Under the pieces are notes generated by a model that saw only the letters and a program-made list of their open reading frames with translations, made no database searches and had not been told where the DNA came from. A stretch of 63,284 nt of DNA from Clostridia bacterium (GTDB lineage: Bacteria; Bacillota; Clostridia; Oscillospirales; CAG-272). The first letter of the stretch is position 1, and the number at the start of each line of letters is the position of its first letter. The DNA lies in contig JAFUOY010000021.1 in the NCBI GenBank assembly GCA_017481595.1, positions 1-63,284 on the forward strand, in the 5' to 3' direction. Shown piece by piece: positions 1-63,284 of this stretch. A program made the position numbers and the translations under genes.

Positions 1-109
1 GATGTCCGAGTACATAACTGAAGATATGGGATCATCGTTATTGAGCGATTGCTTGGAAATTAAAAGAGTGTTGATTGCCTCTATCAACACAGCTAAAGAA
101 AATAAGTAA
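1..109 (+). CDS. C-terminal end of a probable four-helix-bundle protein (truncated by window edge)
   Basis: An open frame runs from the left edge to a TAA at 107-109. The ATG at 2-4 may be internal. The visible 35 residues contain the pattern LLSDCLEIKRVL followed by IASINTAKENK. This resembles the C-terminus of the four-helix-bundle family related to the 23S rRNA intervening-sequence protein, where a DC.E(I/L)..LL..I.T.K pattern ends the last helix. A strong rho-independent terminator follows 8 nt later, which supports a real gene end. The family's role is unknown. The assignment rests on a short tail and could be wrong. Confidence 0.5.
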   Translation, partial: MSEYITEDMGSSLLSDCLEIKRVLIASINTAKENK

Positions 110-116
110 AACGAGA

Positions 117-151
117 AAAGCGGAGATTTCGAGAGATTTCTCCGCTTTTTT
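117..151 (+). terminator. Rho-independent terminator after the truncated gene
   Basis: Stem GCGGAGA (120-126) pairs with TCTCCGC (139-145) and is followed by a T-run. Flanking A and T residues extend the stem, so it could also act on the opposite strand for the sigma-factor gene that ends at 408. Confidence 0.8.
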
Positions 152-407
152 CGACTCTAACGTTTTTCGAAATTATGTAGATGCATTTCCGCGCCGAGCA
201 CCGCTCGGCGCATCTTTTCGGGTCTGTAGACAGATTCGAACCGGCGAAATGCATTTTTTGATATAGATTCCCATCAGGAGCAAATCCGTGTACAGATTCG
301 AACCACCACACAGTTTATAAAGCCTCTAAAAACGCTGATGTTCAAGGATTGTTTACAAAAATGTAGATGCAGCAGCGTTTTGGATGGATTCGAACTAACG
401 AATCGAT
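152..407. other. Non-coding stretch with a GC-rich hairpin and three GATTCGAAC words
   Basis: No credible gene. A perfect 9-bp hairpin (191-199 with 203-211, core GCGCCGAGC) is present. The word GATTCGAAC occurs three times (near 233, 293 and 385). It looks like a tRNA T-loop on the minus strand, but the flanking 5-nt arms do not pair, so no tRNA is called. Confidence 0.5.
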
Positions 408-2111
408 TTAAGATGAAACTTCTTCTTTTTGGGGCGTATAAGTAATCTCCTCTGCCGCCAGCATAGCATCGGTGCCGTTCCAAGCAGTCACCTCATAGTA
501 TGCGTCATATTTTTTGGTATGCGCATCATTCCAAGCGTCGGTATAAGCCCAACGATTGCCCTTGTATAGTGGGAACCAACCGTTGCCTCCTTGAATCTCA
601 TAGTCAGACAATAAGTATTGTCGGGGGGTTATAAAGTCACGTCCCGTTGTATCAATATTCTGACGAACCATGCCGATTCCTTCGCAAAGATAGGTCGTAC
701 AACGGTAGTAGAACGGCGGCTGAGATCTGCGAGCGGGATAGTTCACGAGAACCTCATATACGCGGCAATTATCAAACACACCCACAGGGGTTTCAACCGT
801 AGCGTGTTCATCAATAAAGGTGTAGGTCACAAAGCCACTGACAGAAGTTTTGGATTCACCTAGGGCAAGGTCGGCATACATCATACAGTGATCGCATCGG
901 CTGAAATCGTCCAATCGGGTATCTGTAAAAATGATACCGGGACTCTCGCAATAGTAAAGCGAACCGTTGATGTATTTGAGATGCTCTCCTCTGAAGGTAG
1001 GCACGCTACCCGGTTTGGCAAGCATCTTACTCCAAGACGAAATCGCAGACACGGAATTCGCATAATAAACGCTGGCAGGCTCCAGCAATTCCTTTGCCTG
1101 CTTGACCGTTTCCAAAGCCTCCTCATATCTGCCTTCCCAGAAATACTCAAAAGCCATCATCAAATAGACGTAACCAATGCTTAACGGGAAGTCGTGCTCC
1201 ATCAAAAACGGAATCTGAACTTCACGCATAAAGTCGATCTTTTCCTGTCCGTCCAGATGGTGATTTTCCCAACTGGTGAAATTACACATCATCATATCGT
1301 TGTGACCGGCGAGGATGGCTTCCTTCCATCGAGGCATATCGGGCTTTTGATACGGCGATCCATCGTAGATGACGGAGGCCAACAGATAGTTTTTGTTCTG
1401 CTCGTCACACAATCCCTCCACGGCATCCAGTGCCGCCTGATACGCCTCCTGCAAGCCTTGGCGATCGTTTTTCAATTTGCACAGCTCCAGTTCTTGTATC
1501 CGCTCCATGACGAGAGCTACCAAAGTAGGATTCTCCACGGCTTGATTCTTCTTATCCATAATTCCAAATCCTTTCCGTAATTGTTTTCTTCCCTCACTCA
1601 AACGCCATTTGACGGTTCCCTCCGGAATGCCGAGACGGGCGGCTATATCCTTCACAGGTAAGCCATCAAAATAGTGTAGCTTGATCGTTTCCTTGATCGT
1701 ATCACTCAAAGATTCCATTTCCACGTGAAGCCTGTCGTAAATATCATCATTAGCTACATACCACGTATCGTTTTGATCAACATCCTCAAATTCCCAATTT
1801 TTAAAATCAGTTAAACTGACCGTTGATATAAGGTGATCGCGCATAACCATCTTTTTAGCATAATTCTTGGCAATCGCACAAACATATGCTCCGAACTTGT
1901 TTTGTGACGTCAATGCTTTCAACTGTATCCAAGCTGCTACAAAAGCTTCTTGCGCGGCATCCTCTGCCTTGTAATGATCGTGAGTAATTTTGTATGCAGT
2001 TCCAAGCACAGCTTTCTCATGCCTGATAACCAGCTCTTCAAATGCAAGACCGTCTCCGCACAGAGTCAATTCTACCAAGCGTTTGTCACATTCATTCTTA
2101 TACATAGACAC
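408..2111 (-). CDS. ECF-type sigma factor with a ~380-residue C-terminal extension
   Basis: Alternative sigma factor of the sigma-70 ECF class, 567 aa, about three times the usual 160-200 aa. Sigma region 2 spans roughly residues 10-90 (AEDAAQEAFVAAW at 49-61). Region 4 spans about 135-182, with helix-turn-helix VKDIAARLGIPEGTVKWRLSEG. Residues 185-567 form an extra soluble domain with no membrane segment; its first part looks helical (about 195-360) and its last part is rich in aromatic residues. A GTG start at 2111 is preferred because AAGGAGG lies 7 nt upstream; the ATG six bases further in is too far from it. No anti-sigma gene adjoins, so the extension may itself sense a signal or control the sigma domain. 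That is inference. Confidence 0.85.
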   Translation of the reverse strand: MSMYKNECDKRLVELTLCGDGLAFEELVIRHEKAVLGTAYKITHDHYKAEDAAQEAFVAAWIQLKALTSQNKFGAYVCAIAKNYAKKMVMRDHLISTVSLTDFKNWEFEDVDQNDTWYVANDDIYDRLHVEMESLSDTIKETIKLHYFDGLPVKDIAARLGIPEGTVKWRLSEGRKQLRKGFGIMDKKNQAVENPTLVALVMERIQELELCKLKNDRQGLQEAYQAALDAVEGLCDEQNKNYLLASVIYDGSPYQKPDMPRWKEAILAGHNDMMMCNFTSWENHHLDGQEKIDFMREVQIPFLMEHDFPLSIGYVYLMMAFEYFWEGRYEEALETVKQAKELLEPASVYYANSVSAISSWSKMLAKPGSVPTFRGEHLKYINGSLYYCESPGIIFTDTRLDDFSRCDHCMMYADLALGESKTSVSGFVTYTFIDEHATVETPVGVFDNCRVYEVLVNYPARRSQPPFYYRCTTYLCEGIGMVRQNIDTTGRDFITPRQYLLSDYEIQGGNGWFPLYKGNRWAYTDAWNDAHTKKYDAYYEVTAWNGTDAMLAAEEITYTPQKEEVSS

Positions 2112-2201
2112 GTAATCACCTCCTTGCTAATCGATTGTCAAATGGGCACGTACTCAACCTTATCATGAATCAGTCGAGTATGTGTTTTAAGTGAGTTCAC
2201 C

Positions 2202-2236
2202 TATATGTTATCAAAAAATGGGGAAAGGTTGGGTTG
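2202..2236 (-). promoter_or_regulatory. Possible ECF-type promoter of the extended sigma factor
   Basis: Read on the minus strand, a CAACCCAACC block is followed by GATAACATATAGG. This resembles the AAC-type -35 and short -10 elements of ECF promoters in Clostridia and would fit autoregulation. It sits about 90 bp upstream of the start codon. The assignment is by eye only. Confidence 0.35.
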
Positions 2237-2310
2237 AAAGAAATTTTTTTGCATTTTTCAAATACATATCACAAACAATTATAACACAAAACTATGAATA
2301 ATTCAATTCG

Positions 2311-2522
2311 TTACATAGGCCTCGTTGCAAGCATGGCGTTAAAAGCCCGGCAGACCGCGGATACTTTTAACTCCCATCATCGCCAAGGGGTTAGTCTGCC
2401 CTCTGCAAAATCGGTGTGCATCTAAATTAGCCACACGGCACAAAACAAGCGGACGACCGATGGTCGCCCCTACTGTAGAAACGGACAAATATTACAAAAA
2501 GACACCTACGGGTGTCTTTTTT
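2311..2522. repeat. Intergenic repeat block with palindrome and terminator-like hairpin
   Basis: The 2112-2662 gap has no gene. It holds a 30-nt word (2311-2340, core GCAAGCATGGCGTT) that recurs at 4983-5012. It also holds a 27-nt palindromic word (2447-2473, core GGACGACCGATGGTCGCC) that recurs at 3995-4021 with one change. A hairpin AAAAGACACC/GGTGTCTTTT (2497-2520) with a T-tail could terminate plus-strand transcription. Confidence 0.65.
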
Positions 2523-2615
2523 GCGTAGTTATAATAGTGTCCTCGAGTTGCGAGAATCCATCAATTTATATATATTCCACCGAATCGCAAATCTGTAAGC
2601 GAATTTGTACCGTTA

Positions 2616-2650
2616 TAAAAAACACAGCCAAGATTGTCTCTCGGCTGTGT
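2616..2650 (-). terminator. Terminator of the XRE/TPR regulator gene
   Basis: ACACAGCC (2622-2629) pairs with GGCTGTGT (2643-2650). On the minus strand the stem is followed by a T6 run (2616-2621). It lies 12 bp past the stop codon of the gene ending at 2663. Confidence 0.8.
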
Positions 2651-2662
2651 CGGTTTTAAAAA

Positions 2663-3820
2663 TTACTGGATAGCGGCAACTTTCTCAAACAGAGTCTTAT
2701 ATCTCGAATATTTTTCAAGCGATTTGATAGCGTCCCCACTGACAAATCGTTGCAGCTTTCCTTTCAGGTCGTGGTATTCTGCATTACCGTCATGCCCATA
2801 TCCAAATGAATAATCACGCAGAAGCGGGACATTGAGATATCTCTTTTTATTATAGTTTTCTGCCTGAGCGAGAATAAAATCAACTCCTTCTTCAAGTAGA
2901 TCAATTGCCTCTTCCTCACGTCCCAATTTCACAAGACATTCCGCAGGGGAACGGTACATGGGATAATAATTATGAATAAACGGTGGTCTGTATGCTTCAT
3001 CCCTGTACATCGCTTCTACTATGTTGCGAAAAGCAGAATAGCAGTATAAAGCATCTTCTATCCTTCCTTCCCGCATATACAGATTTCCCAACATCGATAT
3101 TTCATATCCAAGCTTTGACGATAGCGTTTCGATATTACCGTACCGCTGCATTCTTTCTCCGTCTGTATTTCCCTCGCTATGTTTTAATTCCGCCAAAAGC
3201 AAACAGCGAATATTGTTGACATTATTCGGGAATGTTTCTGCCAATGTGTACGCGGCATCCCAATTTTTGCGAAGAACGTAGATATCAATCAACCGACTTT
3301 TGGCTGATAGCATATAATCGGTTGAAGAACTGTATTTTATAACAAGCTCTGACCAACGAATGATTTCATTAGCGAGATCATCAATTCCTTTCTGGTCAAC
3401 GAGGGGTTTTAACGCTGATTGATAATTTTGTAATATCATCGTGCCAAACGCAGATGCTTCGGAAAGAAGGGTTGCATTGTTGGGATAGGCTCGCAACGCA
3501 TCTCTATATTTATCAAGTATAATAAGCGCAGTCTTACCTTCTTCGCCGTCTTTACAACCATCGTATATCTCATAAATTTCTTTTAGGCGCAAGTGTACTT
3601 CTTTCTCGTGTTCTGTACCGTAAACGCCGAACAAAACATCGGTTGGAACACCAAACAAATTTGCAAGCGGCACGACTTGAGAAATATCGGGCATACTCAT
3701 ACCATTTTCCCACTTTGAAATGGCTTGTGCCGAAATATTCAGCTGTTCCGCAAGCTCCTCTTGCGTGATATTTCGTTCTTTACGCAGGCGCTTAATAATC
3801 TGACCCATATTTTCTTTCAT
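2663..3820 (-). CDS. XRE-family regulator with TPR-like C-terminal domain
   Basis: A 385-aa predicted cytoplasmic DNA-binding regulator. Residues ~5-60 are a classical XRE helix-turn-helix (RNITQEELAEQLNISAQAIS, then KWENG). The rest is all-helical with TPR-like helix pairs (for example EDALYCYSAFRNIV and EEAIDLLEEGVDFI), a layout used by regulators that bind peptides or partner proteins. The start at 3820 (MKENMG) is chosen over an in-frame upstream ATG because GGAGGA sits at the right distance. The promoter region holds a short palindrome AACTGACAGTT (3917-3927). It stands alone between terminators, so its targets are unknown. Confidence 0.85.
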   Translation of the reverse strand: MKENMGQIIKRLRKERNITQEELAEQLNISAQAISKWENGMSMPDISQVVPLANLFGVPTDVLFGVYGTEHEKEVHLRLKEIYEIYDGCKDGEEGKTALIILDKYRDALRAYPNNATLLSEASAFGTMILQNYQSALKPLVDQKGIDDLANEIIRWSELVIKYSSSTDYMLSAKSRLIDIYVLRKNWDAAYTLAETFPNNVNNIRCLLLAELKHSEGNTDGERMQRYGNIETLSSKLGYEISMLGNLYMREGRIEDALYCYSAFRNIVEAMYRDEAYRPPFIHNYYPMYRSPAECLVKLGREEEAIDLLEEGVDFILAQAENYNKKRYLNVPLLRDYSFGYGHDGNAEYHDLKGKLQRFVSGDAIKSLEKYSRYKTLFEKVAAIQ

Positions 3821-3994
3821 AGGAATCCTCCAAAACGTTATTTCGGTACCGTTGTACATATTATAACATTTTTTTATTAGCTCGTGAAGATACTTAAAAG
3901 AAAGTTCATGTTAACTGACAGTTGAGTTTGAGAGGATTTGCCACTAATCGTACATAGATTCGTTAATATGGATAGCATCAAAATTCTCGAAAAA

Positions 3995-4021
3995 AAGCGG
4001 ACGACCAATGGTCGCCCCTAC
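3995..4021. repeat. Second copy of palindromic intergenic word
   Basis: 26 of 27 bases match 2447-2473. The centre GGCGACCATTGGTCGCC type is self-complementary and can form a hairpin on either strand. Confidence 0.7.
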
Positions 4022-4087
4022 ACATTCAAAGTTTATTTACAAAGCCATAGATACAACGGCTTTTTGGACAGATTTGAACTACCACAC

Positions 4088-4116
4088 TTGAAATGTTTAC
4101 AAAATTGTGGTATAAT
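4088..4116 (+). promoter_or_regulatory. Sigma-A promoter of the frameshifted gene
   Basis: TTGAAA (4088-4093), 17-bp spacer, TATAAT (4111-4116). It ends 24 bp before the ATG at 4141, which has AAGGCGG as ribosome site. Confidence 0.75.
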
Positions 4117-4140
4117 AGAGAAAAGAAAGGCGGTGCATTT

Positions 4141-4972
4141 ATGGGCTGTTGGGGAATGGGAATCACGCAAAGCGATGAATACTGCGAAATATACGAGCGC
4201 TTCTTGGAGGAATATGACGAAGGAAAACCTTTGCTTGATATCAAACAAGATATTCTTGACGAATATTTAGAAGAGTTTGATGAAAACGACGGCGTATTAC
4301 ATGACGTGTATTTTGCCATTGGCAAAGCGGAGTGGATGTGCGGCGGTATTTCGGATGAAATACTTGAAAAGATCGCAGAAATCATAAATAGTGGTTCAAA
4401 TATTGAATTTTTACGAGAACTTGAAGCAACAGAAAGTGATCTGAAGCTAAGAAAAAAGAATCTTGATAAATTTTTGAGTGCGCTCATAATTCCGCGCGGG
4501 AAAACAAAAAAAGCGCAAAATACCGACCGAAAAATACATTAAAGTTGAGAAACCTAAACTTCCTTCATTCAAGTGTGGAGATGTCTTCGCATACGAAATT
4601 GACGGCAAATACCGATTGATATGCTTCATATCCAGACAAAAATTTTATGCTACGTATGCTTCCTATTCCTGGATATGGACAAAACTTTATGAAACACTAC
4701 CCTCAATTACTGATTTGCCAGACGAACCCGTGATGCCGCTTGGATATTTCACAATTGAAAACTTCCCATCGACGGACAATCTAAAATATTGCGGCAATAT
4801 TCCCGATTTTGTAAAATTAGATAATGCCATCTTATTTATGAAATGGAAACCGGCATCCTATGCAATTGCTAAAGAAGAACATTTGTCGGAGGATATACCA
4901 GAAGAATTTGGAGAAACGTTTAACAATTGTTTGAATAAACTTCGTGAACTAAGACCTTGGAAAAATATATAA
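4141..4972 (+). pseudogene. Frameshifted hypothetical protein (MGCWGMGITQSDE-type N-terminus)
   Basis: Two open frames together make one plausible ~275-aa cytoplasmic protein. The first (4141-4542) begins MGCWGMGITQSDEYCE, an acidic helical domain, and stops after a lysine-rich stretch. The second frame is open from before 4500 to 4972 and reads on with FKCGDVFAYEIDGKYRL, a domain start that should not begin a protein. The switch point is an A7 run at 4506-4512. Removing one A joins the frames through a basic linker (KKRKIPTEKYIKVEKPK). I recall intact relatives of this layout in gut Clostridia but no function. It could be a recent null mutation, a slippage-controlled gene or a consensus error. 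Promoter and ribosome site are intact. Confidence 0.7.
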
Positions 4973-4982
4973 GATAATGTAA

Positions 4983-5070
4983 TTACATAGATTCGTTTGC
5001 AAGCATGGCGTTGTCTGCTTGCAAGGATAAGGCTCGAGAAAAAGCCTCGCATAGCGAGAATACGTCGCTA
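4983..5070. repeat. Intergenic hairpin-rich repeat
   Basis: This begins with the 30-nt word shared with 2311-2340. Short hairpins follow: TTGCAAGC with GCTTGCAA, AGGCT with AGCCT, and CTCGCATAGCGAG. No coding potential is seen. Confidence 0.55.
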
Positions 5071-5073
5071 TAC

Positions 5074-5102
5074 TTGAAATTTTTACCTTTTTGTGATATA
5101 AT
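5074..5102 (+). promoter_or_regulatory. Sigma-A promoter of the YwaF-like gene
   Basis: TTGAAA (5074-5079), 17-bp spacer, TATAAT (5097-5102), followed by AAAGGAG and the ATG at 5138. Confidence 0.8.
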
Positions 5103-5137
5103 GTTATAACCGACATTTTACTAAAGGAGATTTCCTT

Positions 5138-5854
5138 ATGTTTACATCAGGGCATTTTATTTGGTTAGGCGTTATTGCGGTATTGATCACTGCGTTTATG
5201 ATAGTTATAAAAAAATGCAACGTATCGCAAAATTTTGTACAAAAGACGGTATTTTATCTTTTGATAGTACTGAAGCTATTGCACGTCAGCCTTTCAATGA
5301 AGGAAACGGGGGACGGTGGATACGTGCTTAATCAGACCCAGCTTTCCTTCCATCTTTGCTCCATTATGATCTATACCGTATTTCTTATTAACATAGTAAA
5401 AAACGAAAAGTTTATAAAGACCATGAAAAGCTTTATGGTGCCTGCTATGCTTATTGGCGCGGCAATGGCGTTACTTATCCCCACGGAGGGAGTTGACCCA
5501 TCAAGAGCGAGAGTTTGGCAGTATATGCTTATCCACGGTGTGCTGGTATTCTACGGTCTGTACCTTATGGTAATAGAAAAGGTTGACCTTTCATTTAAGG
5601 CGTATTTATCAAATCTTAAGATACTTACCTTGATTACGGTGCTTGCCTTTATAATGAACAGTATTCTTGAACAGTACAAAACCAATTTTCTGTTCCTCCG
5701 CAAGCCTCCTATGGACAATCTTCCCATTCTTAACCTCAATAACGGCTGGTACGTGTATTTTATTACCCTTACCTTTATCGCCTGCACACTTATTTTCCTT
5801 GTGCATTTGCCCTTTATTATCAAGCGCGCAAAGGGAAATAAGCTTAAAAACTAA
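5138..5854 (+). CDS. YwaF/TMEM164-like integral membrane protein
   Basis: A 238-aa protein with about seven hydrophobic helices, predicted to lie in the cytoplasmic membrane. The LSFHLCSI segment (about residue 65) and the late NFLFLRKPP...NGWYVYF segment fit the YwaF (TIGR02206) family, which is distantly related to eukaryotic TMEM164, described as an acyltransferase. The role in bacteria is not established. It is monocistronic, with its own promoter and a terminator directly after it. A second, divergent family member lies at 27654. The family call is by motif memory, so moderate. Confidence 0.7.
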   Translation: MFTSGHFIWLGVIAVLITAFMIVIKKCNVSQNFVQKTVFYLLIVLKLLHVSLSMKETGDGGYVLNQTQLSFHLCSIMIYTVFLINIVKNEKFIKTMKSFMVPAMLIGAAMALLIPTEGVDPSRARVWQYMLIHGVLVFYGLYLMVIEKVDLSFKAYLSNLKILTLITVLAFIMNSILEQYKTNFLFLRKPPMDNLPILNLNNGWYVYFITLTFIACTLIFLVHLPFIIKRAKGNKLKN

Positions 5855-5860
5855 ACACAT

Positions 5861-5892
5861 AAACGGAGATTTCTTATGATTTCTCCGTTTTT
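5861..5892 (+). terminator. Terminator of the YwaF-like gene
   Basis: AAACGGAGA pairs with TCTCCGTTT around an 8-12 nt loop and is followed by a T-run. It begins a few bases after the stop codon. Confidence 0.8.
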
Positions 5893-5982
5893 ATAATGAC
5901 AATAATGGCTGGACTATGCAAAGTCAACCTACGGGTGTTTTTTAGTTTTTGGGAGTATTTAAATCAAGTCAAATAGTGATAC

Positions 5983-6012
5983 TTGACAAGTCAAATATAT
6001 CAATGATATAAT
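5983..6012 (+). promoter_or_regulatory. Promoter of the coiled-coil pair with flanking direct repeats
   Basis: TTGACA (5983-5988), 18-bp spacer, TATAAT (6007-6012). The word CAAGTCAAATA occurs both just upstream of and overlapping the start of the spacer, about 20 bp apart, and could bind a regulator on one face of the helix. Confidence 0.75.
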
Positions 6013-6050
6013 AAAAATAAAGAAAAATTCCAAAAATAAGGAGGCCCGAG

Positions 6051-6764
6051 ATGTTAACAAAAAATGATCTTTTATCACGCTTGTCCGTTTTGGAAAAAGA
6101 GGTACAGGAAAACGGCGAGAAGCAGCGCAAGGTCAAAGCACCCTACAAAGGCAAAATTGCCGAGCTTGAAAAAAGCATAAAGGAAAAGGAGCAGGAGAAG
6201 AAAAAGCTAAGCGAAAAGAAGCCCTTTTTCAGCTTTACACGCGCGGGAAAGGAGCACGCAGAAAAGATTGCTGCCATTGACGAGGCAATAGAGGAGATAC
6301 GCGACAAGATCGATCATATTTATGACGATAACGAGGAGTATATTGCCCTTACGTCAAGATTTTCCGTTTTGTATCCCGAGTACGTTGCCGTAAAGGAACA
6401 GATAAAGGAATTTGAGTTTAACGAAAAGCTTGGGCAGAATACCGTTATAATTTATGCAACTGGATTTAACCAGAGAGATTATATTACGGTAAGTATTGAC
6501 GGCAAGGAAATGGGCTCACTTCCCTCCCCCGTTGGCATTTATCCCTTGAACGAGGGCGCACACACGGTTACTGTGGGAAGAAACTACGGTATGACAGAGT
6601 CCTTCCAATTCAGATTACAAGGAAACAACAAATTCCTTTACTATGAATTTGAATACTACGGTAACGGATATAAAAAACGCGCATCCAACACCTTTGATGA
6701 ATTCGTTAAGGACAACGGAATATATATTGTAGAAACAATAAAAAAGCATATATTAGAGTTTTAA
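6051..6764 (+). CDS. Coiled-coil protein with C-terminal beta-rich domain (paralogue A)
   Basis: 237 aa, function not recognised. Residues ~1-130 are a charged coiled coil rich in Lys and Glu. Residues ~140-237 form a beta-rich domain (NTVIIYATGFNQRDYITVSI, then GNNKFLYYEFEYYG). The FSFTRAGKEHAE stretch breaks the coil near residue 65. No signal peptide or membrane helix is seen, so it is probably cytoplasmic. GGAGG lies 6 bp before the ATG. It is co-transcribed with the next gene (10-bp gap), whose C-terminal domain has the same pattern including GNNK, so the two probably arose by duplication and may form a complex through their coils. Confidence 0.75.
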   Translation: MLTKNDLLSRLSVLEKEVQENGEKQRKVKAPYKGKIAELEKSIKEKEQEKKKLSEKKPFFSFTRAGKEHAEKIAAIDEAIEEIRDKIDHIYDDNEEYIALTSRFSVLYPEYVAVKEQIKEFEFNEKLGQNTVIIYATGFNQRDYITVSIDGKEMGSLPSPVGIYPLNEGAHTVTVGRNYGMTESFQFRLQGNNKFLYYEFEYYGNGYKKRASNTFDEFVKDNGIYIVETIKKHILEF

Positions 6765-6774
6765 GGAGAATATT

Positions 6775-7650
6775 ATGGAAGGCACAGAAAAGCTTATTAA
6801 CAAGATCAGCGAGATTGAAGAACAGATCAAAAGGTTAGACGAGCAGCTTGACGGTTATTACGAGGCGCTTGAGCCCGAGGTTGAGCCACTTGCTAAACAA
6901 TCCGAGGAGAAAAACAAGGAAATAGACGAGGTTAAAAAGAAGACTGCCCCCACGTTTTTATGGGTTATATTCGGCGCTTTGGTAGTTGGCGCTATCGTAT
7001 TTAACGCCATTGACATCGGCATCCTTACAGGTATATGCTTCGTAGCGGGAATTGGCGTTTTGGCGTATGCCCTCTCTATCAATTCCAAGTTTACCAAGGA
7101 ATACAACGAAATCGTAGGTGAAATAAACAAGGAGCTTGATGAGATCGAAGAAGAAATAAACGCGATCTACGCAACGGACCCCAGAATCGAAAAGACGGAA
7201 AAAGAGATCGAGGAGCTAAAGAAGGAGCTTGAGGCAAATCAAAAGGAGCTTAAGAGATTAAACGACATTGAGGCTGACAAAAAAGCCCTTGAAAAGCTTG
7301 GTGTAAACAATCTTATCGTACGCTGCACCTACGCGGCTGTCAGATGCAAGTGCTTCCCCGTTATTGACGGAGTTGAACGCGATTATATGAGCGGTATGTA
7401 CGGTCTTTATTATCTTGATCCCGGTGACCACACTTATTACTTAAACGTTCTCGTAACTGACGAAATAATAGATACGGAAGATATACACTTTACCCTTAAT
7501 GGCAACAACAAGTACATAGATATCGAGCACGATATGCGTACTTACAAATACGAGATCAAGACCTACGACAGCTTTGACGATTTTACCGCTAATTCCTCTC
7601 CCGAAAGCAAAAAGAGAGTAAGAGACGAGATCCTTAAATTGGCAGAATAA
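6775..7650 (+). CDS. Membrane-anchored coiled-coil protein with C-terminal beta-rich domain (paralogue B)
   Basis: 291 aa, function not recognised. A first coiled coil (1-60) is followed by two adjacent hydrophobic helices (about 62-105, FLWVIFGALVVGAIVFNAID and the next stretch). A second coiled coil (about 112-175) leads to a beta-rich domain (180-270) resembling that of the preceding gene (LNGNNKYIDIEHD). The hairpin-like membrane anchor would leave both coils and the C-terminal domain in the cytoplasm. AAGGAG ribosome site; a bidirectional terminator follows. A two-gene unit of a soluble and a membrane-bound partner is suggested. Confidence 0.75.
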   Translation: MEGTEKLINKISEIEEQIKRLDEQLDGYYEALEPEVEPLAKQSEEKNKEIDEVKKKTAPTFLWVIFGALVVGAIVFNAIDIGILTGICFVAGIGVLAYALSINSKFTKEYNEIVGEINKELDEIEEEINAIYATDPRIEKTEKEIEELKKELEANQKELKRLNDIEADKKALEKLGVNNLIVRCTYAAVRCKCFPVIDGVERDYMSGMYGLYYLDPGDHTYYLNVLVTDEIIDTEDIHFTLNGNNKYIDIEHDMRTYKYEIKTYDSFDDFTANSSPESKKRVRDEILKLAE

Positions 7651-7654
7651 ATAA

Positions 7655-7686
7655 TAAAAAAGCAGAGAGACTTCTCTGCTTTTTTG
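7655..7686. terminator. Bidirectional terminator between convergent genes
   Basis: AAGCAGAGA (7660-7668) pairs with TCTCTGCTT (7673-7681). A-rich and T-rich flanks on either side allow use by both the plus-strand gene ending at 7650 and the minus-strand gene ending at 7692. Confidence 0.85.
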
Positions 7687-7691
7687 TTTAT

Positions 7692-9614
7692 TCAAAATAC
7701 CTTTTCCACCTTAAAATCGTCGGAGCCGAACATATACATATAGCCGTCGATATAGACGCCGCGCATATGGGCGGGATCTCCGTTAAGGGGTACGTTTACA
7801 AGCTCTACAAGATCGTATTTATCAAAATGGAGGAGGACGTATCTGCTTTCGCCCCCAACGATAACGCCAATGCCCACAAGCTGATTTTCGCGGTCTACGT
7901 AATAGGACTTATATTTTGTAGAATAGTGCGCCTGTTCAAGCTTGTAGGAGCATACGGAACGAACGCCGTCCTTGGTTTCCTCATACACCTCTACCTTAAA
8001 GCTGCTCCAGCTGTCCCCCTTACCGATGCCGAGGAGATATCCGTTGCCAAGGTTGATAAGAGAGGTTGAGAAGCCGTCAATAGTACCTGTGTCCTTGTAC
8101 TTGATATTATCAAGGTCGGACAGGTCAAAGAAGAACACAGGGTCGGACATTTCGATGGACGTGCAGGCGTAAGCCATTTCCTTATCAAATCTTACGGACT
8201 GAATTTCCTCGTGGGGAGGCGCAAAATCAATAACGGAGGCTACTATCTCAAAGCTCGTAAGGTCTATACAATACAGGCTTGCGTTTGATCTGCCCGTTGC
8301 GGTTTGTAAAATATCCACAGAAACGCTACCGTTTTCATAGGTTTCCACACGGATGGTGGTTGCGTTGGTGGTTGTGAATACGCGAAGAATACCCTCGTAC
8401 TCATCCATACTCCACTGATCCTTGATATAGCCTCTTACAGTAACGCTTCCCTTTTCTTCAAAGGTGTCGCCGCCGTAGGAAAGACAGGAGATGGTAGTCA
8501 TGGAGTTTCTTGTAAAGGTGCCGTCCTCGTTTTCCTTTTTATCCGCAAAAACGTGGGTTAAGAACACGTGATTTTCGGAAACGTACACATCCTCCGAATA
8601 AGAGAGGTACGCCGCCGTGCCCTTTAGCTCAAGGGTGCTTTCATCAAGCTTCATAACAACTGTATAGCGGGTGCTGTTAAGATTATCGGGGGATACGATT
8701 CCCTCTGCGGGGATACTGTGCATACCCGATCCCTCGTCTATCTGAGGAACGTAGGTGGCTTCATTATCAAAATCAAGAGATTTTTCATTGATAACAAACT
8801 CTGTCAAAAGAAGAATACTTCCCTTTGTATTACGGGAGGACATATAAGCGCCCGTTACGTTGAATTCATTCTTTTTTACAATATTGGCAGGGTCGCTTAC
8901 GTCAAGGGAGATCAGATTAACGTAGCGGTCTGATATTTTATCGTTTTTAACGTAGCACTGAGAAACCACCGTTACGGTCTTACAGTCGCTTGAAAGATAG
9001 AATTCCCACTGATCGAGAAAATAGCTCTTTGTTCCCTCGTAAAGAGTGTAGCTACCCACCTCTTTTGTGTTTTCCTTGTCAATGGAGTAGATACGAAGCA
9101 CCTCGTTATCAAGGTAGTAAATATGGGTGTCGCTTCGTTTGATGCGGTCGGCTTCTATGATGCCCTCCACCTGATTGTCGGTTATTTCCTCATAGCCGCC
9201 CTCTCCGTCTATTCCATTGTCTAAGGGTCCCTCCATTGTGGGCCAATCTGCCGGCGCTTGTGTGGGAATATCATCAAATGCGCCTCCGAATCCGTTGATG
9301 GTCACACCCTTAAGCTCCGACCATAGCATTGCCGCGTTGTTTTTGTACTTTGGCTTTTCATAGGTGAGGTCGTTTAATTTTTGGATAAGTCCGTAATATT
9401 CGCTATCCGCATATCCCGATACGTCGGGGGGAGTGGTGTTAAACGGAATAAAGAGCCACATATTACAGAAAATAAACGCAAAGCAGGCGCAAGCCGCCAC
9501 TATGGAAATAAACCTTCTTTTCCTTTTGGGCTTGATTATATTATCGGGATGCGCCTCGGCTATATATTTATCATCAGCAAGGCTAAGATCCCGATACCAA
9601 TTCTTTTTCCTCAT
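7692..9614 (-). CDS. Membrane-anchored beta-propeller protein, candidate anti-sigma partner
   Basis: 640 aa. A short cytoplasmic tail (1-34, with DDKYIAEAHPD) is followed by one transmembrane helix (35-56, ISIVAACACFAFIFCNMWLF) and a large extracellular part with repeated beta-strand blades (about 150-640), typical of the C-terminal propeller family of secreted beta-propeller proteins. The start overlaps the stop of the upstream ECF sigma gene by 4 bp, so the two are translationally coupled. In Clostridia, proteins encoded right after an ECF sigma factor with a short N-terminal ..I.EA.P tail plus one membrane helix usually act as anti-sigma factors. I infer that the propeller senses an external signal and the tail holds the sigma factor. 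No protease site is visible. Confidence 0.8.
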   Translation of the reverse strand: MRKKNWYRDLSLADDKYIAEAHPDNIIKPKRKRRFISIVAACACFAFIFCNMWLFIPFNTTPPDVSGYADSEYYGLIQKLNDLTYEKPKYKNNAAMLWSELKGVTINGFGGAFDDIPTQAPADWPTMEGPLDNGIDGEGGYEEITDNQVEGIIEADRIKRSDTHIYYLDNEVLRIYSIDKENTKEVGSYTLYEGTKSYFLDQWEFYLSSDCKTVTVVSQCYVKNDKISDRYVNLISLDVSDPANIVKKNEFNVTGAYMSSRNTKGSILLLTEFVINEKSLDFDNEATYVPQIDEGSGMHSIPAEGIVSPDNLNSTRYTVVMKLDESTLELKGTAAYLSYSEDVYVSENHVFLTHVFADKKENEDGTFTRNSMTTISCLSYGGDTFEEKGSVTVRGYIKDQWSMDEYEGILRVFTTTNATTIRVETYENGSVSVDILQTATGRSNASLYCIDLTSFEIVASVIDFAPPHEEIQSVRFDKEMAYACTSIEMSDPVFFFDLSDLDNIKYKDTGTIDGFSTSLINLGNGYLLGIGKGDSWSSFKVEVYEETKDGVRSVCSYKLEQAHYSTKYKSYYVDRENQLVGIGVIVGGESRYVLLHFDKYDLVELVNVPLNGDPAHMRGVYIDGYMYMFGSDDFKVEKVF

Positions 9615-10162
9615 ACAAATATCCCTTTCTTAGTAAGATGATCCTTGAATTTTCTTCTTGTTCTATGCAATATAACGCTGATATGACCTTCTGAAAGACC
9701 CATGCCGCGGGCAATGTCATTAACACTCATTGAATACCAATACCTGCGCATAAATATAACGCGGTCACGGCTATCAAGGCTTGCAAGAAAGCCGTTTATC
9801 GCCTGCTTTAAAACAAGCTCGTCTTCTATTGAGGCTTCTTTATTTGGAATACATTCCCAATATTCGTCAATGACGATATCCGTTTCTGCGCTGCGCTTTT
9901 GGGCGTTGTCGCGCCGATATCTGTCAATGGCTATATTTCGGGTAATGCGACCGAGAAAGCTGCTTAATTTAGTAGGCTTTTCGGGTGGCATTGCGTTCCA
10001 CGCACCGTTATAGGTGTCGTTGACACACTCGTCCGCGTCCTCACGGGAGTGAAGAATATTGTATGCGATAGTATAGCAATATTTTCCGTACTTCTGCTCC
10101 GTCTCGCGGATGGCATTTTCGTTTCGTTCCCAATATAGCTTAACGATTTTTTCGTCCTCCAT
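9611..10162 (-). CDS. ECF sigma factor
   Basis: 183 aa, normal length for an ECF sigma factor. Region 2 covers about residues 10-80 (SREDADECVNDTYNGAWNAM, then LGRITRNIAIDRYR). Region 4 covers about 120-175 (SVNDIARGMGLSEGHISVIL). The start at 10162 (MEDEK) is chosen because a perfect AGGAGGTG lies 6 bp upstream; an in-frame ATG further upstream lacks one. It is expressed with the overlapping beta-propeller gene. Two promoters fit upstream, one ECF-like (self-activation) and one housekeeping. Confidence 0.92.
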   Translation of the reverse strand: MEDEKIVKLYWERNENAIRETEQKYGKYCYTIAYNILHSREDADECVNDTYNGAWNAMPPEKPTKLSSFLGRITRNIAIDRYRRDNAQKRSAETDIVIDEYWECIPNKEASIEDELVLKQAINGFLASLDSRDRVIFMRRYWYSMSVNDIARGMGLSEGHISVILHRTRRKFKDHLTKKGIFV

Positions 10163-10205
10163 ACAGTCACCTCCTTGCATAGCTTTTAAAGGCCTTTCAC
10201 CCATA

Positions 10206-10234
10206 TAGTCGCAAAACAAATGGATTATCTTACA
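10206..10234 (-). promoter_or_regulatory. Likely autoregulatory ECF promoter
   Basis: On the minus strand TGTAAG (10234-10229), a 17-bp spacer and CGACTA (10211-10206). The TGTAA/CGACTA pairing resembles known ECF promoters of Firmicutes and lies about 45 bp before the sigma gene start. Confidence 0.6.
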
Positions 10235-10282
10235 GCTTTAAGGAATTTTTTTGTAATTTTCTCACTTAAGCTCCGTAACTTC

Positions 10283-10311
10283 ATTATATCATATTTTCTC
10301 CCATATGTAAA
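10283..10311 (-). promoter_or_regulatory. Housekeeping promoter of the sigma/propeller operon
   Basis: On the minus strand TTTACA (10311-10306), 17-bp spacer, TATAAT (10288-10283). This would give basal expression of the operon. Confidence 0.65.
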
Positions 10312-10344
10312 TTGCAATATCGTAAGCGCTTGCCAACAGATACC

Positions 10345-10363
10345 TGTCAACCTATGGTTGACA
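10345..10363. promoter_or_regulatory. Perfect inverted repeat, candidate operator
   Basis: TGTCAACC (10345-10352), TAT, GGTTGACA (10356-10363) is a perfect 8-bp dyad. It lies 18 bp upstream of the -35 box of the XRE gene at 10440, and also upstream of the divergent sigma operon. It is a plausible binding site for the XRE protein. Confidence 0.5.
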
Positions 10364-10381
10364 ATGTATAGTAACTATCGC

Positions 10382-10410
10382 TTTACATTTTTAGCCGTAA
10401 GTGGTATAAT
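10382..10410 (+). promoter_or_regulatory. Sigma-A promoter of XRE gene
   Basis: TTTACA (10382-10387), 17-bp spacer, TATAAT (10405-10410). The ATG at 10440 follows TTGGAGG. Confidence 0.75.
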
Positions 10411-10439
10411 GTAATCAAGCAAAGCAGTTGGAGGTAGTT

Positions 10440-11024
10440 ATGGCAGAATTGAAAATAGGTGAAAAAATAAGATCAAAAAGAAGGGAAAGGGAGCTGACCC
10501 AAGAGGAGCTTGCAAGCATATTATTCGTATCAAGGGCGGCGGTAAGCAAGTGGGAAAACGGAGAGAGCTATCCCGATATAGCTCTGCTACCCAAAATTGC
10601 TCAGCTTTTTCATATCACAATGGATGAGCTTTTCGACTATACCCTTGAATACAAGCCCCTTAAGGTAGTAAACGAATATCATTTTGGAATATCCCTTAAC
10701 AACGTGGATAAGAAAATTTTAGATCACGGTAAAATAAAAAGCAGCAGAGTCGCCAAAAATAATGGCGAGTGGGATTCCTTGGTTGAATTTACATCCGAAG
10801 AGGAAGATTTTCCCTACACTCTCCAAAAGCACCTTAAGGGCAGAGTTCTTATTGACGGATACAGTATGCGTATAGCCGACGGAAAGATAATAGACGACAA
10901 AAAACCGAACAAGCACTACGTATGTAAGGAAAAGGTATGGGAATATCACATTACTGACAGCGCCTACCTAAAAAGCATGCTGAAAGAGTTAAAGCAGCTT
11001 GGCTATATTGACGATGATGAGTAG
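10440..11024 (+). CDS. XRE-family transcriptional regulator
   Basis: 194 aa. An N-terminal helix-turn-helix (residues ~6-60, RELTQEELASILFVSRAAVS then KWENGESYPDI) is followed by an unassigned C-terminal domain of about 125 residues that looks alpha/beta. GGAGG lies 6 bp before the ATG at 10440, which is preferred over a TTG four codons upstream. It is divergent from the ECF sigma operon and shares a short intergenic region with it, including a perfect dyad at 10345-10363. The ligand is unknown. Confidence 0.85.
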   Translation: MAELKIGEKIRSKRRERELTQEELASILFVSRAAVSKWENGESYPDIALLPKIAQLFHITMDELFDYTLEYKPLKVVNEYHFGISLNNVDKKILDHGKIKSSRVAKNNGEWDSLVEFTSEEEDFPYTLQKHLKGRVLIDGYSMRIADGKIIDDKKPNKHYVCKEKVWEYHITDSAYLKSMLKELKQLGYIDDDE

Positions 11025-11040
11025 ATTAAGTGAGCACTAA

Positions 11041-11095
11041 TGATACTCTCCTCATCCACCACTCCGTGGTCCCCCTTCTCCGCTGGAGAAGGCTA
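11041..11095. repeat. Gut-Clostridia-type intergenic hairpin repeat
   Basis: Two adjacent short hairpins: CCACCACTCCGTGG, and CCTTCTCCGCTGGAGAAGG. I recognise this type as a widespread intergenic element of Clostridia; its function is not known to me. Confidence 0.6.
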
Positions 11096-11166
11096 ATTTC
11101 AACCAAAAGTATACTAAAAATTAAAAATTCAACCTATTGTATGTTTTATTCACCTACCTTCTATGC

Positions 11167-11181
11167 TATAATTTAGACGTC
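11167..11181 (+). promoter_or_regulatory. -10 region with start-site GACGTC palindrome (shared)
   Basis: TATAATTTAGACGTC matches 13 of 15 bases of TACAATATAGACGTC at 12063-12077, upstream of the next XRE gene. The palindromic GACGTC falls at the expected transcription start, which suggests a common regulator for both genes. Confidence 0.5.
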
Positions 11182-11211
11182 ATCGGTGAACAAAATTACA
11201 AGGAGAAAAGT

Positions 11212-11700
11212 ATGAAAGCATCTATTGGTCAAAATATTTCCAAATATCGAAAAAGCATTGGCTTAACCCAAGCGGAGTTAGCCGAAAAAATGAACGTATC
11301 CATCCAAGCAATTTCCAAATGGGAAAACGATATCTGCTGTCCCGATATAGAACGTATAGGACAGTTGGCATACGTTTTAAATACGTCTGCCGAAGCTATT
11401 ATCAATGGGGAACGCATTACTACGCTAAAGCAAGATAGTGACCTGACAAGGCGCATATTATCAATTACTGTTAACCACACGGGGGAAGAGCCCGTCAGTG
11501 TAAATCTAAGGATCCCTTGCGAGCTTGCATTGAAATCTCACAACGACGGCTCCTTACGCGCCTTAATGGGTGGTGATTACGGTGATGAGATACCCGAATC
11601 TGTTTTTGAAATGATAAAAAACGGCGTTGTAGGCTCGGTAGTTGACGTAAAAACCGATGATACAACCGTTAAAATAGAGGTTGTTGACTATGATAATTAA
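11212..11700 (+). CDS. XRE-family regulator with C-terminal SHOCT-like/DUF2089-like domain
   Basis: 162 aa. Helix-turn-helix at residues ~5-60 (IGLTQAELAEKMNVSIQAIS, KWENDICCPDI). The C-terminal ~80 residues (ILSITVNHTGEEPVSVNLRI to VVDVKTDDTTVKIEVVDYDN) match in pattern the small beta-rich domain often found with SHOCT or DUF2089-type proteins, in which a V.V.LP.....L region precedes VV.V....G..V.I.V. AAGGAG lies 6 bp upstream of the ATG. The 3' end overlaps the next gene by 11 bp, so the two are coupled. Confidence 0.8.
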   Translation: MKASIGQNISKYRKSIGLTQAELAEKMNVSIQAISKWENDICCPDIERIGQLAYVLNTSAEAIINGERITTLKQDSDLTRRILSITVNHTGEEPVSVNLRIPCELALKSHNDGSLRALMGGDYGDEIPESVFEMIKNGVVGSVVDVKTDDTTVKIEVVDYDN

Positions 11701-11977
11701 AATTTATCACAAAAACGAGCTTTATGAGGAGATTACGAAAAGCAACGCCTGTCTTATAGGCGCAAGCTTTTCAAACGCTTCGCCAAAAAACTCTTTTTTA
11801 AATCTTGACGAGCTACAGTCGGACAAGGGCTATATTTTTCTGAAAAGACCTCTTCCAAGTGGGTTTAGCGCCGTATTTCTTATATACGAAATATCGGAGG
11901 AATTAAAGGAAAAGTATAAAGGCCTTACTACATTTTCCGTTTCCTTTGAGGATATTAAGGTGGAGGCAACGGTATAG
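11690..11977 (+). CDS. Hypothetical protein coupled to XRE regulator
   Basis: 95 aa, not recognised. Soluble alpha/beta composition with no cysteine pair and no membrane segment (starts MIIKIYHKNELYEEITKSNA). The start ATG lies within the last four codons of the preceding regulator, in a different frame, with AGAGG upstream; translational coupling is likely. It may be the partner or effector of that regulator. Confidence 0.65.
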   Translation: MIIKIYHKNELYEEITKSNACLIGASFSNASPKNSFLNLDELQSDKGYIFLKRPLPSGFSAVFLIYEISEELKEKYKGLTTFSVSFEDIKVEATV

Positions 11978-12062
11978 AATCATCCAAGTTGAATTTATCA
12001 TATAACACAAAGTGATAAAAATTTTCACTTTATGCGTTGTTGTATTCTCTGCTTTGGTGTGT

Positions 12063-12077
12063 TACAATATAGACGTC
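12063..12077 (+). promoter_or_regulatory. Second copy of the shared -10/GACGTC block
   Basis: TACAATATAGACGTC, upstream of the XRE gene at 12120. See the matching block at 11167-11181. Confidence 0.5.
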
Positions 12078-12119
12078 GACAAAGAACAGTTCCTTGCAGG
12101 GTACAAAAAGGAGAAAAAT

Positions 12120-13283
12120 ATGAAATTACAAATTGGTGAAAACATTCGTGTATATCGAAAGAAAAAGGACCTTACGCAGGAAGAATTTGCAGAAATGCTT
12201 GGCGTTACTTATCAATCGGTAAGCCGTTGGGAAAACGGTAACACCTATCCCGATATTGAGCTTTTACCCGTTATAGCCAATATTTTAAAGATCACCATGG
12301 ACGAGCTTATGGGTATGTCAGACATTGAAAAGGAAAACCGCGCGACAGAAGCCTACGATAGTCTCCGCCGTGAATGTATAAAAAAGGATTACGATAGCGA
12401 CAAAATAGTAGCGCTTTTAAAGGATATAAGATTAAATTTTTTAGACTCCGAGTCATCTTGGCGTCCTTGGTGTGAGGGTAATGACCGAGCCTTCCGTGAC
12501 CCAAAAATTTTGCCCGAGGCACGCTTGCTGGCAGAAGCCTACCTCGAACGTCACCCCATGCAGCCGCATGTAATAGAAACAATGGCGGAAATCGAGGATG
12601 AAGAACATTTAGAACACTTTTTGGGTAAATATACGACACCCTTTGATTGCTCCGCGCGAGCGTTGTTGTTTAACAGGTATTTACGACGCGGCGATGCAGA
12701 AAAATTTGAGCCTGAGCGTAGATATCAATTGTATCATGCATTCAGCACGTTACTTTGCCCACGCTATTTGATAAAGTGGGGAGAAAGCACCGAACATAAA
12801 CAAGCTGTGGATACATTTATGGAAAACATGCTTTCGTTAATTCGCTGTGACGCTGAGGATGACCGTCCCGATATATGGATAACGGATCGTATTGAACTCG
12901 GACTTAAATCCGCAATACGATCAATATCTTTGGGCAATCAAGATGCGGCTCTTTCGCAAATAGAAGCTGTAGTAAAGTTATTAGAGGATACAATGAAGAT
13001 CACCGATGATGTTCTATTGCCAACGTCCTGCCGTTTCCTTAACGGAATGGAATGGCGAGCCAAAGAGATGTGGATGAATCGTGATAATAATCCCGACAGT
13101 ACGGAAGAGCGAATGATCTATATGGACACTCGAATGAACGGTATGTGTACTTGTTATTGCATATTCCCCAGCAATTATTATGATATGCTTAAGGACAGTT
13201 CCTTTGATCCTGTACGCGGCGAGGCTGAATTTATCAAGCTTTGCGACCGTGTAAAATCCCTTATAGTTACCAAAGATGCGTAA
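12120..13283 (+). CDS. XRE-family regulator with large helical C-terminal domain
   Basis: 387 aa. Helix-turn-helix at residues ~6-60 (KDLTQEEFAEMLGVTYQSVS, RWENGNTYPDI). The remaining ~320 residues are mainly helical and carry a Trp/Arg/His-rich segment (about 105-145) and a Cys-containing end (MNGMCTCYCIFPSNYYDM). This is similar in size and domain layout to the regulator at 2663, but the C-terminal domains differ. AAGGAG precedes the ATG. A long upstream in-frame extension exists but lacks a ribosome site and is hydrophobic, so it is rejected. Confidence 0.85.
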   Translation: MKLQIGENIRVYRKKKDLTQEEFAEMLGVTYQSVSRWENGNTYPDIELLPVIANILKITMDELMGMSDIEKENRATEAYDSLRRECIKKDYDSDKIVALLKDIRLNFLDSESSWRPWCEGNDRAFRDPKILPEARLLAEAYLERHPMQPHVIETMAEIEDEEHLEHFLGKYTTPFDCSARALLFNRYLRRGDAEKFEPERRYQLYHAFSTLLCPRYLIKWGESTEHKQAVDTFMENMLSLIRCDAEDDRPDIWITDRIELGLKSAIRSISLGNQDAALSQIEAVVKLLEDTMKITDDVLLPTSCRFLNGMEWRAKEMWMNRDNNPDSTEERMIYMDTRMNGMCTCYCIFPSNYYDMLKDSSFDPVRGEAEFIKLCDRVKSLIVTKDA

Positions 13284-13308
13284 AGCGTTAACGATAAGTA
13301 TAATAAAT

Positions 13309-13332
13309 ATCCCCCCGTAAAGGGGGGTATTT
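13309..13332 (+). terminator. Terminator of the XRE gene
   Basis: CCCCCC pairs with GGGGGG around GTAAA, followed by TATTT. It starts about 25 bp after the stop codon. Confidence 0.75.
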
Positions 13333-13660
13333 CAGTTTCGGGCATAGCCCTAATATTACTGGCTACGCTGGGGTGCGCTTAAGATTGGACTGCCAGCCAT
13401 GCAACTGTTACTTGCTATCCGTAAACGGGTTACTACACAAGCCTTCCTCCGGGAGGAAGGTGGCACGCGGAGCGTGACGGAAGGAGCCCGCGTGTACTAA
13501 AATTGATATCTCGCCATATCACAGTTGATTTCCCTTAGTCCCGCACTCTCCCTCAGTCACGGCAAGCCGTGCCAGCTCCCTCCCGGAGGGAGCCTTTCTC
13601 ACAAATACATTCTACGCTTATCTTTTATCTGCTTTCTGCTCATCGGCAAAGCCTTTATGG
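13333..13660. repeat. Gene-free stretch made of intergenic hairpin repeats
   Basis: No gene seen. Two segments of a repeat type common in gut Clostridia are present. 13439-13496 has CCTTCCTCCGGGAGGAAGG, then CACGCGGAGCGTG. 13543-13594 has CACGGCAAGCCGTG, then CTCCCTCCCGGAGGGAG. Each is a string of short perfect hairpins. Confidence 0.65.
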
Positions 13661-13686
13661 AACCCCGCCACTATGGCGGGGTTTTC
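13661..13686 (+). terminator. Terminator-like hairpin
   Basis: AACCCCGCC (13661-13669) pairs with GGCGGGGTT (13675-13683) and is followed by TTTCG. No plus-strand gene lies directly upstream, so it may end a non-coding or read-through transcript. Confidence 0.6.
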
Positions 13687-13690
13687 GTTG

Positions 13691-13727
13691 TATAAAAAAT
13701 GCGAGGCAGCTAAACTGCCTCGCATTT
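13691..13727 (-). terminator. Terminator of the DUF308 gene
   Basis: AAATGCGAGGCAG (13697-13709) pairs with CTGCCTCGCATTT (13715-13727). On the minus strand it is followed by a T-run. Confidence 0.85.
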
Positions 13728-13735
13728 CGTTTAAA

Positions 13736-14194
13736 TTATTTTTTTATTGATCCAACAAGTCCGATAACACCGTCAATGGCGAGAAGCACACCGACAATAA
13801 TTATCATAATATCAAGTCCGTTACCAAAGGCAAGCATAATGCCCACAACTGCGGAAATGATCGGGAACACAATGTCGAGAGCGTTTTTCTTCTTCGCCTT
13901 AAGCACGCTAACAAGAAGAACTATACTCTTAACCGTAATAAGGATACCTAAAACGAGCAAAACGATCTTTGTTGCAGCCCAACCGAGCACCAAAATCGCA
14001 ATACCTATAATCAAGCTTACGGCTCCACCCGCCCAGTTAGTTTTAACAAGATCTATAATACCGCAGATTACAAAGAATACACCTGCAATAGTCATAGCCC
14101 ATCCTAACGTCTCAGAACGGAAAATAACGAGTATCACACCGATGATTATGTAAAGTAAAGAAGAAATCAACTCTGAATTTGTTTTTTTAGCCAT
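13736..14194 (-). CDS. DUF308 (HdeD-like) membrane protein
   Basis: 152 aa with six hydrophobic helices in paired units (LLYIIIGVILVIF, LGWAMTIAGVFFVICGIIDL and so on), the layout of the DUF308/HdeD family of small membrane proteins. HdeD is linked to acid resistance in enterics; in Clostridia the role is unknown. AAAGGAG lies before the ATG. It stands alone with its own terminator and is divergent from the acyltransferase operon. Confidence 0.85.
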   Translation of the reverse strand: MAKKTNSELISSLLYIIIGVILVIFRSETLGWAMTIAGVFFVICGIIDLVKTNWAGGAVSLIIGIAILVLGWAATKIVLLVLGILITVKSIVLLVSVLKAKKKNALDIVFPIISAVVGIMLAFGNGLDIMIIIVGVLLAIDGVIGLVGSIKK

Positions 14195-14349
14195 AATCTA
14201 TACTCCTTTCATGTTTTTCTATATTATATCACTTTTTTACAATCGGTTCAATATTTTTATTAAAACCTATTAAATTTTATATTTTTAAGTTAACTTATTT
14301 TTAAAATATTATTTATTTTAGTTTGAGTTTAGCTTGAAATGATAAAATA

Positions 14350-14378
14350 TTGACATATCTACAATTTTGGTGTATAAT
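14350..14378 (+). promoter_or_regulatory. Consensus sigma-A promoter of the acyltransferase operon
   Basis: TTGACA (14350-14355), 17-bp spacer, TATAAT (14373-14378): full consensus at both boxes, so strong constitutive expression is expected. Confidence 0.85.
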
Positions 14379-14414
14379 TAAAATAGACAAAAATTGGTTA
14401 AGGACGGTAACTCT

Positions 14415-15590
14415 ATGGATAAACGTAAACGACACAGACGCGCCTGGAGGCTGGCATATACTCTTTTACACAGGCACCTTGAAAAAAAGTTTAACCTTAC
14501 AAGTGACATATGTGATTACGACGGGCCGTGCCTTATCGTGTCCAATCACGTTACGAACTGGGACCCTGTGCTTGTGGGACTCAGCTTTCCAAAAAAGCCA
14601 ACATATTTCGTAGCCAGCGAGCATCTTTTCAGAATGGGACTTAAGACCAAGCTGCTTAACAGATATTTTGAGCCCATACCGAGAAGCAAGGGATCAAGCG
14701 CGGTGGATACGGTGCTTAAGTGCTTACGTCATTTCAAGGCGGGAGATTCAGTATGCATATTTGCAGAGGGAGATTCCACCTGGAACGGATTGACCGACGA
14801 GATCGTTCCCTCAACGGCGAACCTTGCAAAATCGTCAAGAGTTGCCCTTATTACCTACCGCTTTGAGGGTGGACATTTATCAAATCCCCGTTGGGGTAAG
14901 GGCATAAGAACGGGCAAAATGCACGGGGGAGTGGTTAATATTTATCCTCCCGAGGTACTTAAGACTATGTCCGTTGACGAAATTCTGGGAGCTATTAACC
15001 GTGATATATATGAAAACGCGTGGGAAAGACAAAAGTCCGACCCTGTGGCGTTTAAGGGTAAGAACAGAGCCGTAAGAATGGAAAGCGCGCTGTTTCTTTG
15101 CCCGGAATGTAAGAGGATAGGCACTATTAAGGGTCATGGCAACGAGGTGATCTGCTCCTCCTGCGGACATAAGGTGACATATACGGAGTACGGCACCTAC
15201 GAGCCAAAATCCCCCTTTGAAAATATTTACGAGTGGGATATGTGGCAGAAAGAATGTCTTAAAAAGGGCGATTACGTACACGGGGAGACACTTTTTGACG
15301 ATCGTAACGTAAAGCTTACCGAGGTGCTTGGCGGTCATAAGACCAAAAAGATAACCAAGGACACCCTTACACAGTATAGCGACAAATTAAAAATAGGTGA
15401 AAACGAATTTTTACTTAAGGATATTTCCTCCATGTCTATTATACAGGCATCTATATTGGTATTTACCTGTGGAAGCAAATATTACGAGCTGCGCACGGAC
15501 AAAAAGCAATTTATCAATATGAGAAAATATTTATTCCATTGGCAAAATTACAATGAAGAATTAAAAAATTCATCTGAAGGTGAGGTATAA
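14415..15590 (+). CDS. PlsC-like 1-acylglycerol-3-phosphate acyltransferase with zinc-ribbon extension
   Basis: 391 aa. Lysophospholipid acyltransferase family (phospholipid synthesis, cytoplasmic membrane face). The HX4D motif is in SNHVTNWDP (near residue 45) and the glycine motif in FAEGDST (near residue 120). Typical PlsC proteins are 200-250 aa; here a further ~150 residues follow. They start with a CPEC...CSSC pair (about 225-250) that looks like a zinc ribbon, then a small domain that may be PH-like. ATG 14415 is preferred over a TTG seven codons upstream. One base separates its stop from the next gene, a GltS-like carrier, so both are on one transcript. What the extension binds is unknown. 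Confidence 0.85.
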   Translation: MDKRKRHRRAWRLAYTLLHRHLEKKFNLTSDICDYDGPCLIVSNHVTNWDPVLVGLSFPKKPTYFVASEHLFRMGLKTKLLNRYFEPIPRSKGSSAVDTVLKCLRHFKAGDSVCIFAEGDSTWNGLTDEIVPSTANLAKSSRVALITYRFEGGHLSNPRWGKGIRTGKMHGGVVNIYPPEVLKTMSVDEILGAINRDIYENAWERQKSDPVAFKGKNRAVRMESALFLCPECKRIGTIKGHGNEVICSSCGHKVTYTEYGTYEPKSPFENIYEWDMWQKECLKKGDYVHGETLFDDRNVKLTEVLGGHKTKKITKDTLTQYSDKLKIGENEFLLKDISSMSIIQASILVFTCGSKYYELRTDKKQFINMRKYLFHWQNYNEELKNSSEGEV

Positions 15591-15591
15591 T

Positions 15592-16989
15592 ATGGATTAT
15601 TCAGCAGCTAACCCCGGGGTTTGGAATTTTATTATCCAGCTCGGTATGATCGCAGGAGCGGTGCTTATTTCAGAGCTTCTTACCTCTAAAGTAAAGCTAT
15701 TCCGCGGATTGAGAATGCCCATTGGCGTTATGGCAGGCTTCATTATTCTTATTTTGAAGAGCGTGGGCGTAGTTAACGTTAACACAGACCTTATGGAAAT
15801 ACTCGTTTACCACAGTATTGCCCTCGGCTTTATCGCTATGTCCCTGCGTACGACAAAGGAGGGACAGGAGGAAAAGGGCAGTCTGACAGGACCTAAGTCG
15901 GGCGCGATTATAGTTTCCACCTATCTTGTACAGGGTATTGTCGGTCTTATTATTTCTCTCGGTCTTGCATACACCATCAAGCCCGATTTCTTCAAGGCGG
16001 CAGGTCTTCTCCTCCCCATGGGCTTCGGTCAGGGTCCCGGTCAGGCAAGTAACGTAGGTAACACATACGAGCAGCTTGGATTTGTAAACGGACAAAGCTT
16101 CGGTCTTGCCGTTGCAGCAGCAGGCTACATATGCGCGTGTGTGGTAGGCGTTATTATGATAAACGTCCTTGCCAAGAAGGGAAAGATAATTTCCAAGCGC
16201 GTATTCACCTCCGATGATCCTAAAATTTCCGTTGGTGATTTCCAGGACAACAACGAAATTCCCGTATCTGATTCCGTTGACAAGCTTTCCGTTCAGGTTG
16301 CGCTTATTCTCGGTGTTTACTTCCTTACTTATCTCACAATGTGGGGACTTACCTCAGGTATCTCCGCAATTTCCGAGGGACTTGCAAAAACTGTAAACTC
16401 CCTTATCTGGGGCTTTAACTTTATTATCGCCTCCGTAATTGCTCTCCTTATTAAATTATTGCTTAAGAAGGCAAATCAGAAAAAGATCTTCAGAAGACAG
16501 CAGCAGAACAACTATCTTCTCAGCAGAATTTCAGGCTTCTTCTTTGACATTATGATAGTTGCGGGTATTGCATCCATCGAGATCGAAAAGCTCAGCGGTC
16601 TTTGGCTTCCCTTTATTCTTCTTGCAGTTGCAGGCGGTGTTGCTACCTGGTTGTATCTTGCATTCATTTGCAAAAAGGTATACAAGAATTATTTCTACGA
16701 GGGACTTATCTCCATGTACGGTATGCTTACGGGAACTATCTCCTCGGGCGTGCTTCTCCTTCGTGAGCTTGACCCCGAGTTCAAAACTCCCGCATCCAAC
16801 AACCTTGTGTTAGGCTCAAGCTACGGTATCGTATTCGGCGCGCCTATGCTCATTCTCGTAGGTCTTGCGGCGCAGTCAACCATTATGTGCTTTGCAACTC
16901 TTGGAATAATTATAGTGTACTTTGCATTGCTGCTTCTCTTTATTCTTAAGGCAAAGAGAAAAAACAAATCACATAAGGATGACGAATAA
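15592..16989 (+). CDS. GltS/ESS-family sodium:glutamate-type symporter
   Basis: 465 aa integral membrane protein with 10-12 hydrophobic helices. It fits the glutamate:Na+ symporter (ESS/GltS) family, with two inverted halves and a glycine-rich re-entrant segment (MGFGQGPGQASNVG near residue 140; a matching SMYGMLTGTISSGVLLLREL segment near 375). The substrate is probably glutamate or another dicarboxylate, but the glycine-rich loop differs from E. coli GltS, so specificity is open. The ATG at 15592 has GAAGGTGAGG upstream. It is co-transcribed with the PlsC-like gene and followed by a tandem-repeat array and terminator. Confidence 0.8.
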   Translation: MDYSAANPGVWNFIIQLGMIAGAVLISELLTSKVKLFRGLRMPIGVMAGFIILILKSVGVVNVNTDLMEILVYHSIALGFIAMSLRTTKEGQEEKGSLTGPKSGAIIVSTYLVQGIVGLIISLGLAYTIKPDFFKAAGLLLPMGFGQGPGQASNVGNTYEQLGFVNGQSFGLAVAAAGYICACVVGVIMINVLAKKGKIISKRVFTSDDPKISVGDFQDNNEIPVSDSVDKLSVQVALILGVYFLTYLTMWGLTSGISAISEGLAKTVNSLIWGFNFIIASVIALLIKLLLKKANQKKIFRRQQQNNYLLSRISGFFFDIMIVAGIASIEIEKLSGLWLPFILLAVAGGVATWLYLAFICKKVYKNYFYEGLISMYGMLTGTISSGVLLLRELDPEFKTPASNNLVLGSSYGIVFGAPMLILVGLAAQSTIMCFATLGIIIVYFALLLLFILKAKRKNKSHKDDE

Positions 16990-17003
16990 AATTAACTAAA
17001 AAC

Positions 17004-17300
17004 AATAAAAACAGGGGGTGCTGTACACACAAATGCATCTACAAATATGCATTTATGAATGATATCCATCCTTAGATGGATGATATTCTCGTACCCCGGA
17101 TGATATCACTTTCGTGATGAAATCCAACCCCGTTGGATGAAAAATGAATAAAAACAGGGGGTGCTGTACACACAAATGCATTTGAAAAAATGCATTCGTG
17201 AATGATATCCATCCTTAGATGGATGATATCCTCGTACCTCGGATGATATCACTTTCGTGATGAAATCCAACCCCGTTGGATGAAAAATGAATAAAAACAG
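17004..17300. repeat. Tandem 143-bp repeat made of a GATGATATC micro-hairpin array
   Basis: Two near-identical 143-bp units (17004-17146, 17147-17289) and the start of a third. Each unit opens with the left arm of a terminator (ACAGGGGGTGCTGT). An ATGCAT hairpin follows, then constant 9-mers (GATGATATC, GATGATATT, GATGAAATC) alternate with short palindromes: CATCCTTAGATG, CTCGTACCCCG, ACTTTCGT, CAACCCCGTTG. In unit 1 the 9-mers start at 17079, 17099 and 17116, with partial versions at 17059 and 17136. The units differ mainly in the ATGCAT hairpin and in the CTCGTACC(C/T)CG insert. No coding potential is seen. Confidence 0.85.
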
Positions 17301-17325
17301 GGGGTGCTGTATGATACAGCACCCC
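17301..17325. terminator. Bidirectional terminator, near-perfect 12-bp stem
   Basis: GGGGTGCTGTAT (17301-17312) pairs with ATACAGCACCCC (17314-17325) between convergent genes. The same stem recurs at 22065-22091. Its left arm is also the start of each upstream 143-bp repeat unit. Confidence 0.85.
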
Positions 17326-17339
17326 AGTTTGTTGTTTAT

Positions 17340-18512
17340 TTAATTGGTTTTTAACGGAAATTTATGGCAAAGATACTCATAAGAGATAATCATAGTTATA
17401 AGTATTGCTCCTGCATAGAAGGGAAAAAGAGATATACTGATATGATTTGCAATCAGTCCGAAAAGGGGAGGCATAAGACAGGAGCCCGTATAGGCGCTTG
17501 CCATCTGCATACCGATTATGGCTTGAGATTTATCCGCGCCGAAGCGTATGGGGGTTGAATGAATGATGCAGGGGTAGATAGGCGCACTGCCCAAGCCTGC
17601 CACAACGAGACCGACGAGGGACACGGTGTTACTTATGGGAAGGATTATCATAAGCATACCTACCGTACAAATAACAAAGCCGATTCTTATCAAGGTAGTG
17701 TCCGAAAGCTTCATTGACGCAAAGCCGTTTATAGCTCTGCCAACGGTGATACCAAGGACGTAAAGGCTTGCCCAGGCGGCGGCAATTTCCGCATCTATAC
17801 CACGGTCAAGGTGGAGGTAGGTGCTTGCCCAAAGGATGATAACCACCTCTAAGGCGCAATAGCAGAAGAAGGACAAAAGAAGGGGCTTTGCTCCGCCCAT
17901 TGAAAGCACCTTGAAAAAGGAAACGGGCTTTCTGTCCTTGTTGTCGTTTTCCTCTTTTTTCTCAATTCTGTTTTTCCAAAGAGGAAGGCTGATAAGAACG
18001 ATAAAGCAAATTATAAACTGAATTATGGATATGTAAAGGTAGCCCTTGCTCCAGCCTCTGCCCGAGGTCAGGGCGAAGCTCATAATAGCGGGGCCGATGG
18101 ATGCGCCCACGCCCCACATACAATGGAGCCAGCTCATATGCTTACTGCTGTAATGGAGGGCAACGTAATTGTTAAGAGCCGCATCAACGCTTCCCGCCCC
18201 AAGACCGAAGGGAATGGCAAAGAGGCAAAGCATCCAGAATTCTGTGCTTAAGGAAAAGCCAAAGAGCGCAGCCGCCGTCATAAAAATACTGATAAAGGTG
18301 GTTTTACCCGAGCCAAGCTTTAAGGTGATACGGTCACTCATAAGGCTTGAAATAATAGTGCCGATGGAAATGATGGGTGAGATAATACCCGCAAAGGAAA
18401 CGGGCACGTTCATCTCCTCAAACATAGAGGGCCACGCAGAGCCAAGAACCGTATCGGGTAAGCCAAGACCTATAAAGGCAAGGTACAGTACCGCAATAAG
18501 CAGAATAAACAT
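17340..18512 (-). CDS. Major facilitator superfamily transporter
   Basis: 390 aa with 12 predicted helices, cytoplasmic membrane. The LGLPDTVLGSAWPSM opening, the D-R loop after helix 2 (SDRITLKLGSGKTT) and the SVDAALNNYVALHY segment fit the MFS group related to sugar permeases of the FucP/YfkF type. A charged loop near the middle (KNRIEKKEENDNKDRK) separates the two halves. The start at 18512 (MFILLIAV) follows GGAGGAAT; the 17-codon upstream extension is rejected. Substrate unknown. Single gene with its own promoter. Confidence 0.82.
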   Translation of the reverse strand: MFILLIAVLYLAFIGLGLPDTVLGSAWPSMFEEMNVPVSFAGIISPIISIGTIISSLMSDRITLKLGSGKTTFISIFMTAAALFGFSLSTEFWMLCLFAIPFGLGAGSVDAALNNYVALHYSSKHMSWLHCMWGVGASIGPAIMSFALTSGRGWSKGYLYISIIQFIICFIVLISLPLWKNRIEKKEENDNKDRKPVSFFKVLSMGGAKPLLLSFFCYCALEVVIILWASTYLHLDRGIDAEIAAAWASLYVLGITVGRAINGFASMKLSDTTLIRIGFVICTVGMLMIILPISNTVSLVGLVVAGLGSAPIYPCIIHSTPIRFGADKSQAIIGMQMASAYTGSCLMPPLFGLIANHISISLFPFYAGAILITMIISYEYLCHKFPLKTN

Positions 18513-18553
18513 AATTCCTCCATACCGTATATAATAAAATTCAAAGCAAAATG

Positions 18554-18582
18554 ATACTATCATATTATAATGAAAAAGTCAA
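18554..18582 (-). promoter_or_regulatory. Promoter of the MFS gene
   Basis: Minus strand: TTGACT (18582-18577), 17-bp spacer, TAGTAT (18559-18554). Confidence 0.7.
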
Positions 18583-18727
18583 GTAACTTTTTGAAAATTA
18601 GTTTTATATATTTCTTATGTACATTTGTTCATATGTTTATTATTTATTAACATAAGGCAAAAATTACCTTTTTTTAGCATTTTGTGTGACGTTTCAAAGA
18701 AATTGTAGTGAAATTTATATAAACCCA

Positions 18728-18756
18728 TTGACAAGTTTTCTTTTTTGTGATAATAT
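18728..18756 (+). promoter_or_regulatory. Promoter of the RHH-clpB operon
   Basis: TTGACA (18728-18733), 17-bp spacer, TAATAT (18751-18756). I see no CIRCE inverted repeat (TTAGCACTC-N9-GAGTGCTAA) and no clear CtsR site in the leader. Confidence 0.7.
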
Positions 18757-18779
18757 GTGCTTGAAAAGGAGATGATAAT

Positions 18780-19427
18780 ATGGCAAAGAGCCTGTACTCT
18801 TTGATTTTGACAGATGAAATAGTAAGTGAAATAGACCGACTTGCATACAAGACGGGCACTAACAGATCAAATATGATAAATCAGATACTTGCGGAATACG
18901 TTTCCTATACCACCCCCGAGATGAGAATGGGAAAGATATTTTCTTCCCTTGAGCAAATGCTGCTTGGCGGGGATAATTTTCAAAGGCTGGTAAACAATTC
19001 CGTATCCGTAATGAATCTTCGCTCCTCTCTTGATTTTAAATACAACCCATCCGTTAAATATACGGTGGAGCTTAACAGAACCGAGGAAAACGAGATAGGC
19101 ACTCTTAAAATATCCATGCGCACGAAGAACTCTGCCTTGATTACTTATATGATGGAATTTTATAAGCTGTTTGCGCGGATGGAGTCCTTATACGTTAAGG
19201 GAACGGAATACTATCTTGAAAACGACAGATTTGTCCGCAAGCTGAAGCTGAGAGCCAAGGGTCCCGTTACCGCAGACGAGCTTGGTACGGTTATTGCGGA
19301 ATACATACGTGTATTTGATAATTGTATGAAATCGTATTTCTACAATATAAACGATATTCAAAGAGCGTACTACGAAATTGAGCATATTTATATCGCTTAT
19401 TTAAGAGAGCACGAGGTACAGATATAG
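18780..19427 (+). CDS. Ribbon-helix-helix-like protein encoded upstream of clpB
   Basis: 215 aa. Residues ~5-45 (YSLILTDEIVSEIDRLAYKT, then GTNRSNMINQILAEYVSY) have the strand-helix-helix pattern of RHH DNA-binding proteins. The rest (about 50-215) is an unassigned alpha/beta domain with a long helical C-terminus. Co-transcribed with clpB (10-bp gap). The usual Firmicutes repressors of clpB (CtsR, HrcA) and their boxes are not seen here, so this protein could be a local regulator of the operon; that is inference. AAAAGGAG ribosome site. Confidence 0.7.
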   Translation: MAKSLYSLILTDEIVSEIDRLAYKTGTNRSNMINQILAEYVSYTTPEMRMGKIFSSLEQMLLGGDNFQRLVNNSVSVMNLRSSLDFKYNPSVKYTVELNRTEENEIGTLKISMRTKNSALITYMMEFYKLFARMESLYVKGTEYYLENDRFVRKLKLRAKGPVTADELGTVIAEYIRVFDNCMKSYFYNINDIQRAYYEIEHIYIAYLREHEVQI

Positions 19428-19437
19428 GAGGTATTAT

Positions 19438-22023
19438 ATGAACGCACAGAATTTTACAGAAAAAAGCATAGAGGCGCTTAATAGCGCGCAAAGAATAGCA
19501 AAGGAAAGAGGAAACCAAGCCCTTGAGAGCGAGCATCTTTTATACGCCCTTACGGAGCAGACGGAGGGGCTTATACCCGAGATGCTGAAAAGATGCGGAG
19601 TGGACCTCTCCAATTTAAAATCCGACCTTGAGGATGCAATTTCCCGTTTGCCCAGGGTATCGGGGGCGAGCGCAACCAATCTTTATATGTCGGGCGCTCT
19701 TGACTCTGCCCTTGGCGAAAGTGAAAGGGAAGCGGGGGCTATGGGAGATACCTTTATCTCCGTTGAGCATATTTTACTTGGTATGATATCCAAGCCGAGC
19801 CCCAATTTAAAGAAGATTTTTGAGAAAAACGGAATAAAAAGAGATAAAATCCTTGGTGTGCTTAAGGACATCCGCGGAAATCAGCGGGTGGACTCGGAAA
19901 ATCCCGAGGCAAAGTATGACGCACTTAAAAAATACGGACAGGACCTTTGCGCTCTTGCAAGGAATCAGAAGCTTGACCCCGTTATCGGACGTGACGAGGA
20001 GATACGAAACGTTATCCGTATCCTTTCAAGAAAGACGAAGAACAATCCCTGCCTTATTGGTGAGCCCGGTGTCGGTAAGACCGCCATTGCAGAGGGCTTG
20101 GCGCTTCGCATCGTAAGAGGGGATGTGCCCGAAAGCCTTAAAAACCGCACTCTCTTCTCCCTTGATATGGGTTCGCTTGTGGCAGGAGCGAAGTACCGCG
20201 GCGAGTTTGAGGAAAGGCTTAAGGCGGTGCTTAACGAGGTAAAGTCAAGCGAGGGCAGAATAATACTCTTTATTGACGAGCTTCATTTGATAGTGGGCGC
20301 AGGCAAAACGGATGGAGCGATGGATGCGGGAAACATTCTTAAGCCTATGCTTGCAAGGGGTGAGCTTCATTGTATCGGCGCAACCACCCTTAACGAATAC
20401 AGAAAATATATTGAAAAGGACCCCGCCCTTGAAAGAAGATATCAGCCCGTTATGGTAAACGAGCCAAACGTGGAGGACACTATCTCCATTTTGCGCGGTC
20501 TTAAGGAAAGATACGAGGTATATCACGGAGTAAAGATACACGACGGAGCAATAATTGCCGCCGCTACCCTCTCCGACAGATATATTTCCGACAGATTTTT
20601 GCCCGATAAGGCTATTGACCTGATCGACGAGGCTTGTTCCCTTATAAAAACGGAAATGAACTCCATGCCTACGGAAATGGACGAGATCTCCCACAAGATA
20701 ATGCAGCTTGAAATTGAGGAGGCTGCCCTTAAGAAGGAAACGGACAAATTATCCCTTGAGCATCTTGAGGTAATACGCAAGGAGCTTTCCACCCTTCGTG
20801 ATTCCTTTAATGAAATGAAGGTAAGATGGGAAAATGAAAAGGACTCCATTGGCAAGGTACAGAAGCTGCGTGAGAGGATCGAGGAGACCAACGCAAAAAT
20901 CGAAAAGGCGCAGAACGAATACGATCTTAACCGCGCCGCAGAGCTGAAATACGGTATTCTGCCCCAGCTTCAAAAGGAGCTTAACAAGGCGGAGGCTCAG
21001 GACAAGACCGCAAAGACTACTCTGCTTCGCGACCAGGTTACTGAGGAGGAGATTGCAAGAATAATCTCCCGTTGGACGGGAATACCCGTATCAAAGCTTG
21101 TAGAGGGAGAGAGAGAAAAGCTTCTTAGCCTTGATAAGATACTCCATCAGCGCGTGATCGGACAGGATGAGGCGGTAAATTCCGTTTGCGATGCAATTCT
21201 CCGCTCCCGCGCGGGAATTCAGGACCCCGACAGACCCATTGGCTCATTTATGTTCCTCGGTCCTACGGGTGTTGGTAAAACGGAGCTTGCAAAATCCATT
21301 GCGGAGGCTTTGTTTGATGACGAGCGCAATATGGTAAGAATAGATATGAGCGAGTATATGGAAAAATACTCCGTATCCCGTCTTATAGGCGCGCCTCCCG
21401 GATACGTTGGATACGAGGAGGGCGGTCAGCTTACTGAGGCGGTAAGGCGCAGACCCTACTCCGTCATTCTCTTTGACGAGATCGAAAAGGCGCATCCCGA
21501 TGTATTCAACCTCCTTTTGCAGGTGCTTGACGACGGACGTATCACGGATTCTCAGGGTCGCACGGTTGACTTTAAGAATACCATTATTATAATGACATCC
21601 AATTTAGGCTCTGACATTATACTTGAGGGTATTACGGAAAACGGCGAGATAAGTAACGAGGCAAGAAGCGGAGTTACCGCCCTGCTTAAGAGATCCTTCC
21701 GCCCCGAGTTTTTAAACAGACTTGACGAAATAGTATTCTATAAGCCCCTTACCAAGGAAAATATAAAGAGCATTATTGATCTTCTTATTAAAGACCTTTC
21801 AGGCAGGCTTATTAAAAAGCGTCTTTTCCTTGAAATTACAAATAGCGCAAAGGAATACGTCATTGATGCCGCCTACGATCCTATGTACGGCGCAAGACCG
21901 CTGAAAAAATATTTGCAGTCCAATATTGAAACTCTTATTGCAAGGAAAATAATATCCGAGGATATATCTCCCGAAACCACTATTACCGTGGATATTGAAA
22001 ACGGAAAATTAGTGACGAGATAA
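19438..22023 (+). CDS. clpB: ATP-dependent disaggregase ClpB
   Basis: 861 aa, full family length. Hsp100 AAA+ hexamer that, with DnaK, pulls proteins out of aggregates in the cytoplasm. Clp N-domain at 1-145 with two repeats. AAA1 has Walker A GEPGVGKT (208-215) and Walker B FIDELH. A middle coiled-coil domain (about 400-520) distinguishes ClpB from ClpA/ClpC. AAA2 has Walker A GPTGVGKT (about 606-613), the pore loop GYVGYEEGG and LFDEIEKAH. No IGF loop for ClpP docking was noticed. GGAGG lies before the ATG; a strong terminator follows. Confidence 0.96.
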
Positions 22024-22064
22024 TTCTGCAATAATAGTCAAAAGCTTCCAAAATTCAACAAAAC

Positions 22065-22097
22065 GGGGGTGCTGTATCATACAGCACCCCCTGTTTT
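22065..22097 (+). terminator. Terminator of clpB
   Basis: GGGGGTGCTGTAT (22065-22077) pairs with ATACAGCACCCCC (22079-22091), followed by TGTTTT. The stem is the same as at 17301-17325. Confidence 0.9.
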
Positions 22098-22141
22098 CCA
22101 TATATTTTAATAATTAAGAATATAATATTATGACAAATTCA

Positions 22142-22170
22142 TTGACTTAGGTGAATGAAAATGCTATAAT
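22142..22170 (+). promoter_or_regulatory. Promoter of the leucine-rich-repeat lipoprotein
   Basis: TTGACT (22142-22147), 17-bp spacer, TATAAT (22165-22170). Confidence 0.8.
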
Positions 22171-22214
22171 ACCTGTATATATGAATTTTATCACTTTGTA
22201 ATAAGGAGAAAGAT

Positions 22215-24350
22215 ATGAAGAAAATTTATGAAGTATTGCTTATCGTCTTCCTTTGTCTTGCGTTATGTCTTACAATGACGTCCTGCTTTGGCGAGGATGA
22301 TACAACTACAGCAGAAACACCCACAACAGAAGCCCCCACAACCGAGGCTCCCACAACGGAAGCACCCACCACGGAAGCACCAACTACGTATCCTCCGTAT
22401 TGGGAAGACCCCTATTACACAGAGCAGCCAACAACAGCACCTGACATATGCGAGGAGCATCTCGTGGCAACCATGCCCGCAGTTGCTGCAACCTGCTACT
22501 CAAACGGACTTACTGAGGGTAAGTTCTGCCTTCTTTGCAACACAGTATTAGTGAAGCAAGAAATCATTCCCGCAGAGCATAAATTGAAAACTGCTTCAAG
22601 TCTTGCAGCAACCTGTACTACAACAGGTCTTACAGAAGGAAAGACCTGTACTATATGTGGTTTTGTAGCCGCTAAGCAGGAGGTTACACAGGCTCTTGGT
22701 CACGATTGTAAAAACGGCAACCAGTGTGACAGATGTAAGAGTACAATCAACTTCTCAAACGGTATGGTATATGAATTAAATGCGAACGGCACGGAATATA
22801 CCCTTGTAAGCATTGGTTCCTGTACGGACAAAAAAATAATCATTCCCGAGAAATATAACGGTCTTCCCGTTACGGCAATAGGCGATAAGGCATTTTACTA
22901 TAAAGGCAGCATTGTGGAAATAATTATTCCCAACTCTGTAAAATCTATAGGAAATAGTGCATTTTCCGAATGTACATCCCTTTCAAAGATACATATTGGC
23001 ACGGGCGTAACATCTATCGGAGACAACGCATTTTTACACTGTAAATCCCTTAAATCTCTTGTAATTCCCGATGCAGTTGAAGCATTCGGTTTCGCTCCCT
23101 TTGCCGACTGTCCCTCTCTTACTGAGTTTATAGTTACGTCAAACAGTAAAAGCTTCAAGACCGTAGAGGGTGATGTTTACTCCCTTGACGGAAAAACACT
23201 TGTATTCCACGCTCCCGGCAAGAGCACCGAAACCATCAACATTCCCAACACAGTAACCGCTATAGGTGACAGTGCATTCTACGGCTGCAAGAATATTACA
23301 GCAGTTACAATTCACGATAAGGTAACATCAATTGGTTCTTATGCATTCTCCAACTGTGACAAGCTCCAGACTCTTACCCTTGGAAACGGAATAAAAACCA
23401 TTGGCGACGCTGCATTTGCAGATTGTGACGAGATAACAAAGGTGGTACTTCCAAACAGCGTAACATCCATTGGTGAAAAAGCATTTTACTTCTGTAAATC
23501 ACTTACAAGTGTTACAGTTCCCGCAGGCGCTACTGAAATCGGAGACAGAGCATTTACAAACTGCGATTCTCTTACCGCTATTGATGTGGCGTCAGGCAAC
23601 ACCTCGTATAAGAGTGTAAACGGTGACCTCTATACAAAGGATGGCAAAACCATATTAGCTTATGCAATAGGCAAGGAGGCAGATTCCTTTGTAATCCCCG
23701 CAGGCGTTACTACAATAGGTGACGAGGCATTTTCAAGAAGCCGCAACCTTAAGACGATTACAATTCCTTCAGGTATTACAAAAATCGGAAGCTACTCATT
23801 CTTCTATTCAGGAATTACTGCAGTTGTGATTCCCGATACAGTTACTTCTATAGGAGACAACGCCTTTACAGATTGCGAAATGCTCAACACCGTTAGCATT
23901 GGTTCAGGTATTAAAGAAATAAATACAACCATATTCCTTAACTGTACTGCCATCACATCTTACCAGATCAGTGAGAGCAACAAGGAATTCAAGAGTATAG
24001 ACGGCAACCTTTATACAAAGGACGGAAAGACACTTTTAGCATACGCATCCGGTAAAACAAGCGATACCTTCATTATTCCCGAGGGTGTAACTACCATTAG
24101 AGATAATGCATTTACCACCTGCTACTATCTTGAAAAGGTTACGCTTCCAAGTAGCCTTACATATATCGGTAGCGGAGCATTCAAGAGCTGCTCCTTGCTT
24201 GAGGAGGTAACATTTACAAAGACAAGCGGTTGGTTTGTTGCAGCCGATAAGGATGATGCAAATGAAACAAGCGTTGACGTAAGCAACATTGAAACAAACG
24301 CAAAAGATATTAAAGGCAGACTTTCTGATTTCATCTGGAAGAATAAATAA
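22215..24350 (+). CDS. BspA-like leucine-rich-repeat surface lipoprotein
   Basis: 711 aa. The signal peptide ends in the lipobox LTMTSC (Cys24), so it is lipid-anchored on the outside of the membrane. A Thr/Glu/Pro linker (about 30-75) contains tandem TTEAP repeats. Two short modules follow (about 80-165) of the form ATC..GLTEGK.C..C with CxxC pairs. Then come about a dozen BspA-type (LRR_5) leucine-rich repeats of the I..(S/A)AF..C..L..V.IP..V..IG form, broken by two longer YKSVNGDLYTKDGKTILAYA-type insertions. Family members bind host or matrix proteins or other bacteria. AAGGAG ribosome site; single gene. Confidence 0.9.
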   Translation: MKKIYEVLLIVFLCLALCLTMTSCFGEDDTTTAETPTTEAPTTEAPTTEAPTTEAPTTYPPYWEDPYYTEQPTTAPDICEEHLVATMPAVAATCYSNGLTEGKFCLLCNTVLVKQEIIPAEHKLKTASSLAATCTTTGLTEGKTCTICGFVAAKQEVTQALGHDCKNGNQCDRCKSTINFSNGMVYELNANGTEYTLVSIGSCTDKKIIIPEKYNGLPVTAIGDKAFYYKGSIVEIIIPNSVKSIGNSAFSECTSLSKIHIGTGVTSIGDNAFLHCKSLKSLVIPDAVEAFGFAPFADCPSLTEFIVTSNSKSFKTVEGDVYSLDGKTLVFHAPGKSTETINIPNTVTAIGDSAFYGCKNITAVTIHDKVTSIGSYAFSNCDKLQTLTLGNGIKTIGDAAFADCDEITKVVLPNSVTSIGEKAFYFCKSLTSVTVPAGATEIGDRAFTNCDSLTAIDVASGNTSYKSVNGDLYTKDGKTILAYAIGKEADSFVIPAGVTTIGDEAFSRSRNLKTITIPSGITKIGSYSFFYSGITAVVIPDTVTSIGDNAFTDCEMLNTVSIGSGIKEINTTIFLNCTAITSYQISESNKEFKSIDGNLYTKDGKTLLAYASGKTSDTFIIPEGVTTIRDNAFTTCYYLEKVTLPSSLTYIGSGAFKSCSLLEEVTFTKTSGWFVAADKDDANETSVDVSNIETNAKDIKGRLSDFIWKNK

Positions 24351-24408
24351 AATAACAAAAAACAGGACAATTTAGCGTGTTATCCTTAACGGAGAACACG
24401 CTAAAACT

Positions 24409-24551
24409 AAGTTTGCCCTTCGGGCAAGTGAAGTTATCTGCGATAGTGAAGTTCACTTCGTGAGTGAAGTTTCGCCTTGCGGCGAAGTAAAGGCAAACTT
24501 AACTTCACTGTGCATAGCACAACTTCACTTTTGCGTCAGCAAAAACTTCAC
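24409..24551. repeat. AGTGAAGTT micro-hairpin array
   Basis: The constant word AGTGAAGTT occurs at 24427, 24445 and 24463 (exact 18-nt period). Its reverse complement occurs at 24501 and 24521, with a shortened copy at 24544. Between them lie short palindromes: GCCCTTCGGGC, ATCTGCGAT, CACTTCGTG, CGCCTTGCGGCG, GTGCATAGCAC, TGCGTCAGCA. An outer stem AAGTTTGCC (24409-24417) pairs with GGCAAACTT (24492-24500) and closes the first half. It has the same design as the array at 17004-17300 but an unrelated constant word. Confidence 0.85.
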
Positions 24552-24561
24552 AAAGCAGAAA

Positions 24562-24596
24562 AAGAGAGTTAATGGCTAAAAACCATTAACTCTCTT
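24562..24596 (-). terminator. Terminator of the glutamine synthetase gene
   Basis: AAGAGAGTTAATGG (24562-24575) pairs with CCATTAACTCTCTT (24583-24596). On the minus strand it is followed by a T-rich run. Confidence 0.7.
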
Positions 24597-24737
24597 CTGT
24601 ATTTTATCGCGCAAGTTTCGCATTTGTTTAACAAATGCGCAGGTCTTTGCCATACCCTTATTTAATTTCTCCGACAAAGACAACACCCATTCTTGTCCTG
24701 TTTTTTATATTCAATTAAAAAGAGTGGTAGACGTGTC

Positions 24738-26822
24738 TTATTTTACGCTGAAAAGAAGCTGTCCGTAGGTGGGAATGGGCCAATAGTCAATGGACATCAT
24801 AGATTCCATTTCGTCCACTACATCACGGAGCTTATTCATAACGCCAAGGACGTCTCTTTCATAGGATTTGGCAATCTTTTCCGCACCTGTAAGACGTTTA
24901 ACGAGGGCAAGATTAAGCTCAAGCTCCTTGGTAAGCTGATACGCCTTTGCGTTAAGGCTTGCAAGCTTGCCTGCAACCTGCTCCTCATAGCCGCCGTCCA
25001 TATAAAGATCCTTTTTAAGCTTAATGGTCTGAAGAAGCTCCTTGGTATATGCAGAAACTGCGGGCATAATAAGCTGATTTGACATATCGATAGCGGTGAG
25101 CGCCTCAATATTAACGAGCTTTGAATAGCTTTCAAGCAATATTTCGCATCTTGCCTTAAGCTCAACCTCGTTGAATACCTTATTGTCCTTAAAGAGCTTG
25201 ATATTCTTTTCGTCAAGAAGATGGGGGAGGGCGTCGGGAGTGGATTTATAGTTGGAAAGTCCTCTCTTCTCTGCTTCCTTTATCCACGCATCGTCATATC
25301 CGTTACCGTTAAAGAGGATTCTCTTATGCTTTTTGATAGTATCTCTTACAAGGTTATGAAGGGCGGGCATAAAGTCGTCCGCTACGCTGAGCACCTCATA
25401 AAACTCGTTAAGCACCTGCGTAACCGCGGTGTTAAGGAAGGTGTTTGTGTCCGCAATGGAAGCGGAGGAGCCAAGCATACGGAACTCAAATTTATTACCC
25501 GTAAAGGCGAAGGGTGAGGTTCTGTTTCTGTCCGTAGTATCCTTGGGGAATTTAGGAAGGATGTGAACGCCGATACGCATGGTTTCCTTTTCCTTTGCGT
25601 CGTATTTTTCATCCTTTTCAATAGCCTCAAGAACGCCGTTCAACTCATCGCCGAGGAAAATGGAAACTACCGCGGGGGGAGCCTCGTGAGCGCCGAGACG
25701 GTGATCGTTGCTTGCGCTGGCAACGGAGATACGAAGGAGATCCTGATATTCGTCAACCGCCTTGATAACCGCGCAAAGGAACAAAAGGAACTGCGCGTTT
25801 TCGTAGGGGGTTTCACCGGGCTCAAAGAGGTTTACGCCCGTATTTGTGGACATAGACCAGTTATTATGCTTACCGCTACCGTTAACTCCCTTAAAGGGCT
25901 TTTCGTGAAGGAGACACACAAGATCGAACTTTTTGGCGATCTTCTGCATATACTCCATCATGATCTGGTTATGGTCGGTAGCCAGGTTTGTTGTAGTAAA
26001 TATGGGGGCAAGCTCGTGCTGAGCAGGAGCAGCCTCGTTATGCTCGGTTTTTGCAAGAACGCCAACCTTCCAAAGCTCCTCGTCAAGCTCCTTCATAAAC
26101 GCCTGAACTCTTGGCTTGATAGAGCCGAAATAATGGTCATCAAGCTCCTGTCCCTTGGGAGGCTTAGTGCCGAAAAGGGTTCTTCCTGTGTACACAAGGT
26201 CGGGTCTTTTATAGAAAACGTCCTTGTCAACGAGGAAATATTCCTGCTCTGCGCCTACCGTTGTTTTAACGGAGGTAACGTCCTCGTTACCAAAGAGCTT
26301 AAGTATCTTAAGCGCCGCCTTACCAAGCACCTCCATTGAGCGAAGGAGAGGAGTCTTTTTATCAAGAGCCTCACCGCCGTAGGAGCAGAATGCGGTAGGA
26401 ATACAGAGGGTTCTGTCTTTTATAAAGGCGTAGGAGGAGGGGTCCCAGGCTGTGTAGCCTCTTGCCTCAAAGGTTGCGCGGATGCCGCCGGAGGGGAAGG
26501 ATGAAGCATCGCTTTCACCCTGTACAAGCTCCTTGCCCTTGAACTCAGTAATTGCCTTATTATTTTTAAAGGAGATAAAGCTGTCGTGCTTCTCCGCGGT
26601 GATACCCGTCATAGGCTGGAACCAATGAGTAAAATGTGTGGCTCCCTTTTCTATAGCCCAATTCATCATAGCCTCAGCCACCACATTAGCGGAGGTAAGG
26701 TCAAGATGCTTACCGTTTTTTATAGTATTCTGGATAGAGTTATATACGTTTTCGGGAAGGCGCTCCTTCATAACGTCGTCATTAAAGACCATACTGCCGA
26801 AAAGCTCAAAAATTGTACCCAT
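24738..26822 (-). CDS. glnN: Type III glutamine synthetase
   Basis: 694 aa, normal for GSIII (about 700 aa). ATP-dependent synthesis of glutamine from glutamate and ammonia; cytoplasmic dodecamer. The N-terminal GSIII domain shows [20 protein letters not shown] and [20 protein letters not shown]. The catalytic core shows [26 protein letters not shown] (the HNE..P.Q.E motif) and [18 protein letters not shown]. The start has AAGGAGAGG at the right distance. Single gene with promoter and terminator; no GlnR-type operator was identified. Confidence 0.95.
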
Positions 26823-26880
26823 TGTACCTCTCCTTAAAATAAAAGTAGTGCAATCAAATATTATTGCCCGTAATAAAAGA

Positions 26881-26909
26881 ATTATACTCTAATTTTAAAA
26901 TTTTGTAAA
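26881..26909 (-). promoter_or_regulatory. Promoter of glnN
   Basis: Minus strand: TTTACA (26909-26904), 17-bp spacer, TATAAT (26886-26881). Confidence 0.75.
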
Positions 26910-27074
26910 TAGATTTTTATTAAATTTTATAAGTTTATATAAAAATACTTATAATAAAGTCAAATATTCGGAAAATTTTTGTAATATTGCTTGAAAAAAT
27001 ATATTGCTTTAGCTCTTATAATATGATAAAATATAGTGTCAGAGAGATGTAATGCCTACTTAAGGAGGTTTACT

Positions 27075-27653
27075 ATGGAAGTTAAAATGGAAAAGAAAAA
27101 ATTCGCCTTGTCTCTTTTTATGATATTCGTTATCGGAATTATGAATTCCTATACCTATTTCCTTCGCGGAGAGGTATTTGCATCCATGCATACGGGAAAC
27201 ATAATTAAGGCCTGCTTTGATATTGCCGCAGGAAAATACGCCACCCTGTATCGCTATTTTGTACCCATCATGGCGTTTTGGGCGGGTATTATCTCCCATT
27301 ATTTTATTTCAAAAACAAAGCGCGGCACCATTATCACGTGGATACTTATTCCCGTAAGCTACATAGCGGGCGTTTTGATACCCTTTGGCTCACTTGATTT
27401 TGTTGCTATCGCGCTTCTTGCCTACGGCGTTGGAATTCAGCTTCAGATAATAAGACGCGTAAACGGCGTTGACCTTGCCACCACCATGTGTACGGGTAAT
27501 ATGCGCTCTATGTGTGAAAGGATCGCAAAGCTTATTGAAACTAAGGATAAGTCCCATCTTCTCGGAATTATTACATACCTATCCATAGTAATTTCCTTTG
27601 CCCTTGGCGTAACCCTCAGCGCTATTCTTATTCTTAATAACTCAGGAGTATAA
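27075..27653 (+). CDS. YoaK/DUF1275-family membrane protein
   Basis: 192 aa with six hydrophobic helices. Fits the DUF1275 (YoaK) family: an opening G.MNSYTYFLRGEVFASMHTGN segment and the later DLATTMCTGNMR segment are the two conserved T-G-N sites. Function unknown. TAAGGAGG lies 6 bp before ATG 27075; an earlier in-frame start (27036) is rejected. The next gene starts directly after the stop codon. Confidence 0.85.
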   Translation: MEVKMEKKKFALSLFMIFVIGIMNSYTYFLRGEVFASMHTGNIIKACFDIAAGKYATLYRYFVPIMAFWAGIISHYFISKTKRGTIITWILIPVSYIAGVLIPFGSLDFVAIALLAYGVGIQLQIIRRVNGVDLATTMCTGNMRSMCERIAKLIETKDKSHLLGIITYLSIVISFALGVTLSAILILNNSGV

Positions 27654-28415
27654 ATGCTAAAGATATTTTTCTCACCGGAAAACGCGGAGACGGCGGCGGG
27701 AATGTTTACCCCTCCCCACTTGATTTTCCTCACCCTGTGTCTGATTTCTATTGGTATTGCGGTTTATTTTTCACGTAATTTAAGTGAAAAAAGCATAACG
27801 AAGATAATAAGGATATTTGCCGTAGTCTTTACGGCTATGGAAATAATAAAGATAATTTATAAGCTTGCCCTTGGATATACGGATAAGCTTGATTACTTTG
27901 TACCCATATCATTTTGCTCGCTTTTTATATACTGCCTTTGGTTTTGCGGATACGGAAAGGGAATTATTTATAAGCTCGGCTCGGTTTTTATGAGCTTTGG
28001 CTGTATTACGGGCGGTCTTGCCTTTCTTATCGTGCCTGCCACCTCCCTTATGCTGCATCCCATTTACCATTATTTAAGCATACATTCAATGCTTTTCCAC
28101 TCTGCAATGGTATATCTTGGAATTCTTTTTACCATCCGAGGCAAGGAAAGGGTATCGAAAAGATCCTTTCTCATTTTTTCCGCCTTTATCCTCGGTACAT
28201 CGGTGGTTGCCATAATTCTTAATCTTCTGACAGGCTCTAATCTTATGCTTTTATCCTTCCCCGTAAATGTTCCCGTATATATTCTTAACTATCTTGCAGA
28301 AAATCTTCCCGTAATTTATACTATTGTGGTATCTATCACTTACGTAATTTTGCCTTGGGGAGTATCTGTAATAATTGATTTTATAGTTAAAAAATTCAAA
28401 AAGAACAAAATATAA
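27654..28415 (+). CDS. YwaF/TMEM164-like integral membrane protein (second copy)
   Basis: 253 aa with seven hydrophobic helices. The opening FTPPHLIFLTLCL, the DYFVPISFCSLFIYCLWFC segment and the HPIYHYLSIHSMLFHSAMVY segment fit the YwaF/TMEM164 family. The His-rich middle segment and the Cys following the Pro fit the catalytic-like residues proposed for TMEM164. It starts at the base after the DUF1275 stop, using AGGAG inside that gene, so the two are coupled. A paralogue lies at 5138. Function in bacteria is not established. Confidence 0.72.
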   Translation: MLKIFFSPENAETAAGMFTPPHLIFLTLCLISIGIAVYFSRNLSEKSITKIIRIFAVVFTAMEIIKIIYKLALGYTDKLDYFVPISFCSLFIYCLWFCGYGKGIIYKLGSVFMSFGCITGGLAFLIVPATSLMLHPIYHYLSIHSMLFHSAMVYLGILFTIRGKERVSKRSFLIFSAFILGTSVVAIILNLLTGSNLMLLSFPVNVPVYILNYLAENLPVIYTIVVSITYVILPWGVSVIIDFIVKKFKKNKI

Positions 28416-28452
28416 AAAACGGACTGTCGATAAACTGACAGTCCGTTTGTTT
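28416..28452. terminator. Bidirectional terminator between convergent operons
   Basis: ACGGACTGTC (28419-28428) pairs with GACAGTCCGT (28437-28446). It serves the YwaF-like gene and the minus-strand aromatic operon. Confidence 0.85.
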
Positions 28453-29481
28453 TTATCTCAAGTCGGCAAGCTCCAAAATAAGCTTTTCCGTTTTTTCCCA
28501 GCCGAGGCAGGGGTCAGTAATGGACTTACCGTAGATACATTCGTCCATCTTTTGCGCGCCGTCCTCAATATAGGACTCGATCATAAGACCCTTAAGGATC
28601 TTAAAGATGTCCTTATTAAGAGATGCGTTACGAACGATCTCCTTGGCGATACGGGGCTGCTCTGCCCACTTTTTGCCTGAGTTTGCGTGGTTTACGTCAA
28701 CTACTACGCCGGGGTTTACAAGGTTTGTCTTGTTGTAAAGCTCGATCAGGTGAACAAGATCCTCGTAGTGGTAGTTGGGAAGTGACTGACCGTGCTTGTT
28801 TACATATCCGCGAAGGATGGCGTGAGTCATGGGGTTACCCTTGCTCTGTACCTCCCATCCACGGTAGATAAAGGTATGCTTATGCTGTCCTGCGGTAATG
28901 GAGTTCATCATAACGGAAAGGTCGCCGCTTGTGGGGTTCTTCATACCTACGGGAAGGTCAAGACCGCTGGCAGTAAGACGGTGGCTCTGATTTTCAACGG
29001 AGCGCGCGCCTACGGCAACGTAGGAAAGAAGGTCGGAAAGATAACGGTGGTTATCGGGATAAAGCATTTCGTCAGCGCAGGAGAATCCTGTTTCCTCAAT
29101 AGCCTTCATATGAAGCTTACGAATGGAGATAAGTCCCTTAAGCATATCGGGGTTTTCGTGGGGGTCGGGCTGATGAAGCATTCCCTTATATCCGTCACCC
29201 GTTGTACGGGGCTTGTTTGTGTAGATTCTGGGGATGATAACTATCTTATCCTTAACCTGCTCCTGCACCTTGCGAAGTCTTGAAATATAGTCAAGCACCG
29301 CATCCTCACGGTCTGCAGAGCAAGGACCGATAACGAGGGCAAGCTTATCGCTGTTGCCTGTGAAAATAGCGTTTATTTCTTCATCGTTTTTCTGCTTGAT
29401 TGCCGCAAGCTCGTCGGAAAGTGGGTACATTTCCTTAATTTCCTTAGGTGTGGGCAATTTTCTCTTAAAATCCATATTCAT
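28453..29481 (-). CDS. aroF: 3-deoxy-7-phosphoheptulonate (DAHP) synthase, type I
   Basis: 342 aa. First step of the shikimate pathway: PEP plus erythrose-4-phosphate to DAHP. It belongs to the AroF/G/H (type I-alpha) group: VIGPCSADREDAV, IYTNKPRTTGDGYKGML, the GARSVENQSHR segment (substrate-binding site) and VVDVNHANSGK. No ACT or chorismate-mutase regulatory domain is attached, so any feedback would need the N-terminal part. Last gene of the operon; 6 bp separate its start from the tyrA stop. AAGAGGT ribosome site. The aroF, aroG and aroH forms cannot be told apart from sequence here. Confidence 0.93.
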   Translation of the reverse strand: MNMDFKRKLPTPKEIKEMYPLSDELAAIKQKNDEEINAIFTGNSDKLALVIGPCSADREDAVLDYISRLRKVQEQVKDKIVIIPRIYTNKPRTTGDGYKGMLHQPDPHENPDMLKGLISIRKLHMKAIEETGFSCADEMLYPDNHRYLSDLLSYVAVGARSVENQSHRLTASGLDLPVGMKNPTSGDLSVMMNSITAGQHKHTFIYRGWEVQSKGNPMTHAILRGYVNKHGQSLPNYHYEDLVHLIELYNKTNLVNPGVVVDVNHANSGKKWAEQPRIAKEIVRNASLNKDIFKILKGLMIESYIEDGAQKMDECIYGKSITDPCLGWEKTEKLILELADLR

Positions 29482-29487
29482 AGTTAG

Positions 29488-30348
29488 TTACCTCTTGTCA
29501 AAATACTTTCTGCGTTCTGTGGAGATGCGCATCATTTCTCTCATTTTTTCCGTATCTCCGTTTTTAAGGGTTTCCTTAAGCTCTGTGAATTTTTCTGAGA
29601 AAAGCTCCATCTGAGAAAGAAGCTCCTCTCTGTTGAGCATAAAAAGCTCGCTCCACATAGCATCGTTTATTTTTGCGATCCTTGTAAGATCACGGAAGGA
29701 GTCACCCGTGTAATCAACCAGCCTTTCCGACTCCTTGCAGCACATAAGCGATACCGCAATACAGTGGGTAAGCTGAGAAAGAAAGCCTATCATCTCATCG
29801 TGGCTCTCGGGGCTGAGCTCGGTTACGGTTTTAAATCCAAGCTCATATCCAAGCTCCTTGCACACGTCGATGGCGTTTTTAGTATTCTTATCTGTGGGTG
29901 TTACGATATAGTTTGCATTTTCAAAAATGCGCTTGTCACTGTTTTCGACGCCGTATACCTCCTTACCTGCCATAGGATGAGCGCCGATAAACTCGATACC
30001 CTCCTTAAGCATAGCCTGTATATCGTATACGATGCTCGTTTTTACACCCGTAACGTCGGTAAGGATAGCGCCGTCCTTGATATACTCCTGATTTTCCCTT
30101 ATCCATTCAACGAATATCTTTGGATAAAGGGCAAAAACGATAATATCAAATTTTGATACGTATTCCTTATCAACCTTTGTGGTTCCGTGGGCGATAAGCC
30201 CCTTTTCAAGGGCGTAATCTATGGTTTCCTTACGTCTTGCCACAGCGCCTACCTCATAACCCTTGTCAGTAAGCGCCTCTGCGTAGCTGCCGCCGATAAG
30301 ACCAAGACCCACGATCAAAATTTTTGTGTCTTTATTCAGCTTGTTCAT
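29488..30348 (-). CDS. tyrA: Prephenate dehydrogenase
   Basis: 286 aa. Oxidises prephenate to 4-hydroxyphenylpyruvate, the tyrosine branch. Rossmann motif GLGLIGGSYAEAL near the N-terminus, the GAHPMAGKE segment (substrate/NAD pocket) and the helical dimerisation domain with LSQLTHCIAVSLM. No ACT domain. The start at 30348 lies inside the last codons of aroA (17-bp overlap), with GAGGT at the right distance; a start six codons upstream is less likely. Confidence 0.93.
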   Translation of the reverse strand: MNKLNKDTKILIVGLGLIGGSYAEALTDKGYEVGAVARRKETIDYALEKGLIAHGTTKVDKEYVSKFDIIVFALYPKIFVEWIRENQEYIKDGAILTDVTGVKTSIVYDIQAMLKEGIEFIGAHPMAGKEVYGVENSDKRIFENANYIVTPTDKNTKNAIDVCKELGYELGFKTVTELSPESHDEMIGFLSQLTHCIAVSLMCCKESERLVDYTGDSFRDLTRIAKINDAMWSELFMLNREELLSQMELFSEKFTELKETLKNGDTEKMREMMRISTERRKYFDKR

Positions 30349-31549
30349 ATGTGACCTCAACGCCAAGAGATCTTATCACGTCGAAGAAATCGGGGAAGCT
30401 TTTTGAAATTGCCTCAGCGCCATCAATGGTTGCACCTACAAGGGTTGAAATAACTGAAAGCGCCATAACTATCCTGTGATCGTTGTGCCCGAGCAATACC
30501 TCTCTTGGCTTTCTTAATTCCTTTGGGGCTATTATCTGTACGCAATTATCATCCACGCGTACGTCGATACCGAATTTGGACAGCTCCGATCTCATAGCCT
30601 CACATCTGTCGCTTTCCTTTATCCTGAGCCTTGCAGTACCGTTTACGGTAGCGCCGTTTGATACGCCTGCAAGAGCAAAGACAATGGGCCCAAGATCGGG
30701 ACAGGAGGAGATATCAAGAGTGGGGCAGCCGTTTTTTATGCAATCAAGCATTGATAAGTACGCCTTATCCCCTTGATAGCTATTTGGATCAAGCCCCAAA
30801 ACAGACACGTCCCCGCCCAAAATGTTAAAGGCGTCTAAAAACGCGCTGTTTGAGTAATCTCCCTCCACCGTCGTATTTATCGGTTTATATTTTTGCTCAC
30901 CCTTTATATAAAAGGTGTTATTTTCCTTTTCTTCTATCTCAATGCCGTAACGCCTGAGCGCGTCAATGGTAATATCTATATACGGGCGGCTTTCAAGCTC
31001 CGTCGTGACCCTTATCACACTATCCCCCTTAAGAAGTGGGAGAGCAAACATAAGTCCGCTTATAAACTGACTGCTGATATTACCCTTGACCTTGAATTCT
31101 CCGCTATGTAACCTACCCTCAAGGGTAAGGTATCGATCGTCGTATTCAAGTTTTATTTTTTGTTCTCTGCAGATATCCTCATATACGGAAAAGCCTCTTG
31201 ATATCAGCCTCTTTGTGCCGTAAAAGGTCATTTTGCCGCCGAAGGCAAGGGCGATGGGGATAAAAAATCTTGCCGTGCTGCCGCTTTCCCGACATAAAAA
31301 CGTCTTACCGTCTGCCAAAAAGCCCGAGACGTGGCTGAATTTTACGCAATTACCCTCCTTGACCGCATTTACGCCCAAGGCGCGAATACAGTCAAGGGTA
31401 GCGCCCATATCCTCGCTATCCGATATACCGTCGACTCTTACGTCCTCCCCCGAAAGGGACGCGCATATAAGGAGTCTGTGAGCGTAGCTTTTTGACGGAG
31501 GGGCGTTTACCACACCGCGAGCCACACTCTTGCCTATTGTAACCTTCAT
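30332..31549 (-). CDS. aroA: 5-enolpyruvylshikimate-3-phosphate synthase
   Basis: 405 aa, slightly short for the family (about 425). Transfers the enolpyruvyl group from PEP to shikimate-3-phosphate. Motifs: PPSKSYAHRLLI (near residue 17; the catalytic KS), RESGSTARFFIPIA (the NSGTA-like phosphate-binding region, with Glu-Ser in place of Asn-Ala) and RIKESDRC. Because the loop is ESGST rather than NAGTA, it is probably not a glyphosate-sensitive class I enzyme; that is inference. One base separates its start from the aroQ stop. Confidence 0.95.
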   Translation of the reverse strand: MKVTIGKSVARGVVNAPPSKSYAHRLLICASLSGEDVRVDGISDSEDMGATLDCIRALGVNAVKEGNCVKFSHVSGFLADGKTFLCRESGSTARFFIPIALAFGGKMTFYGTKRLISRGFSVYEDICREQKIKLEYDDRYLTLEGRLHSGEFKVKGNISSQFISGLMFALPLLKGDSVIRVTTELESRPYIDITIDALRRYGIEIEEKENNTFYIKGEQKYKPINTTVEGDYSNSAFLDAFNILGGDVSVLGLDPNSYQGDKAYLSMLDCIKNGCPTLDISSCPDLGPIVFALAGVSNGATVNGTARLRIKESDRCEAMRSELSKFGIDVRVDDNCVQIIAPKELRKPREVLLGHNDHRIVMALSVISTLVGATIDGAEAISKSFPDFFDVIRSLGVEVTYEQAE

Positions 31550-31550
31550 T

Positions 31551-31994
31551 TTATTTTGAACCGTTTATGTGATCTATAAGACAGTCAATAGCCATTGTAT
31601 AGCTTGCAAATCCGTGACCCGCAAACATAGCGATTGATGCCTGTCTTATGTAGCTTACCTTTCTGAATTCGTCTCTTGAGTTTACATCTGAAAGATGTAC
31701 CTCCACCGTGGGAATGGATACCGCCTTTACGGCGTCAAGAATTGCCACGCTGGTATGTGTATAGGCGGCGGGATTGAACACGATTCCGTCCACCTTATCG
31801 TAATACGCCTTCTGTATTGCGTCAACGAGGGCGCCCTCGCAGTTGGACTGATAAAAGGTCACGTCAACGCCCCTTGTAACCGCGTAATCGGTAATGGTCC
31901 TTATAAGATCGTTATAGGTGCTTTTACCGTAGATGCCCGGCTCTCTTATGCCGAGAAAATTTATATTCGGTCCGTTAAGTATAAGAAATTTCAT
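31551..31994 (-). CDS. aroQ: 3-dehydroquinate dehydratase, type II
   Basis: 147 aa, typical dodecameric type II enzyme. Dehydrates 3-dehydroquinate to 3-dehydroshikimate. Motifs: LNGPNINFLGIREPGIYG (mobile lid with catalytic Tyr), FNPAAYTHTSVAI and PTVEVHLSDVNSRDEFR (catalytic His). The start overlaps the aroEK stop by 4 bp. Confidence 0.95.
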   Translation of the reverse strand: MKFLILNGPNINFLGIREPGIYGKSTYNDLIRTITDYAVTRGVDVTFYQSNCEGALVDAIQKAYYDKVDGIVFNPAAYTHTSVAILDAVKAVSIPTVEVHLSDVNSRDEFRKVSYIRQASIAMFAGHGFASYTMAIDCLIDHINGSK

Positions 31995-33229
31995 TTGTAA
32001 AACTCCTCGCTTATAATGTCGCCAACCTCTTTTATCGTTCCGTCCGCCTTGATCTCAACGTCACAGGAGCTAAGATAAAGCTCGTATCTCTCCTCAAAGC
32101 GTTTTTTAAGCGCCTCCATATCGGAGGAAAGGGGACGGGAGGATGTGGGTGTAAGAAGCTCCAAAGAGCGGTTTAAGAAATAAACTCTGCCGTTTTGCTT
32201 TAAGGATCTTACGTTTTCCTTACGGAGAATTGCGCCTCCGCCTGTGGAAATAATAAGTCCGTTTTTCTTTGATATCTCACCTATTACCTCGCTTTCCACG
32301 TCGCGGAATGCTTTCTCGCCGTATTTTGCAAAGTAGGATGGGATATCCATACCTATTTTCTTTACTATCTCGTCATCTGTGTCGATAAATTCCTTACCCG
32401 TTATACCTGCAAGGTATTTTCCGACGGTGGTCTTGCCCGAGCTTGGCATACCTGTAAGGACAATATTTTCCTTGCTTTTGAGTATCTCCTTAAAGGTGCT
32501 TTCACAAACTGATATATCATACTTCTTTTCAAGGAAGAATTCGGATGCGTATACCGCCTGGGAAACAAGCATATAAAGTCCGCTTTCCGCAGGGATACCC
32601 ATTTCTATAGCGTCAAGGACTATATTTGTGCGGAGGGGATTATACACCACGTCAATAAGTCCCATAAGCTTTGGAAAAAGCTTTATATCTATGATCTTGC
32701 CTTCGTTTTTGGGGAACATACCGACAGGAGTTGTGTTGAGGATAAAGTCCGCATCGGAGTGTAATTCAACCACGTCCCCGTACAAAACGTCCGCTCCCTC
32801 TCCCTCTCTGCCAACGTGAATTATCTGTGAAGCGCCAAGATCGGTAAGCACGGCGCGGCCCGTTTTTGCAGTACCGCCGTTACCCATAATAAGAGCTTTT
32901 TTGCCCTTTAGGTCTATTTTGTTTCGTAAAATAAGAGCTCTCATACCCATATAGTCGGTATTGTAGCCGTAAAGCTTACCGTCCTTATTTACGACGGTAT
33001 TTACCGCTCCTATTCTTTTTGCCTTATTTGAAACGGAGTAAAGATGGGGTATTACCTTTTCCTTGTAGGGAATTGTTACGTTGATTCCCTCAAATTCTCC
33101 GCTTTTTATAAAATCGTCAAGCTTTTCGGGCTCGATCTCACATATATCGTACTTGTAGTCCGCTATTTTTTCGTGTATATCCTTGGAGAAGCTATGCTTA
33201 AGATGCTCTCCTATTACACCGTATTTCAT
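31991..33229 (-). CDS. Bifunctional shikimate dehydrogenase / shikimate kinase fusion
   Basis: 412 aa, two enzymes in one chain. Residues 1-245 are AroE: HSFS (12-15) and NVTIPYK with the catalytic Lys56, GYNTD (Asp92), and NADPH motif GNGGTAK (117-123). Residues 253-412 are AroK: P-loop GMPSSGKT (260-267), DTDDEI, the FRDVESEV Arg, and STGGGA. No linker of note. Reduction of dehydroshikimate and phosphorylation of shikimate are consecutive steps, so the fusion may channel shikimate. The order in the operon (aroC, aroEK, aroQ) and 4-bp overlaps on both sides indicate coupled translation. Confidence 0.95.
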   Translation of the reverse strand: MKYGVIGEHLKHSFSKDIHEKIADYKYDICEIEPEKLDDFIKSGEFEGINVTIPYKEKVIPHLYSVSNKAKRIGAVNTVVNKDGKLYGYNTDYMGMRALILRNKIDLKGKKALIMGNGGTAKTGRAVLTDLGASQIIHVGREGEGADVLYGDVVELHSDADFILNTTPVGMFPKNEGKIIDIKLFPKLMGLIDVVYNPLRTNIVLDAIEMGIPAESGLYMLVSQAVYASEFFLEKKYDISVCESTFKEILKSKENIVLTGMPSSGKTTVGKYLAGITGKEFIDTDDEIVKKIGMDIPSYFAKYGEKAFRDVESEVIGEISKKNGLIISTGGGAILRKENVRSLKQNGRVYFLNRSLELLTPTSSRPLSSDMEALKKRFEERYELYLSSCDVEIKADGTIKEVGDIISEEFYK

Positions 33230-34326
33230 ATTTTTTCACCTCTTGTGAACACGTCTGTGCCAAACCTCTGCGCTATCATATCGCAAATACAGATGGCGCT
33301 TACACTATCTACCACCGCGCAGGCGCGACGTACTATTGCGGGATCGTGTCTGCCCTCGATAACGAGGCTTGTATTCTCTCCCGACTGAAGATCAACCGTA
33401 TTCTGCTCCATAGATATGGACGGGGTTGGCTTTACGGCGCAATTAAACACAATGGGCATACCGTTTGTAATGCCGCCGTTTATACCGCCGTTATTGTTGG
33501 TTTTAGTTGTTATTTTACCGTTTTCGTATGTAAACTCATCATTTGCCTGACTGCCAAGCATATCGGCAATACCGAAGCCTGCGCCGAATTCAACGCCTTT
33601 GACCCCGCCTATGCCGAAAAGCGCGTGGGAAAGAATACCTTCAACGCTGTCAAACCAGGGCTCACCCACTCCTGCGGGAACGCCGCAGATGGCGGTCTGC
33701 AAAATACCGCCCACACTGTTTCTTTCGCTTTTTGCCTTAAGGATTGCCTCCGTCATTTTTTCCTCTACGTCGGAAAGGACGGGGAATTTTTTATTGTTCA
33801 AAAGCGCAATATCGCAGGAATAGTTTTCAAAGGGTCTGTCATATACTCCGCCGCACTTAAGAATATGGGTGCCGATGGTAATGCCGAGCTCCTTAAGAGC
33901 CATCTGACAGATGGCGCCTGCTGCCACTATTGCCGCGGTGATTCTGCCGGAGAAATGTCCGCCCCCTCTGTAATCCTCGTATCCGTGATACTTAATTCTT
34001 GCAGAATAGTCCGCGTGGGATGGTCTTGGGGTGTCCTTAAGCTTGGAATAATCCTTGCTTCTTGTATCCGTATTGGGAATTATGATTGCAATGGGCGTAC
34101 CCGTTGTTTTGCCGTTAAAAACACCGCTTACGATCTTATATTCATCCTTTTCTGCTCTTGCGGTGTCGATGGAGGAGGAGGGACGTCTTTTTGCAAGCTG
34201 AGAATCAATATAGCCGTAGTCAACGGTAATACCCGGGCAAATGCCGTCTATTACTGCGCCGATAGCTTCACCGTGGCTTTCTCCGAATACCGTTATTGCA
34301 ACGGACGAGCCAAAGGTATTTTTCAT
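33226..34326 (-). CDS. aroC: Chorismate synthase
   Basis: 366 aa. Eliminates phosphate from EPSP to give chorismate, with reduced FMN. Motifs: GESHGEAIGAVIDG at the N-terminus, RRPSSSIDTARAEKDE, and the DYRGGGHFSGRITAAIV segment; NGGINGGITNGMPI in the C-terminal half. GRHDPAIVRRACAVVDS ends the core. Four-bp overlaps with aroB upstream and aroEK downstream. Confidence 0.96.
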   Translation of the reverse strand: MKNTFGSSVAITVFGESHGEAIGAVIDGICPGITVDYGYIDSQLAKRRPSSSIDTARAEKDEYKIVSGVFNGKTTGTPIAIIIPNTDTRSKDYSKLKDTPRPSHADYSARIKYHGYEDYRGGGHFSGRITAAIVAAGAICQMALKELGITIGTHILKCGGVYDRPFENYSCDIALLNNKKFPVLSDVEEKMTEAILKAKSERNSVGGILQTAICGVPAGVGEPWFDSVEGILSHALFGIGGVKGVEFGAGFGIADMLGSQANDEFTYENGKITTKTNNNGGINGGITNGMPIVFNCAVKPTPSISMEQNTVDLQSGENTSLVIEGRHDPAIVRRACAVVDSVSAICICDMIAQRFGTDVFTRGEKI

Positions 34327-35357
34327 TTTTTCTCCCCTCCCTTACTTGAAAAGCTTTCGTTTATATATTCTTTTATAAGCTCTGCCTTTATCTTCTTTAT
34401 TTCAAAGGTGCCTATTTCGTTACAGAACACCGCGTTTATTTCATCCCCCGCCATCTTTTTATCGTGGAGGATATAGGAAATAAGCTTGTCTCCGCTTGTT
34501 GATATTTCCGTAGGCAAGGAATATTTTTCAAGAACGGATATTATCCTTTCCTTAACCTCGGGGCTTGACATAGGTATCATACCGAGTCCAACGCATTCAC
34601 CGTGCAAAAGCTCGCCAAGGTTGGCGTCGCTTTCTATGGCGTGGCCAACGGTGTGACCGAAGTTAAGAACGCGGCGAAGTCCCTTTTCCTTAGGGTCCTT
34701 TTCAACCACGTCCCTCTTGATTTTCAAGGAACGGGCAATAATTTCATCCGCGTCCGCATCAAAATCGTTGGTCAATTCAATAAGCTCAAAAAGGTCCTTA
34801 TCAAAGTTTGCCGCCATTTTAATGCTTTCCGCAATGCCCGAGCTTAACTGTCTTTTATCAAGAGTTTTCAAAACGTCGGAGTCTATTACCACGCGCTTGG
34901 GCTGATAAAATGCGCCTATTATATTTTTCACGCCGTTAAAATCTATGGCTACCTTACCGCCGATAGAGGAATCCACCTGGGACAAAAAGGTGGTGGGGAT
35001 ATTATAAAAATCAACGCCCCTCATATAGCTTGCGGCAACGAAGCCCGCAAGATCACCGCATACGCCGCCGCCAACGGCAATAACGCAGTCGGTACGGGTA
35101 AAGCCCTTTTCTATCATTAAGGAAAGAAGCATTTTATAGTTGTCAAAATTCTTGCTTCCCTCTCCCTCGTCTATAACCGCAACGGTGGGGCATTTACAAT
35201 GGGATGCCACCTTGTCGCTGTACTCCCTCGGTACGCCCGAGTCAGTTACAATAAGCGCCTTACGGTCAAGGTCAAGATAGGAAGAAAGATTATTAAGTGC
35301 GCCTCGCAAAAGAACTATATCGTAGCTCATTTCACCAAGGCTAACGGGTATTATCAT
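34323..35357 (-). CDS. aroB: 3-dehydroquinate synthase
   Basis: 344 aa. Converts DAHP to 3-dehydroquinate, using NAD and a divalent metal. Motifs: DEGEGSKNFDNY, GGGVCGDLAGFVAASYMRG (NAD-binding), TTFLSQVDSSIGGKVAID and RRVLNFGHTVGHAIE (metal His). Second gene of the operon, 13 bp after pheA. Confidence 0.95.
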   Translation of the reverse strand: MIIPVSLGEMSYDIVLLRGALNNLSSYLDLDRKALIVTDSGVPREYSDKVASHCKCPTVAVIDEGEGSKNFDNYKMLLSLMIEKGFTRTDCVIAVGGGVCGDLAGFVAASYMRGVDFYNIPTTFLSQVDSSIGGKVAIDFNGVKNIIGAFYQPKRVVIDSDVLKTLDKRQLSSGIAESIKMAANFDKDLFELIELTNDFDADADEIIARSLKIKRDVVEKDPKEKGLRRVLNFGHTVGHAIESDANLGELLHGECVGLGMIPMSSPEVKERIISVLEKYSLPTEISTSGDKLISYILHDKKMAGDEINAVFCNEIGTFEIKKIKAELIKEYINESFSSKGGEKK

Positions 35358-35370
35358 AATACGCCTCCGA

Positions 35371-36462
35371 TTATTTTGAATAGAATACGCCTGCTAATTT
35401 AAGCTTGTCACAGGTTGCGCTAAGCTCTCTTAACATATCCTTGCCGTCCTGTGAATTTATATTTCCCTCTGCCTCAATGAAGAAGTAGTAATTCCACATA
35501 AGCTCCTTCATGGGACGGGAACGAAGATTTCTCATATTGAAATTATGCGCGCCGATAATATCAAGGGTCTTGGCAAGAGCGCCCGCCTCGTTTCTTACGG
35601 TGAACACAAGAATAAAGCTCTGATTCATTTTACCCGCCTTTTTGTCAAGGGTGTGCTGAGAACGGGAAAATGCCGCAAAGCGCGTGGTGTTGGTATTGCT
35701 TGTATTTATCTTGCTTGCAAGTATCTTAAGGCCGTAAATTGCGGCGGTCTCACTTGAAGCAACTGCGGCTAAGGAAAGGTCGTTTAACTCCTTTACGTGC
35801 TTTGCCGCCATAGCAGTATTGGGGTATACCTGTGTATCGTAGCCCCTTGCCTTAATATATTCCGCGCATTGAGAAAGCGCCTGCTCGTGGCTGATTACCG
35901 TTCTTACAGTATCAAGATTTGCTCCGTCACAGGCAATAAGATTATGCTCTATGCTGATATCCGTTACCTGATTTATGTAAAGGCTGCCTGAAAAGAGTAG
36001 GTCCATAACGGTGCCAACGTCCCCTGCGAAGCTGTTTTCAATAGGGAGAACAACCGTGTCGGCTTCTCCGTTTTCAACGGCGCGATAGGCATCCTCAAAA
36101 TTAGGATAGGAAATAAGCGTTGCTTCGGGGAACATACGCTTTGCCGCAATATAGGCAAAGGCGCCGGGAACTCCGCTGTACGCCACCTTCATACCGAAGT
36201 TAAGACGGGACTGATAATCTCTTGACAGTGCCATAGTTTCCTTAAGGAAGCAAACGTAATATTCTCTTATAACGGGGTCCTCAATGTACTCCGCATTTTT
36301 TGCAATAAGCTCCCTCTCCCTTGCGGTGTCAAGAATGGAAAGGCCGTGTTCCTTTTTATATTTGGCTACAAGCTCTGCCGCCTTCATTCTTTTTTCAAAA
36401 AGCGCAGCAATCTCCTTATCCGTTTCGCTTATTATTTTTCTTGCATTGTCAAGATCACTCAT
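35371..36462 (-). CDS. pheA: Bifunctional chorismate mutase / prephenate dehydratase
   Basis: 363 aa. Residues 1-85: AroQ-type chorismate mutase (ETDKEIAALFEKRMKAAELV). Residues ~92-275: prephenate dehydratase (YSGVPGAFAYIAA, PIENSFAGDVGTVMDLL, and the catalytic TRF motif in NTNTTRFAAFSR). Residues ~285-363: ACT domain (FTVRNEAGALAKTLDIIGAH), which in relatives binds Phe for feedback inhibition. First gene of the operon; ACGGAGGCG ribosome site. It supplies prephenate used by the TyrA encoded downstream. Confidence 0.94.
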   Translation of the reverse strand: MSDLDNARKIISETDKEIAALFEKRMKAAELVAKYKKEHGLSILDTARERELIAKNAEYIEDPVIREYYVCFLKETMALSRDYQSRLNFGMKVAYSGVPGAFAYIAAKRMFPEATLISYPNFEDAYRAVENGEADTVVLPIENSFAGDVGTVMDLLFSGSLYINQVTDISIEHNLIACDGANLDTVRTVISHEQALSQCAEYIKARGYDTQVYPNTAMAAKHVKELNDLSLAAVASSETAAIYGLKILASKINTSNTNTTRFAAFSRSQHTLDKKAGKMNQSFILVFTVRNEAGALAKTLDIIGAHNFNMRNLRSRPMKELMWNYYFFIEAEGNINSQDGKDMLRELSATCDKLKLAGVFYSK

Positions 36463-36522
36463 CTGAACACGCCTCCGTATGTATAGGGTGAATAATTACT
36501 TTATTTATATAATATAAAATTT

Positions 36523-36551
36523 ATTATACTACCCTTAAAATTGATTGTCAA
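36523..36551 (-). promoter_or_regulatory. Consensus promoter of the eight-gene aromatic operon
   Basis: Minus strand: TTGACA (36551-36546), 17-bp spacer, TATAAT (36528-36523). The leader to pheA is only about 55 nt, too short for a T-box; no attenuator hairpin is seen. Confidence 0.85.
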
Positions 36552-36635
36552 TATAATTTATATAAAAAGAGGAGTATTTTTATATTTTTTCATACATTGT
36601 GAATAAATACAAGATTTATTCAGATTTTATGCATT

Positions 36636-36666
36636 AAAAAATCCCCACAAATCATGTGGGGATTTT
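36636..36666 (-). terminator. Terminator of tilS-hpt-ftsH
   Basis: AAAATCCCCACA pairs with TGTGGGGATTTT around a 5-nt loop, just past the ftsH stop. T-runs exist on both sides. Confidence 0.85.
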
Positions 36667-36671
36667 AGGTA

Positions 36672-38765
36672 TTATTCCTTATCTTCCTTATCCTCGGGGT
36701 CGGGGGTGTCGGAGGGGTTGGAGTCAAGCTCCACGGGGTCCTTGATCTCACCCTCGGTAAGGGCGGGCTCTTCCTCGCCGTCGTAGATACCGAGAGCCTT
36801 TTCAAGCTCCTTTCTCTGCTCCTCCGCAACGCGCTTCTGCTCTGCGAGCTGCTCCTCGCGGCGGCGGTTTTCCTCCTCGCTCTTGCGCTTCTTTTCAGCC
36901 ACAAGCTCACGAAGGTCATCCATTGTGGTTTCTTCCTTCATAGCAAGCTCAAACTGCGCGTCGTCCATCAATTCAAACTCAAGCAAGAATTCAGTAATGA
37001 AATCAAGCTTATGTCTGTACTTGATAAGGGTCTCCTCAGCGAGCTTATACGCGTCGTCAATGATCCTCTTGATCTCAGAGTCGATCTTTGATGCGGTTGC
37101 ATCGGAATAGTTAGGCGTGCTGCTGAAATCTCTGCCGAGGAATACGCCCTCGTCTGCGTGGTTGGAGGCGTATCTTACGGCGCCAAGCTCATCACTCATA
37201 CCGTAGATTGTAACCATCTTACGGGCGGTTTCCGTTGCGCGCATAATATCGTTTGACGCGCCGCCTGTGTAGTCACCGAATACAAGTCTTTCTGCAACGC
37301 GGCCGCCAAGCATCATAGCGATTCTTTCAAGCATTTCGCCCTTGGATTCGCTGTACTTATCCTCGGTAGGAGGCGTAAGAGTGTAGCCAAGCGCTCTTCC
37401 GCTGGGGATAATGGAGATCTGTCTTACGGGGTCCTGCGTAGGAAGAACGTGGGAAAGGATAGCGTGACCAACCTCGTGGACTGCCGTATTTCTCTTTTCC
37501 TTATCGCTCATCTTACGGGATTTTTTCTGTGTACCTACGGTAACTCTTATCATTGCGTCCTCAATTTCGGGCATACCGATAAGAGATTTTCCGTTTCTTG
37601 CCGCCATAATAGCCGCTTCGTTAAGAAGGTTGGCAAGGTCAGCGCCTGTAAAGCCGATAGTGGTCTGCGCAATTTTGCGAAGGTCAACGGTATCCTCAAG
37701 GGGCTTATCCTTACTGTGTACCTTAAGAATATCCTCACGTCCCTGAAGGTCGGGATAGCCAACGGTTATCTGTCTGTCGAAACGACCGGGACGAAGAAGG
37801 GCGGAGTCAAGAATGTCGGGACGGTTGGTAGCCGCAATTACGATAGTGCCGCTATGACCGTCGAAGCCGTCCATTTCAACGAGAAGCTGGTTAAGTGTCT
37901 GCTCTCTTTCATCGTGGCCGCCGCCAAGACCTGCGCCACGCTGTCTGCCCACTGCGTCAATTTCATCTATGAAGATGATGGATGCGGGGGCTTTTCTTGC
38001 CGTATCAAAAAGGTCTCTTACTCTTGATGCGCCCACACCAACGTAAAGCTCAACGAAATCTGAGCCCGACATTGAGTAGAAGGGCACGTTTGCTTCACCC
38101 GCTACCGCCTTTGCAAGAAGGGTCTTACCCGTACCGGGAGGGCCAACGAGAAGAACGCCGTGGGGTATCTTTGCGCCCAATTTTGTAAATTTAGAGGGGT
38201 TGCGAAGGTATTCTACTACCTCCTTAAGCTCTTCCTTTTCCTCATCAGCGCCCGCAACGTCGCTGAAAAGAACTCTCTTTCCGTCGGGGGCGGGGGTTCT
38301 CTGCTTGGTCTTACCGAAGCTGCCTCTCTTTGTTGCGCCCGTATTTGATGACTGACGCATTGTGAAAATAAAGAACACGATAAGTACGCCAAAGAGAATT
38401 ATCATAGGAAGGTAGGAAAGGAACCATGATGTTTCCTTAACGGGCGGGAAATCGTACTTTTCAAGCTTTGTAAGTACGCCGTCCTCCTTCAGCTTAATAA
38501 AATCGTTGTAAAAAATATTTATATCACGGAAAGTATAAGTTATCTCCTTTTCCGTTCCATCGGCATTTATTATGATAGCCTTAATGGTACTGTTGGTTAT
38601 AACGAATTCCTTAACGCTATCCTTTTCAAAATATCCGATAATGTCGCTGTATACGGGTGGCTCTTCCGTGTTGTTATTCATAAAAAGCGCCGCAACAGCA
38701 ACTACTATTATCACCGCAAGACACGCGTAAAAGATAATAGTATAAAAGCTGCTTTTCTTTTTCAT
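36672..38765 (-). CDS. ftsH: ATP-dependent zinc metalloprotease FtsH
   Basis: 697 aa. Membrane-bound hexameric AAA+ protease for quality control of membrane and regulatory proteins. TM1 at about 8-29 and TM2 at about 116-135, with a short extracytoplasmic domain between. Walker A GPPGTGKT (208-215), pore loop motif ([15 protein letters not shown]), Walker B IIFIDEID, arginine finger region LLRPGRFD, zinc site HEVGH (430-434). The C-terminal ~70 residues are an acidic, Gln/Glu/Lys-rich tail. ACGGAGG before the ATG. Downstream of hpt and tilS, the classical Firmicutes order. Confidence 0.97.
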
Positions 38766-38812
38766 CTATACCTCCGTTTTGCAAGGGAATGTGCAAAAAT
38801 AATTATACGTAG

Positions 38813-39361
38813 TTATTTTTCGTACACCTCGGGCTTAAGGATGCCAACAAAGGGTAACGTGCGGTAAAGCTCCGCATAGTCAAGTCCGTAGCCTACTACA
38901 AAGTGGTCGGGAATTTCCGCGCCGCAGTAGTCCGGTGTAAAGTCTACCTGTCTTCTTGAGGGCTTATCAAGAAGTGTGCAGGTCTTAACGGAGCGAGCGC
39001 CGTTAAGCTTAAGATAATCTATAAGATATGACAAGGTCTTACCGCTGTCAATAATATCCTCCACAACAAGGATGTCGAGCTGGGAAAGATCGGAACGGTG
39101 AAGGTCAAGAATAATATTGATCTTACCCGTGCTTACAGTACCGCTCTGATAAGAGGAAACCTTCATAAAGTCGATCTCCATAGGTCTTTTGATCTTTTTC
39201 ATAAGGTCGGCAAGGAATACCACGCTGCCCTTAAGGATGCCAAGAAGAAGCAATCTTCTGTTTCTGTCAGCATAATCCTCATCTATTCTTTTTGCAAGAT
39301 CTGTAGTAAGCTTGTCAATGTCCTCTTCGCTTAAAAGTATTTCCTTGATATCGTCTAACAT
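38813..39361 (-). CDS. hpt: Hypoxanthine phosphoribosyltransferase
   Basis: 182 aa. Purine salvage: hypoxanthine or guanine plus PRPP to IMP or GMP. The PRPP motif VVEDIIDSGKTL and the base-pocket region DHFVVGYGLDYAELYR are intact. The start at 39361 (MLDDIKE) is chosen because GGAGG lies 8 bp upstream; a start five codons earlier would lie too close to it. Middle gene of tilS-hpt-ftsH. Confidence 0.95.
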   Translation of the reverse strand: MLDDIKEILLSEEDIDKLTTDLAKRIDEDYADRNRRLLLLGILKGSVVFLADLMKKIKRPMEIDFMKVSSYQSGTVSTGKINIILDLHRSDLSQLDILVVEDIIDSGKTLSYLIDYLKLNGARSVKTCTLLDKPSRRQVDFTPDYCGAEIPDHFVVGYGLDYAELYRTLPFVGILKPEVYEK

Positions 39362-39382
39362 TTCACATTCCTCCAAATGCTT

Positions 39383-40693
39383 TTATTTTTGTCTGTAAAA
39401 ATTGATCTCAACAGTATCTGAATCCTTGCCCGTACGGCATCCGTCACGGATGCAGAGCCCGGGCAGGGCAACTATGCCGCCTTCGTCACAAATAATAGGA
39501 AGCTTATCCCTAAGATGCGACGGTATATGGTTGTCACACAAAATCCTTTTAACCTTTTTTGTCATGTTGTTGACCTTTATTTTGTCTCCGTCCCTACGGC
39601 TTCTTAGGTAAAGGTCTCCGCGGATGCCTTTTTTATCAAGCCTTACGGAATATTCAAAACAGTAGTTATCGGGCGCAGAGCCGCCAATACATACCGCCAT
39701 AGATATTTCGTCAATGTAGGTAAGATCCTTCAGCTCGTAAGAGTATTCAACGGGCAACGTGTCGGCTTTATCAAGAAAATGAACGTAGTCCCTCTCCTTT
39801 TTAAAGACCATACCCTTGCCTATATCAGCGTAGGCGCCGCACTCGGAGTTAAAAATAATATCCTCACAGGCGCGCAGGCTTTTATAATCAAGGCTCGTTT
39901 TTGCCATAAGCTTCAGCGCTCTTACGCGGACCGACTGATGCAGGGAGGAAATAGCCTCCGTTTTCACGCATCCGTCCTCATATTCTGACATAAAATCCTT
40001 AGCCTGACTTAAAATAAACGCTTCATCCTTTATAAGCCCTTCGCTCATTCGGGACACCGCGTAATCAAGCTCGGGATTAAGCTCCCTCATTGCAGGAACG
40101 ATCTTATGCCTGATATAATTTCTTGTATAGTCCGTATCCGCATTGGTGGAGTCGGTAACGTATTCTATATTATTCTCCCGACACAGGGAAAATATCTCGT
40201 CCTTGCTTAAATAAATAAGGGGACGGAGAATATATCCGTTAACGGGCTTTATACCGCAAAGACCGTTTAGTCCCGTTCCTCTTGCCAGATTGAATATTAC
40301 GCTTTCAACGTTATCGTCAGCATTATGGGCGGTCAGTATAGCGTCAAAGCCGCGGCTAAAGCGCTCCTTTTCAAATACACGGTATCTTTCATCCCTTGCA
40401 GTCTCCTCGATTCCCTTGCCGCGTTCCCTTGCAAGAGCGGGGATATCAAGCCTGTAAGATGCAAGCTCAACACCGTATTTTTCACAGACATTTTTGCAAA
40501 ACTCCTCATCCCTGTCTGCTTCCTTACCGCGTATCATATGATTTACGTGGACGCACACAACCTTTTCCGCTTTTTTTGAAAAATAGTGTAAAAGGAGGGA
40601 GGAGTCTGCTCCGCCCGAAAACCCGATAATGACCTTACCATACGCTTTATCCATACCGTGGGCGCAAATTGCATATTCAATTTTATTATCCAT
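39383..40693 (-). CDS. tilS: tRNA(Ile)-lysidine synthetase
   Basis: 436 aa. Adds lysine to C34 of tRNA-Ile(CAU), converting its reading from AUG to AUA; essential. PP-loop motif GFSGGADSSLLLH near the N-terminus; AHNADDNVESVIFNLARGTGLNGLCGI region; C-terminal TilS domain (LYLRSRRDGDKIKV, then KRILCDNHIPSHLRDKLPII). The ATG at 40693 has AGGGGG 4-5 bp upstream; a longer start ten codons earlier is less likely. Confidence 0.95.
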   Translation of the reverse strand: MDNKIEYAICAHGMDKAYGKVIIGFSGGADSSLLLHYFSKKAEKVVCVHVNHMIRGKEADRDEEFCKNVCEKYGVELASYRLDIPALARERGKGIEETARDERYRVFEKERFSRGFDAILTAHNADDNVESVIFNLARGTGLNGLCGIKPVNGYILRPLIYLSKDEIFSLCRENNIEYVTDSTNADTDYTRNYIRHKIVPAMRELNPELDYAVSRMSEGLIKDEAFILSQAKDFMSEYEDGCVKTEAISSLHQSVRVRALKLMAKTSLDYKSLRACEDIIFNSECGAYADIGKGMVFKKERDYVHFLDKADTLPVEYSYELKDLTYIDEISMAVCIGGSAPDNYCFEYSVRLDKKGIRGDLYLRSRRDGDKIKVNNMTKKVKRILCDNHIPSHLRDKLPIICDEGGIVALPGLCIRDGCRTGKDSDTVEINFYRQK

Positions 40694-40910
40694 ATTACCC
40701 CCTGCGCTATGCATAAAGTACAAAAGCCAATCGTATGTCGTTTTATATAATACTATAAAAAAAATAAAAAAGCAATATAAAAAACGAAAAAAGATAAATT
40801 TGCACAGAGTTTTCGCTCTTCATACATAATGTTTTTCAATTATTTCACATTTAAAACACATAAATGACTCGCGCAAGGCAAAATTTTTCTTTTCTGCCAG
40901 AAATACATCA

Positions 40911-40939
40911 TTGATAATAGGGGGCGGAAATTATATAAT
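40911..40939 (+). promoter_or_regulatory. Promoter abutting the small ORF (possible leaderless transcript)
   Basis: TTGATA (40911-40916), 17-bp spacer, TATAAT (40934-40939). Transcription would start at about 40946, exactly at the ATG of the small ORF. Confidence 0.6.
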
Positions 40940-40945
40940 GTTCTT

Positions 40946-41179
40946 ATGAAAAAATTTAATTTACATATTTCAAGGGAGCAGCTTTTTCTCCTTGTATACA
41001 AAACACTTTACATAGCCATAATTATTGCATCGCTCTGCGTATTGCAGCTTGCCCTCAATAAAGGAGCGGAGGGATACCAATACGTAAGCGAGGAATTTTT
41101 ACGTCCTCTGTGCGACGATATTATGGCGTACAATTTCTTTTTATTCGGCTCAAGCCTTGTGTTTATTGGCTTTTTTTGA
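40946..41179 (+). CDS. Small two-helix membrane protein, hypothetical
   Basis: 77 aa, not recognised. Two hydrophobic helices (about 12-36 YKTLYIAIIIASLCVLQLAL; 60-77 AYNFFLFGSSLVFIGFF) around a charged loop; it ends directly at the second helix. There is no Shine-Dalgarno between the promoter and the ATG, and the promoter geometry predicts a leaderless mRNA. It is on the strand opposite to tilS and reads into the AT-rich, DnaA-box-like region. It could be real or a chance frame; the transmembrane pattern and the promoter favour real. Confidence 0.5.
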   Translation: MKKFNLHISREQLFLLVYKTLYIAIIIASLCVLQLALNKGAEGYQYVSEEFLRPLCDDIMAYNFFLFGSSLVFIGFF

Positions 41180-41640
41180 AATTTGTGCAAAATGTCGAAT
41201 CAATATTCATCAAGAGAGTGAATATTCACCGCTTTTTTGAATAATTACTTGTCAACCCCTTTTTGGAAAATATTTTATCTTTTACACCTTCATTTTAGGC
41301 AAACGCTAAATATTCCACATATTTTTTCCACTTTTCCACACCTTTCAACGTTGAAAAGTTGATAACTTTTGTGGAAAATCAAGAGTTTTACACATTCTCC
41401 ACTAAGTTTTCAACAGGTAGGGAAAAGTTTTCACCACTTTTTTCCTTTTTTGATGATTATAGGCAAGCACCAAACGAGATTGTTAAATTTATACAATTTA
41501 TATTAGTTTCCTAACGAAATAAAAGTTTTTTTGACTTTTTTAAAATTCTACGTTTTCACCAAAATTGTATATTTACAAAAGCCGAAAATGAATATTCACT
41601 TTTCATTCATCAGAACATAAAATTCAAGAGGAAAGCAAAA
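41180..41640. other. AT-rich gene-free region with DnaA-box-like motifs (candidate origin or DnaA-binding cluster)
   Basis: 460 bp without a gene. It holds 9-mers one base from TTATNCACA: TTTTCCACA (41332-41340), TGTGGAAAA on the other strand (41370-41378) and TTTTACACA (41386-41394). Weaker forms lie at 41312-41320 and nearby. Also present are the dyads CTTTCAACGTTGAAAAG and AAAAGTTGATAACTTTT (41343-41370), three AATATTCA(C/T) words (41202, 41221, 41590) and T-rich tracts. The look is that of clostridial oriC segments, but dnaA, dnaN and rpmH are absent, so it may instead be a DnaA-titration site. Confidence 0.45.
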
Positions 41641-41643
41641 ATA

Positions 41644-41680
41644 AAAATCCCTTGCCGAGCTGTCGGCAAGGGATTTTTTT
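41644..41680. terminator. Bidirectional terminator
   Basis: AAAATCCCTTGCCGA (41644-41658) pairs with TCGGCAAGGGATTTT (41663-41677), with T-runs both ways. It ends the minus-strand ATPase gene and could end plus-strand transcripts from 40946. Confidence 0.88.
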
Positions 41681-44312
41681 ATTTTTTGCGATTCTTTATC
41701 AAGCGTTCAACAAGCTTTACTATCTCCACTATGGGAATTACAGCAAAGGCTATGGCAATGGAAATAAGATATTCCTTTGCGGAAACGGGTGTAAAGTCAA
41801 AGAGCCTTGCAAGGAAGGGAATATAGATTACTCCCGCGGTGAGAAGGGCGGCAAGAATTGCCGAGCCCCAAAGGACCGCGTTTTGCTTCTTTATTGCAAA
41901 GATAGAGCCGTGGCGGCTTCTCATATTAAAGGAATGGAAGATCTCCGCCATTGAAAGGGTAAGGAATGCCATCGTCATTCCGTCGGGGCTGTTTACAAGC
42001 TCCCATCTGCCCGATTCAATAAAGTGACCCACAAGGTAGGCAACCACCGTAAGAACGGACACGAGAATACCCTGATATACTGTGCCGAAGATAAGTCCCC
42101 CTGCAAAAATGCTTTCGCTCGAGTCTCTTGGGGGCTTCTTCATAGAATCGCTTTCCGAATCCTCCATACCGAGGGCAAGGGCGGGCAAGCTGTCGGTAAT
42201 AAGATTTATCCACAGAATGTGGGTGGGCTTAAGAATGGTAAAGCCGACCATTGTTGCAAAGAAGATACTGATGACCTCACTTAAATTGGAGGCAAGAAGG
42301 AACTGCACGGACTTACGGATGTTGGAATAGATTCTTCTTCCTTCCTCCACCGCGCCGACTATGGTAGCAAAGTTATCGTCCGCAAGGATCATATCCGCTA
42401 CGTTTTTGGTAACGTCAGTACCCGTAATGCCCATACCGATGCCGATATCGGCAATCTTTATACTTGGGGCATCGTTTACACCGTCACCCGTCATTGCGGT
42501 GATCCTTTCGGCGCTCTTCCACGCCTTAACTATTCTTACCTTATGCTCGGGCTGAACGCGGGCGTATACGGAGTATTTATGAATATTCATAAGAAGCTCC
42601 TCGTCGGTCATTTTACCGACCTCCGTACCCGTAATAGCCTCCTGTCCCTCTCCGAGAATGCCAAGCTGATTTGCAATGGCTATGGCGGTGTCCTTATGGT
42701 CACCCGTTATCATAACCACGCGGATGCCTGCGGAGTGGCACTGCTCAATAGCTACCTTTACCTCTTCTCTTATGGGGTCTATCATACCCACAAGACCAAG
42801 GTAGATAAGGTCGTTTTCCATTGTCTCCGCCTTTTCCTCCGGGATCTGTGCGTATTCCTTATAAGAGCCGCAAAGAACGCGAAGCGCTCTGTCAGCCATA
42901 TTTTTATTAAGCTTAAGAATTTCCTCTCTGTCCTCTGAGGTAAGATCTCTTACGCCGTTCTTTGTATAGATTCTGTTACATCTTTTCAGTACCTCGTCGG
43001 GAGCGCCCTTGGTGTACTGAATATATTTTCCGTCAGCCCTGACTACGGTTGACATCATTTTTCTCAAGGAATCAAAAGGCGCTTCTGCCACTCTCGGATT
43101 TTCCTTTTTCATATTTCTCTTGTCAAGTCCAAGCTTATATGCAAAGGCAACGAGAGCGTTTTCCGTAGGCTCGCCGATCACCTCGTCCTTATCGTCGATC
43201 TCAGAGTCGGAGCAAAGGGCAAGGGAGGCTGCAAGAAGTCCCTCGTCCTCGGAATAGGACTCCACAACCGTCATTTTGTTTTGGGTAAGGGTACCCGTCT
43301 TATCGGAGCAGATAACCTGCGTACAGCCAAGAGTTTCTACGGCGGTAAGCTTACGAATTACCGCGTTTCTCTTTGACATTTTTGTAACGCCCATAGAAAG
43401 AACGATGGTAACCACCGCCGCAAGTCCCTCGGGAATTGCCGCAACGGCTAAGCTTATTGCCAGCATAAAGGTGTTAATAACCACGGGAACGGTAAATTCC
43501 CCTGCGCGGATAATACCCACCGCAAAGATAAGGATACAAATACCAAGCACCGCAAAGGTGAGTATCTTACTTAACTGAGAAAGCTTCTGCTGTAAGGGTG
43601 TGGCTTCGTCCTGAGCCTGAGTAAGAGCGTCTGCTATCTTGCCCATTTCCGTATCCATACCGCAAGCGGTAACTACGGCTTTACCTCTGCCGTAAACTAC
43701 GGTAGAGCCCATATAGAGCATATTTTTGCGGTCTCCCAAGGGAGTTTCGTCCTTGCCGCTTAAAAGAGCCTCCGCCTGCTTGATTACGGGGACGGATTCT
43801 CCCGTAAGGGCAGCCTCCTCCACCTTCATAGAGGCGCACTCAATAATTCTTGCATCGGCAGGAACTGCATCCCCCGCCTCAAGAACGATAATATCGCCGA
43901 CTACGATATCCTCGCTTGCTATACTCATCATAACTCCGCCGCGAATCACCTTTGATTTGGCGGCGGTCATTTCCTTAAGAGCCTCTATCGCCTTTTCCGC
44001 CTTGCTCTCCTGCAAAACGCCGAGAACTGCGTTAAGTATTACTACGAAAAGGATAATAAATACGTCGGCTAAGGATTCGTTTTCGTAAATTGCGGTAACA
44101 AGGGAAAGTCCTGCGGCAACGAGCAAAACTATTATCATAGGGTCGCAGAGCTGAGCAAAAAATCTGCGGATAAGGCTTACCTTTTTGCCCTCTTTTAACT
44201 TGTTTTTGCCGTTTTTCTCAAGCCTTTTTGCGGCTTCATCATTGGTTAATCCGTTTTCGCAGGAGTCAAGCTCAGAAAGAACATTACTGTATTCTTCCGT
44301 GTAGTATTTCAA
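41679..44312 (-). CDS. Calcium-type P-type ATPase (P2A/P2B)
   Basis: 877 aa. ATP-driven cation export across the membrane, Ca2+ most likely. Actuator TGES (170-173); phosphorylation motif DKTGT (Asp337); TGDGVNDAPS in the P domain. Ca2+ site residues match SERCA: IPEGL in M4 (Glu295), ASNLSEV in M5 and WINLITDSLPALAL in M6 (Asn and Asp). Ten helices are expected. The start codon is TTG at 44312 with AAGGAGAAG upstream; no ATG is available near it. It lies 11 bp after a serine hydrolase gene on the same transcript. Confidence 0.93.
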   Translation of the reverse strand: MKYYTEEYSNVLSELDSCENGLTNDEAAKRLEKNGKNKLKEGKKVSLIRRFFAQLCDPMIIVLLVAAGLSLVTAIYENESLADVFIILFVVILNAVLGVLQESKAEKAIEALKEMTAAKSKVIRGGVMMSIASEDIVVGDIIVLEAGDAVPADARIIECASMKVEEAALTGESVPVIKQAEALLSGKDETPLGDRKNMLYMGSTVVYGRGKAVVTACGMDTEMGKIADALTQAQDEATPLQQKLSQLSKILTFAVLGICILIFAVGIIRAGEFTVPVVINTFMLAISLAVAAIPEGLAAVVTIVLSMGVTKMSKRNAVIRKLTAVETLGCTQVICSDKTGTLTQNKMTVVESYSEDEGLLAASLALCSDSEIDDKDEVIGEPTENALVAFAYKLGLDKRNMKKENPRVAEAPFDSLRKMMSTVVRADGKYIQYTKGAPDEVLKRCNRIYTKNGVRDLTSEDREEILKLNKNMADRALRVLCGSYKEYAQIPEEKAETMENDLIYLGLVGMIDPIREEVKVAIEQCHSAGIRVVMITGDHKDTAIAIANQLGILGEGQEAITGTEVGKMTDEELLMNIHKYSVYARVQPEHKVRIVKAWKSAERITAMTGDGVNDAPSIKIADIGIGMGITGTDVTKNVADMILADDNFATIVGAVEEGRRIYSNIRKSVQFLLASNLSEVISIFFATMVGFTILKPTHILWINLITDSLPALALGMEDSESDSMKKPPRDSSESIFAGGLIFGTVYQGILVSVLTVVAYLVGHFIESGRWELVNSPDGMTMAFLTLSMAEIFHSFNMRSRHGSIFAIKKQNAVLWGSAILAALLTAGVIYIPFLARLFDFTPVSAKEYLISIAIAFAVIPIVEIVKLVERLIKNRKK

Positions 44313-44323
44313 TTTTCTTCTCC

Positions 44324-45490
44324 TTATTTATCAAATTTATCGGCAAGCGCCATATTAACAATATTTTTGATCCTCGGGTGGATGATATCTCCGTGGGGGT
44401 TAAGCATATGCTGGAAATAAACTATGGCAAGCTTTCTCTCGGGGGAGAGGGATACCATAGCTCCTGCGGCGCCGTCCCAACCGAATTCACCCAAGGGGCA
44501 CAGATTACCGCCGCGGCCCTCGTCGATCTTGGTGCGAACGCCAAAGCCGTAGCCGTACTCCGCATTGGAATCCCAGGTCTTAAAGTCCTTAAGACGCTTT
44601 TCGTCAAGAACGTTGGTCCTCATAAGGTCTATTGTAAGTCTTGAAAGGATCCTCACTCCGTTTTCACCAACGCCTCCGTTTACCATTGCGTAGGCAAATT
44701 TTGAGTAATCGCTAAGGGTGGTAATAACGCCCGCGCCTCCGCTATCGTACTCTGTGCCGAGAATATAATCGTTTTTCTGCTCTCTTAAGTGGGACTTATG
44801 ATCCTCCTCATTGTGTACGTAGAGCTGAGCAAGTCTTGGCTTTATTTCGTCGTTTACGTGCATATAAGAGTCCTTCATACCAAGCTTATCAAAGATGTTT
44901 TTCTGAACGTAATCGGCAAAGCGAACGCCCGTTGCCACCTCTACCACTCCTGCAAGGACGTCGTGACAAAGGCTGTAGCCCCAGCGGTCCTTGGGCTGAT
45001 ATTCAAGGGAGTTTTTAGCAATAGCCTTCATTATTTCTCTTGTGGGGGCTCTGCCGTCGGTTTGTTCCATCACTTTTTTGATATGATCGGTAAAAAGCTC
45101 GTAATTAAGTCCTGCGGACATTGCAAAAAGGTCCTGAATAGTCATTTCTCTCTTAAGCTTTACAAGCTCAAGATTCCAATTTTCATCATACTTCTTCACA
45201 AGGCAATCCTTAAACTCGGGCAAATACTTTGACACAGGCTCCACAGGTCTGAAGTAGCCCTCCTCGTAAGCGTGAAGAGCCGCCGCGCAGGTAATTACCT
45301 TTGATGCGGAGTAGATAAAATACATTGTATCCTCGGTAATGGGCTTCTTGTTTTCCTTATCGGCGTAGCCACCCATACGGCGGTAAACCTCCTTGCCTTC
45401 AAAAATGACCATACAGTCATATCCGGGCACGTCCTCGGTCACCAATACGGAGTCAAGATATTTGTCAAGATCTGAAAAATTGTAGTTCAT
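44324..45490 (-). CDS. Serine hydrolase of the beta-lactamase/EstB esterase fold
   Basis: 388 aa. SxxK motif SASK (Ser61, Lys64) and the tyrosine motif as YSL (Tyr172) inside GYSLCHDVLAGVVEVATG. The YS..(L/A).DVL pattern matches EstB-type carboxylesterases rather than true class C beta-lactamases (Y.N). The third-motif region is probably GWDGAAGA. No signal peptide, so cytoplasmic. Substrate unknown; an ester or small amide hydrolase is the best guess. Co-transcribed with the Ca2+ ATPase, with no clear functional link. Confidence 0.82.
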   Translation of the reverse strand: MNYNFSDLDKYLDSVLVTEDVPGYDCMVIFEGKEVYRRMGGYADKENKKPITEDTMYFIYSASKVITCAAALHAYEEGYFRPVEPVSKYLPEFKDCLVKKYDENWNLELVKLKREMTIQDLFAMSAGLNYELFTDHIKKVMEQTDGRAPTREIMKAIAKNSLEYQPKDRWGYSLCHDVLAGVVEVATGVRFADYVQKNIFDKLGMKDSYMHVNDEIKPRLAQLYVHNEEDHKSHLREQKNDYILGTEYDSGGAGVITTLSDYSKFAYAMVNGGVGENGVRILSRLTIDLMRTNVLDEKRLKDFKTWDSNAEYGYGFGVRTKIDEGRGGNLCPLGEFGWDGAAGAMVSLSPERKLAIVYFQHMLNPHGDIIHPRIKNIVNMALADKFDK

Positions 45491-45593
45491 AGTCTGTCTC
45501 CTTATATCTTCATTATTACATTTATATTATCACAGCATACGTTTAATTTCAATGTTTTTTCCTTATTTTTCATTTGTTTTTCACTCTATACAA

Positions 45594-45632
45594 ACAAAAA
45601 AACAGGCTTTTGCATTTTACTGCAAAAGCCAT
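45594..45632 (-). terminator. Terminator of the MBL-fold gene
   Basis: GGCTTTTGCA (45605-45614) pairs with TGCAAAAGCC (45621-45630), followed on the minus strand by TGTTTTTTTG. Confidence 0.85.
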
Positions 45633-45637
45633 ATTTT

Positions 45638-47695
45638 TTAGAATACTATGCTATTGAAATCAACGTCCTCGCCGTTATCCAGCTTTTCAAGCACGTTAAC
45701 GTAGGCGTCTATAATGTGGGAAACGTCCTCGTCATCCTTTTCGGGCTCGTAATCGCAGTAATCGTCTCCTACGTCAAATCCGAAAAGCTCCTCGTCGTCT
45801 GCGTCGGAATCATAGTGCATAACAACTCCGTCATAGGTGCAAATCTCGTTTCCATCCTCGTCGTAAAGGATCTCTGCCTCGATTTCTTCCTCTTCCTCTA
45901 TAATGGGCTCCTCAATAGCCTCCTCAACGGGTTCTTCAGCGATTTCTTCAGTAGGCTCTTCAATGGGTTCTTCGGCAACTTCCTCGACAGGCTCTTCTAC
46001 CGTTTCTTCTGTAATTTCTTCGGTAGCTTCCTTGGTTACTTCCTCTACGGTTTCCTCAATTACCTCTTCCACCGTTTCTTCAGCCACTTCCTCGATTGTT
46101 TCTTCGGCTACCTCCTCGGCATTTTCCTCGGCAATTTCCTCAACTGCCTCCTCTACCGCTTCCTCAAAGAGGGATATCTGTTCATGGTCGGGCGCGGCTT
46201 CCTCGGTGTAAAGCTCCACATCTTCAGAGTCTCCAACGTTACCGTCAATAGCGTCAAGCTCCTCTGCATCGTTTTCATCCTCGTCATAAAATTCGCCGTC
46301 AACAATGGCGTATTTCTTATCGTACTCGCTGTCCTTTATGTAAAATTCCTCGTCGTAATCGTAATCCTCCTCGTCATCCGATTCGTCATACTCGCTATCG
46401 AATTCTTCCTCTTCCTCGTCATCCTCGGCTTCAAAAGCAGCTTCCTCAATGATCTGTTCGGGAGCTTCTTCTGCTTCTTCCACTGCTTCCTCTACGATCT
46501 CCTCGTAAGGCTCTTCAACCGCTTCTGCAGGGATTTCCTTCTTTACGTCCTCTTTATTTCTGTTAGGATCGTAAACGAACTGACGGAAGTCGAAATCAGG
46601 ATCGTCAAAGGGGTTGTCCTTTGACGTGTTATCAACCTTTATCTCTAAAATTTCATCCTCCTCGTCATCCGTATCTTCGATTTCCGTCACGGGAGGAGTC
46701 AAAACGGGCTTTTCACCCCTTGACATTTCCTCAATGCTGTCAAGAGTGGCAAATGCAACGGCATAACGGTCAGCGTCTATTTCCACCGTGCCCTCAAACT
46801 TATCGGTTGCAAAGGGGTCAAATTTATTTTCAAAGGAAGCGTTTGCTTCTTCCTTATTGTTCTTGATATTTTCTGTGTCCTTATAATTTTCCATTTCTTC
46901 TACCTTTTCCGTTTGCTCTGATTTTGTCTCGATCTTACTGATATCCTCGTTTTTCTCCTCCGCCTTGGTTACTGAAGGGGTAGCTGCCAAAGTGGTATCC
47001 TCATCCTCAATGGGGATTATTTTATAGATAAATGGCGCGATAAGATTATCAAGATCAAGGGAGAGGGGGTCAATATTATCAAACATACCGAATTTAAGAG
47101 GAACGGTATGCTTTGCATTTATCTTTTTGGCAAAATACGCCGCCTTTTCCGCATCCATACCACCCGTTTCGCCGCTGATAGGCACAAAAAGGGTATCTAT
47201 ATCCTTGGGGATATACTTAAGGATATCATCCGTATAGACCGTATTGGAGGTAATATAGTATTTCTTTCCGTCGTATGAATCGGTAATTATCATACCGAAG
47301 GCGCCGCTTTCGTTGGTGTAAGCGGGTACGGACTGAAAATACAAATTATCGTGTGTCCAATGGGAGCTGTTATCCATAAAGACTTTGTTATACCTGCCCG
47401 TAAAGGTTGCGGAGGAGATCTTCTTAAACGCACCCTCGCAGCAAAGGACGGTAACAAGCTGTCTGTTGCCGTTTATGTAATAGCGCAGAGTCTCCGCATC
47501 GGTATGATCGGGACGTGAGCTTGTAAGAATTATCACGTTGGGCTCAACCGTGTGGAATTTTTTATTTACTGCCCATCTGCGCACCTTGGTACTATCAATT
47601 TGACGTAAGCTGTCACTCAAATACGGGTCAACCAGCACTCTGGTCTTACCCGAGATAAAAAGCAATCCGTTTTGTCCTAACCAAATAACCTTCAA
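45638..47695 (-). CDS. Metal-site-deficient MBL-fold protein with long glutamate-rich tail
   Basis: 685 aa. Residues 1-235 resemble the UlaG-like metallo-beta-lactamase fold: KVIWLGQNGLLFISGKTRVL, then VDPYLSD. The expected HxHxDH is replaced by S59-S-R61-P-D63-H64, and the late H(Y/F)G motif reads VPLKFG. Most zinc ligands are missing, so hydrolase activity is unlikely. Residues ~245-685 are extremely acidic, with imperfect EE(V/A/I)-based heptad-like repeats (about 530-630) and DEDE clusters. TTG start at 47695, with GGGAGG 8 bp upstream. No membrane segment. It may be a binding or scaffold protein; function unknown. Confidence 0.8.
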   Translation of the reverse strand: MKVIWLGQNGLLFISGKTRVLVDPYLSDSLRQIDSTKVRRWAVNKKFHTVEPNVIILTSSRPDHTDAETLRYYINGNRQLVTVLCCEGAFKKISSATFTGRYNKVFMDNSSHWTHDNLYFQSVPAYTNESGAFGMIITDSYDGKKYYITSNTVYTDDILKYIPKDIDTLFVPISGETGGMDAEKAAYFAKKINAKHTVPLKFGMFDNIDPLSLDLDNLIAPFIYKIIPIEDEDTTLAATPSVTKAEEKNEDISKIETKSEQTEKVEEMENYKDTENIKNNKEEANASFENKFDPFATDKFEGTVEIDADRYAVAFATLDSIEEMSRGEKPVLTPPVTEIEDTDDEEDEILEIKVDNTSKDNPFDDPDFDFRQFVYDPNRNKEDVKKEIPAEAVEEPYEEIVEEAVEEAEEAPEQIIEEAAFEAEDDEEEEEFDSEYDESDDEEDYDYDEEFYIKDSEYDKKYAIVDGEFYDEDENDAEELDAIDGNVGDSEDVELYTEEAAPDHEQISLFEEAVEEAVEEIAEENAEEVAEETIEEVAEETVEEVIEETVEEVTKEATEEITEETVEEPVEEVAEEPIEEPTEEIAEEPVEEAIEEPIIEEEEEIEAEILYDEDGNEICTYDGVVMHYDSDADDEELFGFDVGDDYCDYEPEKDDEDVSHIIDAYVNVLEKLDNGEDVDFNSIVF

Positions 47696-47729
47696 TCAGT
47701 AATCCTCCCTATGCGTAGATTCTCTTTAT

Positions 47730-47758
47730 ATAATACCACTTTTTATTCTTAAGTACAA
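47730..47758 (-). promoter_or_regulatory. Promoter of the MBL-fold gene
   Basis: Minus strand: TTGTAC (47758-47753), 17-bp spacer, TATTAT (47735-47730). Divergent from the ribF promoter. Confidence 0.65.
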
Positions 47759-47808
47759 TATTTTTTTGCAATATTTTTACAATAATTTAAACTTATTTTA
47801 TTTATGTG

Positions 47809-47837
47809 TTGAATTTTCCCTCCGTTTATATTAAAAT
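47809..47837 (+). promoter_or_regulatory. Promoter of ribF
   Basis: TTGAAT (47809-47814), 17-bp spacer, TAAAAT (47832-47837). Confidence 0.6.
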
Positions 47838-47856
47838 AAGTACGTGAGGTGATAAA

Positions 47857-48777
47857 ATGACCGTATACGATCTTAAAACGATGCAGATATGTGACATAAA
47901 GGAAAGCGTAGTTCTTGCCCTTGGTACCTTTGACGGATGTCACGAGGGACACAGGGCGGTTTTTGGCTCTGCCATCCGTATGGCAATGAGGCTTAAAGCA
48001 AAAAGCGGTATATTTACCTTCTCCACCGTTCCAAAATCAGCCACGGGGTCGGTAAAATCCATCCACACCCTTGAGGAAAAGATAAGATATATGCAAAGGA
48101 CGGGTATGGACTATCTGATAATCGAGGAGTTTCCAAACGTATCAGATATGTCGGGAGAGGATTTTGTAAGAGAGGTGCTTTACAAGAAATTGTGCTGTGT
48201 GGGCGCTGTGTGCGGATACGATTACCGCTTTGGTAAAAACGCGTCATCAAGCGCTGAGGATCTTGACAGATTTATGAAAAATCTCGGGGGACGTGTGGAT
48301 ATTTGCCCTCCTATTCTTTATAATAACGAGCCAATAAGCTCTACGAACATAAGGCGCGCTATCGAAAACGGAGAGTGTGAAAGCATCCTTCCCTACTCCG
48401 ATCCCTACACCGTATACGCAATGGTGGAGCACGGTAAGGAGCTTGGCAGAAAAATGGGTACCCCAACCATAAACCAGCGTATACCCGAAAATAAGCTTCG
48501 TCCGAAGCGCGGCGTATATATAACCGAATGTGAAATAGGGGAGGACGTTTATCCCTCCATTACAAACGTAGGCACGCGCCCCACAACGGACGGCGACGGC
48601 GCCTGTGAAAATATGGAGACACATATTATCGGCTTTGACGGTGACCTTTATTACTCCTTTATCAAGGTAAATTTCTACAAATTCTTAAGAGAGGAAAAGA
48701 AATTTGCGGATCTTGACGAGCTTATTTCACAGATCAAGCGGGATACAGAGCAGGCAAAGGACTACTTTTTAAAATAA
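47857..48777 (+). CDS. ribF: Bifunctional riboflavin kinase / FAD synthetase
   Basis: 306 aa, normal length. Makes FMN and FAD from riboflavin. Nucleotidyltransferase half: GTFDGCHEGHRAVF (HxGH type) near residue 25 and the ISSTNIRRAI motif near 160. Kinase half: GRKMGTPTINQ (PTxN motif near 205) and TNVGTRPT. The Val usual after Gly in the first motif is Cys (FDGC). No riboswitch-sized leader. GTGAGGTG ribosome site. In many Firmicutes ribF follows truB; here it does not. Confidence 0.94.
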   Translation: MTVYDLKTMQICDIKESVVLALGTFDGCHEGHRAVFGSAIRMAMRLKAKSGIFTFSTVPKSATGSVKSIHTLEEKIRYMQRTGMDYLIIEEFPNVSDMSGEDFVREVLYKKLCCVGAVCGYDYRFGKNASSSAEDLDRFMKNLGGRVDICPPILYNNEPISSTNIRRAIENGECESILPYSDPYTVYAMVEHGKELGRKMGTPTINQRIPENKLRPKRGVYITECEIGEDVYPSITNVGTRPTTDGDGACENMETHIIGFDGDLYYSFIKVNFYKFLREEKKFADLDELISQIKRDTEQAKDYFLK

Positions 48778-48797
48778 ACTACGTAAGGAGATTTTGT

Positions 48798-50552
48798 ATG
48801 AAAAAGCTTTTGTCATTGATTTTATGCTTGTGCTTACTTGCCACTCAGTTTACATTTCTTACGTTTGCACAGGACAGCGGCGATCCCATCGACACTACCA
48901 ATCACACCAACATAGCTCTCGAGGCTATACCAAGTGTATTCAGTAACTATTACGATTACAGTAAGGCATCTTACCTTAATGACAATATAATAGACGGTCA
49001 GATCAATTCCTATATGTTCTGGCGTCCCCAAACCTCCGACAGAGATCCATCCGTTGCAGGAACCGACCCCTGGTTTAGATATAAATTCAAGGAATATAAG
49101 GAAATATCCAAAATAACCGTCCTTGTTGAGATTCCTTACTCTACCGAAACTGTGGTAAAGTTCGAGGCTCTTATACAGGGTGAATGGATACTCCTCGGTA
49201 TTGAGAAATATTCAGAAAGCCCTCAATACAAGGAATACGAAAAGGTACACGAGGTTTCCCTTGAGCTTCCCTACGGAGTTACAACAAAGGAGATACGCGT
49301 ATCCGTTTCCGGCTATATCGTATGGGATCCTCCCATGATATCCGAGTGCATCGTAATGGGCGCAGACGGTAAGGCACCCGAATTTGATGTGCCCGAGGGA
49401 GCGTATATGACAACTAACGCCGTGCTCAGCGGTACTGCCTCTGCTTCCTCATCAAAAGCAAGACAATATCCTGCCCTTGCCAATGACGACAATTTCTATA
49501 CAAAATGGGCATCCAACGATACAACCAACAATCAGTGGTACCAGGTTGACTTTGATAAGGAATATACCATTGGTGAGGTAGGTATGAACCTCTCCGCCAT
49601 CAAATTAGTTTTGGATACGAACGAAAATCCCGTAAACGAGGTATACAAGTACACAGTAAAGATAGAGATAAATGTAAACGGCAAGTGGGAAACCGCATAT
49701 GAGGGTGAGGTATCCACCTCCGAGGGATCGGATGCAGTTTACAAAAAGGCGCTTGACTCTGCCAAAAAGGTAAGCGCAATTAAGGTGACCTATCTGAATA
49801 CAAACGGAATATCGGCTATGCTTTCCGAATTGTATGCGACTATATCCGACGGTACAAAGTGTATGTGTCCAGGTTCATCAGTAACTCCGGATCAAAAGCT
49901 TTCCGCTGCGTCAGGTAACGTTGCTTGCCTCGGTACTCCTTACGCAAGCTCCGTATTTACCTTCTCCAATATGTCCGACGTAAAATACATTACTGACGGA
50001 AGAACAGGTAATGATGATTATATCTGGGTTCCCGAAACCCCCGCTTGTCCCTCCTACTGCGGTGTTGTCCTCGACAAAGCAAGAACGGTAGATAACGTTG
50101 TTCTTTACTTCAACGACGCATTCGGTATTGATGCCGACGGTAAAAACCACGTTTCCACCTTTGACGTTCAGTATAAGAATTCAAAGGGTGAATACGTAAC
50201 CGTCACCTCCGCATCATCCTATGACAGCAAATACGGAAAGGCGATAATTTCCCTCTCCTTTGACGCAGTTACTACTGACGATATCCGCGTTGTATTCAAG
50301 ACAAACGGCGGTACATTCCCCTACCTTAAGGAGCTTGAGGTATACTCTCATTCCGAAAACAATGAAATAATTCTTCCATATACTCAGTTTGTGGGATTTC
50401 CTGCATCAAAGCGAATACCCGCTGCCACCAAGGAATTCAAAAATTATACCGTTGCCAAGCGTCCCGAAAGATTAAACGTTCTTAAGAAAGTTCCTATGAA
50501 TTCCGCCCCCGTAACAGATCCTAAGGCCTCCGGCTGGACAGGATGGAAATAA
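48798..50552 (+). CDS. Secreted protein with discoidin-like (F5/8 type C) domains
   Basis: 584 aa. Signal peptide 1-24 (KKLLSLILCLCLLA...FTFLTFA) followed by Ala-Gln. Three beta-rich segments (about 35-190, 205-350, 375-520) have the galactose-binding-like pattern; the second and third show ASSSKARQYPALANDDNFYT, then KWAS, and KYITDGRTGND...YCGVVLDKARTVDNVVLYF. These usually bind carbohydrates. No catalytic domain and no cell-wall anchor (no LPxTG), so it is released or held by sugar binding. AAGGAG ribosome site; 20 bp after ribF with no promoter seen, so possibly partly co-transcribed. Confidence 0.8.
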   Translation: MKKLLSLILCLCLLATQFTFLTFAQDSGDPIDTTNHTNIALEAIPSVFSNYYDYSKASYLNDNIIDGQINSYMFWRPQTSDRDPSVAGTDPWFRYKFKEYKEISKITVLVEIPYSTETVVKFEALIQGEWILLGIEKYSESPQYKEYEKVHEVSLELPYGVTTKEIRVSVSGYIVWDPPMISECIVMGADGKAPEFDVPEGAYMTTNAVLSGTASASSSKARQYPALANDDNFYTKWASNDTTNNQWYQVDFDKEYTIGEVGMNLSAIKLVLDTNENPVNEVYKYTVKIEINVNGKWETAYEGEVSTSEGSDAVYKKALDSAKKVSAIKVTYLNTNGISAMLSELYATISDGTKCMCPGSSVTPDQKLSAASGNVACLGTPYASSVFTFSNMSDVKYITDGRTGNDDYIWVPETPACPSYCGVVLDKARTVDNVVLYFNDAFGIDADGKNHVSTFDVQYKNSKGEYVTVTSASSYDSKYGKAIISLSFDAVTTDDIRVVFKTNGGTFPYLKELEVYSHSENNEIILPYTQFVGFPASKRIPAATKEFKNYTVAKRPERLNVLKKVPMNSAPVTDPKASGWTGWK

Positions 50553-50560
50553 TCAATAAT

Positions 50561-50600
50561 AAAAGCACTTGTGATAATCTCACAAGTGCTTTTTGTTTTA
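50561..50600 (+). terminator. Terminator of the discoidin-like gene
   Basis: AAAAGCACTTGTG (50561-50573) pairs with CACAAGTGCTTTTT (50581-50594), followed by GTTTT. It could serve both strands. Confidence 0.88.
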
Positions 50601-50624
50601 AAAAACGACACGTGGCTTGACTTT

Positions 50625-51350
50625 TTACTCAAATCTTTCGGTAATGACCTCAGCCTCAATATTGGTCTTACCGTCGGAGCGAACCGTTCTGAAATAGTAT
50701 TTACCGTCTATTTTTGACATATATATCTTAATAGTTTCGTCCTTTTTGGCTTCGCCCGAGTAGTTGATGCCTATGCTCTTTACACGGAGATTTTCCATAT
50801 CGGGAATATAGTTGCATATCATATCCGCGTAGTTGGTGTTGTTCATATGACCGTTTAAGTCGGTGTCCGAATATCTTACGGTATACTCTCCCACAAGAGA
50901 CATAGGAAGGGCGGTTGGTATTCTGATACGCAAGGGATGCTCTGTCTTTATGGGCTCATCCATATAATAATTGCTTGTATCTATATCGTCAACCTTAATA
51001 AGCTTTCTATCGTTTAAGGAAACGAGAGCCCAGGAGGACACCGCCTCACAAACGATCTCACCGTCTCTTTCCATTTCATAGGAACGGATAAAGCTTACTC
51101 CCTTACTGGGACAAGCCCAGCTTCTTGCAATTATTTCATCATAGGCAAGGACGGGATAGTACATTTCCACTCTGATACCGCTTAAAACAAATGCCTTACC
51201 CTGCTTGAAAAGATCGGTATACGAGGGCCTTTGCTCATTTAGCTGACGCATAGCCGCTTCCTGAATATATTTAAAGGTCTGGCTTGCGCCAAGGATCTCA
51301 TTTACATCCGTATCGTGAAATCTTACCTTGAATTTTTCTTCCCACTTCAT
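50625..51350 (-). CDS. Acyl-ACP thioesterase
   Basis: 241 aa, a double hot-dog protein of the bacterial FatA/FatB-like acyl-ACP thioesterase family. Releases free fatty acids from acyl-ACP in the cytoplasm. N-terminal half: FKVRFHDTDVNEILGASQTFKYIQEAA. C-terminal half: YTVRYSDTDLNGHMNNTNYADM, the conserved segment with the catalytic Asn-containing NGHMNN. Ribosome site is a weak GGGGG. Single gene with its own promoter. Confidence 0.9.
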   Translation of the reverse strand: MKWEEKFKVRFHDTDVNEILGASQTFKYIQEAAMRQLNEQRPSYTDLFKQGKAFVLSGIRVEMYYPVLAYDEIIARSWACPSKGVSFIRSYEMERDGEIVCEAVSSWALVSLNDRKLIKVDDIDTSNYYMDEPIKTEHPLRIRIPTALPMSLVGEYTVRYSDTDLNGHMNNTNYADMICNYIPDMENLRVKSIGINYSGEAKKDETIKIYMSKIDGKYYFRTVRSDGKTNIEAEVITERFE

Positions 51351-51385
51351 AGCTTTACCCCCGAAATAGTTTTAAAGTCTATGAA

Positions 51386-51414
51386 ATTGTACCATAAATC
51401 AAATGATAAGTCAA
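51386..51414 (-). promoter_or_regulatory. Promoter of the thioesterase gene
   Basis: Minus strand: TTGACT (51414-51409), 17-bp spacer, TACAAT (51391-51386). Confidence 0.7.
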
Positions 51415-51452
51415 GTCAAAAAGCAAAAATCAAGGCTTTTAAGAGCTTTTTA

Positions 51453-51860
51453 TCATATAATGTTGGGAATTGACGATTCAGAATACTGATGTACGTTATC
51501 GGCTGTGGGAGTGGCGATACCGAGGCCGAAGCTGACGGTTATGGCGTTATTTACGTTCAGCATTGTATTATCGTCAAGATGCCCCATTTTTTCCTTTAAT
51601 CTTGCCTTATCAATAGTTCTTATCTGCTCCAAAAGTATTACGGAGTCCTTGGCAAGACCTACGCTGTCCGCCGAAACGTCTATGTGGGTGGGCAGCTTTG
51701 CCTTTGTCATTTTACTTGTTATTGCGGCGGCAATAACCGTTGGACTGTATTTATTTCCAACGTCGTTCTGGACTATAAGTACGGGACGGAGTCCTCCCTG
51801 CTCGGAGCCTATGACGGGACTCAGATCCGCATAATACACATCTCCTCTTTTTATGTTCAT
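51453..51860 (-). CDS. MazF/NdoA-type endoribonuclease
   Basis: 135 aa. PemK/MazF family RNA-cleaving toxin. [30 protein letters not shown] and Arg25 plus Thr48 (AAITSKMT) match the catalytic residues of Bacillus NdoA. The start at 51860 follows GGAGGAAAAA. The 20 C-terminal residues ([15 protein letters not shown]) extend past the usual end. No antitoxin gene lies in the 310 bp upstream or downstream, so it appears solitary; the antitoxin might be elsewhere. Confidence 0.93.
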
Positions 51861-51957
51861 TTTTTCCTCCTGCACGCTTTTACTGTATAGCTATTATTGA
51901 CATTTTTTCGTGATTTAAACTTCTTTACTTATATTTTATGTTTTGTAAGAAAAAAGT

Positions 51958-52100
51958 GATTAGCGAAACGAGTACAGAATGGGCGAATGCGTACTCGTCG
52001 GTGTACTTAGTACTCCGGAGAAGCATTCGTCCATAAAAACAGACATATAAAAAAGAAGAGATTTTGCCCTAAAGCAAAATCTCAACATTAAATAATATGA
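51958..52100 (-). repeat. Dispersed ~140-bp intergenic element, copy 1
   Basis: In minus-strand reading: a terminator-like hairpin GAGATTTTGC/GCAAAATCTC (52083-52074 with 52067-52058) with T-rich tail, TATGTCTGTTTTT, then a long hairpin whose arms are GGACGAATGC and GCATTCGCCC around a GTAC-rich centre, ending near CGTTTCGCTAATC. The same order occurs at 62508-62690 in the opposite direction. The hairpin at its head would also terminate the 2-hydroxyacid dehydrogenase gene. Confidence 0.7.
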
Positions 52101-52171
52101 AATACATTGACAAATACAAACAAGTCATTAAACGTGTCTGTTTTGGTCCGTGCTTGTTGCAGCAATCCCAT

Positions 52172-53176
52172 CTATGCCATTTTGGCAAGCTTTTCAGGAG
52201 TGATCTCGTAGGGGGTGGGTCTGCCGTTTAAGTAATTTTCAAACTCGTCAATAACAAGCTCTGCCATTCTTCTAACCTCCCAACCCTGGCTACCTGCAAT
52301 ATGTGGGGAGAGGAATACGTTTTCAAGGGTGAAGAGCTTACTGCCCTCTGCGGGGGGCTCGCTGATGGTAACGTCAAGAAGGGCGCAGATGTCCTTTCTT
52401 TCCTCAAGCACCTCGATCATACCGTCCTCATCAACCTGAGCGCCTCTGCCCGTGTTGATAAAGGTAGCGTAGGGCATCATTGATGCAAAATGCTCCTTTT
52501 TAAGAATGCCAACGGTTGCGGGTACGTTTGCAAGATGGTTGGAAACTATATGACAGGTTGAAAAGATCTCCTCAAGGCTGCACTTTTTAACGCCCAATGC
52601 TTCAGCCTGCTCCTCCGTCATAAACACGTCGTAAACGAGGATATTAAGCTTATAGGGCTTAAGAAGCTCAATAACCTTGCGGCCTATCATTCCCGCGCCT
52701 ATAATACCAATATTTGCGCCGTAGTTGCCAACGCGCGCGTGGGAAATCTCGCCTGCGGTCTTATAATCCCCTGATTTTGCAAGGACTGAGGACTGGAAAT
52801 ATCCCTTGTTTGCAAGAAGGATCTGTCCAACGGTAAATTCCGCAACGGGAATAGCATTTGCCGCGTAGGCGCTGAAAATTTTCACGTTCTTTTCAAAATA
52901 TTCGTTAGCGAAGTATCTTACGCTGCCTGCGGCGTAGAATACCGCCTTAAGGTTGGGTAAATAGTCAACAAGCTTTATTTCACCGCCGCCCGGCATTGAC
53001 CAGGTTGAGAATATGTACTCAACGTCCTTGAAGGGTGCGGGGTCTGCAAGTATCTCGCTTTCCGTATATACCTTATCCTTTTCGATATCGCAAAGAGAAG
53101 CAACTCTGTTTATATTTTCCTCGGCATAGACATAGTCTATATTGCCCTTATAGTTAGCCAAAAAAATCGCTTTCAT
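52172..53176 (-). CDS. D-isomer-specific 2-hydroxyacid dehydrogenase family protein
   Basis: 334 aa. NAD(P)-dependent oxidoreductase fold: Rossmann motif GIIGAGMIGRKVIELL (near residue 155), FINTGRGAQVDED with the catalytic Arg region, and SPHIAGSQGW with the catalytic His. Substrate is not deducible; relatives act on 2-keto acids, phosphonates or sugar acids. Divergent from the OYE/lyase operon that starts 208 bp away, so it may take part in the same catabolism. Its terminator coincides with a dispersed repeat. Confidence 0.88.
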   Translation of the reverse strand: MKAIFLANYKGNIDYVYAEENINRVASLCDIEKDKVYTESEILADPAPFKDVEYIFSTWSMPGGGEIKLVDYLPNLKAVFYAAGSVRYFANEYFEKNVKIFSAYAANAIPVAEFTVGQILLANKGYFQSSVLAKSGDYKTAGEISHARVGNYGANIGIIGAGMIGRKVIELLKPYKLNILVYDVFMTEEQAEALGVKKCSLEEIFSTCHIVSNHLANVPATVGILKKEHFASMMPYATFINTGRGAQVDEDGMIEVLEERKDICALLDVTISEPPAEGSKLFTLENVFLSPHIAGSQGWEVRRMAELVIDEFENYLNGRPTPYEITPEKLAKMA

Positions 53177-53318
53177 AATTATTCTCCTTAAAAATAACCT
53201 TACTCTTTTATTTTCTCACAAAAAAGAAAATATGTCAAGTGCTACGGTGAAAAAACTTATCCTTGTGGGAGAAATAATTCTTTGCCGTCTTTTTAAATAA
53301 GTTACAACGCGAAAAAAC

Positions 53319-53347
53319 TTGACAAAGAATTTATAATATGATATCAT
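53319..53347 (+). promoter_or_regulatory. Promoter of the OYE/lyase operon
   Basis: TTGACA (53319-53324), 17-bp spacer, TATCAT (53342-53347). No obvious cre site or long dyad was noticed in the 208-bp divergent region. Confidence 0.7.
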
Positions 53348-53384
53348 TTATTATGAATAATAATATATTTTGGAGGATATTTTT

Positions 53385-54710
53385 ATGGCATACCAGGTTC
53401 CGCAGAATAAAGAAGCTTTTTTAAAGCTGTGCGCAGAATCCAATACTAAGTTCCCTTACTCCGAGGATATTTCCTGCCTTGGCAAGAAAATTATAGTTGG
53501 AACAAAAACAATACACAACAGAATAGTATATCAGGCTATGGAGGGTTGTGACGGTACGCTCGAGGGAGCTCCCGATGAGCTTACGAGAAGAAGATATCTC
53601 CGCTTTGCAAAGGGTGGCGCGGGTATTATATGGTTTGAGGCTACTGCAGTTAAGCCCGAGGGAAGAGCCAACCCCAGACAGATGTATCTTACAAACGAGA
53701 CAAGAGGCGAGTTTGAGCGTATTCTTAACGATATAAAGGAGACCTGCATAAGGGAAAACGGCTTTGAGCCCACGGTTATTATGCAGCTTACCCATTCGGG
53801 CAGATATTCCAAGCCCGAGGGCGTTCCCGCTCCCCTTATCGCTTACAACAATCCTATTTTTGAAAAGGATAATCCCATTGACAAGTCAAGAATAGTAACT
53901 GACGAATACCTTGATTCCGTTGGTGAGGCTCTCGTTAAATCCGCCATTATGGCAAAGAGCTGCGGCTTTGACGGCGCAGACATCAAGAGCTGTCACAGAT
54001 ACCTTTTGAGCGAGATACTTTCCGCTTATGAAAGGGACGGAAGATATGGCGGCAGCTACGAAAACCGTACGCGCCTTCTTACAAACGCGGTAGGCGAGGC
54101 AAAGAACGCTACAGGAAGAAGCTTTATTATTACGTCCCGTCTTAACGTATACGACGGATTTGAATATCCCTACGGCTTCTCCGTTAAGCCCGGTGACGGC
54201 ATCAATCCCGACTTTACAGAGGCAAAACGCCTTTGCAAGGACCTTGTTGCCAAGGGTATTGATATGATAGATATGACTATGGGTAACCCATATTTCAACC
54301 CCCACGTAAACCGTCCCTTTGCAAAGGGAACATACGAGCCTCCGGAGCATCCTATGTTCGGCGTACAACGTATGCTTGACGGTATTTCCGAAATTGCGGC
54401 TGAGATCAAGGGCACACCCGTCGTTTCCTCGGGTATTTCATTCCTTGGCGGCGTTTCCGCAAACGTATGCGCAGGATATATCAACGAGGGCAAGTTTGAC
54501 TTTGCAGGCTACGGCAGAGAGACCCTTGCGTACCCCGACTGCGCAAAGGATATTTATACAGGCGCAAATCTTGATCCCAAGAAGCTCTGTATCTGCTGCG
54601 GCAAATGTACTGAAATTATGAGATGTAAGGGCGGTACTCCCGGTTGCGTAGTACGTGACTCCGAGGTTTATATGCCACTTTATAAAAAATTTGTATTAGG
54701 TAAGGAGTAA
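53385..54710 (+). CDS. NADH:flavin oxidoreductase (old yellow enzyme family)
   Basis: 441 aa. FMN-dependent TIM-barrel reductase of activated C=C bonds. It shows NRIVYQAMEGCDG (flavin site), GAGIIWFEATAVKPEGRANP, IMQLTHSGRYSKPEG (His of the active site), and SCGFDGADIKSCHRYLLSEI with the RYGGSYENRTRL segment typical of OYE. At the C-terminus CICCGKCTEIMRCKGGTPGC adds a cysteine cluster like that of OYEs fused to the [4Fe-4S] domain of dienoyl-CoA reductases, but here no further domain follows. ATG 53385 has TGGAGG 6-8 bp upstream. First gene of the operon. Confidence 0.9.
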   Translation: MAYQVPQNKEAFLKLCAESNTKFPYSEDISCLGKKIIVGTKTIHNRIVYQAMEGCDGTLEGAPDELTRRRYLRFAKGGAGIIWFEATAVKPEGRANPRQMYLTNETRGEFERILNDIKETCIRENGFEPTVIMQLTHSGRYSKPEGVPAPLIAYNNPIFEKDNPIDKSRIVTDEYLDSVGEALVKSAIMAKSCGFDGADIKSCHRYLLSEILSAYERDGRYGGSYENRTRLLTNAVGEAKNATGRSFIITSRLNVYDGFEYPYGFSVKPGDGINPDFTEAKRLCKDLVAKGIDMIDMTMGNPYFNPHVNRPFAKGTYEPPEHPMFGVQRMLDGISEIAAEIKGTPVVSSGISFLGGVSANVCAGYINEGKFDFAGYGRETLAYPDCAKDIYTGANLDPKKLCICCGKCTEIMRCKGGTPGCVVRDSEVYMPLYKKFVLGKE

Positions 54711-54714
54711 TAAA

Positions 54715-55467
54715 ATGAAGGTTGCTTTGATTACAGGCGCGGCAGGCGGCATCGGATACGCTACCGTTGAAAAATTTGCAAAAGAGGGCTACGCCATCGT
54801 AGCTATGGATATTGTCCCCGAGGAAAAGGTTGCAGACAAGTTTGCTTCCTTTGAAAACGCTATTTACGTTAGCGGTAACCTTGCAAAGAGCGAGGACAGA
54901 GAAAACGCAGTTAAGGCTGCTATAAATAAGTACGGTGTTATCAACATTCTCGTAAACGTAGCGGGCGTTGCACCGAGAGTACGTGCTGACCTTCTTGAAA
55001 TGAGTGAGGAAAGCTACGATTTCGTTATGGATATTAACTTAAGAGGCACATTCTTCCTTACACAGCTCGTTGCTAACCAGATGGTACGTCAGGCAGTTTG
55101 CGAGGGCATTAAGGGATATATTGCAAACGTATCCTCCTGCTCTGCCTACACGTCCTCCGTTAACCGCGGTGAATACTGTATGTCCAAGGCAGGTATGTCT
55201 ATGATGACCAAGCTCTTTGCCGACAGACTTGCAAAGGACGGCATCCTCGTAAACGAGATCTGCCCCGGTATTATTGAAACAGGTATGACGGAAAAGGTAA
55301 AGGAAAAGTACGACAACCTTATTGCAGGGGGTCTTGTTCCCCTTAACCGTTGGGGCACACCCGAGGACTGTGCAAACGCGCTTTACGCCCTTTGCTCAGG
55401 CATACTCGGATATACCACAGGTCAGTCCATTGACGTTGACGGCGGTATGCATATTCAGAGACTTTGA
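54715..55467 (+). CDS. Short-chain dehydrogenase/reductase (FabG-like)
   Basis: 250 aa. Classical SDR: TGAAGGIG (TGxxxGxG, residues 7-14), NVAGVAP, catalytic Ser...YCMSK (YxxxK), PGIIETGMT, and VDGGM at the end. NAD(P)-dependent alcohol/ketone interconversion in the cytoplasm. Four bp after the OYE gene, using AAGGAG inside its 3' end. The context (lyases, isomerase) suggests a sugar- or uronate-derived substrate rather than fatty-acid synthesis. Confidence 0.9.
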   Translation: MKVALITGAAGGIGYATVEKFAKEGYAIVAMDIVPEEKVADKFASFENAIYVSGNLAKSEDRENAVKAAINKYGVINILVNVAGVAPRVRADLLEMSEESYDFVMDINLRGTFFLTQLVANQMVRQAVCEGIKGYIANVSSCSAYTSSVNRGEYCMSKAGMSMMTKLFADRLAKDGILVNEICPGIIETGMTEKVKEKYDNLIAGGLVPLNRWGTPEDCANALYALCSGILGYTTGQSIDVDGGMHIQRL

Positions 55468-55499
55468 TTTCATCCCACTTTAATTTTAAGGAGAGCTAT

Positions 55500-57446
55500 A
55501 TGACTGAAACCATTGTTAAAATAAACGGCGTGTCGGTTAAAAGGGTAACTCTCAATACAGCAATAATAGGAAGCGGAGCGGCAGGTTACAATGCCGCTTT
55601 GCGTCTTACAGATTACGGTGTTGAGGATATTGCGGTTATTACCGAGGGCATCAATATGGGTACCTCCCGTAATACAGGCTCCGACAAGCAGACCTACTAT
55701 AAAATGAACCTTTGCGCAGATTATCCCGACTCACCCAAGGCTATGGCGCAGGACTTTTTCAACGGTAAGTGCGTTGACGGTGATAACGCATATGTTGAAG
55801 CGTCATTGTCCGTCCCCTGCTTCCTCCACCTTTGTGAGCTTGGCGTTGAGTTCCCCGTTAACCGCCTTGGCGAATACGTAGGCTACAAGACCGACCACGA
55901 TCCCCGCGCAAGAGCGACAAGCGTTGGTCCTCTTACCTCCAAGATGATGACAGAATGCCTTGAAAAAGAGGTTATGAAGCGCAATATCAAGATATACGAC
56001 AAGCTTCAGGCTATTGAATTTATTAAAAATGAGGGCGAGTGCGTTGGCGTGCTTTGTCTTAACAAGGCGGCAATGAACGAGGACGAAAGATTCGTGCTTT
56101 TCAACGCGGAAAACACCATTACCGCAACGGGCGGCCCTGCGGGAATTTACGCGGATACGGTTTACCCCCTCGGCCACGCAGGCGCTTCGGGTATTGCATT
56201 TGAAGCGGGCGTGCTTGGTAAGAACCTTACGGAGTGGCAGTACGGTCTTGCCTCCACCGCTCCCCGTTGGAACGTATCGGGCACTTATATGCAGGTGCTT
56301 CCCCGCTTCGTTTCCGTTGATAAGGACGGCAATGAATACGAATTTTTGAACGAATATTTTGACGATATAGGTACTTGCCTTTCCAAGATATTCAGAAAGG
56401 GCTACGAGTGGCCCTTCGACTGTAAGAAGGTTATGAGCGGATCCTCAATTATCGACCTTTTGGTATTCCGTGAGTGCGTTTTGCGTGACAGAAAAGTTTA
56501 CCTTGACTTCAGAAAGAACCCCTACGGACTCGAGGAGCTTCCCTACGATAAGCTCGATAATGAGGCAAGGGAGTATCTTGAAAACGCCCACGCCTGCTTT
56601 GGCAACCCCTTACAGCGTCTTCAGTTTATGAATATGCCCGCATATGATCTTTACCTTAACAAGGGAGTTGACCTTGAAAAGGAAATGCTTGAGATCGCCC
56701 TCTGCGCTCAGCATAATAACGGCGGTCTTGACGTTGATATGTGGTGGCAGACCAATATCAAGCACCTTTTCGCGTGCGGTGAGGTTGCAGGCTCCCACGG
56801 TATCTACCGTCCCGGTGGAAGCGCCCTTAACGCAGGTCAGGTCGGCTCTATGAGATGCGCGCAGTACATCAGCGCCCACAGATCAAATCCTCTTTGCGAG
56901 GGCTTTGACGCTCCTGCCGAAAAGGCAGTTATTAAGCACATTGAGCTTACAAGAGCTATAATTTCCGACACGGATAACCTTACGGAAATGTCCTACAAGG
57001 CGACAAAGAAGATGAGCGAGGCGGGGGGTGCAATCAGAAACGCATCCTTGCTTGACGGCGCAATTTCCTCCGCTAAGGAAATGCTTGACTCCTTTGCCTC
57101 AAGCGTTAAGATAGGCAACTCATTCAAGCTCTGGCAGGCATACAGACTCCGTGACGCTCTTATTTCACAGATAACCTATATGACTGCAATGAAGGAATAC
57201 GTAAAGGCAGGCGGTAAGTCCCGCGGATCTGCAATTTACACCTCCGAAAGCGGTAACGTACCCGCTAATATGGAGGAGACCTTCCGCTTTGAGCTTGACA
57301 CAGGAGATTTTGATACTACCGTGCTTGAGATCAACTTTGCAGAGGGATGTAAGGCGACCACACGTCAGGTAAGACCCTTGCCCGAGGGTGGCGGATTCTT
57401 TGAAAACGTATGGCGTGAGTACAGAGAGAATAAGAATATTTATTGA
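55500..57446 (+). CDS. FAD-binding fumarate-reductase/succinate-dehydrogenase-like flavoprotein
   Basis: 648 aa. FAD site IGSGAAGYNAALRLTDYG (GxGxxG, near residue 22) and NTGSDKQTYYKM near 60; the later CGEVAGSHGIYRPGGSALNAGQVGS segment closes the FAD pocket. The C-terminal third is mainly helical, ending FAEGCKATTRQVRPLPEGGGFFENVW. No cytochrome, Fe-S or signal sequence is seen, so it is a soluble single-subunit flavoprotein. Related proteins reduce C=C bonds of unsaturated acids or oxidise the reverse. Start chosen at 55500 (AAGGAGAG upstream) rather than at an earlier in-frame start overlapping the SDR gene. Confidence 0.85.
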   Translation: MTETIVKINGVSVKRVTLNTAIIGSGAAGYNAALRLTDYGVEDIAVITEGINMGTSRNTGSDKQTYYKMNLCADYPDSPKAMAQDFFNGKCVDGDNAYVEASLSVPCFLHLCELGVEFPVNRLGEYVGYKTDHDPRARATSVGPLTSKMMTECLEKEVMKRNIKIYDKLQAIEFIKNEGECVGVLCLNKAAMNEDERFVLFNAENTITATGGPAGIYADTVYPLGHAGASGIAFEAGVLGKNLTEWQYGLASTAPRWNVSGTYMQVLPRFVSVDKDGNEYEFLNEYFDDIGTCLSKIFRKGYEWPFDCKKVMSGSSIIDLLVFRECVLRDRKVYLDFRKNPYGLEELPYDKLDNEAREYLENAHACFGNPLQRLQFMNMPAYDLYLNKGVDLEKEMLEIALCAQHNNGGLDVDMWWQTNIKHLFACGEVAGSHGIYRPGGSALNAGQVGSMRCAQYISAHRSNPLCEGFDAPAEKAVIKHIELTRAIISDTDNLTEMSYKATKKMSEAGGAIRNASLLDGAISSAKEMLDSFASSVKIGNSFKLWQAYRLRDALISQITYMTAMKEYVKAGGKSRGSAIYTSESGNVPANMEETFRFELDTGDFDTTVLEINFAEGCKATTRQVRPLPEGGGFFENVWREYRENKNIY

Positions 57447-57464
57447 TTTTCAGGAGAAAAAGCT

Positions 57465-58229
57465 ATGAAGACCGGATTGGTATCTGTAACCTTTCGTAAG
57501 CTTACCATACAGGAAATAATTGAGCTTGCAAGGGAAAATTCATTAAAATCCATCGAATGGGGATCAACTCCCCACATAGACGCGGGCGAGGTAAAGCTTG
57601 CCCGTAAGGTAAGAAGTCTTATGCACGGCGCAGGTCTTAAGTGCGAATCCTACGGCTCCTATTACGGCATTATTTACAGAAAAGGCGTACACAAGCCCTA
57701 CCCCTTTAAAAAGGTGTGTAAAACAGCCGTTGCCCTGGGCGCAAAGACCGTTCGCATCTGGCCCGGCTTCCCAGGTATGCAGCCTTACTCAGAGGATGAT
57801 ATCAGAAGAGCCGTTATCCACACCCGTGAAATATGCAATATTGCAAAAAAATACGGCTTGACCCTTTCTATGGAATGCCATTTCTGGACTCTTACGGAAA
57901 ACTATAAGAAATCCATTGAATTTATAAAGAGAGTCGGCTGCGACAATCTTAAGATGTACTGGCAGCCCAATCCCTACGAGTCAAAGGAATACAACCTTGA
58001 GGCGGCAAAGGCGCTTCTTCCCTACGTTACAAACGTACACGTTTGCCATTGGATAAAGCAGGATAAAAAGCCCTTATCCGAGGGAATTGAAGATTGGCGC
58101 GAGTATTTTGACGTGCTTAAGACAGAGGATGACAGAGTATTTATGCTTGAGTTTATGCACGACGGCGAGCCCGAATCCTTGCCCGAGACTGCAAAGACCT
58201 TGAGAGAGATAATGGGTATTGAAAAATGA
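57465..58229 (+). CDS. Xylose-isomerase-like TIM-barrel (sugar phosphate isomerase/epimerase)
   Basis: 254 aa. AP-endonuclease-2/xylose-isomerase-like barrel: LKSIEWGSTPHIDAGE, GAKTVRIWPGFPGMQPYS, LTLSMECHFWTL (metal Glu), LKMYWQPNPYES, NVHVCHWI and VFMLEFMHDGEP (last metal Glu). Members isomerise or epimerise keto-sugars, or cut C-glycosides after oxidation. Overlaps the next gene by 4 bp (ATGA), so it is coupled to the lyase. Confidence 0.85.
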   Translation: MKTGLVSVTFRKLTIQEIIELARENSLKSIEWGSTPHIDAGEVKLARKVRSLMHGAGLKCESYGSYYGIIYRKGVHKPYPFKKVCKTAVALGAKTVRIWPGFPGMQPYSEDDIRRAVIHTREICNIAKKYGLTLSMECHFWTLTENYKKSIEFIKRVGCDNLKMYWQPNPYESKEYNLEAAKALLPYVTNVHVCHWIKQDKKPLSEGIEDWREYFDVLKTEDDRVFMLEFMHDGEPESLPETAKTLREIMGIEK

Positions 58230-59920
58230 GTATTTTAAATAAATCTTATAATAAAAACATATGGCAGGAATACCGCGCAAATCCCGATTTTAAGGAGACC
58301 CTTGAATATCTTGACAAGTGCTACAACGATTTCTGCATTGGTGAAATTCCCGCAACAAAATTCAGCCACTTCCGTCTTTTTAAGGACATAGGTGACAGAA
58401 CAACGTATCAAAAGACGTTTTTCATCCGTCAGCACAGGCTCTTTACCTGTATATTCCTCTCCCTTATTTATCCCGAGAGGGAGGATTACCTCACGCTTCT
58501 TCAGGACACTATCTTTGAGATGTGTGATCAGTACGTATGGGCTCTCCCCGCTCATATAGAAAACATAGACGTAAATAACAATACGGAGCTTGACCTTGAC
58601 GCAACAACAATGTCAATGGCGCTTGCAGTAGCGAAGCATTTGCTCGGCGACAGATTCCATCCCCTCATCAACGCAAGAATCGATGCGGAGATCGACAGAC
58701 GTCTCGTTAAGCCGCTTCTTGCCCAGAGATGGCATTGGGAATACAGAGCCAACAACTGGACTACTGTTTGCGCGGGAGCATCGGGCTGCGCCCTTATGCT
58801 CAACCGCCCCGACGTATTCGAGCTTGTTAAGGACAGACTTAACAGAGGTATGGCGGAATATTTAAAGGGCTACAAGGATGACGGCGTATGCGTAGAGGGC
58901 GCGGGATACTGGAGCTACGGCTTTGGCTATTATCTTGAGTATGCGGATATGCTTTACGATTATACAAAGGGACAGGAGGATCTTCTCCACTCTGAAAAGC
59001 TGTACAATATCGCATCCTTCCTACAGAAGCTTTTCCTTGATGATAACGTAGTTGCAAACTACGGCGATATGGGCTTAAATCTCTCCATTCCTATGGGATT
59101 TATGTATAAGCTCAAGAGCATCTACGGTGACGTGGTTGAAATGCCTCCCAAGGGTATCCTTATCCACGACGTCCATTATTTCCCCTTTATGATGGATGAA
59201 TTTTTGTACTATAATAAGAGCTTCGTTAGCACAAAGCTTTCCAAAAACGCAACCTATTATATGGCTGACGAGGGCTGGTTTGTAAACAGAACTCCCGCTT
59301 ACGGATTTGGCGCAAGGGGCGGATGGAACGGAGACAGCCACAACCACAACGACGTTGGATCATTTATCTTCTCCAAGGATAACAGACAGGTGCTTTGTGA
59401 TATCGGTCTTCGTCCCTATACAAGACAGTATTTTGAGCATCCCGTAAGATACACCTTCTTAGAGGCGTCATCAAGAGGTCACAACGTGCCCATTATCAAC
59501 GGTGAGTATCAGAAGAATATCCCCGGTGAACGCTCTGTAACCACTTATGAAAACGGCGTTTTCACCATTGATTTTGCAAACATCTACGGCATTGACGCCC
59601 TTAAAAAGCTTGTGCGAAGATGCAAAATGAATGAGTCCTCCGTTGAGATAACCGACGAGTTTATTCTTGAGGGCGAGGGCACCTTTACCGAAAGACTTAT
59701 TGCCCTTGAAAAGCCCGAAATTCTTGATGGCAAAATAACGGTTGACGGTGTTACAATAAGCTTTGATAAAGAAAAGGCTACCGCAGATTATATTATGGAC
59801 ACCCACACCATTGAGCTTGACGTAAACGGCAACACCTCAAAGGGCTGCGACGTTTACTGCATCAATATAAACGTAAAGGATATTAAGGACGGCACATTCA
59901 CATTTACTGTGGAGGCATAA
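58226..59920 (+). CDS. Heparinase II/III-family polysaccharide lyase-like protein
   Basis: 564 aa. N-terminal alpha/alpha toroid (about 1-320) with NNWTTVCAGASGCALML and VCVEGAGYWSYGFGYYLEY (catalytic Asn/Tyr region). C-terminal anti-parallel beta domain (330-564) with ARGGWNGDSHNHNDVGSFIF (metal/active-site His), EASSRGHNVPIINGEYQ. Such enzymes cut uronic-acid bonds by beta-elimination, giving unsaturated sugars. No signal peptide, so it would act inside on imported oligosaccharides. Start overlaps the TIM-barrel stop. Confidence 0.88.
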   Translation: MSILNKSYNKNIWQEYRANPDFKETLEYLDKCYNDFCIGEIPATKFSHFRLFKDIGDRTTYQKTFFIRQHRLFTCIFLSLIYPEREDYLTLLQDTIFEMCDQYVWALPAHIENIDVNNNTELDLDATTMSMALAVAKHLLGDRFHPLINARIDAEIDRRLVKPLLAQRWHWEYRANNWTTVCAGASGCALMLNRPDVFELVKDRLNRGMAEYLKGYKDDGVCVEGAGYWSYGFGYYLEYADMLYDYTKGQEDLLHSEKLYNIASFLQKLFLDDNVVANYGDMGLNLSIPMGFMYKLKSIYGDVVEMPPKGILIHDVHYFPFMMDEFLYYNKSFVSTKLSKNATYYMADEGWFVNRTPAYGFGARGGWNGDSHNHNDVGSFIFSKDNRQVLCDIGLRPYTRQYFEHPVRYTFLEASSRGHNVPIINGEYQKNIPGERSVTTYENGVFTIDFANIYGIDALKKLVRRCKMNESSVEITDEFILEGEGTFTERLIALEKPEILDGKITVDGVTISFDKEKATADYIMDTHTIELDVNGNTSKGCDVYCININVKDIKDGTFTFTVEA

Positions 59921-59921
59921 A

Positions 59922-61594
59922 ATGTTTGAAAAAATCAAAGACCCTGTGTTTATAAAAGAGGTTCGGGAGGGCGAGAAATACGCCCTCCTTCGTAAAAAAT
60001 ATAAGGAGCATTGTGAAAAACCATAAAGGACGAGCCCCTTATGTGCAAATTTTCCAAATTCCGTCTTTTTGCGGAAAAGGGAGAAAGAAATCTCTATGAA
60101 TACGCCTTTAATCAGCACGTTGATGCTCTTACTCTTCACGCCTTTAACACCATTGTATACGGTGACGAGCATCTTTCCAAGCTTGAGGATGCCCTTTATG
60201 ACGTTCTCTCCATATACGTTTGGGCGCTCCCCGCTCACGTTCCCGACATAAATGAGGAAAATTATTACGAGCTTGATCTTGCATCAACGGCGCTTGGAGC
60301 TACGATTGCAACCATTGACTGTCTTTTGGGAGATAAGCTGCACCCACAGTTAAGAAAACGTATAGATACAGAGTTAAGAAGAAGAATACTCGAGCCATTT
60401 AAACGTGAGATATGGCATTGGGAGGACAGATATAACAACTGGACATCCGTATGCGCGGGAAGCACGGCAGTTTGCCTTATGCTTAAATATCCCGATGAGT
60501 TTGACGCGCTGTTGCCGAGATTTTCCGAAAATATGCGTAAATTTATAGCGGGCTTTTCTGATGACGGAGTATGTTACGAGGGTGCGGGATATTGGGGCTA
60601 CGGCCTTTCCGCCTTTGTTATGTACGCCCTGCTTCTTAAGGAATATACCAAGGGACAAACAGATTATTTCAAGGATGAAAAGGTAAAAAATATATGCTGC
60701 TTCTTTGAAAAGGTTACTCTGTATCCCGATATTATAACCTGCTACGGCGATACGGGTGTTGATATCAAGGTAAACGATTTCCTTATGCATTCTCTCAAAA
60801 AGGAATATCCGAATGATATATGGATACCAAATGAAAGTCGTATACATATTCCCACAAATCAGTTTGCCCAGATACTTCTCTACATTGAGAATTATGATCC
60901 CGACGTAACGGCAGACCAGCTTAAGAATGCGGAATACTATATGGAGCACGCAGGCTGGTATACCAAGCGTACGCCATCCTATTCTCTTGCTGCAAGAGGA
61001 GGATGGAATGGGGATAGCCACAATCACAACGACGTAGGCTCATTTATATTTGCAGTTGACAACCGTCAGGTGCTTATTGATATGGGTACAAGATATTATA
61101 CTAAAGATTACTTTCTGTTGCCTCAAAGATACGAATATCTTGAAACCTCATCAAGAGGTCATAACTGTCCTATCATAAACGGTCAGTATCAGGCAAACGT
61201 ACCCGAAACGCGCTCCTACACCTCATTTTGCGACGGTGTATTCTCCGTTGACTTCCGCGAGCTTTATAATATTCCAAAGTTAAAAAAGCTTGTCCGCCGC
61301 TTCAAAGCAACAAACACAAGCGTAAAGGTTACGGAGGAATTCGAAATTACGGGAGAGTGGAGCTTTACCGAGCGATTTGTTTCCTACAAAAAGCCGAAAA
61401 TCTCCGACGGTGTTATTGAAATTGACGGCGTATACGTTAAATTTGATCCCTCAAAGGGAAAAGCCACCTATACCACGGATATGCACTACACCAAAAACCT
61501 TGATGATACTGTAAATGAAACTCTTGTGTATCTTACGGATATTAAAGTGCTGTCCTACGGAGAGTTTGAGTTTATAATTGATACAAATAAATAA
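59922..61594 (+). pseudogene. Second heparinase II/III-like protein, frameshifted near its N-terminus
   Basis: ATG at 59922 with GGAGG upstream opens a 34-codon frame (MFEKIKDPVFIKEVREGEKY...) ending in TAA at 60026. The frame open from 60017 to 61594 continues TIKDEPLMCKFSKFRLFAEK, the equivalent of TKFSHFRLF in the preceding paralogue. One extra A in the A5 run at 60016-60020 would join both into ~557 aa with the same number of N-terminal residues as the paralogue. The rest is intact: NNWTSVCAGS, YEGAGYWGYG, GDSHNHNDVGSF, SSRGHNCPIINGQYQ. Translation from the internal ATG 60041 (517 aa) would lose about 40 residues and has a weak ribosome site. A true mutation or a consensus error are both possible. 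Confidence 0.75.
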
Positions 61595-61596
61595 AA

Positions 61597-61637
61597 AAAA
61601 GCAAGAATGAAGTATTTTCATTCTTGCTTTTGTTTTT
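61597..61637. terminator. Bidirectional terminator between lyase operon and tpiA
   Basis: AAAAGCAAGAATGAA (61597-61611) pairs with TTCATTCTTGCTTTT (61617-61631), followed by GTTTTT and, on the other strand, by T-rich sequence. Confidence 0.9.
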
Positions 61638-61645
61638 ATGAATAA

Positions 61646-62401
61646 TTACTGAGCTGCGTCAACGATAATGGAGAAATCCTTTGCCTTGAGGGAAGCGCCG
61701 CCGATAAGACCGCCGTCAACGTTTTCCTTGGAAAGAAGCTCTTTAGCGTTAGCTGCATTCATAGATCCGCCGTACTGGATAATGATCTTGTCTGCTGCAT
61801 CCTGGCTGTAGATCTTTGCGATGGTATTACGGATAACGCCGCAGGTTTCGTCAGCCTGCTCGGGAGTAGCTGTAAGACCTGTTCCGATAGCCCATACAGG
61901 CTCGTAAGCGATAATAACGTTAGCAAGCTGATCCTCTGTGATGTCCTTAAGATCAAGCTTTGTCTGCATAGAAACGATCTCGTCTGTGATACCGTTTACT
62001 CTTTCTTCCTTAACCTCACCAAGGCAAAGAAGAACCTTAAGACCAGCCTCAAGAGCTGCCTTTGTACGAAGGTTTACAGTTTCGTCTGTTTCACCAAAGT
62101 ACTGTCTTCTCTCGCTATGACCGATAATAACGTAGTCAACGCCGCACTCCTTAAGCATTTCAGCAGAGATCTCACCTGTGTATGCGCCCTTGGGAGCGAA
62201 GTGAACGTTTTCTGCGCCGATCTTGATATTGCTGCCTGCCGCTGCCTCCTGCGCTGCGTGAATGTCAACGAAGGGAACGCAGAAGATGATGTCGCAGTTG
62301 TCCTTACCTGCAACGAGGGGCTTTGTCTCCTCGATAAGAGCCTTAGCCTGGGAGGGAGTCATATTCATTTTCCAGTTGCCTGCTATTACTTTTCTTCTCA
62401 T
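61646..62401 (-). CDS. tpiA: Triosephosphate isomerase
   Basis: 251 aa. Glycolysis: interconverts DHAP and glyceraldehyde-3-phosphate. NWKMN (Lys11), IIGHSERR (catalytic His), AYEPVWAIGTG (catalytic Glu) and QYGGSMN phosphate loop. Start at 62401 (MRRKVIAGNWK) follows GAGGA; the 18-codon upstream extension is not family-like. Lies downstream of pgk, the usual order, but 345 bp separate the two genes, with a repeat element between. Confidence 0.97.
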   Translation of the reverse strand: MRRKVIAGNWKMNMTPSQAKALIEETKPLVAGKDNCDIIFCVPFVDIHAAQEAAAGSNIKIGAENVHFAPKGAYTGEISAEMLKECGVDYVIIGHSERRQYFGETDETVNLRTKAALEAGLKVLLCLGEVKEERVNGITDEIVSMQTKLDLKDITEDQLANVIIAYEPVWAIGTGLTATPEQADETCGVIRNTIAKIYSQDAADKIIIQYGGSMNAANAKELLSKENVDGGLIGGASLKAKDFSIIVDAAQ

Positions 62402-62507
62402 TTCAAAATCCTCACTTTTACATATAATGCGGGATGCTGCAATGACGCAGAACAAAACAGACGACCTAAATCCAACGATGATTTACCAAAATACCTGAGC
62501 AAATTCA

Positions 62508-62690
62508 ATGTAAAGATTTTGCCTTAAACAAAATCTTTTATTATTATGTCTGTTTTTAGGCGCGACTGCTACGCCCACGGGGTCCCGTAAAATCCGCGAG
62601 GATTTTTGGGGAATGGGTCAACCGTACGCCAGTACGCCGACGTGTACGCATTCACGCCTTCTGCATTCATTTCGCTATCCCTTAATGCAG
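62508..62690 (+). repeat. Dispersed intergenic element, copy 2 (opposite orientation)
   Basis: In plus-strand reading: hairpin AAAGATTTTG/CAAAATCTTT, TATGTCTGTTTTT (62546-62558), a CCACGGGGTCCCGT-type segment not in copy 1, then a GTAC-rich segment with GTACGCATTCACGCC, ending CATTTCGCTATCC. Copy 1 at 51958-52100 has the same order. It fills most of the 345-bp gap between pgk and tpiA, where no gene is seen. Confidence 0.65.
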
Positions 62691-62746
62691 ATTGTAGTTA
62701 TGGGGGCTGTCATTACGACAGCCCTCAACAAATTATTCAGTGTAAA

Positions 62747-63284
62747 TTATTCCTTGTCCATAAGGCAAGCGATACCGGGAAGCTCCTTACCCTCAAGGAA
62801 TTCGAGGGATGCGCCGCCGCCTGTGGAGATGTGTGTCATCTTGTCAGCAAAGCCGAGCTTTTCAACTGCAGCCGCAGAGTCACCGCCGCCGATGATGGAG
62901 ATTGCGCCGCTTTCAGCAACTGCGTTAGCAACTGCCTCTGTACCTGATGCAAAGTTCTTCCATTCGGAAACGCCCATAGGACCGTTCCATACTACTGTGC
63001 CTGCGCCCTTGATAGCCTCTGCAAAGAGAGCCTGTGTCTTAGGACCGATATCAAGACCCATCCAGCCTTCAGGGAATGCGTTGGAGTCGCAGAACATGGA
63101 TTCTGTATTTTCGTCATATTCCTTACCGAGCTTGTTATCTACGGGGAGAAGGAACTTAACGCCCTTAGCAGCAGCCTTATCCATCATTTCCTTAGCGAGA
63201 TCAACCTTGTCATCCTCCCAGAGGGATGTACCAACGTTGTAGCCCATGGACTTGAAGAATGTGTAAGCCATACCGCCGCCGATA
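62747..63284 (-). CDS. pgk: Phosphoglycerate kinase, C-terminal part (cut by window edge)
   Basis: 178 C-terminal residues plus a few bases; the 5' end lies beyond the window. Glycolytic ATP-forming enzyme. Begins at [20 protein letters not shown], then [70 protein letters not shown], all C-terminal (nucleotide) domain motifs. Upstream of tpiA on the same strand. Confidence 0.96.

Follow-up and report, generated by a model that had tools for sequence, protein, structure and literature searches.

What does a bacterium gain by transcribing two lyase genes together with two flavoproteins, a short-chain dehydrogenase and an isomerase-like protein? The question is raised by a six-gene operon on the forward strand (53385–61594) of the window, by which we mean the whole 63,284-nt stretch of Clostridia bacterium DNA that was analyzed. 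In order, its genes encode an old yellow enzyme (OYE) family protein (53385–54710; Oxidored_FMN, 1.8e-21, the sole Pfam family found), a short-chain dehydrogenase/reductase (SDR; 54715–55467; adh_short_C2, 3.1e-52), a soluble fumarate-reductase-like FAD protein (55500–57446; FAD_binding_2, 2.8e-24) whose ATG is preceded by AAGGAG, a xylose-isomerase-like TIM barrel that could be an isomerase, epimerase or dehydratase (57465–58229; AP_endonuc_2, 1.2e-19), and two lyases resembling polysaccharide lyase family PL33: lyase 1 (58226–59920; Hepar_II_III_C, 7.7e-5, at 22.8 bits slightly below the cut-off of 24) and lyase 2 (59922–61594; Hepar_II_III_C, 6.6e-7). The initial annotation had treated the six closely spaced genes as one unit, with which the intergenic gaps of 4, 32, 18, −4 and 1 nt agree. 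A gene for a D-2-hydroxyacid dehydrogenase (HADH) lies divergently on the reverse strand (52172–53176; 2-Hacid_dh_C in Pfam, 2.8e-40). Two promoter-like sites, both consensus matches only, face outward, one toward HADH (53210–53238, reverse strand; TTGACA-17-GAAAAT, 10/12) and one toward the operon (53319–53347, forward strand; TTGACA-17-TATCAT, 11/12, with TG preceding its second hexamer), and the operon is followed on the same strand by a terminator-like hairpin of 16 pairs and a T-run (61597–61631). Since shuffling gave on average almost as many promoter-like sites (15.9) and hairpins (10.3) as the region holds in total (21 and 13), these boundary sites are suggestive only. A simple scan of the first 45 residues gave peak hydropathies of 0.40–1.68 for the six operon proteins (with the main open frame alone used for lyase 2) versus 3.09 for a secreted-looking neighbor at 48798; this revealed no sign of secretion, in keeping with the earlier statement that signal peptides are lacking. 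A phage origin was rejected, as a phage collection searched at E 1e-20 returned no match.

Both lyases resemble PL33, whose members cleave glycosaminoglycans, gellan or similar substrates by beta-elimination, and are predicted to act in this way too. The best PDB matches of lyase 1 were the chains of the PL33 paper (2.5e-31 to 1.9e-29), with the match to structure 8r73 (2.5e-31) spanning residues 52–560, followed by 8khw (1.2e-15), 8khv (3.6e-13) and a chain named PL35 (7.8e-10). The PL33 catalytic residues N238, Y291 and H444, and the residues R103, H154 and Y470 near the +1 site (PMC11848413; PDB 8R6Z, 8R70–8R75), correspond to N177, Y228 and H372, and to R58, H110 and Y398, of lyase 1, as counted by hand along the 8r6z alignment, a comparison of six residues that left out W224 and L174. 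Lyase 2, which has 45% identity to lyase 1 (over residues 44–561 of the latter), holds the same six motifs. The reading of both proteins as lyases in the initial annotation is supported by the intact active-site set. Lyase 1 has a Val at the position of W242, as does PL33_2. The window lyases differ from PL33 in showing no secretion sign and in their co-transcription with redox enzymes. One point of the initial annotation needs correcting: close to its start lyase 2 has a frame change, the codons from ATG 59922 being out of frame with the main open frame (60041–61594); relatives carry unbroken copies. A literature search around these lyases gave the PL33 paper (PMC11848413) alone.

Among the redox proteins, the OYE (441 residues) was assigned a single domain by Pfam, and a second flavin or NAD(P) domain was not found. 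In an alignment of 106 sequences, some of which represent the same genome twice, K201 and H204 are present in all, and the C-terminal cysteines 402, 405, 408 and 421 (CxxCxxCx12C), candidate ligands of a 4Fe-4S cluster, in 104–105. In its OYE domain and four C-terminal cysteines the protein is akin to the Fe-S OYE reductases (2,4-dienoyl-CoA reductase, BaiCD, bilirubin reductase), from which it differs in its length and in lacking, by Pfam, their C-terminal FAD/NAD(P)H domain. The cysteine spacing also departs from their usual CxxCxxxCx11C, and all 106 sequences have Lys in place of the first His of the usual OYE pair. The SDR is of the NF009386 (PRK12745) type (292.3 bits, cut-off 250). The FAD protein, strongly conserved among 41 aligned sequences, shares with soluble fumarate reductase and L-aspartate oxidase the FAD_binding_2 domain and a putative substrate-site Arg motif, its R437 aligning with the Arg of the FrdA motif GANRLGSNSL; unlike them it has no detected Fe-S or heme domain, and it scores far under the curated cut-offs. 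In enzymes of the FrdA type His and Arg residues hold the substrate carboxylate; the FrdA His aligns with Q404 and not with H405, and the third catalytic Arg falls outside the alignment. For the TIM barrel one PDB relative was found at E 0.001, AsbF (4.8e-6), which we take to be a dehydroshikimate dehydratase. In one locus (L064) the TIM barrel is fused to the OYE.

The first three genes proved to be a conserved set. The order OYE-SDR-FAD (hereafter the trio) occurs in 19/19 same-genus loci retrieved (the genus has 28 genomes besides this one, of which 19 are represented) and in 70/108 loci outside the genus, an outcome by which chance neighborhood was rejected and which passes the check on gene order in relatives that the initial annotation had proposed. 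Within 7 kb of the FAD gene, HADH was present in 18/19 genus loci and 30/108 non-genus loci; a Zn-alcohol dehydrogenase (Zn-ADH) was found in 13 of the latter and never together with HADH, which fits the two being alternatives for one step. The whole trio is carried by the cultured Faecalispora jeddahensis, a Tepidanaerobacter and Halanaerobium congolense, and three Halanaerobium loci (L145, L152 and L163) have the FAD gene with neither OYE nor SDR nearby. Relatives of the FAD protein were found in at least 559 genome stretches, and among the 80 stretches listed many derive, by their record titles, from samples of deer, sheep, goat, cattle, horse and rabbit. The operon is one member of a widespread, conserved, trio-bearing group in gut Clostridia. 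None of the papers listed by our literature searches describes the OYE-SDR-FAD set, in line with the earlier remark that no described system with these genes is known.

Across relatives, lyase genes and the FAD gene occur together. Outside the genus, lyase homologs (E 1e-20) were found in 25/46 genomes with the FAD gene versus 3/119 without it (p 5e-14), in 22/38 versus 3/52 (p 4e-8) when genomes G029–G118 were taken as one family (that of G116–G118 being assumed), and, for strong homologs (E 1e-60), in 6/46 versus 1/119 (p 0.002), all by Fisher tests that ignore phylogeny. Of the 108 non-genus loci, 12 have a lyase of the LY profile no more than 8 kb away, on the same strand in 11; in three of the 12 the match is weak and belongs to a related heparinase-like group. 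In the other 96 loci, some of which end at a contig edge, no lyase of this profile was found within 8 kb, showing that the trio is not lyase-specific, and a lyase-only system was rejected on this ground. The interpretation given in the initial annotation is partly supported. Eleven of the 108 loci have instead a same-strand IlvD/Edd sugar-acid dehydratase and no lyase, and the gene that stands in for the lyase near a distant E. coli relative encodes a CoA transferase. A link to lyases did find support in one of another family, PL8, directly before the OYE in locus L139.

On one strand, that locus encodes in order a KDPG aldolase and a 2-keto-3-deoxygluconate (KDG) kinase (both by profile), a 289-residue ORF with no Pfam match, the PL8 lyase (by Pfam), OYE, SDR and the FAD protein. 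By Pfam, a PfkB protein lies behind the FAD gene in L055 and L149 and a KDPG aldolase in L118; just 2/46 genomes (G058 and G189) have a KDPG aldolase gene no more than 8 kb from that of the FAD protein. The profiles used for kinase, aldolase, dehydratase and Zn-ADH had been seeded with proteins from these very loci. Glycoside hydrolases of families GH28, GH43 and GH78 are further trio neighbors. The Pfam scans of neighbors covered 122 of 206 proteins (non-genus, same strand, at least 270 residues, within 5.5 kb) together with single picks, and the 25 commonest families per alignment scan.

The initial annotation had noted that the usual uronate genes are absent. This is correct for KduI, found in 0/29 genus genomes by a search positive in 6/14 control genomes (five above cut-off), and for GH88, whose Pfam family had no match above cut-off and weak part matches in 4/29; the absence covers KduI and hydrolases of the GH88 Pfam family. 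It does not extend to KDPG aldolase (29/29), uronate isomerase UxaC (29/29) or, for the most part, mannonate dehydratase UxuA (above cut-off in 25/29), which are encoded elsewhere in the genomes, so that a missing KDG pathway was rejected. Outside the genus, KduI is similarly rare in genomes that lack the FAD gene (18/119) and in those that have it (6/46), and its absence consequently says little. In a scan of the 46 non-genus FAD genomes, GH88 exceeded the cut-off in 12: 7/25 with a lyase (six barely over) and 5/21 others. These counts do not support a rule that, outside the genus, genomes with the trio or the lyase are without GH88 or KduI.

Our main reading, to which we assign a probability of roughly 0.45, is that the trio operon with its lyases is a uronate module that turns a modified or unsaturated hexuronate into KDG, which would then pass to KDG kinase and KDPG aldolase. 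If salvage of sugar acids, discussed below, is included, it is rather probable that the operon is a uronate or sugar-acid module feeding KDG. We read the flavoproteins as the central, unexplained step of the module; against this reading, a free unsaturated sugar can reach KDG through one SDR, leaving them with no obvious need. In the scheme that we suggest, the lyases would act on imported oligosaccharides, where elimination of the group at C4 of glucuronate would create a C4=C5 double bond in conjugation with the carboxylate at C6. The FAD protein, with its fumarate-reducing fold, would reduce this bond. The OYE would pass electrons from NAD(P)H via FMN and the four-cysteine cluster to the FAD protein or, alternatively, would reduce an enone made by the SDR. 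SDR and TIM barrel would act on the carbonyl end, and HADH (Zn-ADH in the other operon type) would oxidize a 2-hydroxy-3-deoxy acid to KDG. We consider this exact series of steps doubtful; the conserved operon, the residues, the co-occurrence and the neighbors are observed, and all of the chemistry is inferred. Its boldest part is a long shot: the 4,5-unsaturated uronides made by the lyases would be broken down reductively by flavoenzymes in place of unsaturated glucuronyl hydrolase and KduI, with the Fe-S-like OYE as electron partner of the FAD protein and a hydroxyacid dehydrogenase recovering KDG. The reductive idea fits the data and is unproven. Under it, the double bond would also give the cell an internal sink for electrons. 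The lyases in herbivore guts may even take methanol off 4-O-methylglucuronate to give hexenuronate, and a lyase paralog in the same genome adjoins a glucuronoyl esterase.

An ordinary lyase route is a rather unlikely alternative to the uronate module with a flavoprotein step. It would have an undetected hydrolase or exolytic lyase release the unsaturated sugar, from which DHU arises by spontaneous opening, and the SDR, with or without the TIM barrel, form KDG, while the OYE and FAD protein serve elsewhere, for instance in detoxification or on phenolic acids. In the known DHU clusters (kduI/dhuI with kduD/dhuD; PMC12838403), the SDRs KduD and DhuD perform the DHU step and DhuI, an unrelated isomerase (RpiB/LacA family), replaces KduI. 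Our operon is similar to these clusters in its SDR and isomerase-like protein, its lyase products and a KDG kinase/KDPG aldolase end, the last of which fits the ordinary route. It differs from these clusters in the two flavoproteins and the hydroxyacid dehydrogenase, and its genus in lacking KduI and any GH88 above cut-off (the latter counting against the ordinary route, with the scope given above); neither flavin nor old yellow occurs in the main text of PMC12838403. Also against this route, the window SDR scores far under the KduD model cut-off (144.5 versus 338.85 bits), and the OYE accompanies the FAD gene within 7 kb in non-genus loci almost as the SDR does (78/108 and 91/108), loci free of lyases included.

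We think it similarly improbable that the trio, with an epimerase and a dehydrogenase, re-shapes an unusual aldonate or uronate monomer that the lyases of the genus only supply. Such salvage of sugar acids would suit the loci that we call type A, which combine an IlvD/Edd dehydratase, a LacI regulator, an epimerase-like TIM barrel and Zn-ADH, as well as the parts of TRAP, Tct and branched-chain-type ABC transporters among the trio neighbors and a Rhizobium plasmid on which an FAD homolog (36%) is accompanied by Gfo/Idh, a sugar kinase and an aldolase. It leaves unexplained why genomes with the FAD gene tend to have PL33-like lyases as well, and why two flavoproteins of the C=C-reducing type would be needed.

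Equol formation uses OYE/SDR/FAD sets, and we take the gut enzymes (daidzein reductase, DHDR and THDR) to belong to the same three families, OYE, SDR and FAD_binding_2, although that pathway presumably has an aromatic substrate and a full-length OYE, and neither lyases nor KDG genes. It is very unlikely that the substrate of the trio is a cyclic plant acid (quinate, shikimate) or a polyphenol that it reduces, the lyases being co-transcribed by chance. In favor of this reading, AsbF was the one relative of the TIM barrel found in the PDB, and a shikimate dehydrogenase domain occurs in 2/64 scanned neighbors (clearest in L131 by a looser pattern search; a stricter regular-expression search found none). 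In addition, a distant E. coli FAD homolog (35%) has around it an SDR with 36% identity to that of the window, together with a TIM barrel, enoyl-CoA hydratase, CoA transferase and TRAP genes. Against it, the neighbors of the trio include KDG kinase, KDPG aldolase, lyases, GH28, GH43 and GH78, and blastp found no match between the TIM barrels of E. coli and the window. Moreover, the E. coli and Rhizobium homologs have other residues at R57, N58, Y66–K68, R256 and R269 of the FAD protein.

If the reading of the operon as a uronate module with a reductive flavoprotein step is true, the known hydrolase, isomerase and reductase routes for lyase products would gain a flavin-based one. It could also point to the role of a distant relative of the FAD protein in E. 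coli, where 3103 of 5426 complete genomes carry it.

The six genes of the operon (OYE, SDR, a soluble fumarate-reductase-like FAD protein, a TIM barrel, lyase 1 and lyase 2) lie at 53385-61594 on the forward strand, where the initial annotation had placed them, with successive gaps of 4, 32, 18, -4, and 1 nt, and are flanked by a promoter-like site (53319-53347) and a hairpin (61597-61631). A D-2-hydroxyacid dehydrogenase (HADH; 52172-53176, reverse strand) diverges from the operon across a gap of 208 nt, and lyase 2 has a frame change close to its start, with unbroken copies in relatives. The window also encodes a protein that carries F5/8 type C domains and looks secreted (48798-50552), a protein of the acyl-ACP thioesterase family (50625-51350) and a MazF/PemK-like protein assigned by eye (51453-51875).

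The FAD protein (E-value 1e-30) was identified in 75 of the 194 genomes compared, that is, in all 29 of the genus, the window's own included, and in 46 of 165 others. We fetched 60 loci (L-numbers) from FAD-positive genomes of this set and 80 more from named contigs, in which at least 559 FAD relatives were confirmed and these 80 kept; a named locus was assigned to the genus when its FAD identity reached at least 74%, and dropping two repeats (L117 and L146) left 108 non-genus loci. The gene order, whose conservation the initial annotation had asked about, is indeed kept: the trio OYE-SDR-FAD occurs in order in 70 of these 108 loci, some of which are cut by contig ends. Within 7 kb of the FAD gene, SDR was found in 91/108, OYE in 78/108, HADH in 30/108 and the TIM barrel in 25/108. 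All 19 genus loci fetched by handle have the trio and TIM barrel, and HADH and lyase are each present in 18, the exceptions being short contigs (L082 without HADH, L077 without lyase). In L064 a single 676-residue protein (6169-8199) represents the TIM barrel fused to OYE, and three Halanaerobium loci (L145, L152, and L163) have FAD without nearby OYE or SDR. The FAD homologue of L168 (9001-10890) has an internal stop within the matched stretch.

Lyase homologues (E-value 1e-20) were found in 57 of the 194 genomes and, outside the genus, in 25 of 46 genomes with FAD vs. 3 of 119 without (p 5e-14). The association also holds inside the same family, with membership of genomes G116-G118 assumed (p 4e-8), and for strong lyase homologues outside the genus (p 0.002), all three values being uncorrected for descent. 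The lyase and flavin genes thus travel together across genomes. A lyase matching the window-lyase profile lies within 8 kb of FAD in 12/108 non-genus loci, three of them weak matches, and in L139 a PL8 lyase lies 2 nt before OYE.

The best PDB matches of lyase 1 are chains from the PL33 paper, PMC11848413 (8r73, 2.5e-31), followed by 8khw (1.2e-15), 8khv (3.6e-13) and a PL35-named chain (7.8e-10). Of the PL33 residues with a role in PMC11848413, the six compared are all present in both window lyases; lyase 1 also keeps W239 and, like PL33_2, has Val at the W242 position. The window's own genome has six such lyase genes or gene parts, one of which (L004) adjoins a glucuronoyl esterase (PF22244, 1e-22), the pair occupying 215-1282 and 1492-3162 on opposite strands.

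A destination in 2-keto-3-deoxygluconate (KDG) is suggested by KDG kinase or KDPG aldolase genes at distances of up to 8 kb: same-strand matches occur in L055, L118, L125, L139, L149 (only the kinase), and L157 (the kinase), opposite-strand ones in L123 and L157. The profiles that detected them were seeded with proteins from four of the matched loci themselves. PfkB was confirmed by Pfam in both L055 and L149, as was the L118 aldolase; two additional kinase matches (L049 and L070), both on the opposite strand, are weak. The L118 protein (6791-7756) consists of a KDPG aldolase domain followed by ~120 additional C-terminal residues, which resemble small free-standing proteins in other trio loci, among them operons of the IlvD/Edd dehydratase type; one such protein (L114, 3148-3513) had no Pfam match. 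Of the 31 aldolase matches found across the genus, 26 fall within open frames of 321-335 residues. Against this destination, in only 2 of the 46 non-genus FAD genomes are a KDPG aldolase and the FAD gene separated by 8 kb or less. Among the 29 genus genomes, KDPG aldolase and UxaC occur in all, UxuA in 25 and Mannitol_dh_C in 26; KduI was found in none, nor was GH88 over the cut-off. The KduI absence is weak evidence, since outside the genus KduI occurs in only 6/46 genomes with FAD and 18/119 without. The same applies to GH88, as 12/46 non-genus FAD genomes pass the cut-off in a scan confined to FAD genomes; seven of these 12 carry a lyase, six of the seven being barely over the cut-off.

The OYE has a four-Cys motif close to its C-terminus and OYE as its sole matched domain, and the FAD protein matched FAD and Pyr_redox_2 families but showed no partner domain of the Fe-S, heme, or NAD(P) kind, which together suggests that OYE may feed the FAD protein. 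K201 of the window OYE, present in 106/106 aligned sequences, occupies the position of the first His of the usual OYE pair. The FAD protein keeps the fumarate-reductase Arg (R437); the His alignment is ambiguous. Some loci represent a second type of operon: a same-strand IlvD/Edd dehydratase was found in 11/108 non-genus loci and a Zn-alcohol dehydrogenase in 13/108, several of these loci also containing LacI and epimerase-like TIM barrels. As the Zn-alcohol dehydrogenase and HADH never share one of the 108 loci, we interpret the two as substitutes for each other in a single oxidation step. Neighbors in other loci include GH28 (adjoining FAD in L152), GH43, GH78, GH141, Gfo/Idh, TRAP, Tct, and sugar transporters.

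Distant FAD homologues in E. coli (L177, NZ_CP135245) and Rhizobium have no annotated OYE nearby, the Rhizobium annotation being incomplete there, and both are altered at R57, N58, Y66-K68, R256, and R269. The E. coli accessory locus (4940-13863, between ytfB and rplI, near ula) comprises SDR, TIM barrel, enoyl-CoA hydratase, CoA transferase, FAD homologue, and TRAP genes, and its type of FAD gene occurs in 3103 of 5426 complete E. coli genomes; our literature searches found no paper on it, PMC12928451 concerning other matters in the part consulted. These homologues, OYE-less by annotation and with changed residues, indicate that the fold is probably not confined to a single substrate; by the same token the trio could, though less probably, reduce a cyclic plant acid (quinate or shikimate) or a polyphenol instead. 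Upstream of the FAD homologue in an Oscillibacter MAG (L131), a shikimate-dehydrogenase-like candidate occupies 146-1054.

The module is real and conserved and, as far as literature searches reach, undescribed; its genomic context supports a link to uronate lyases and KDG, by way of a putative chemistry.
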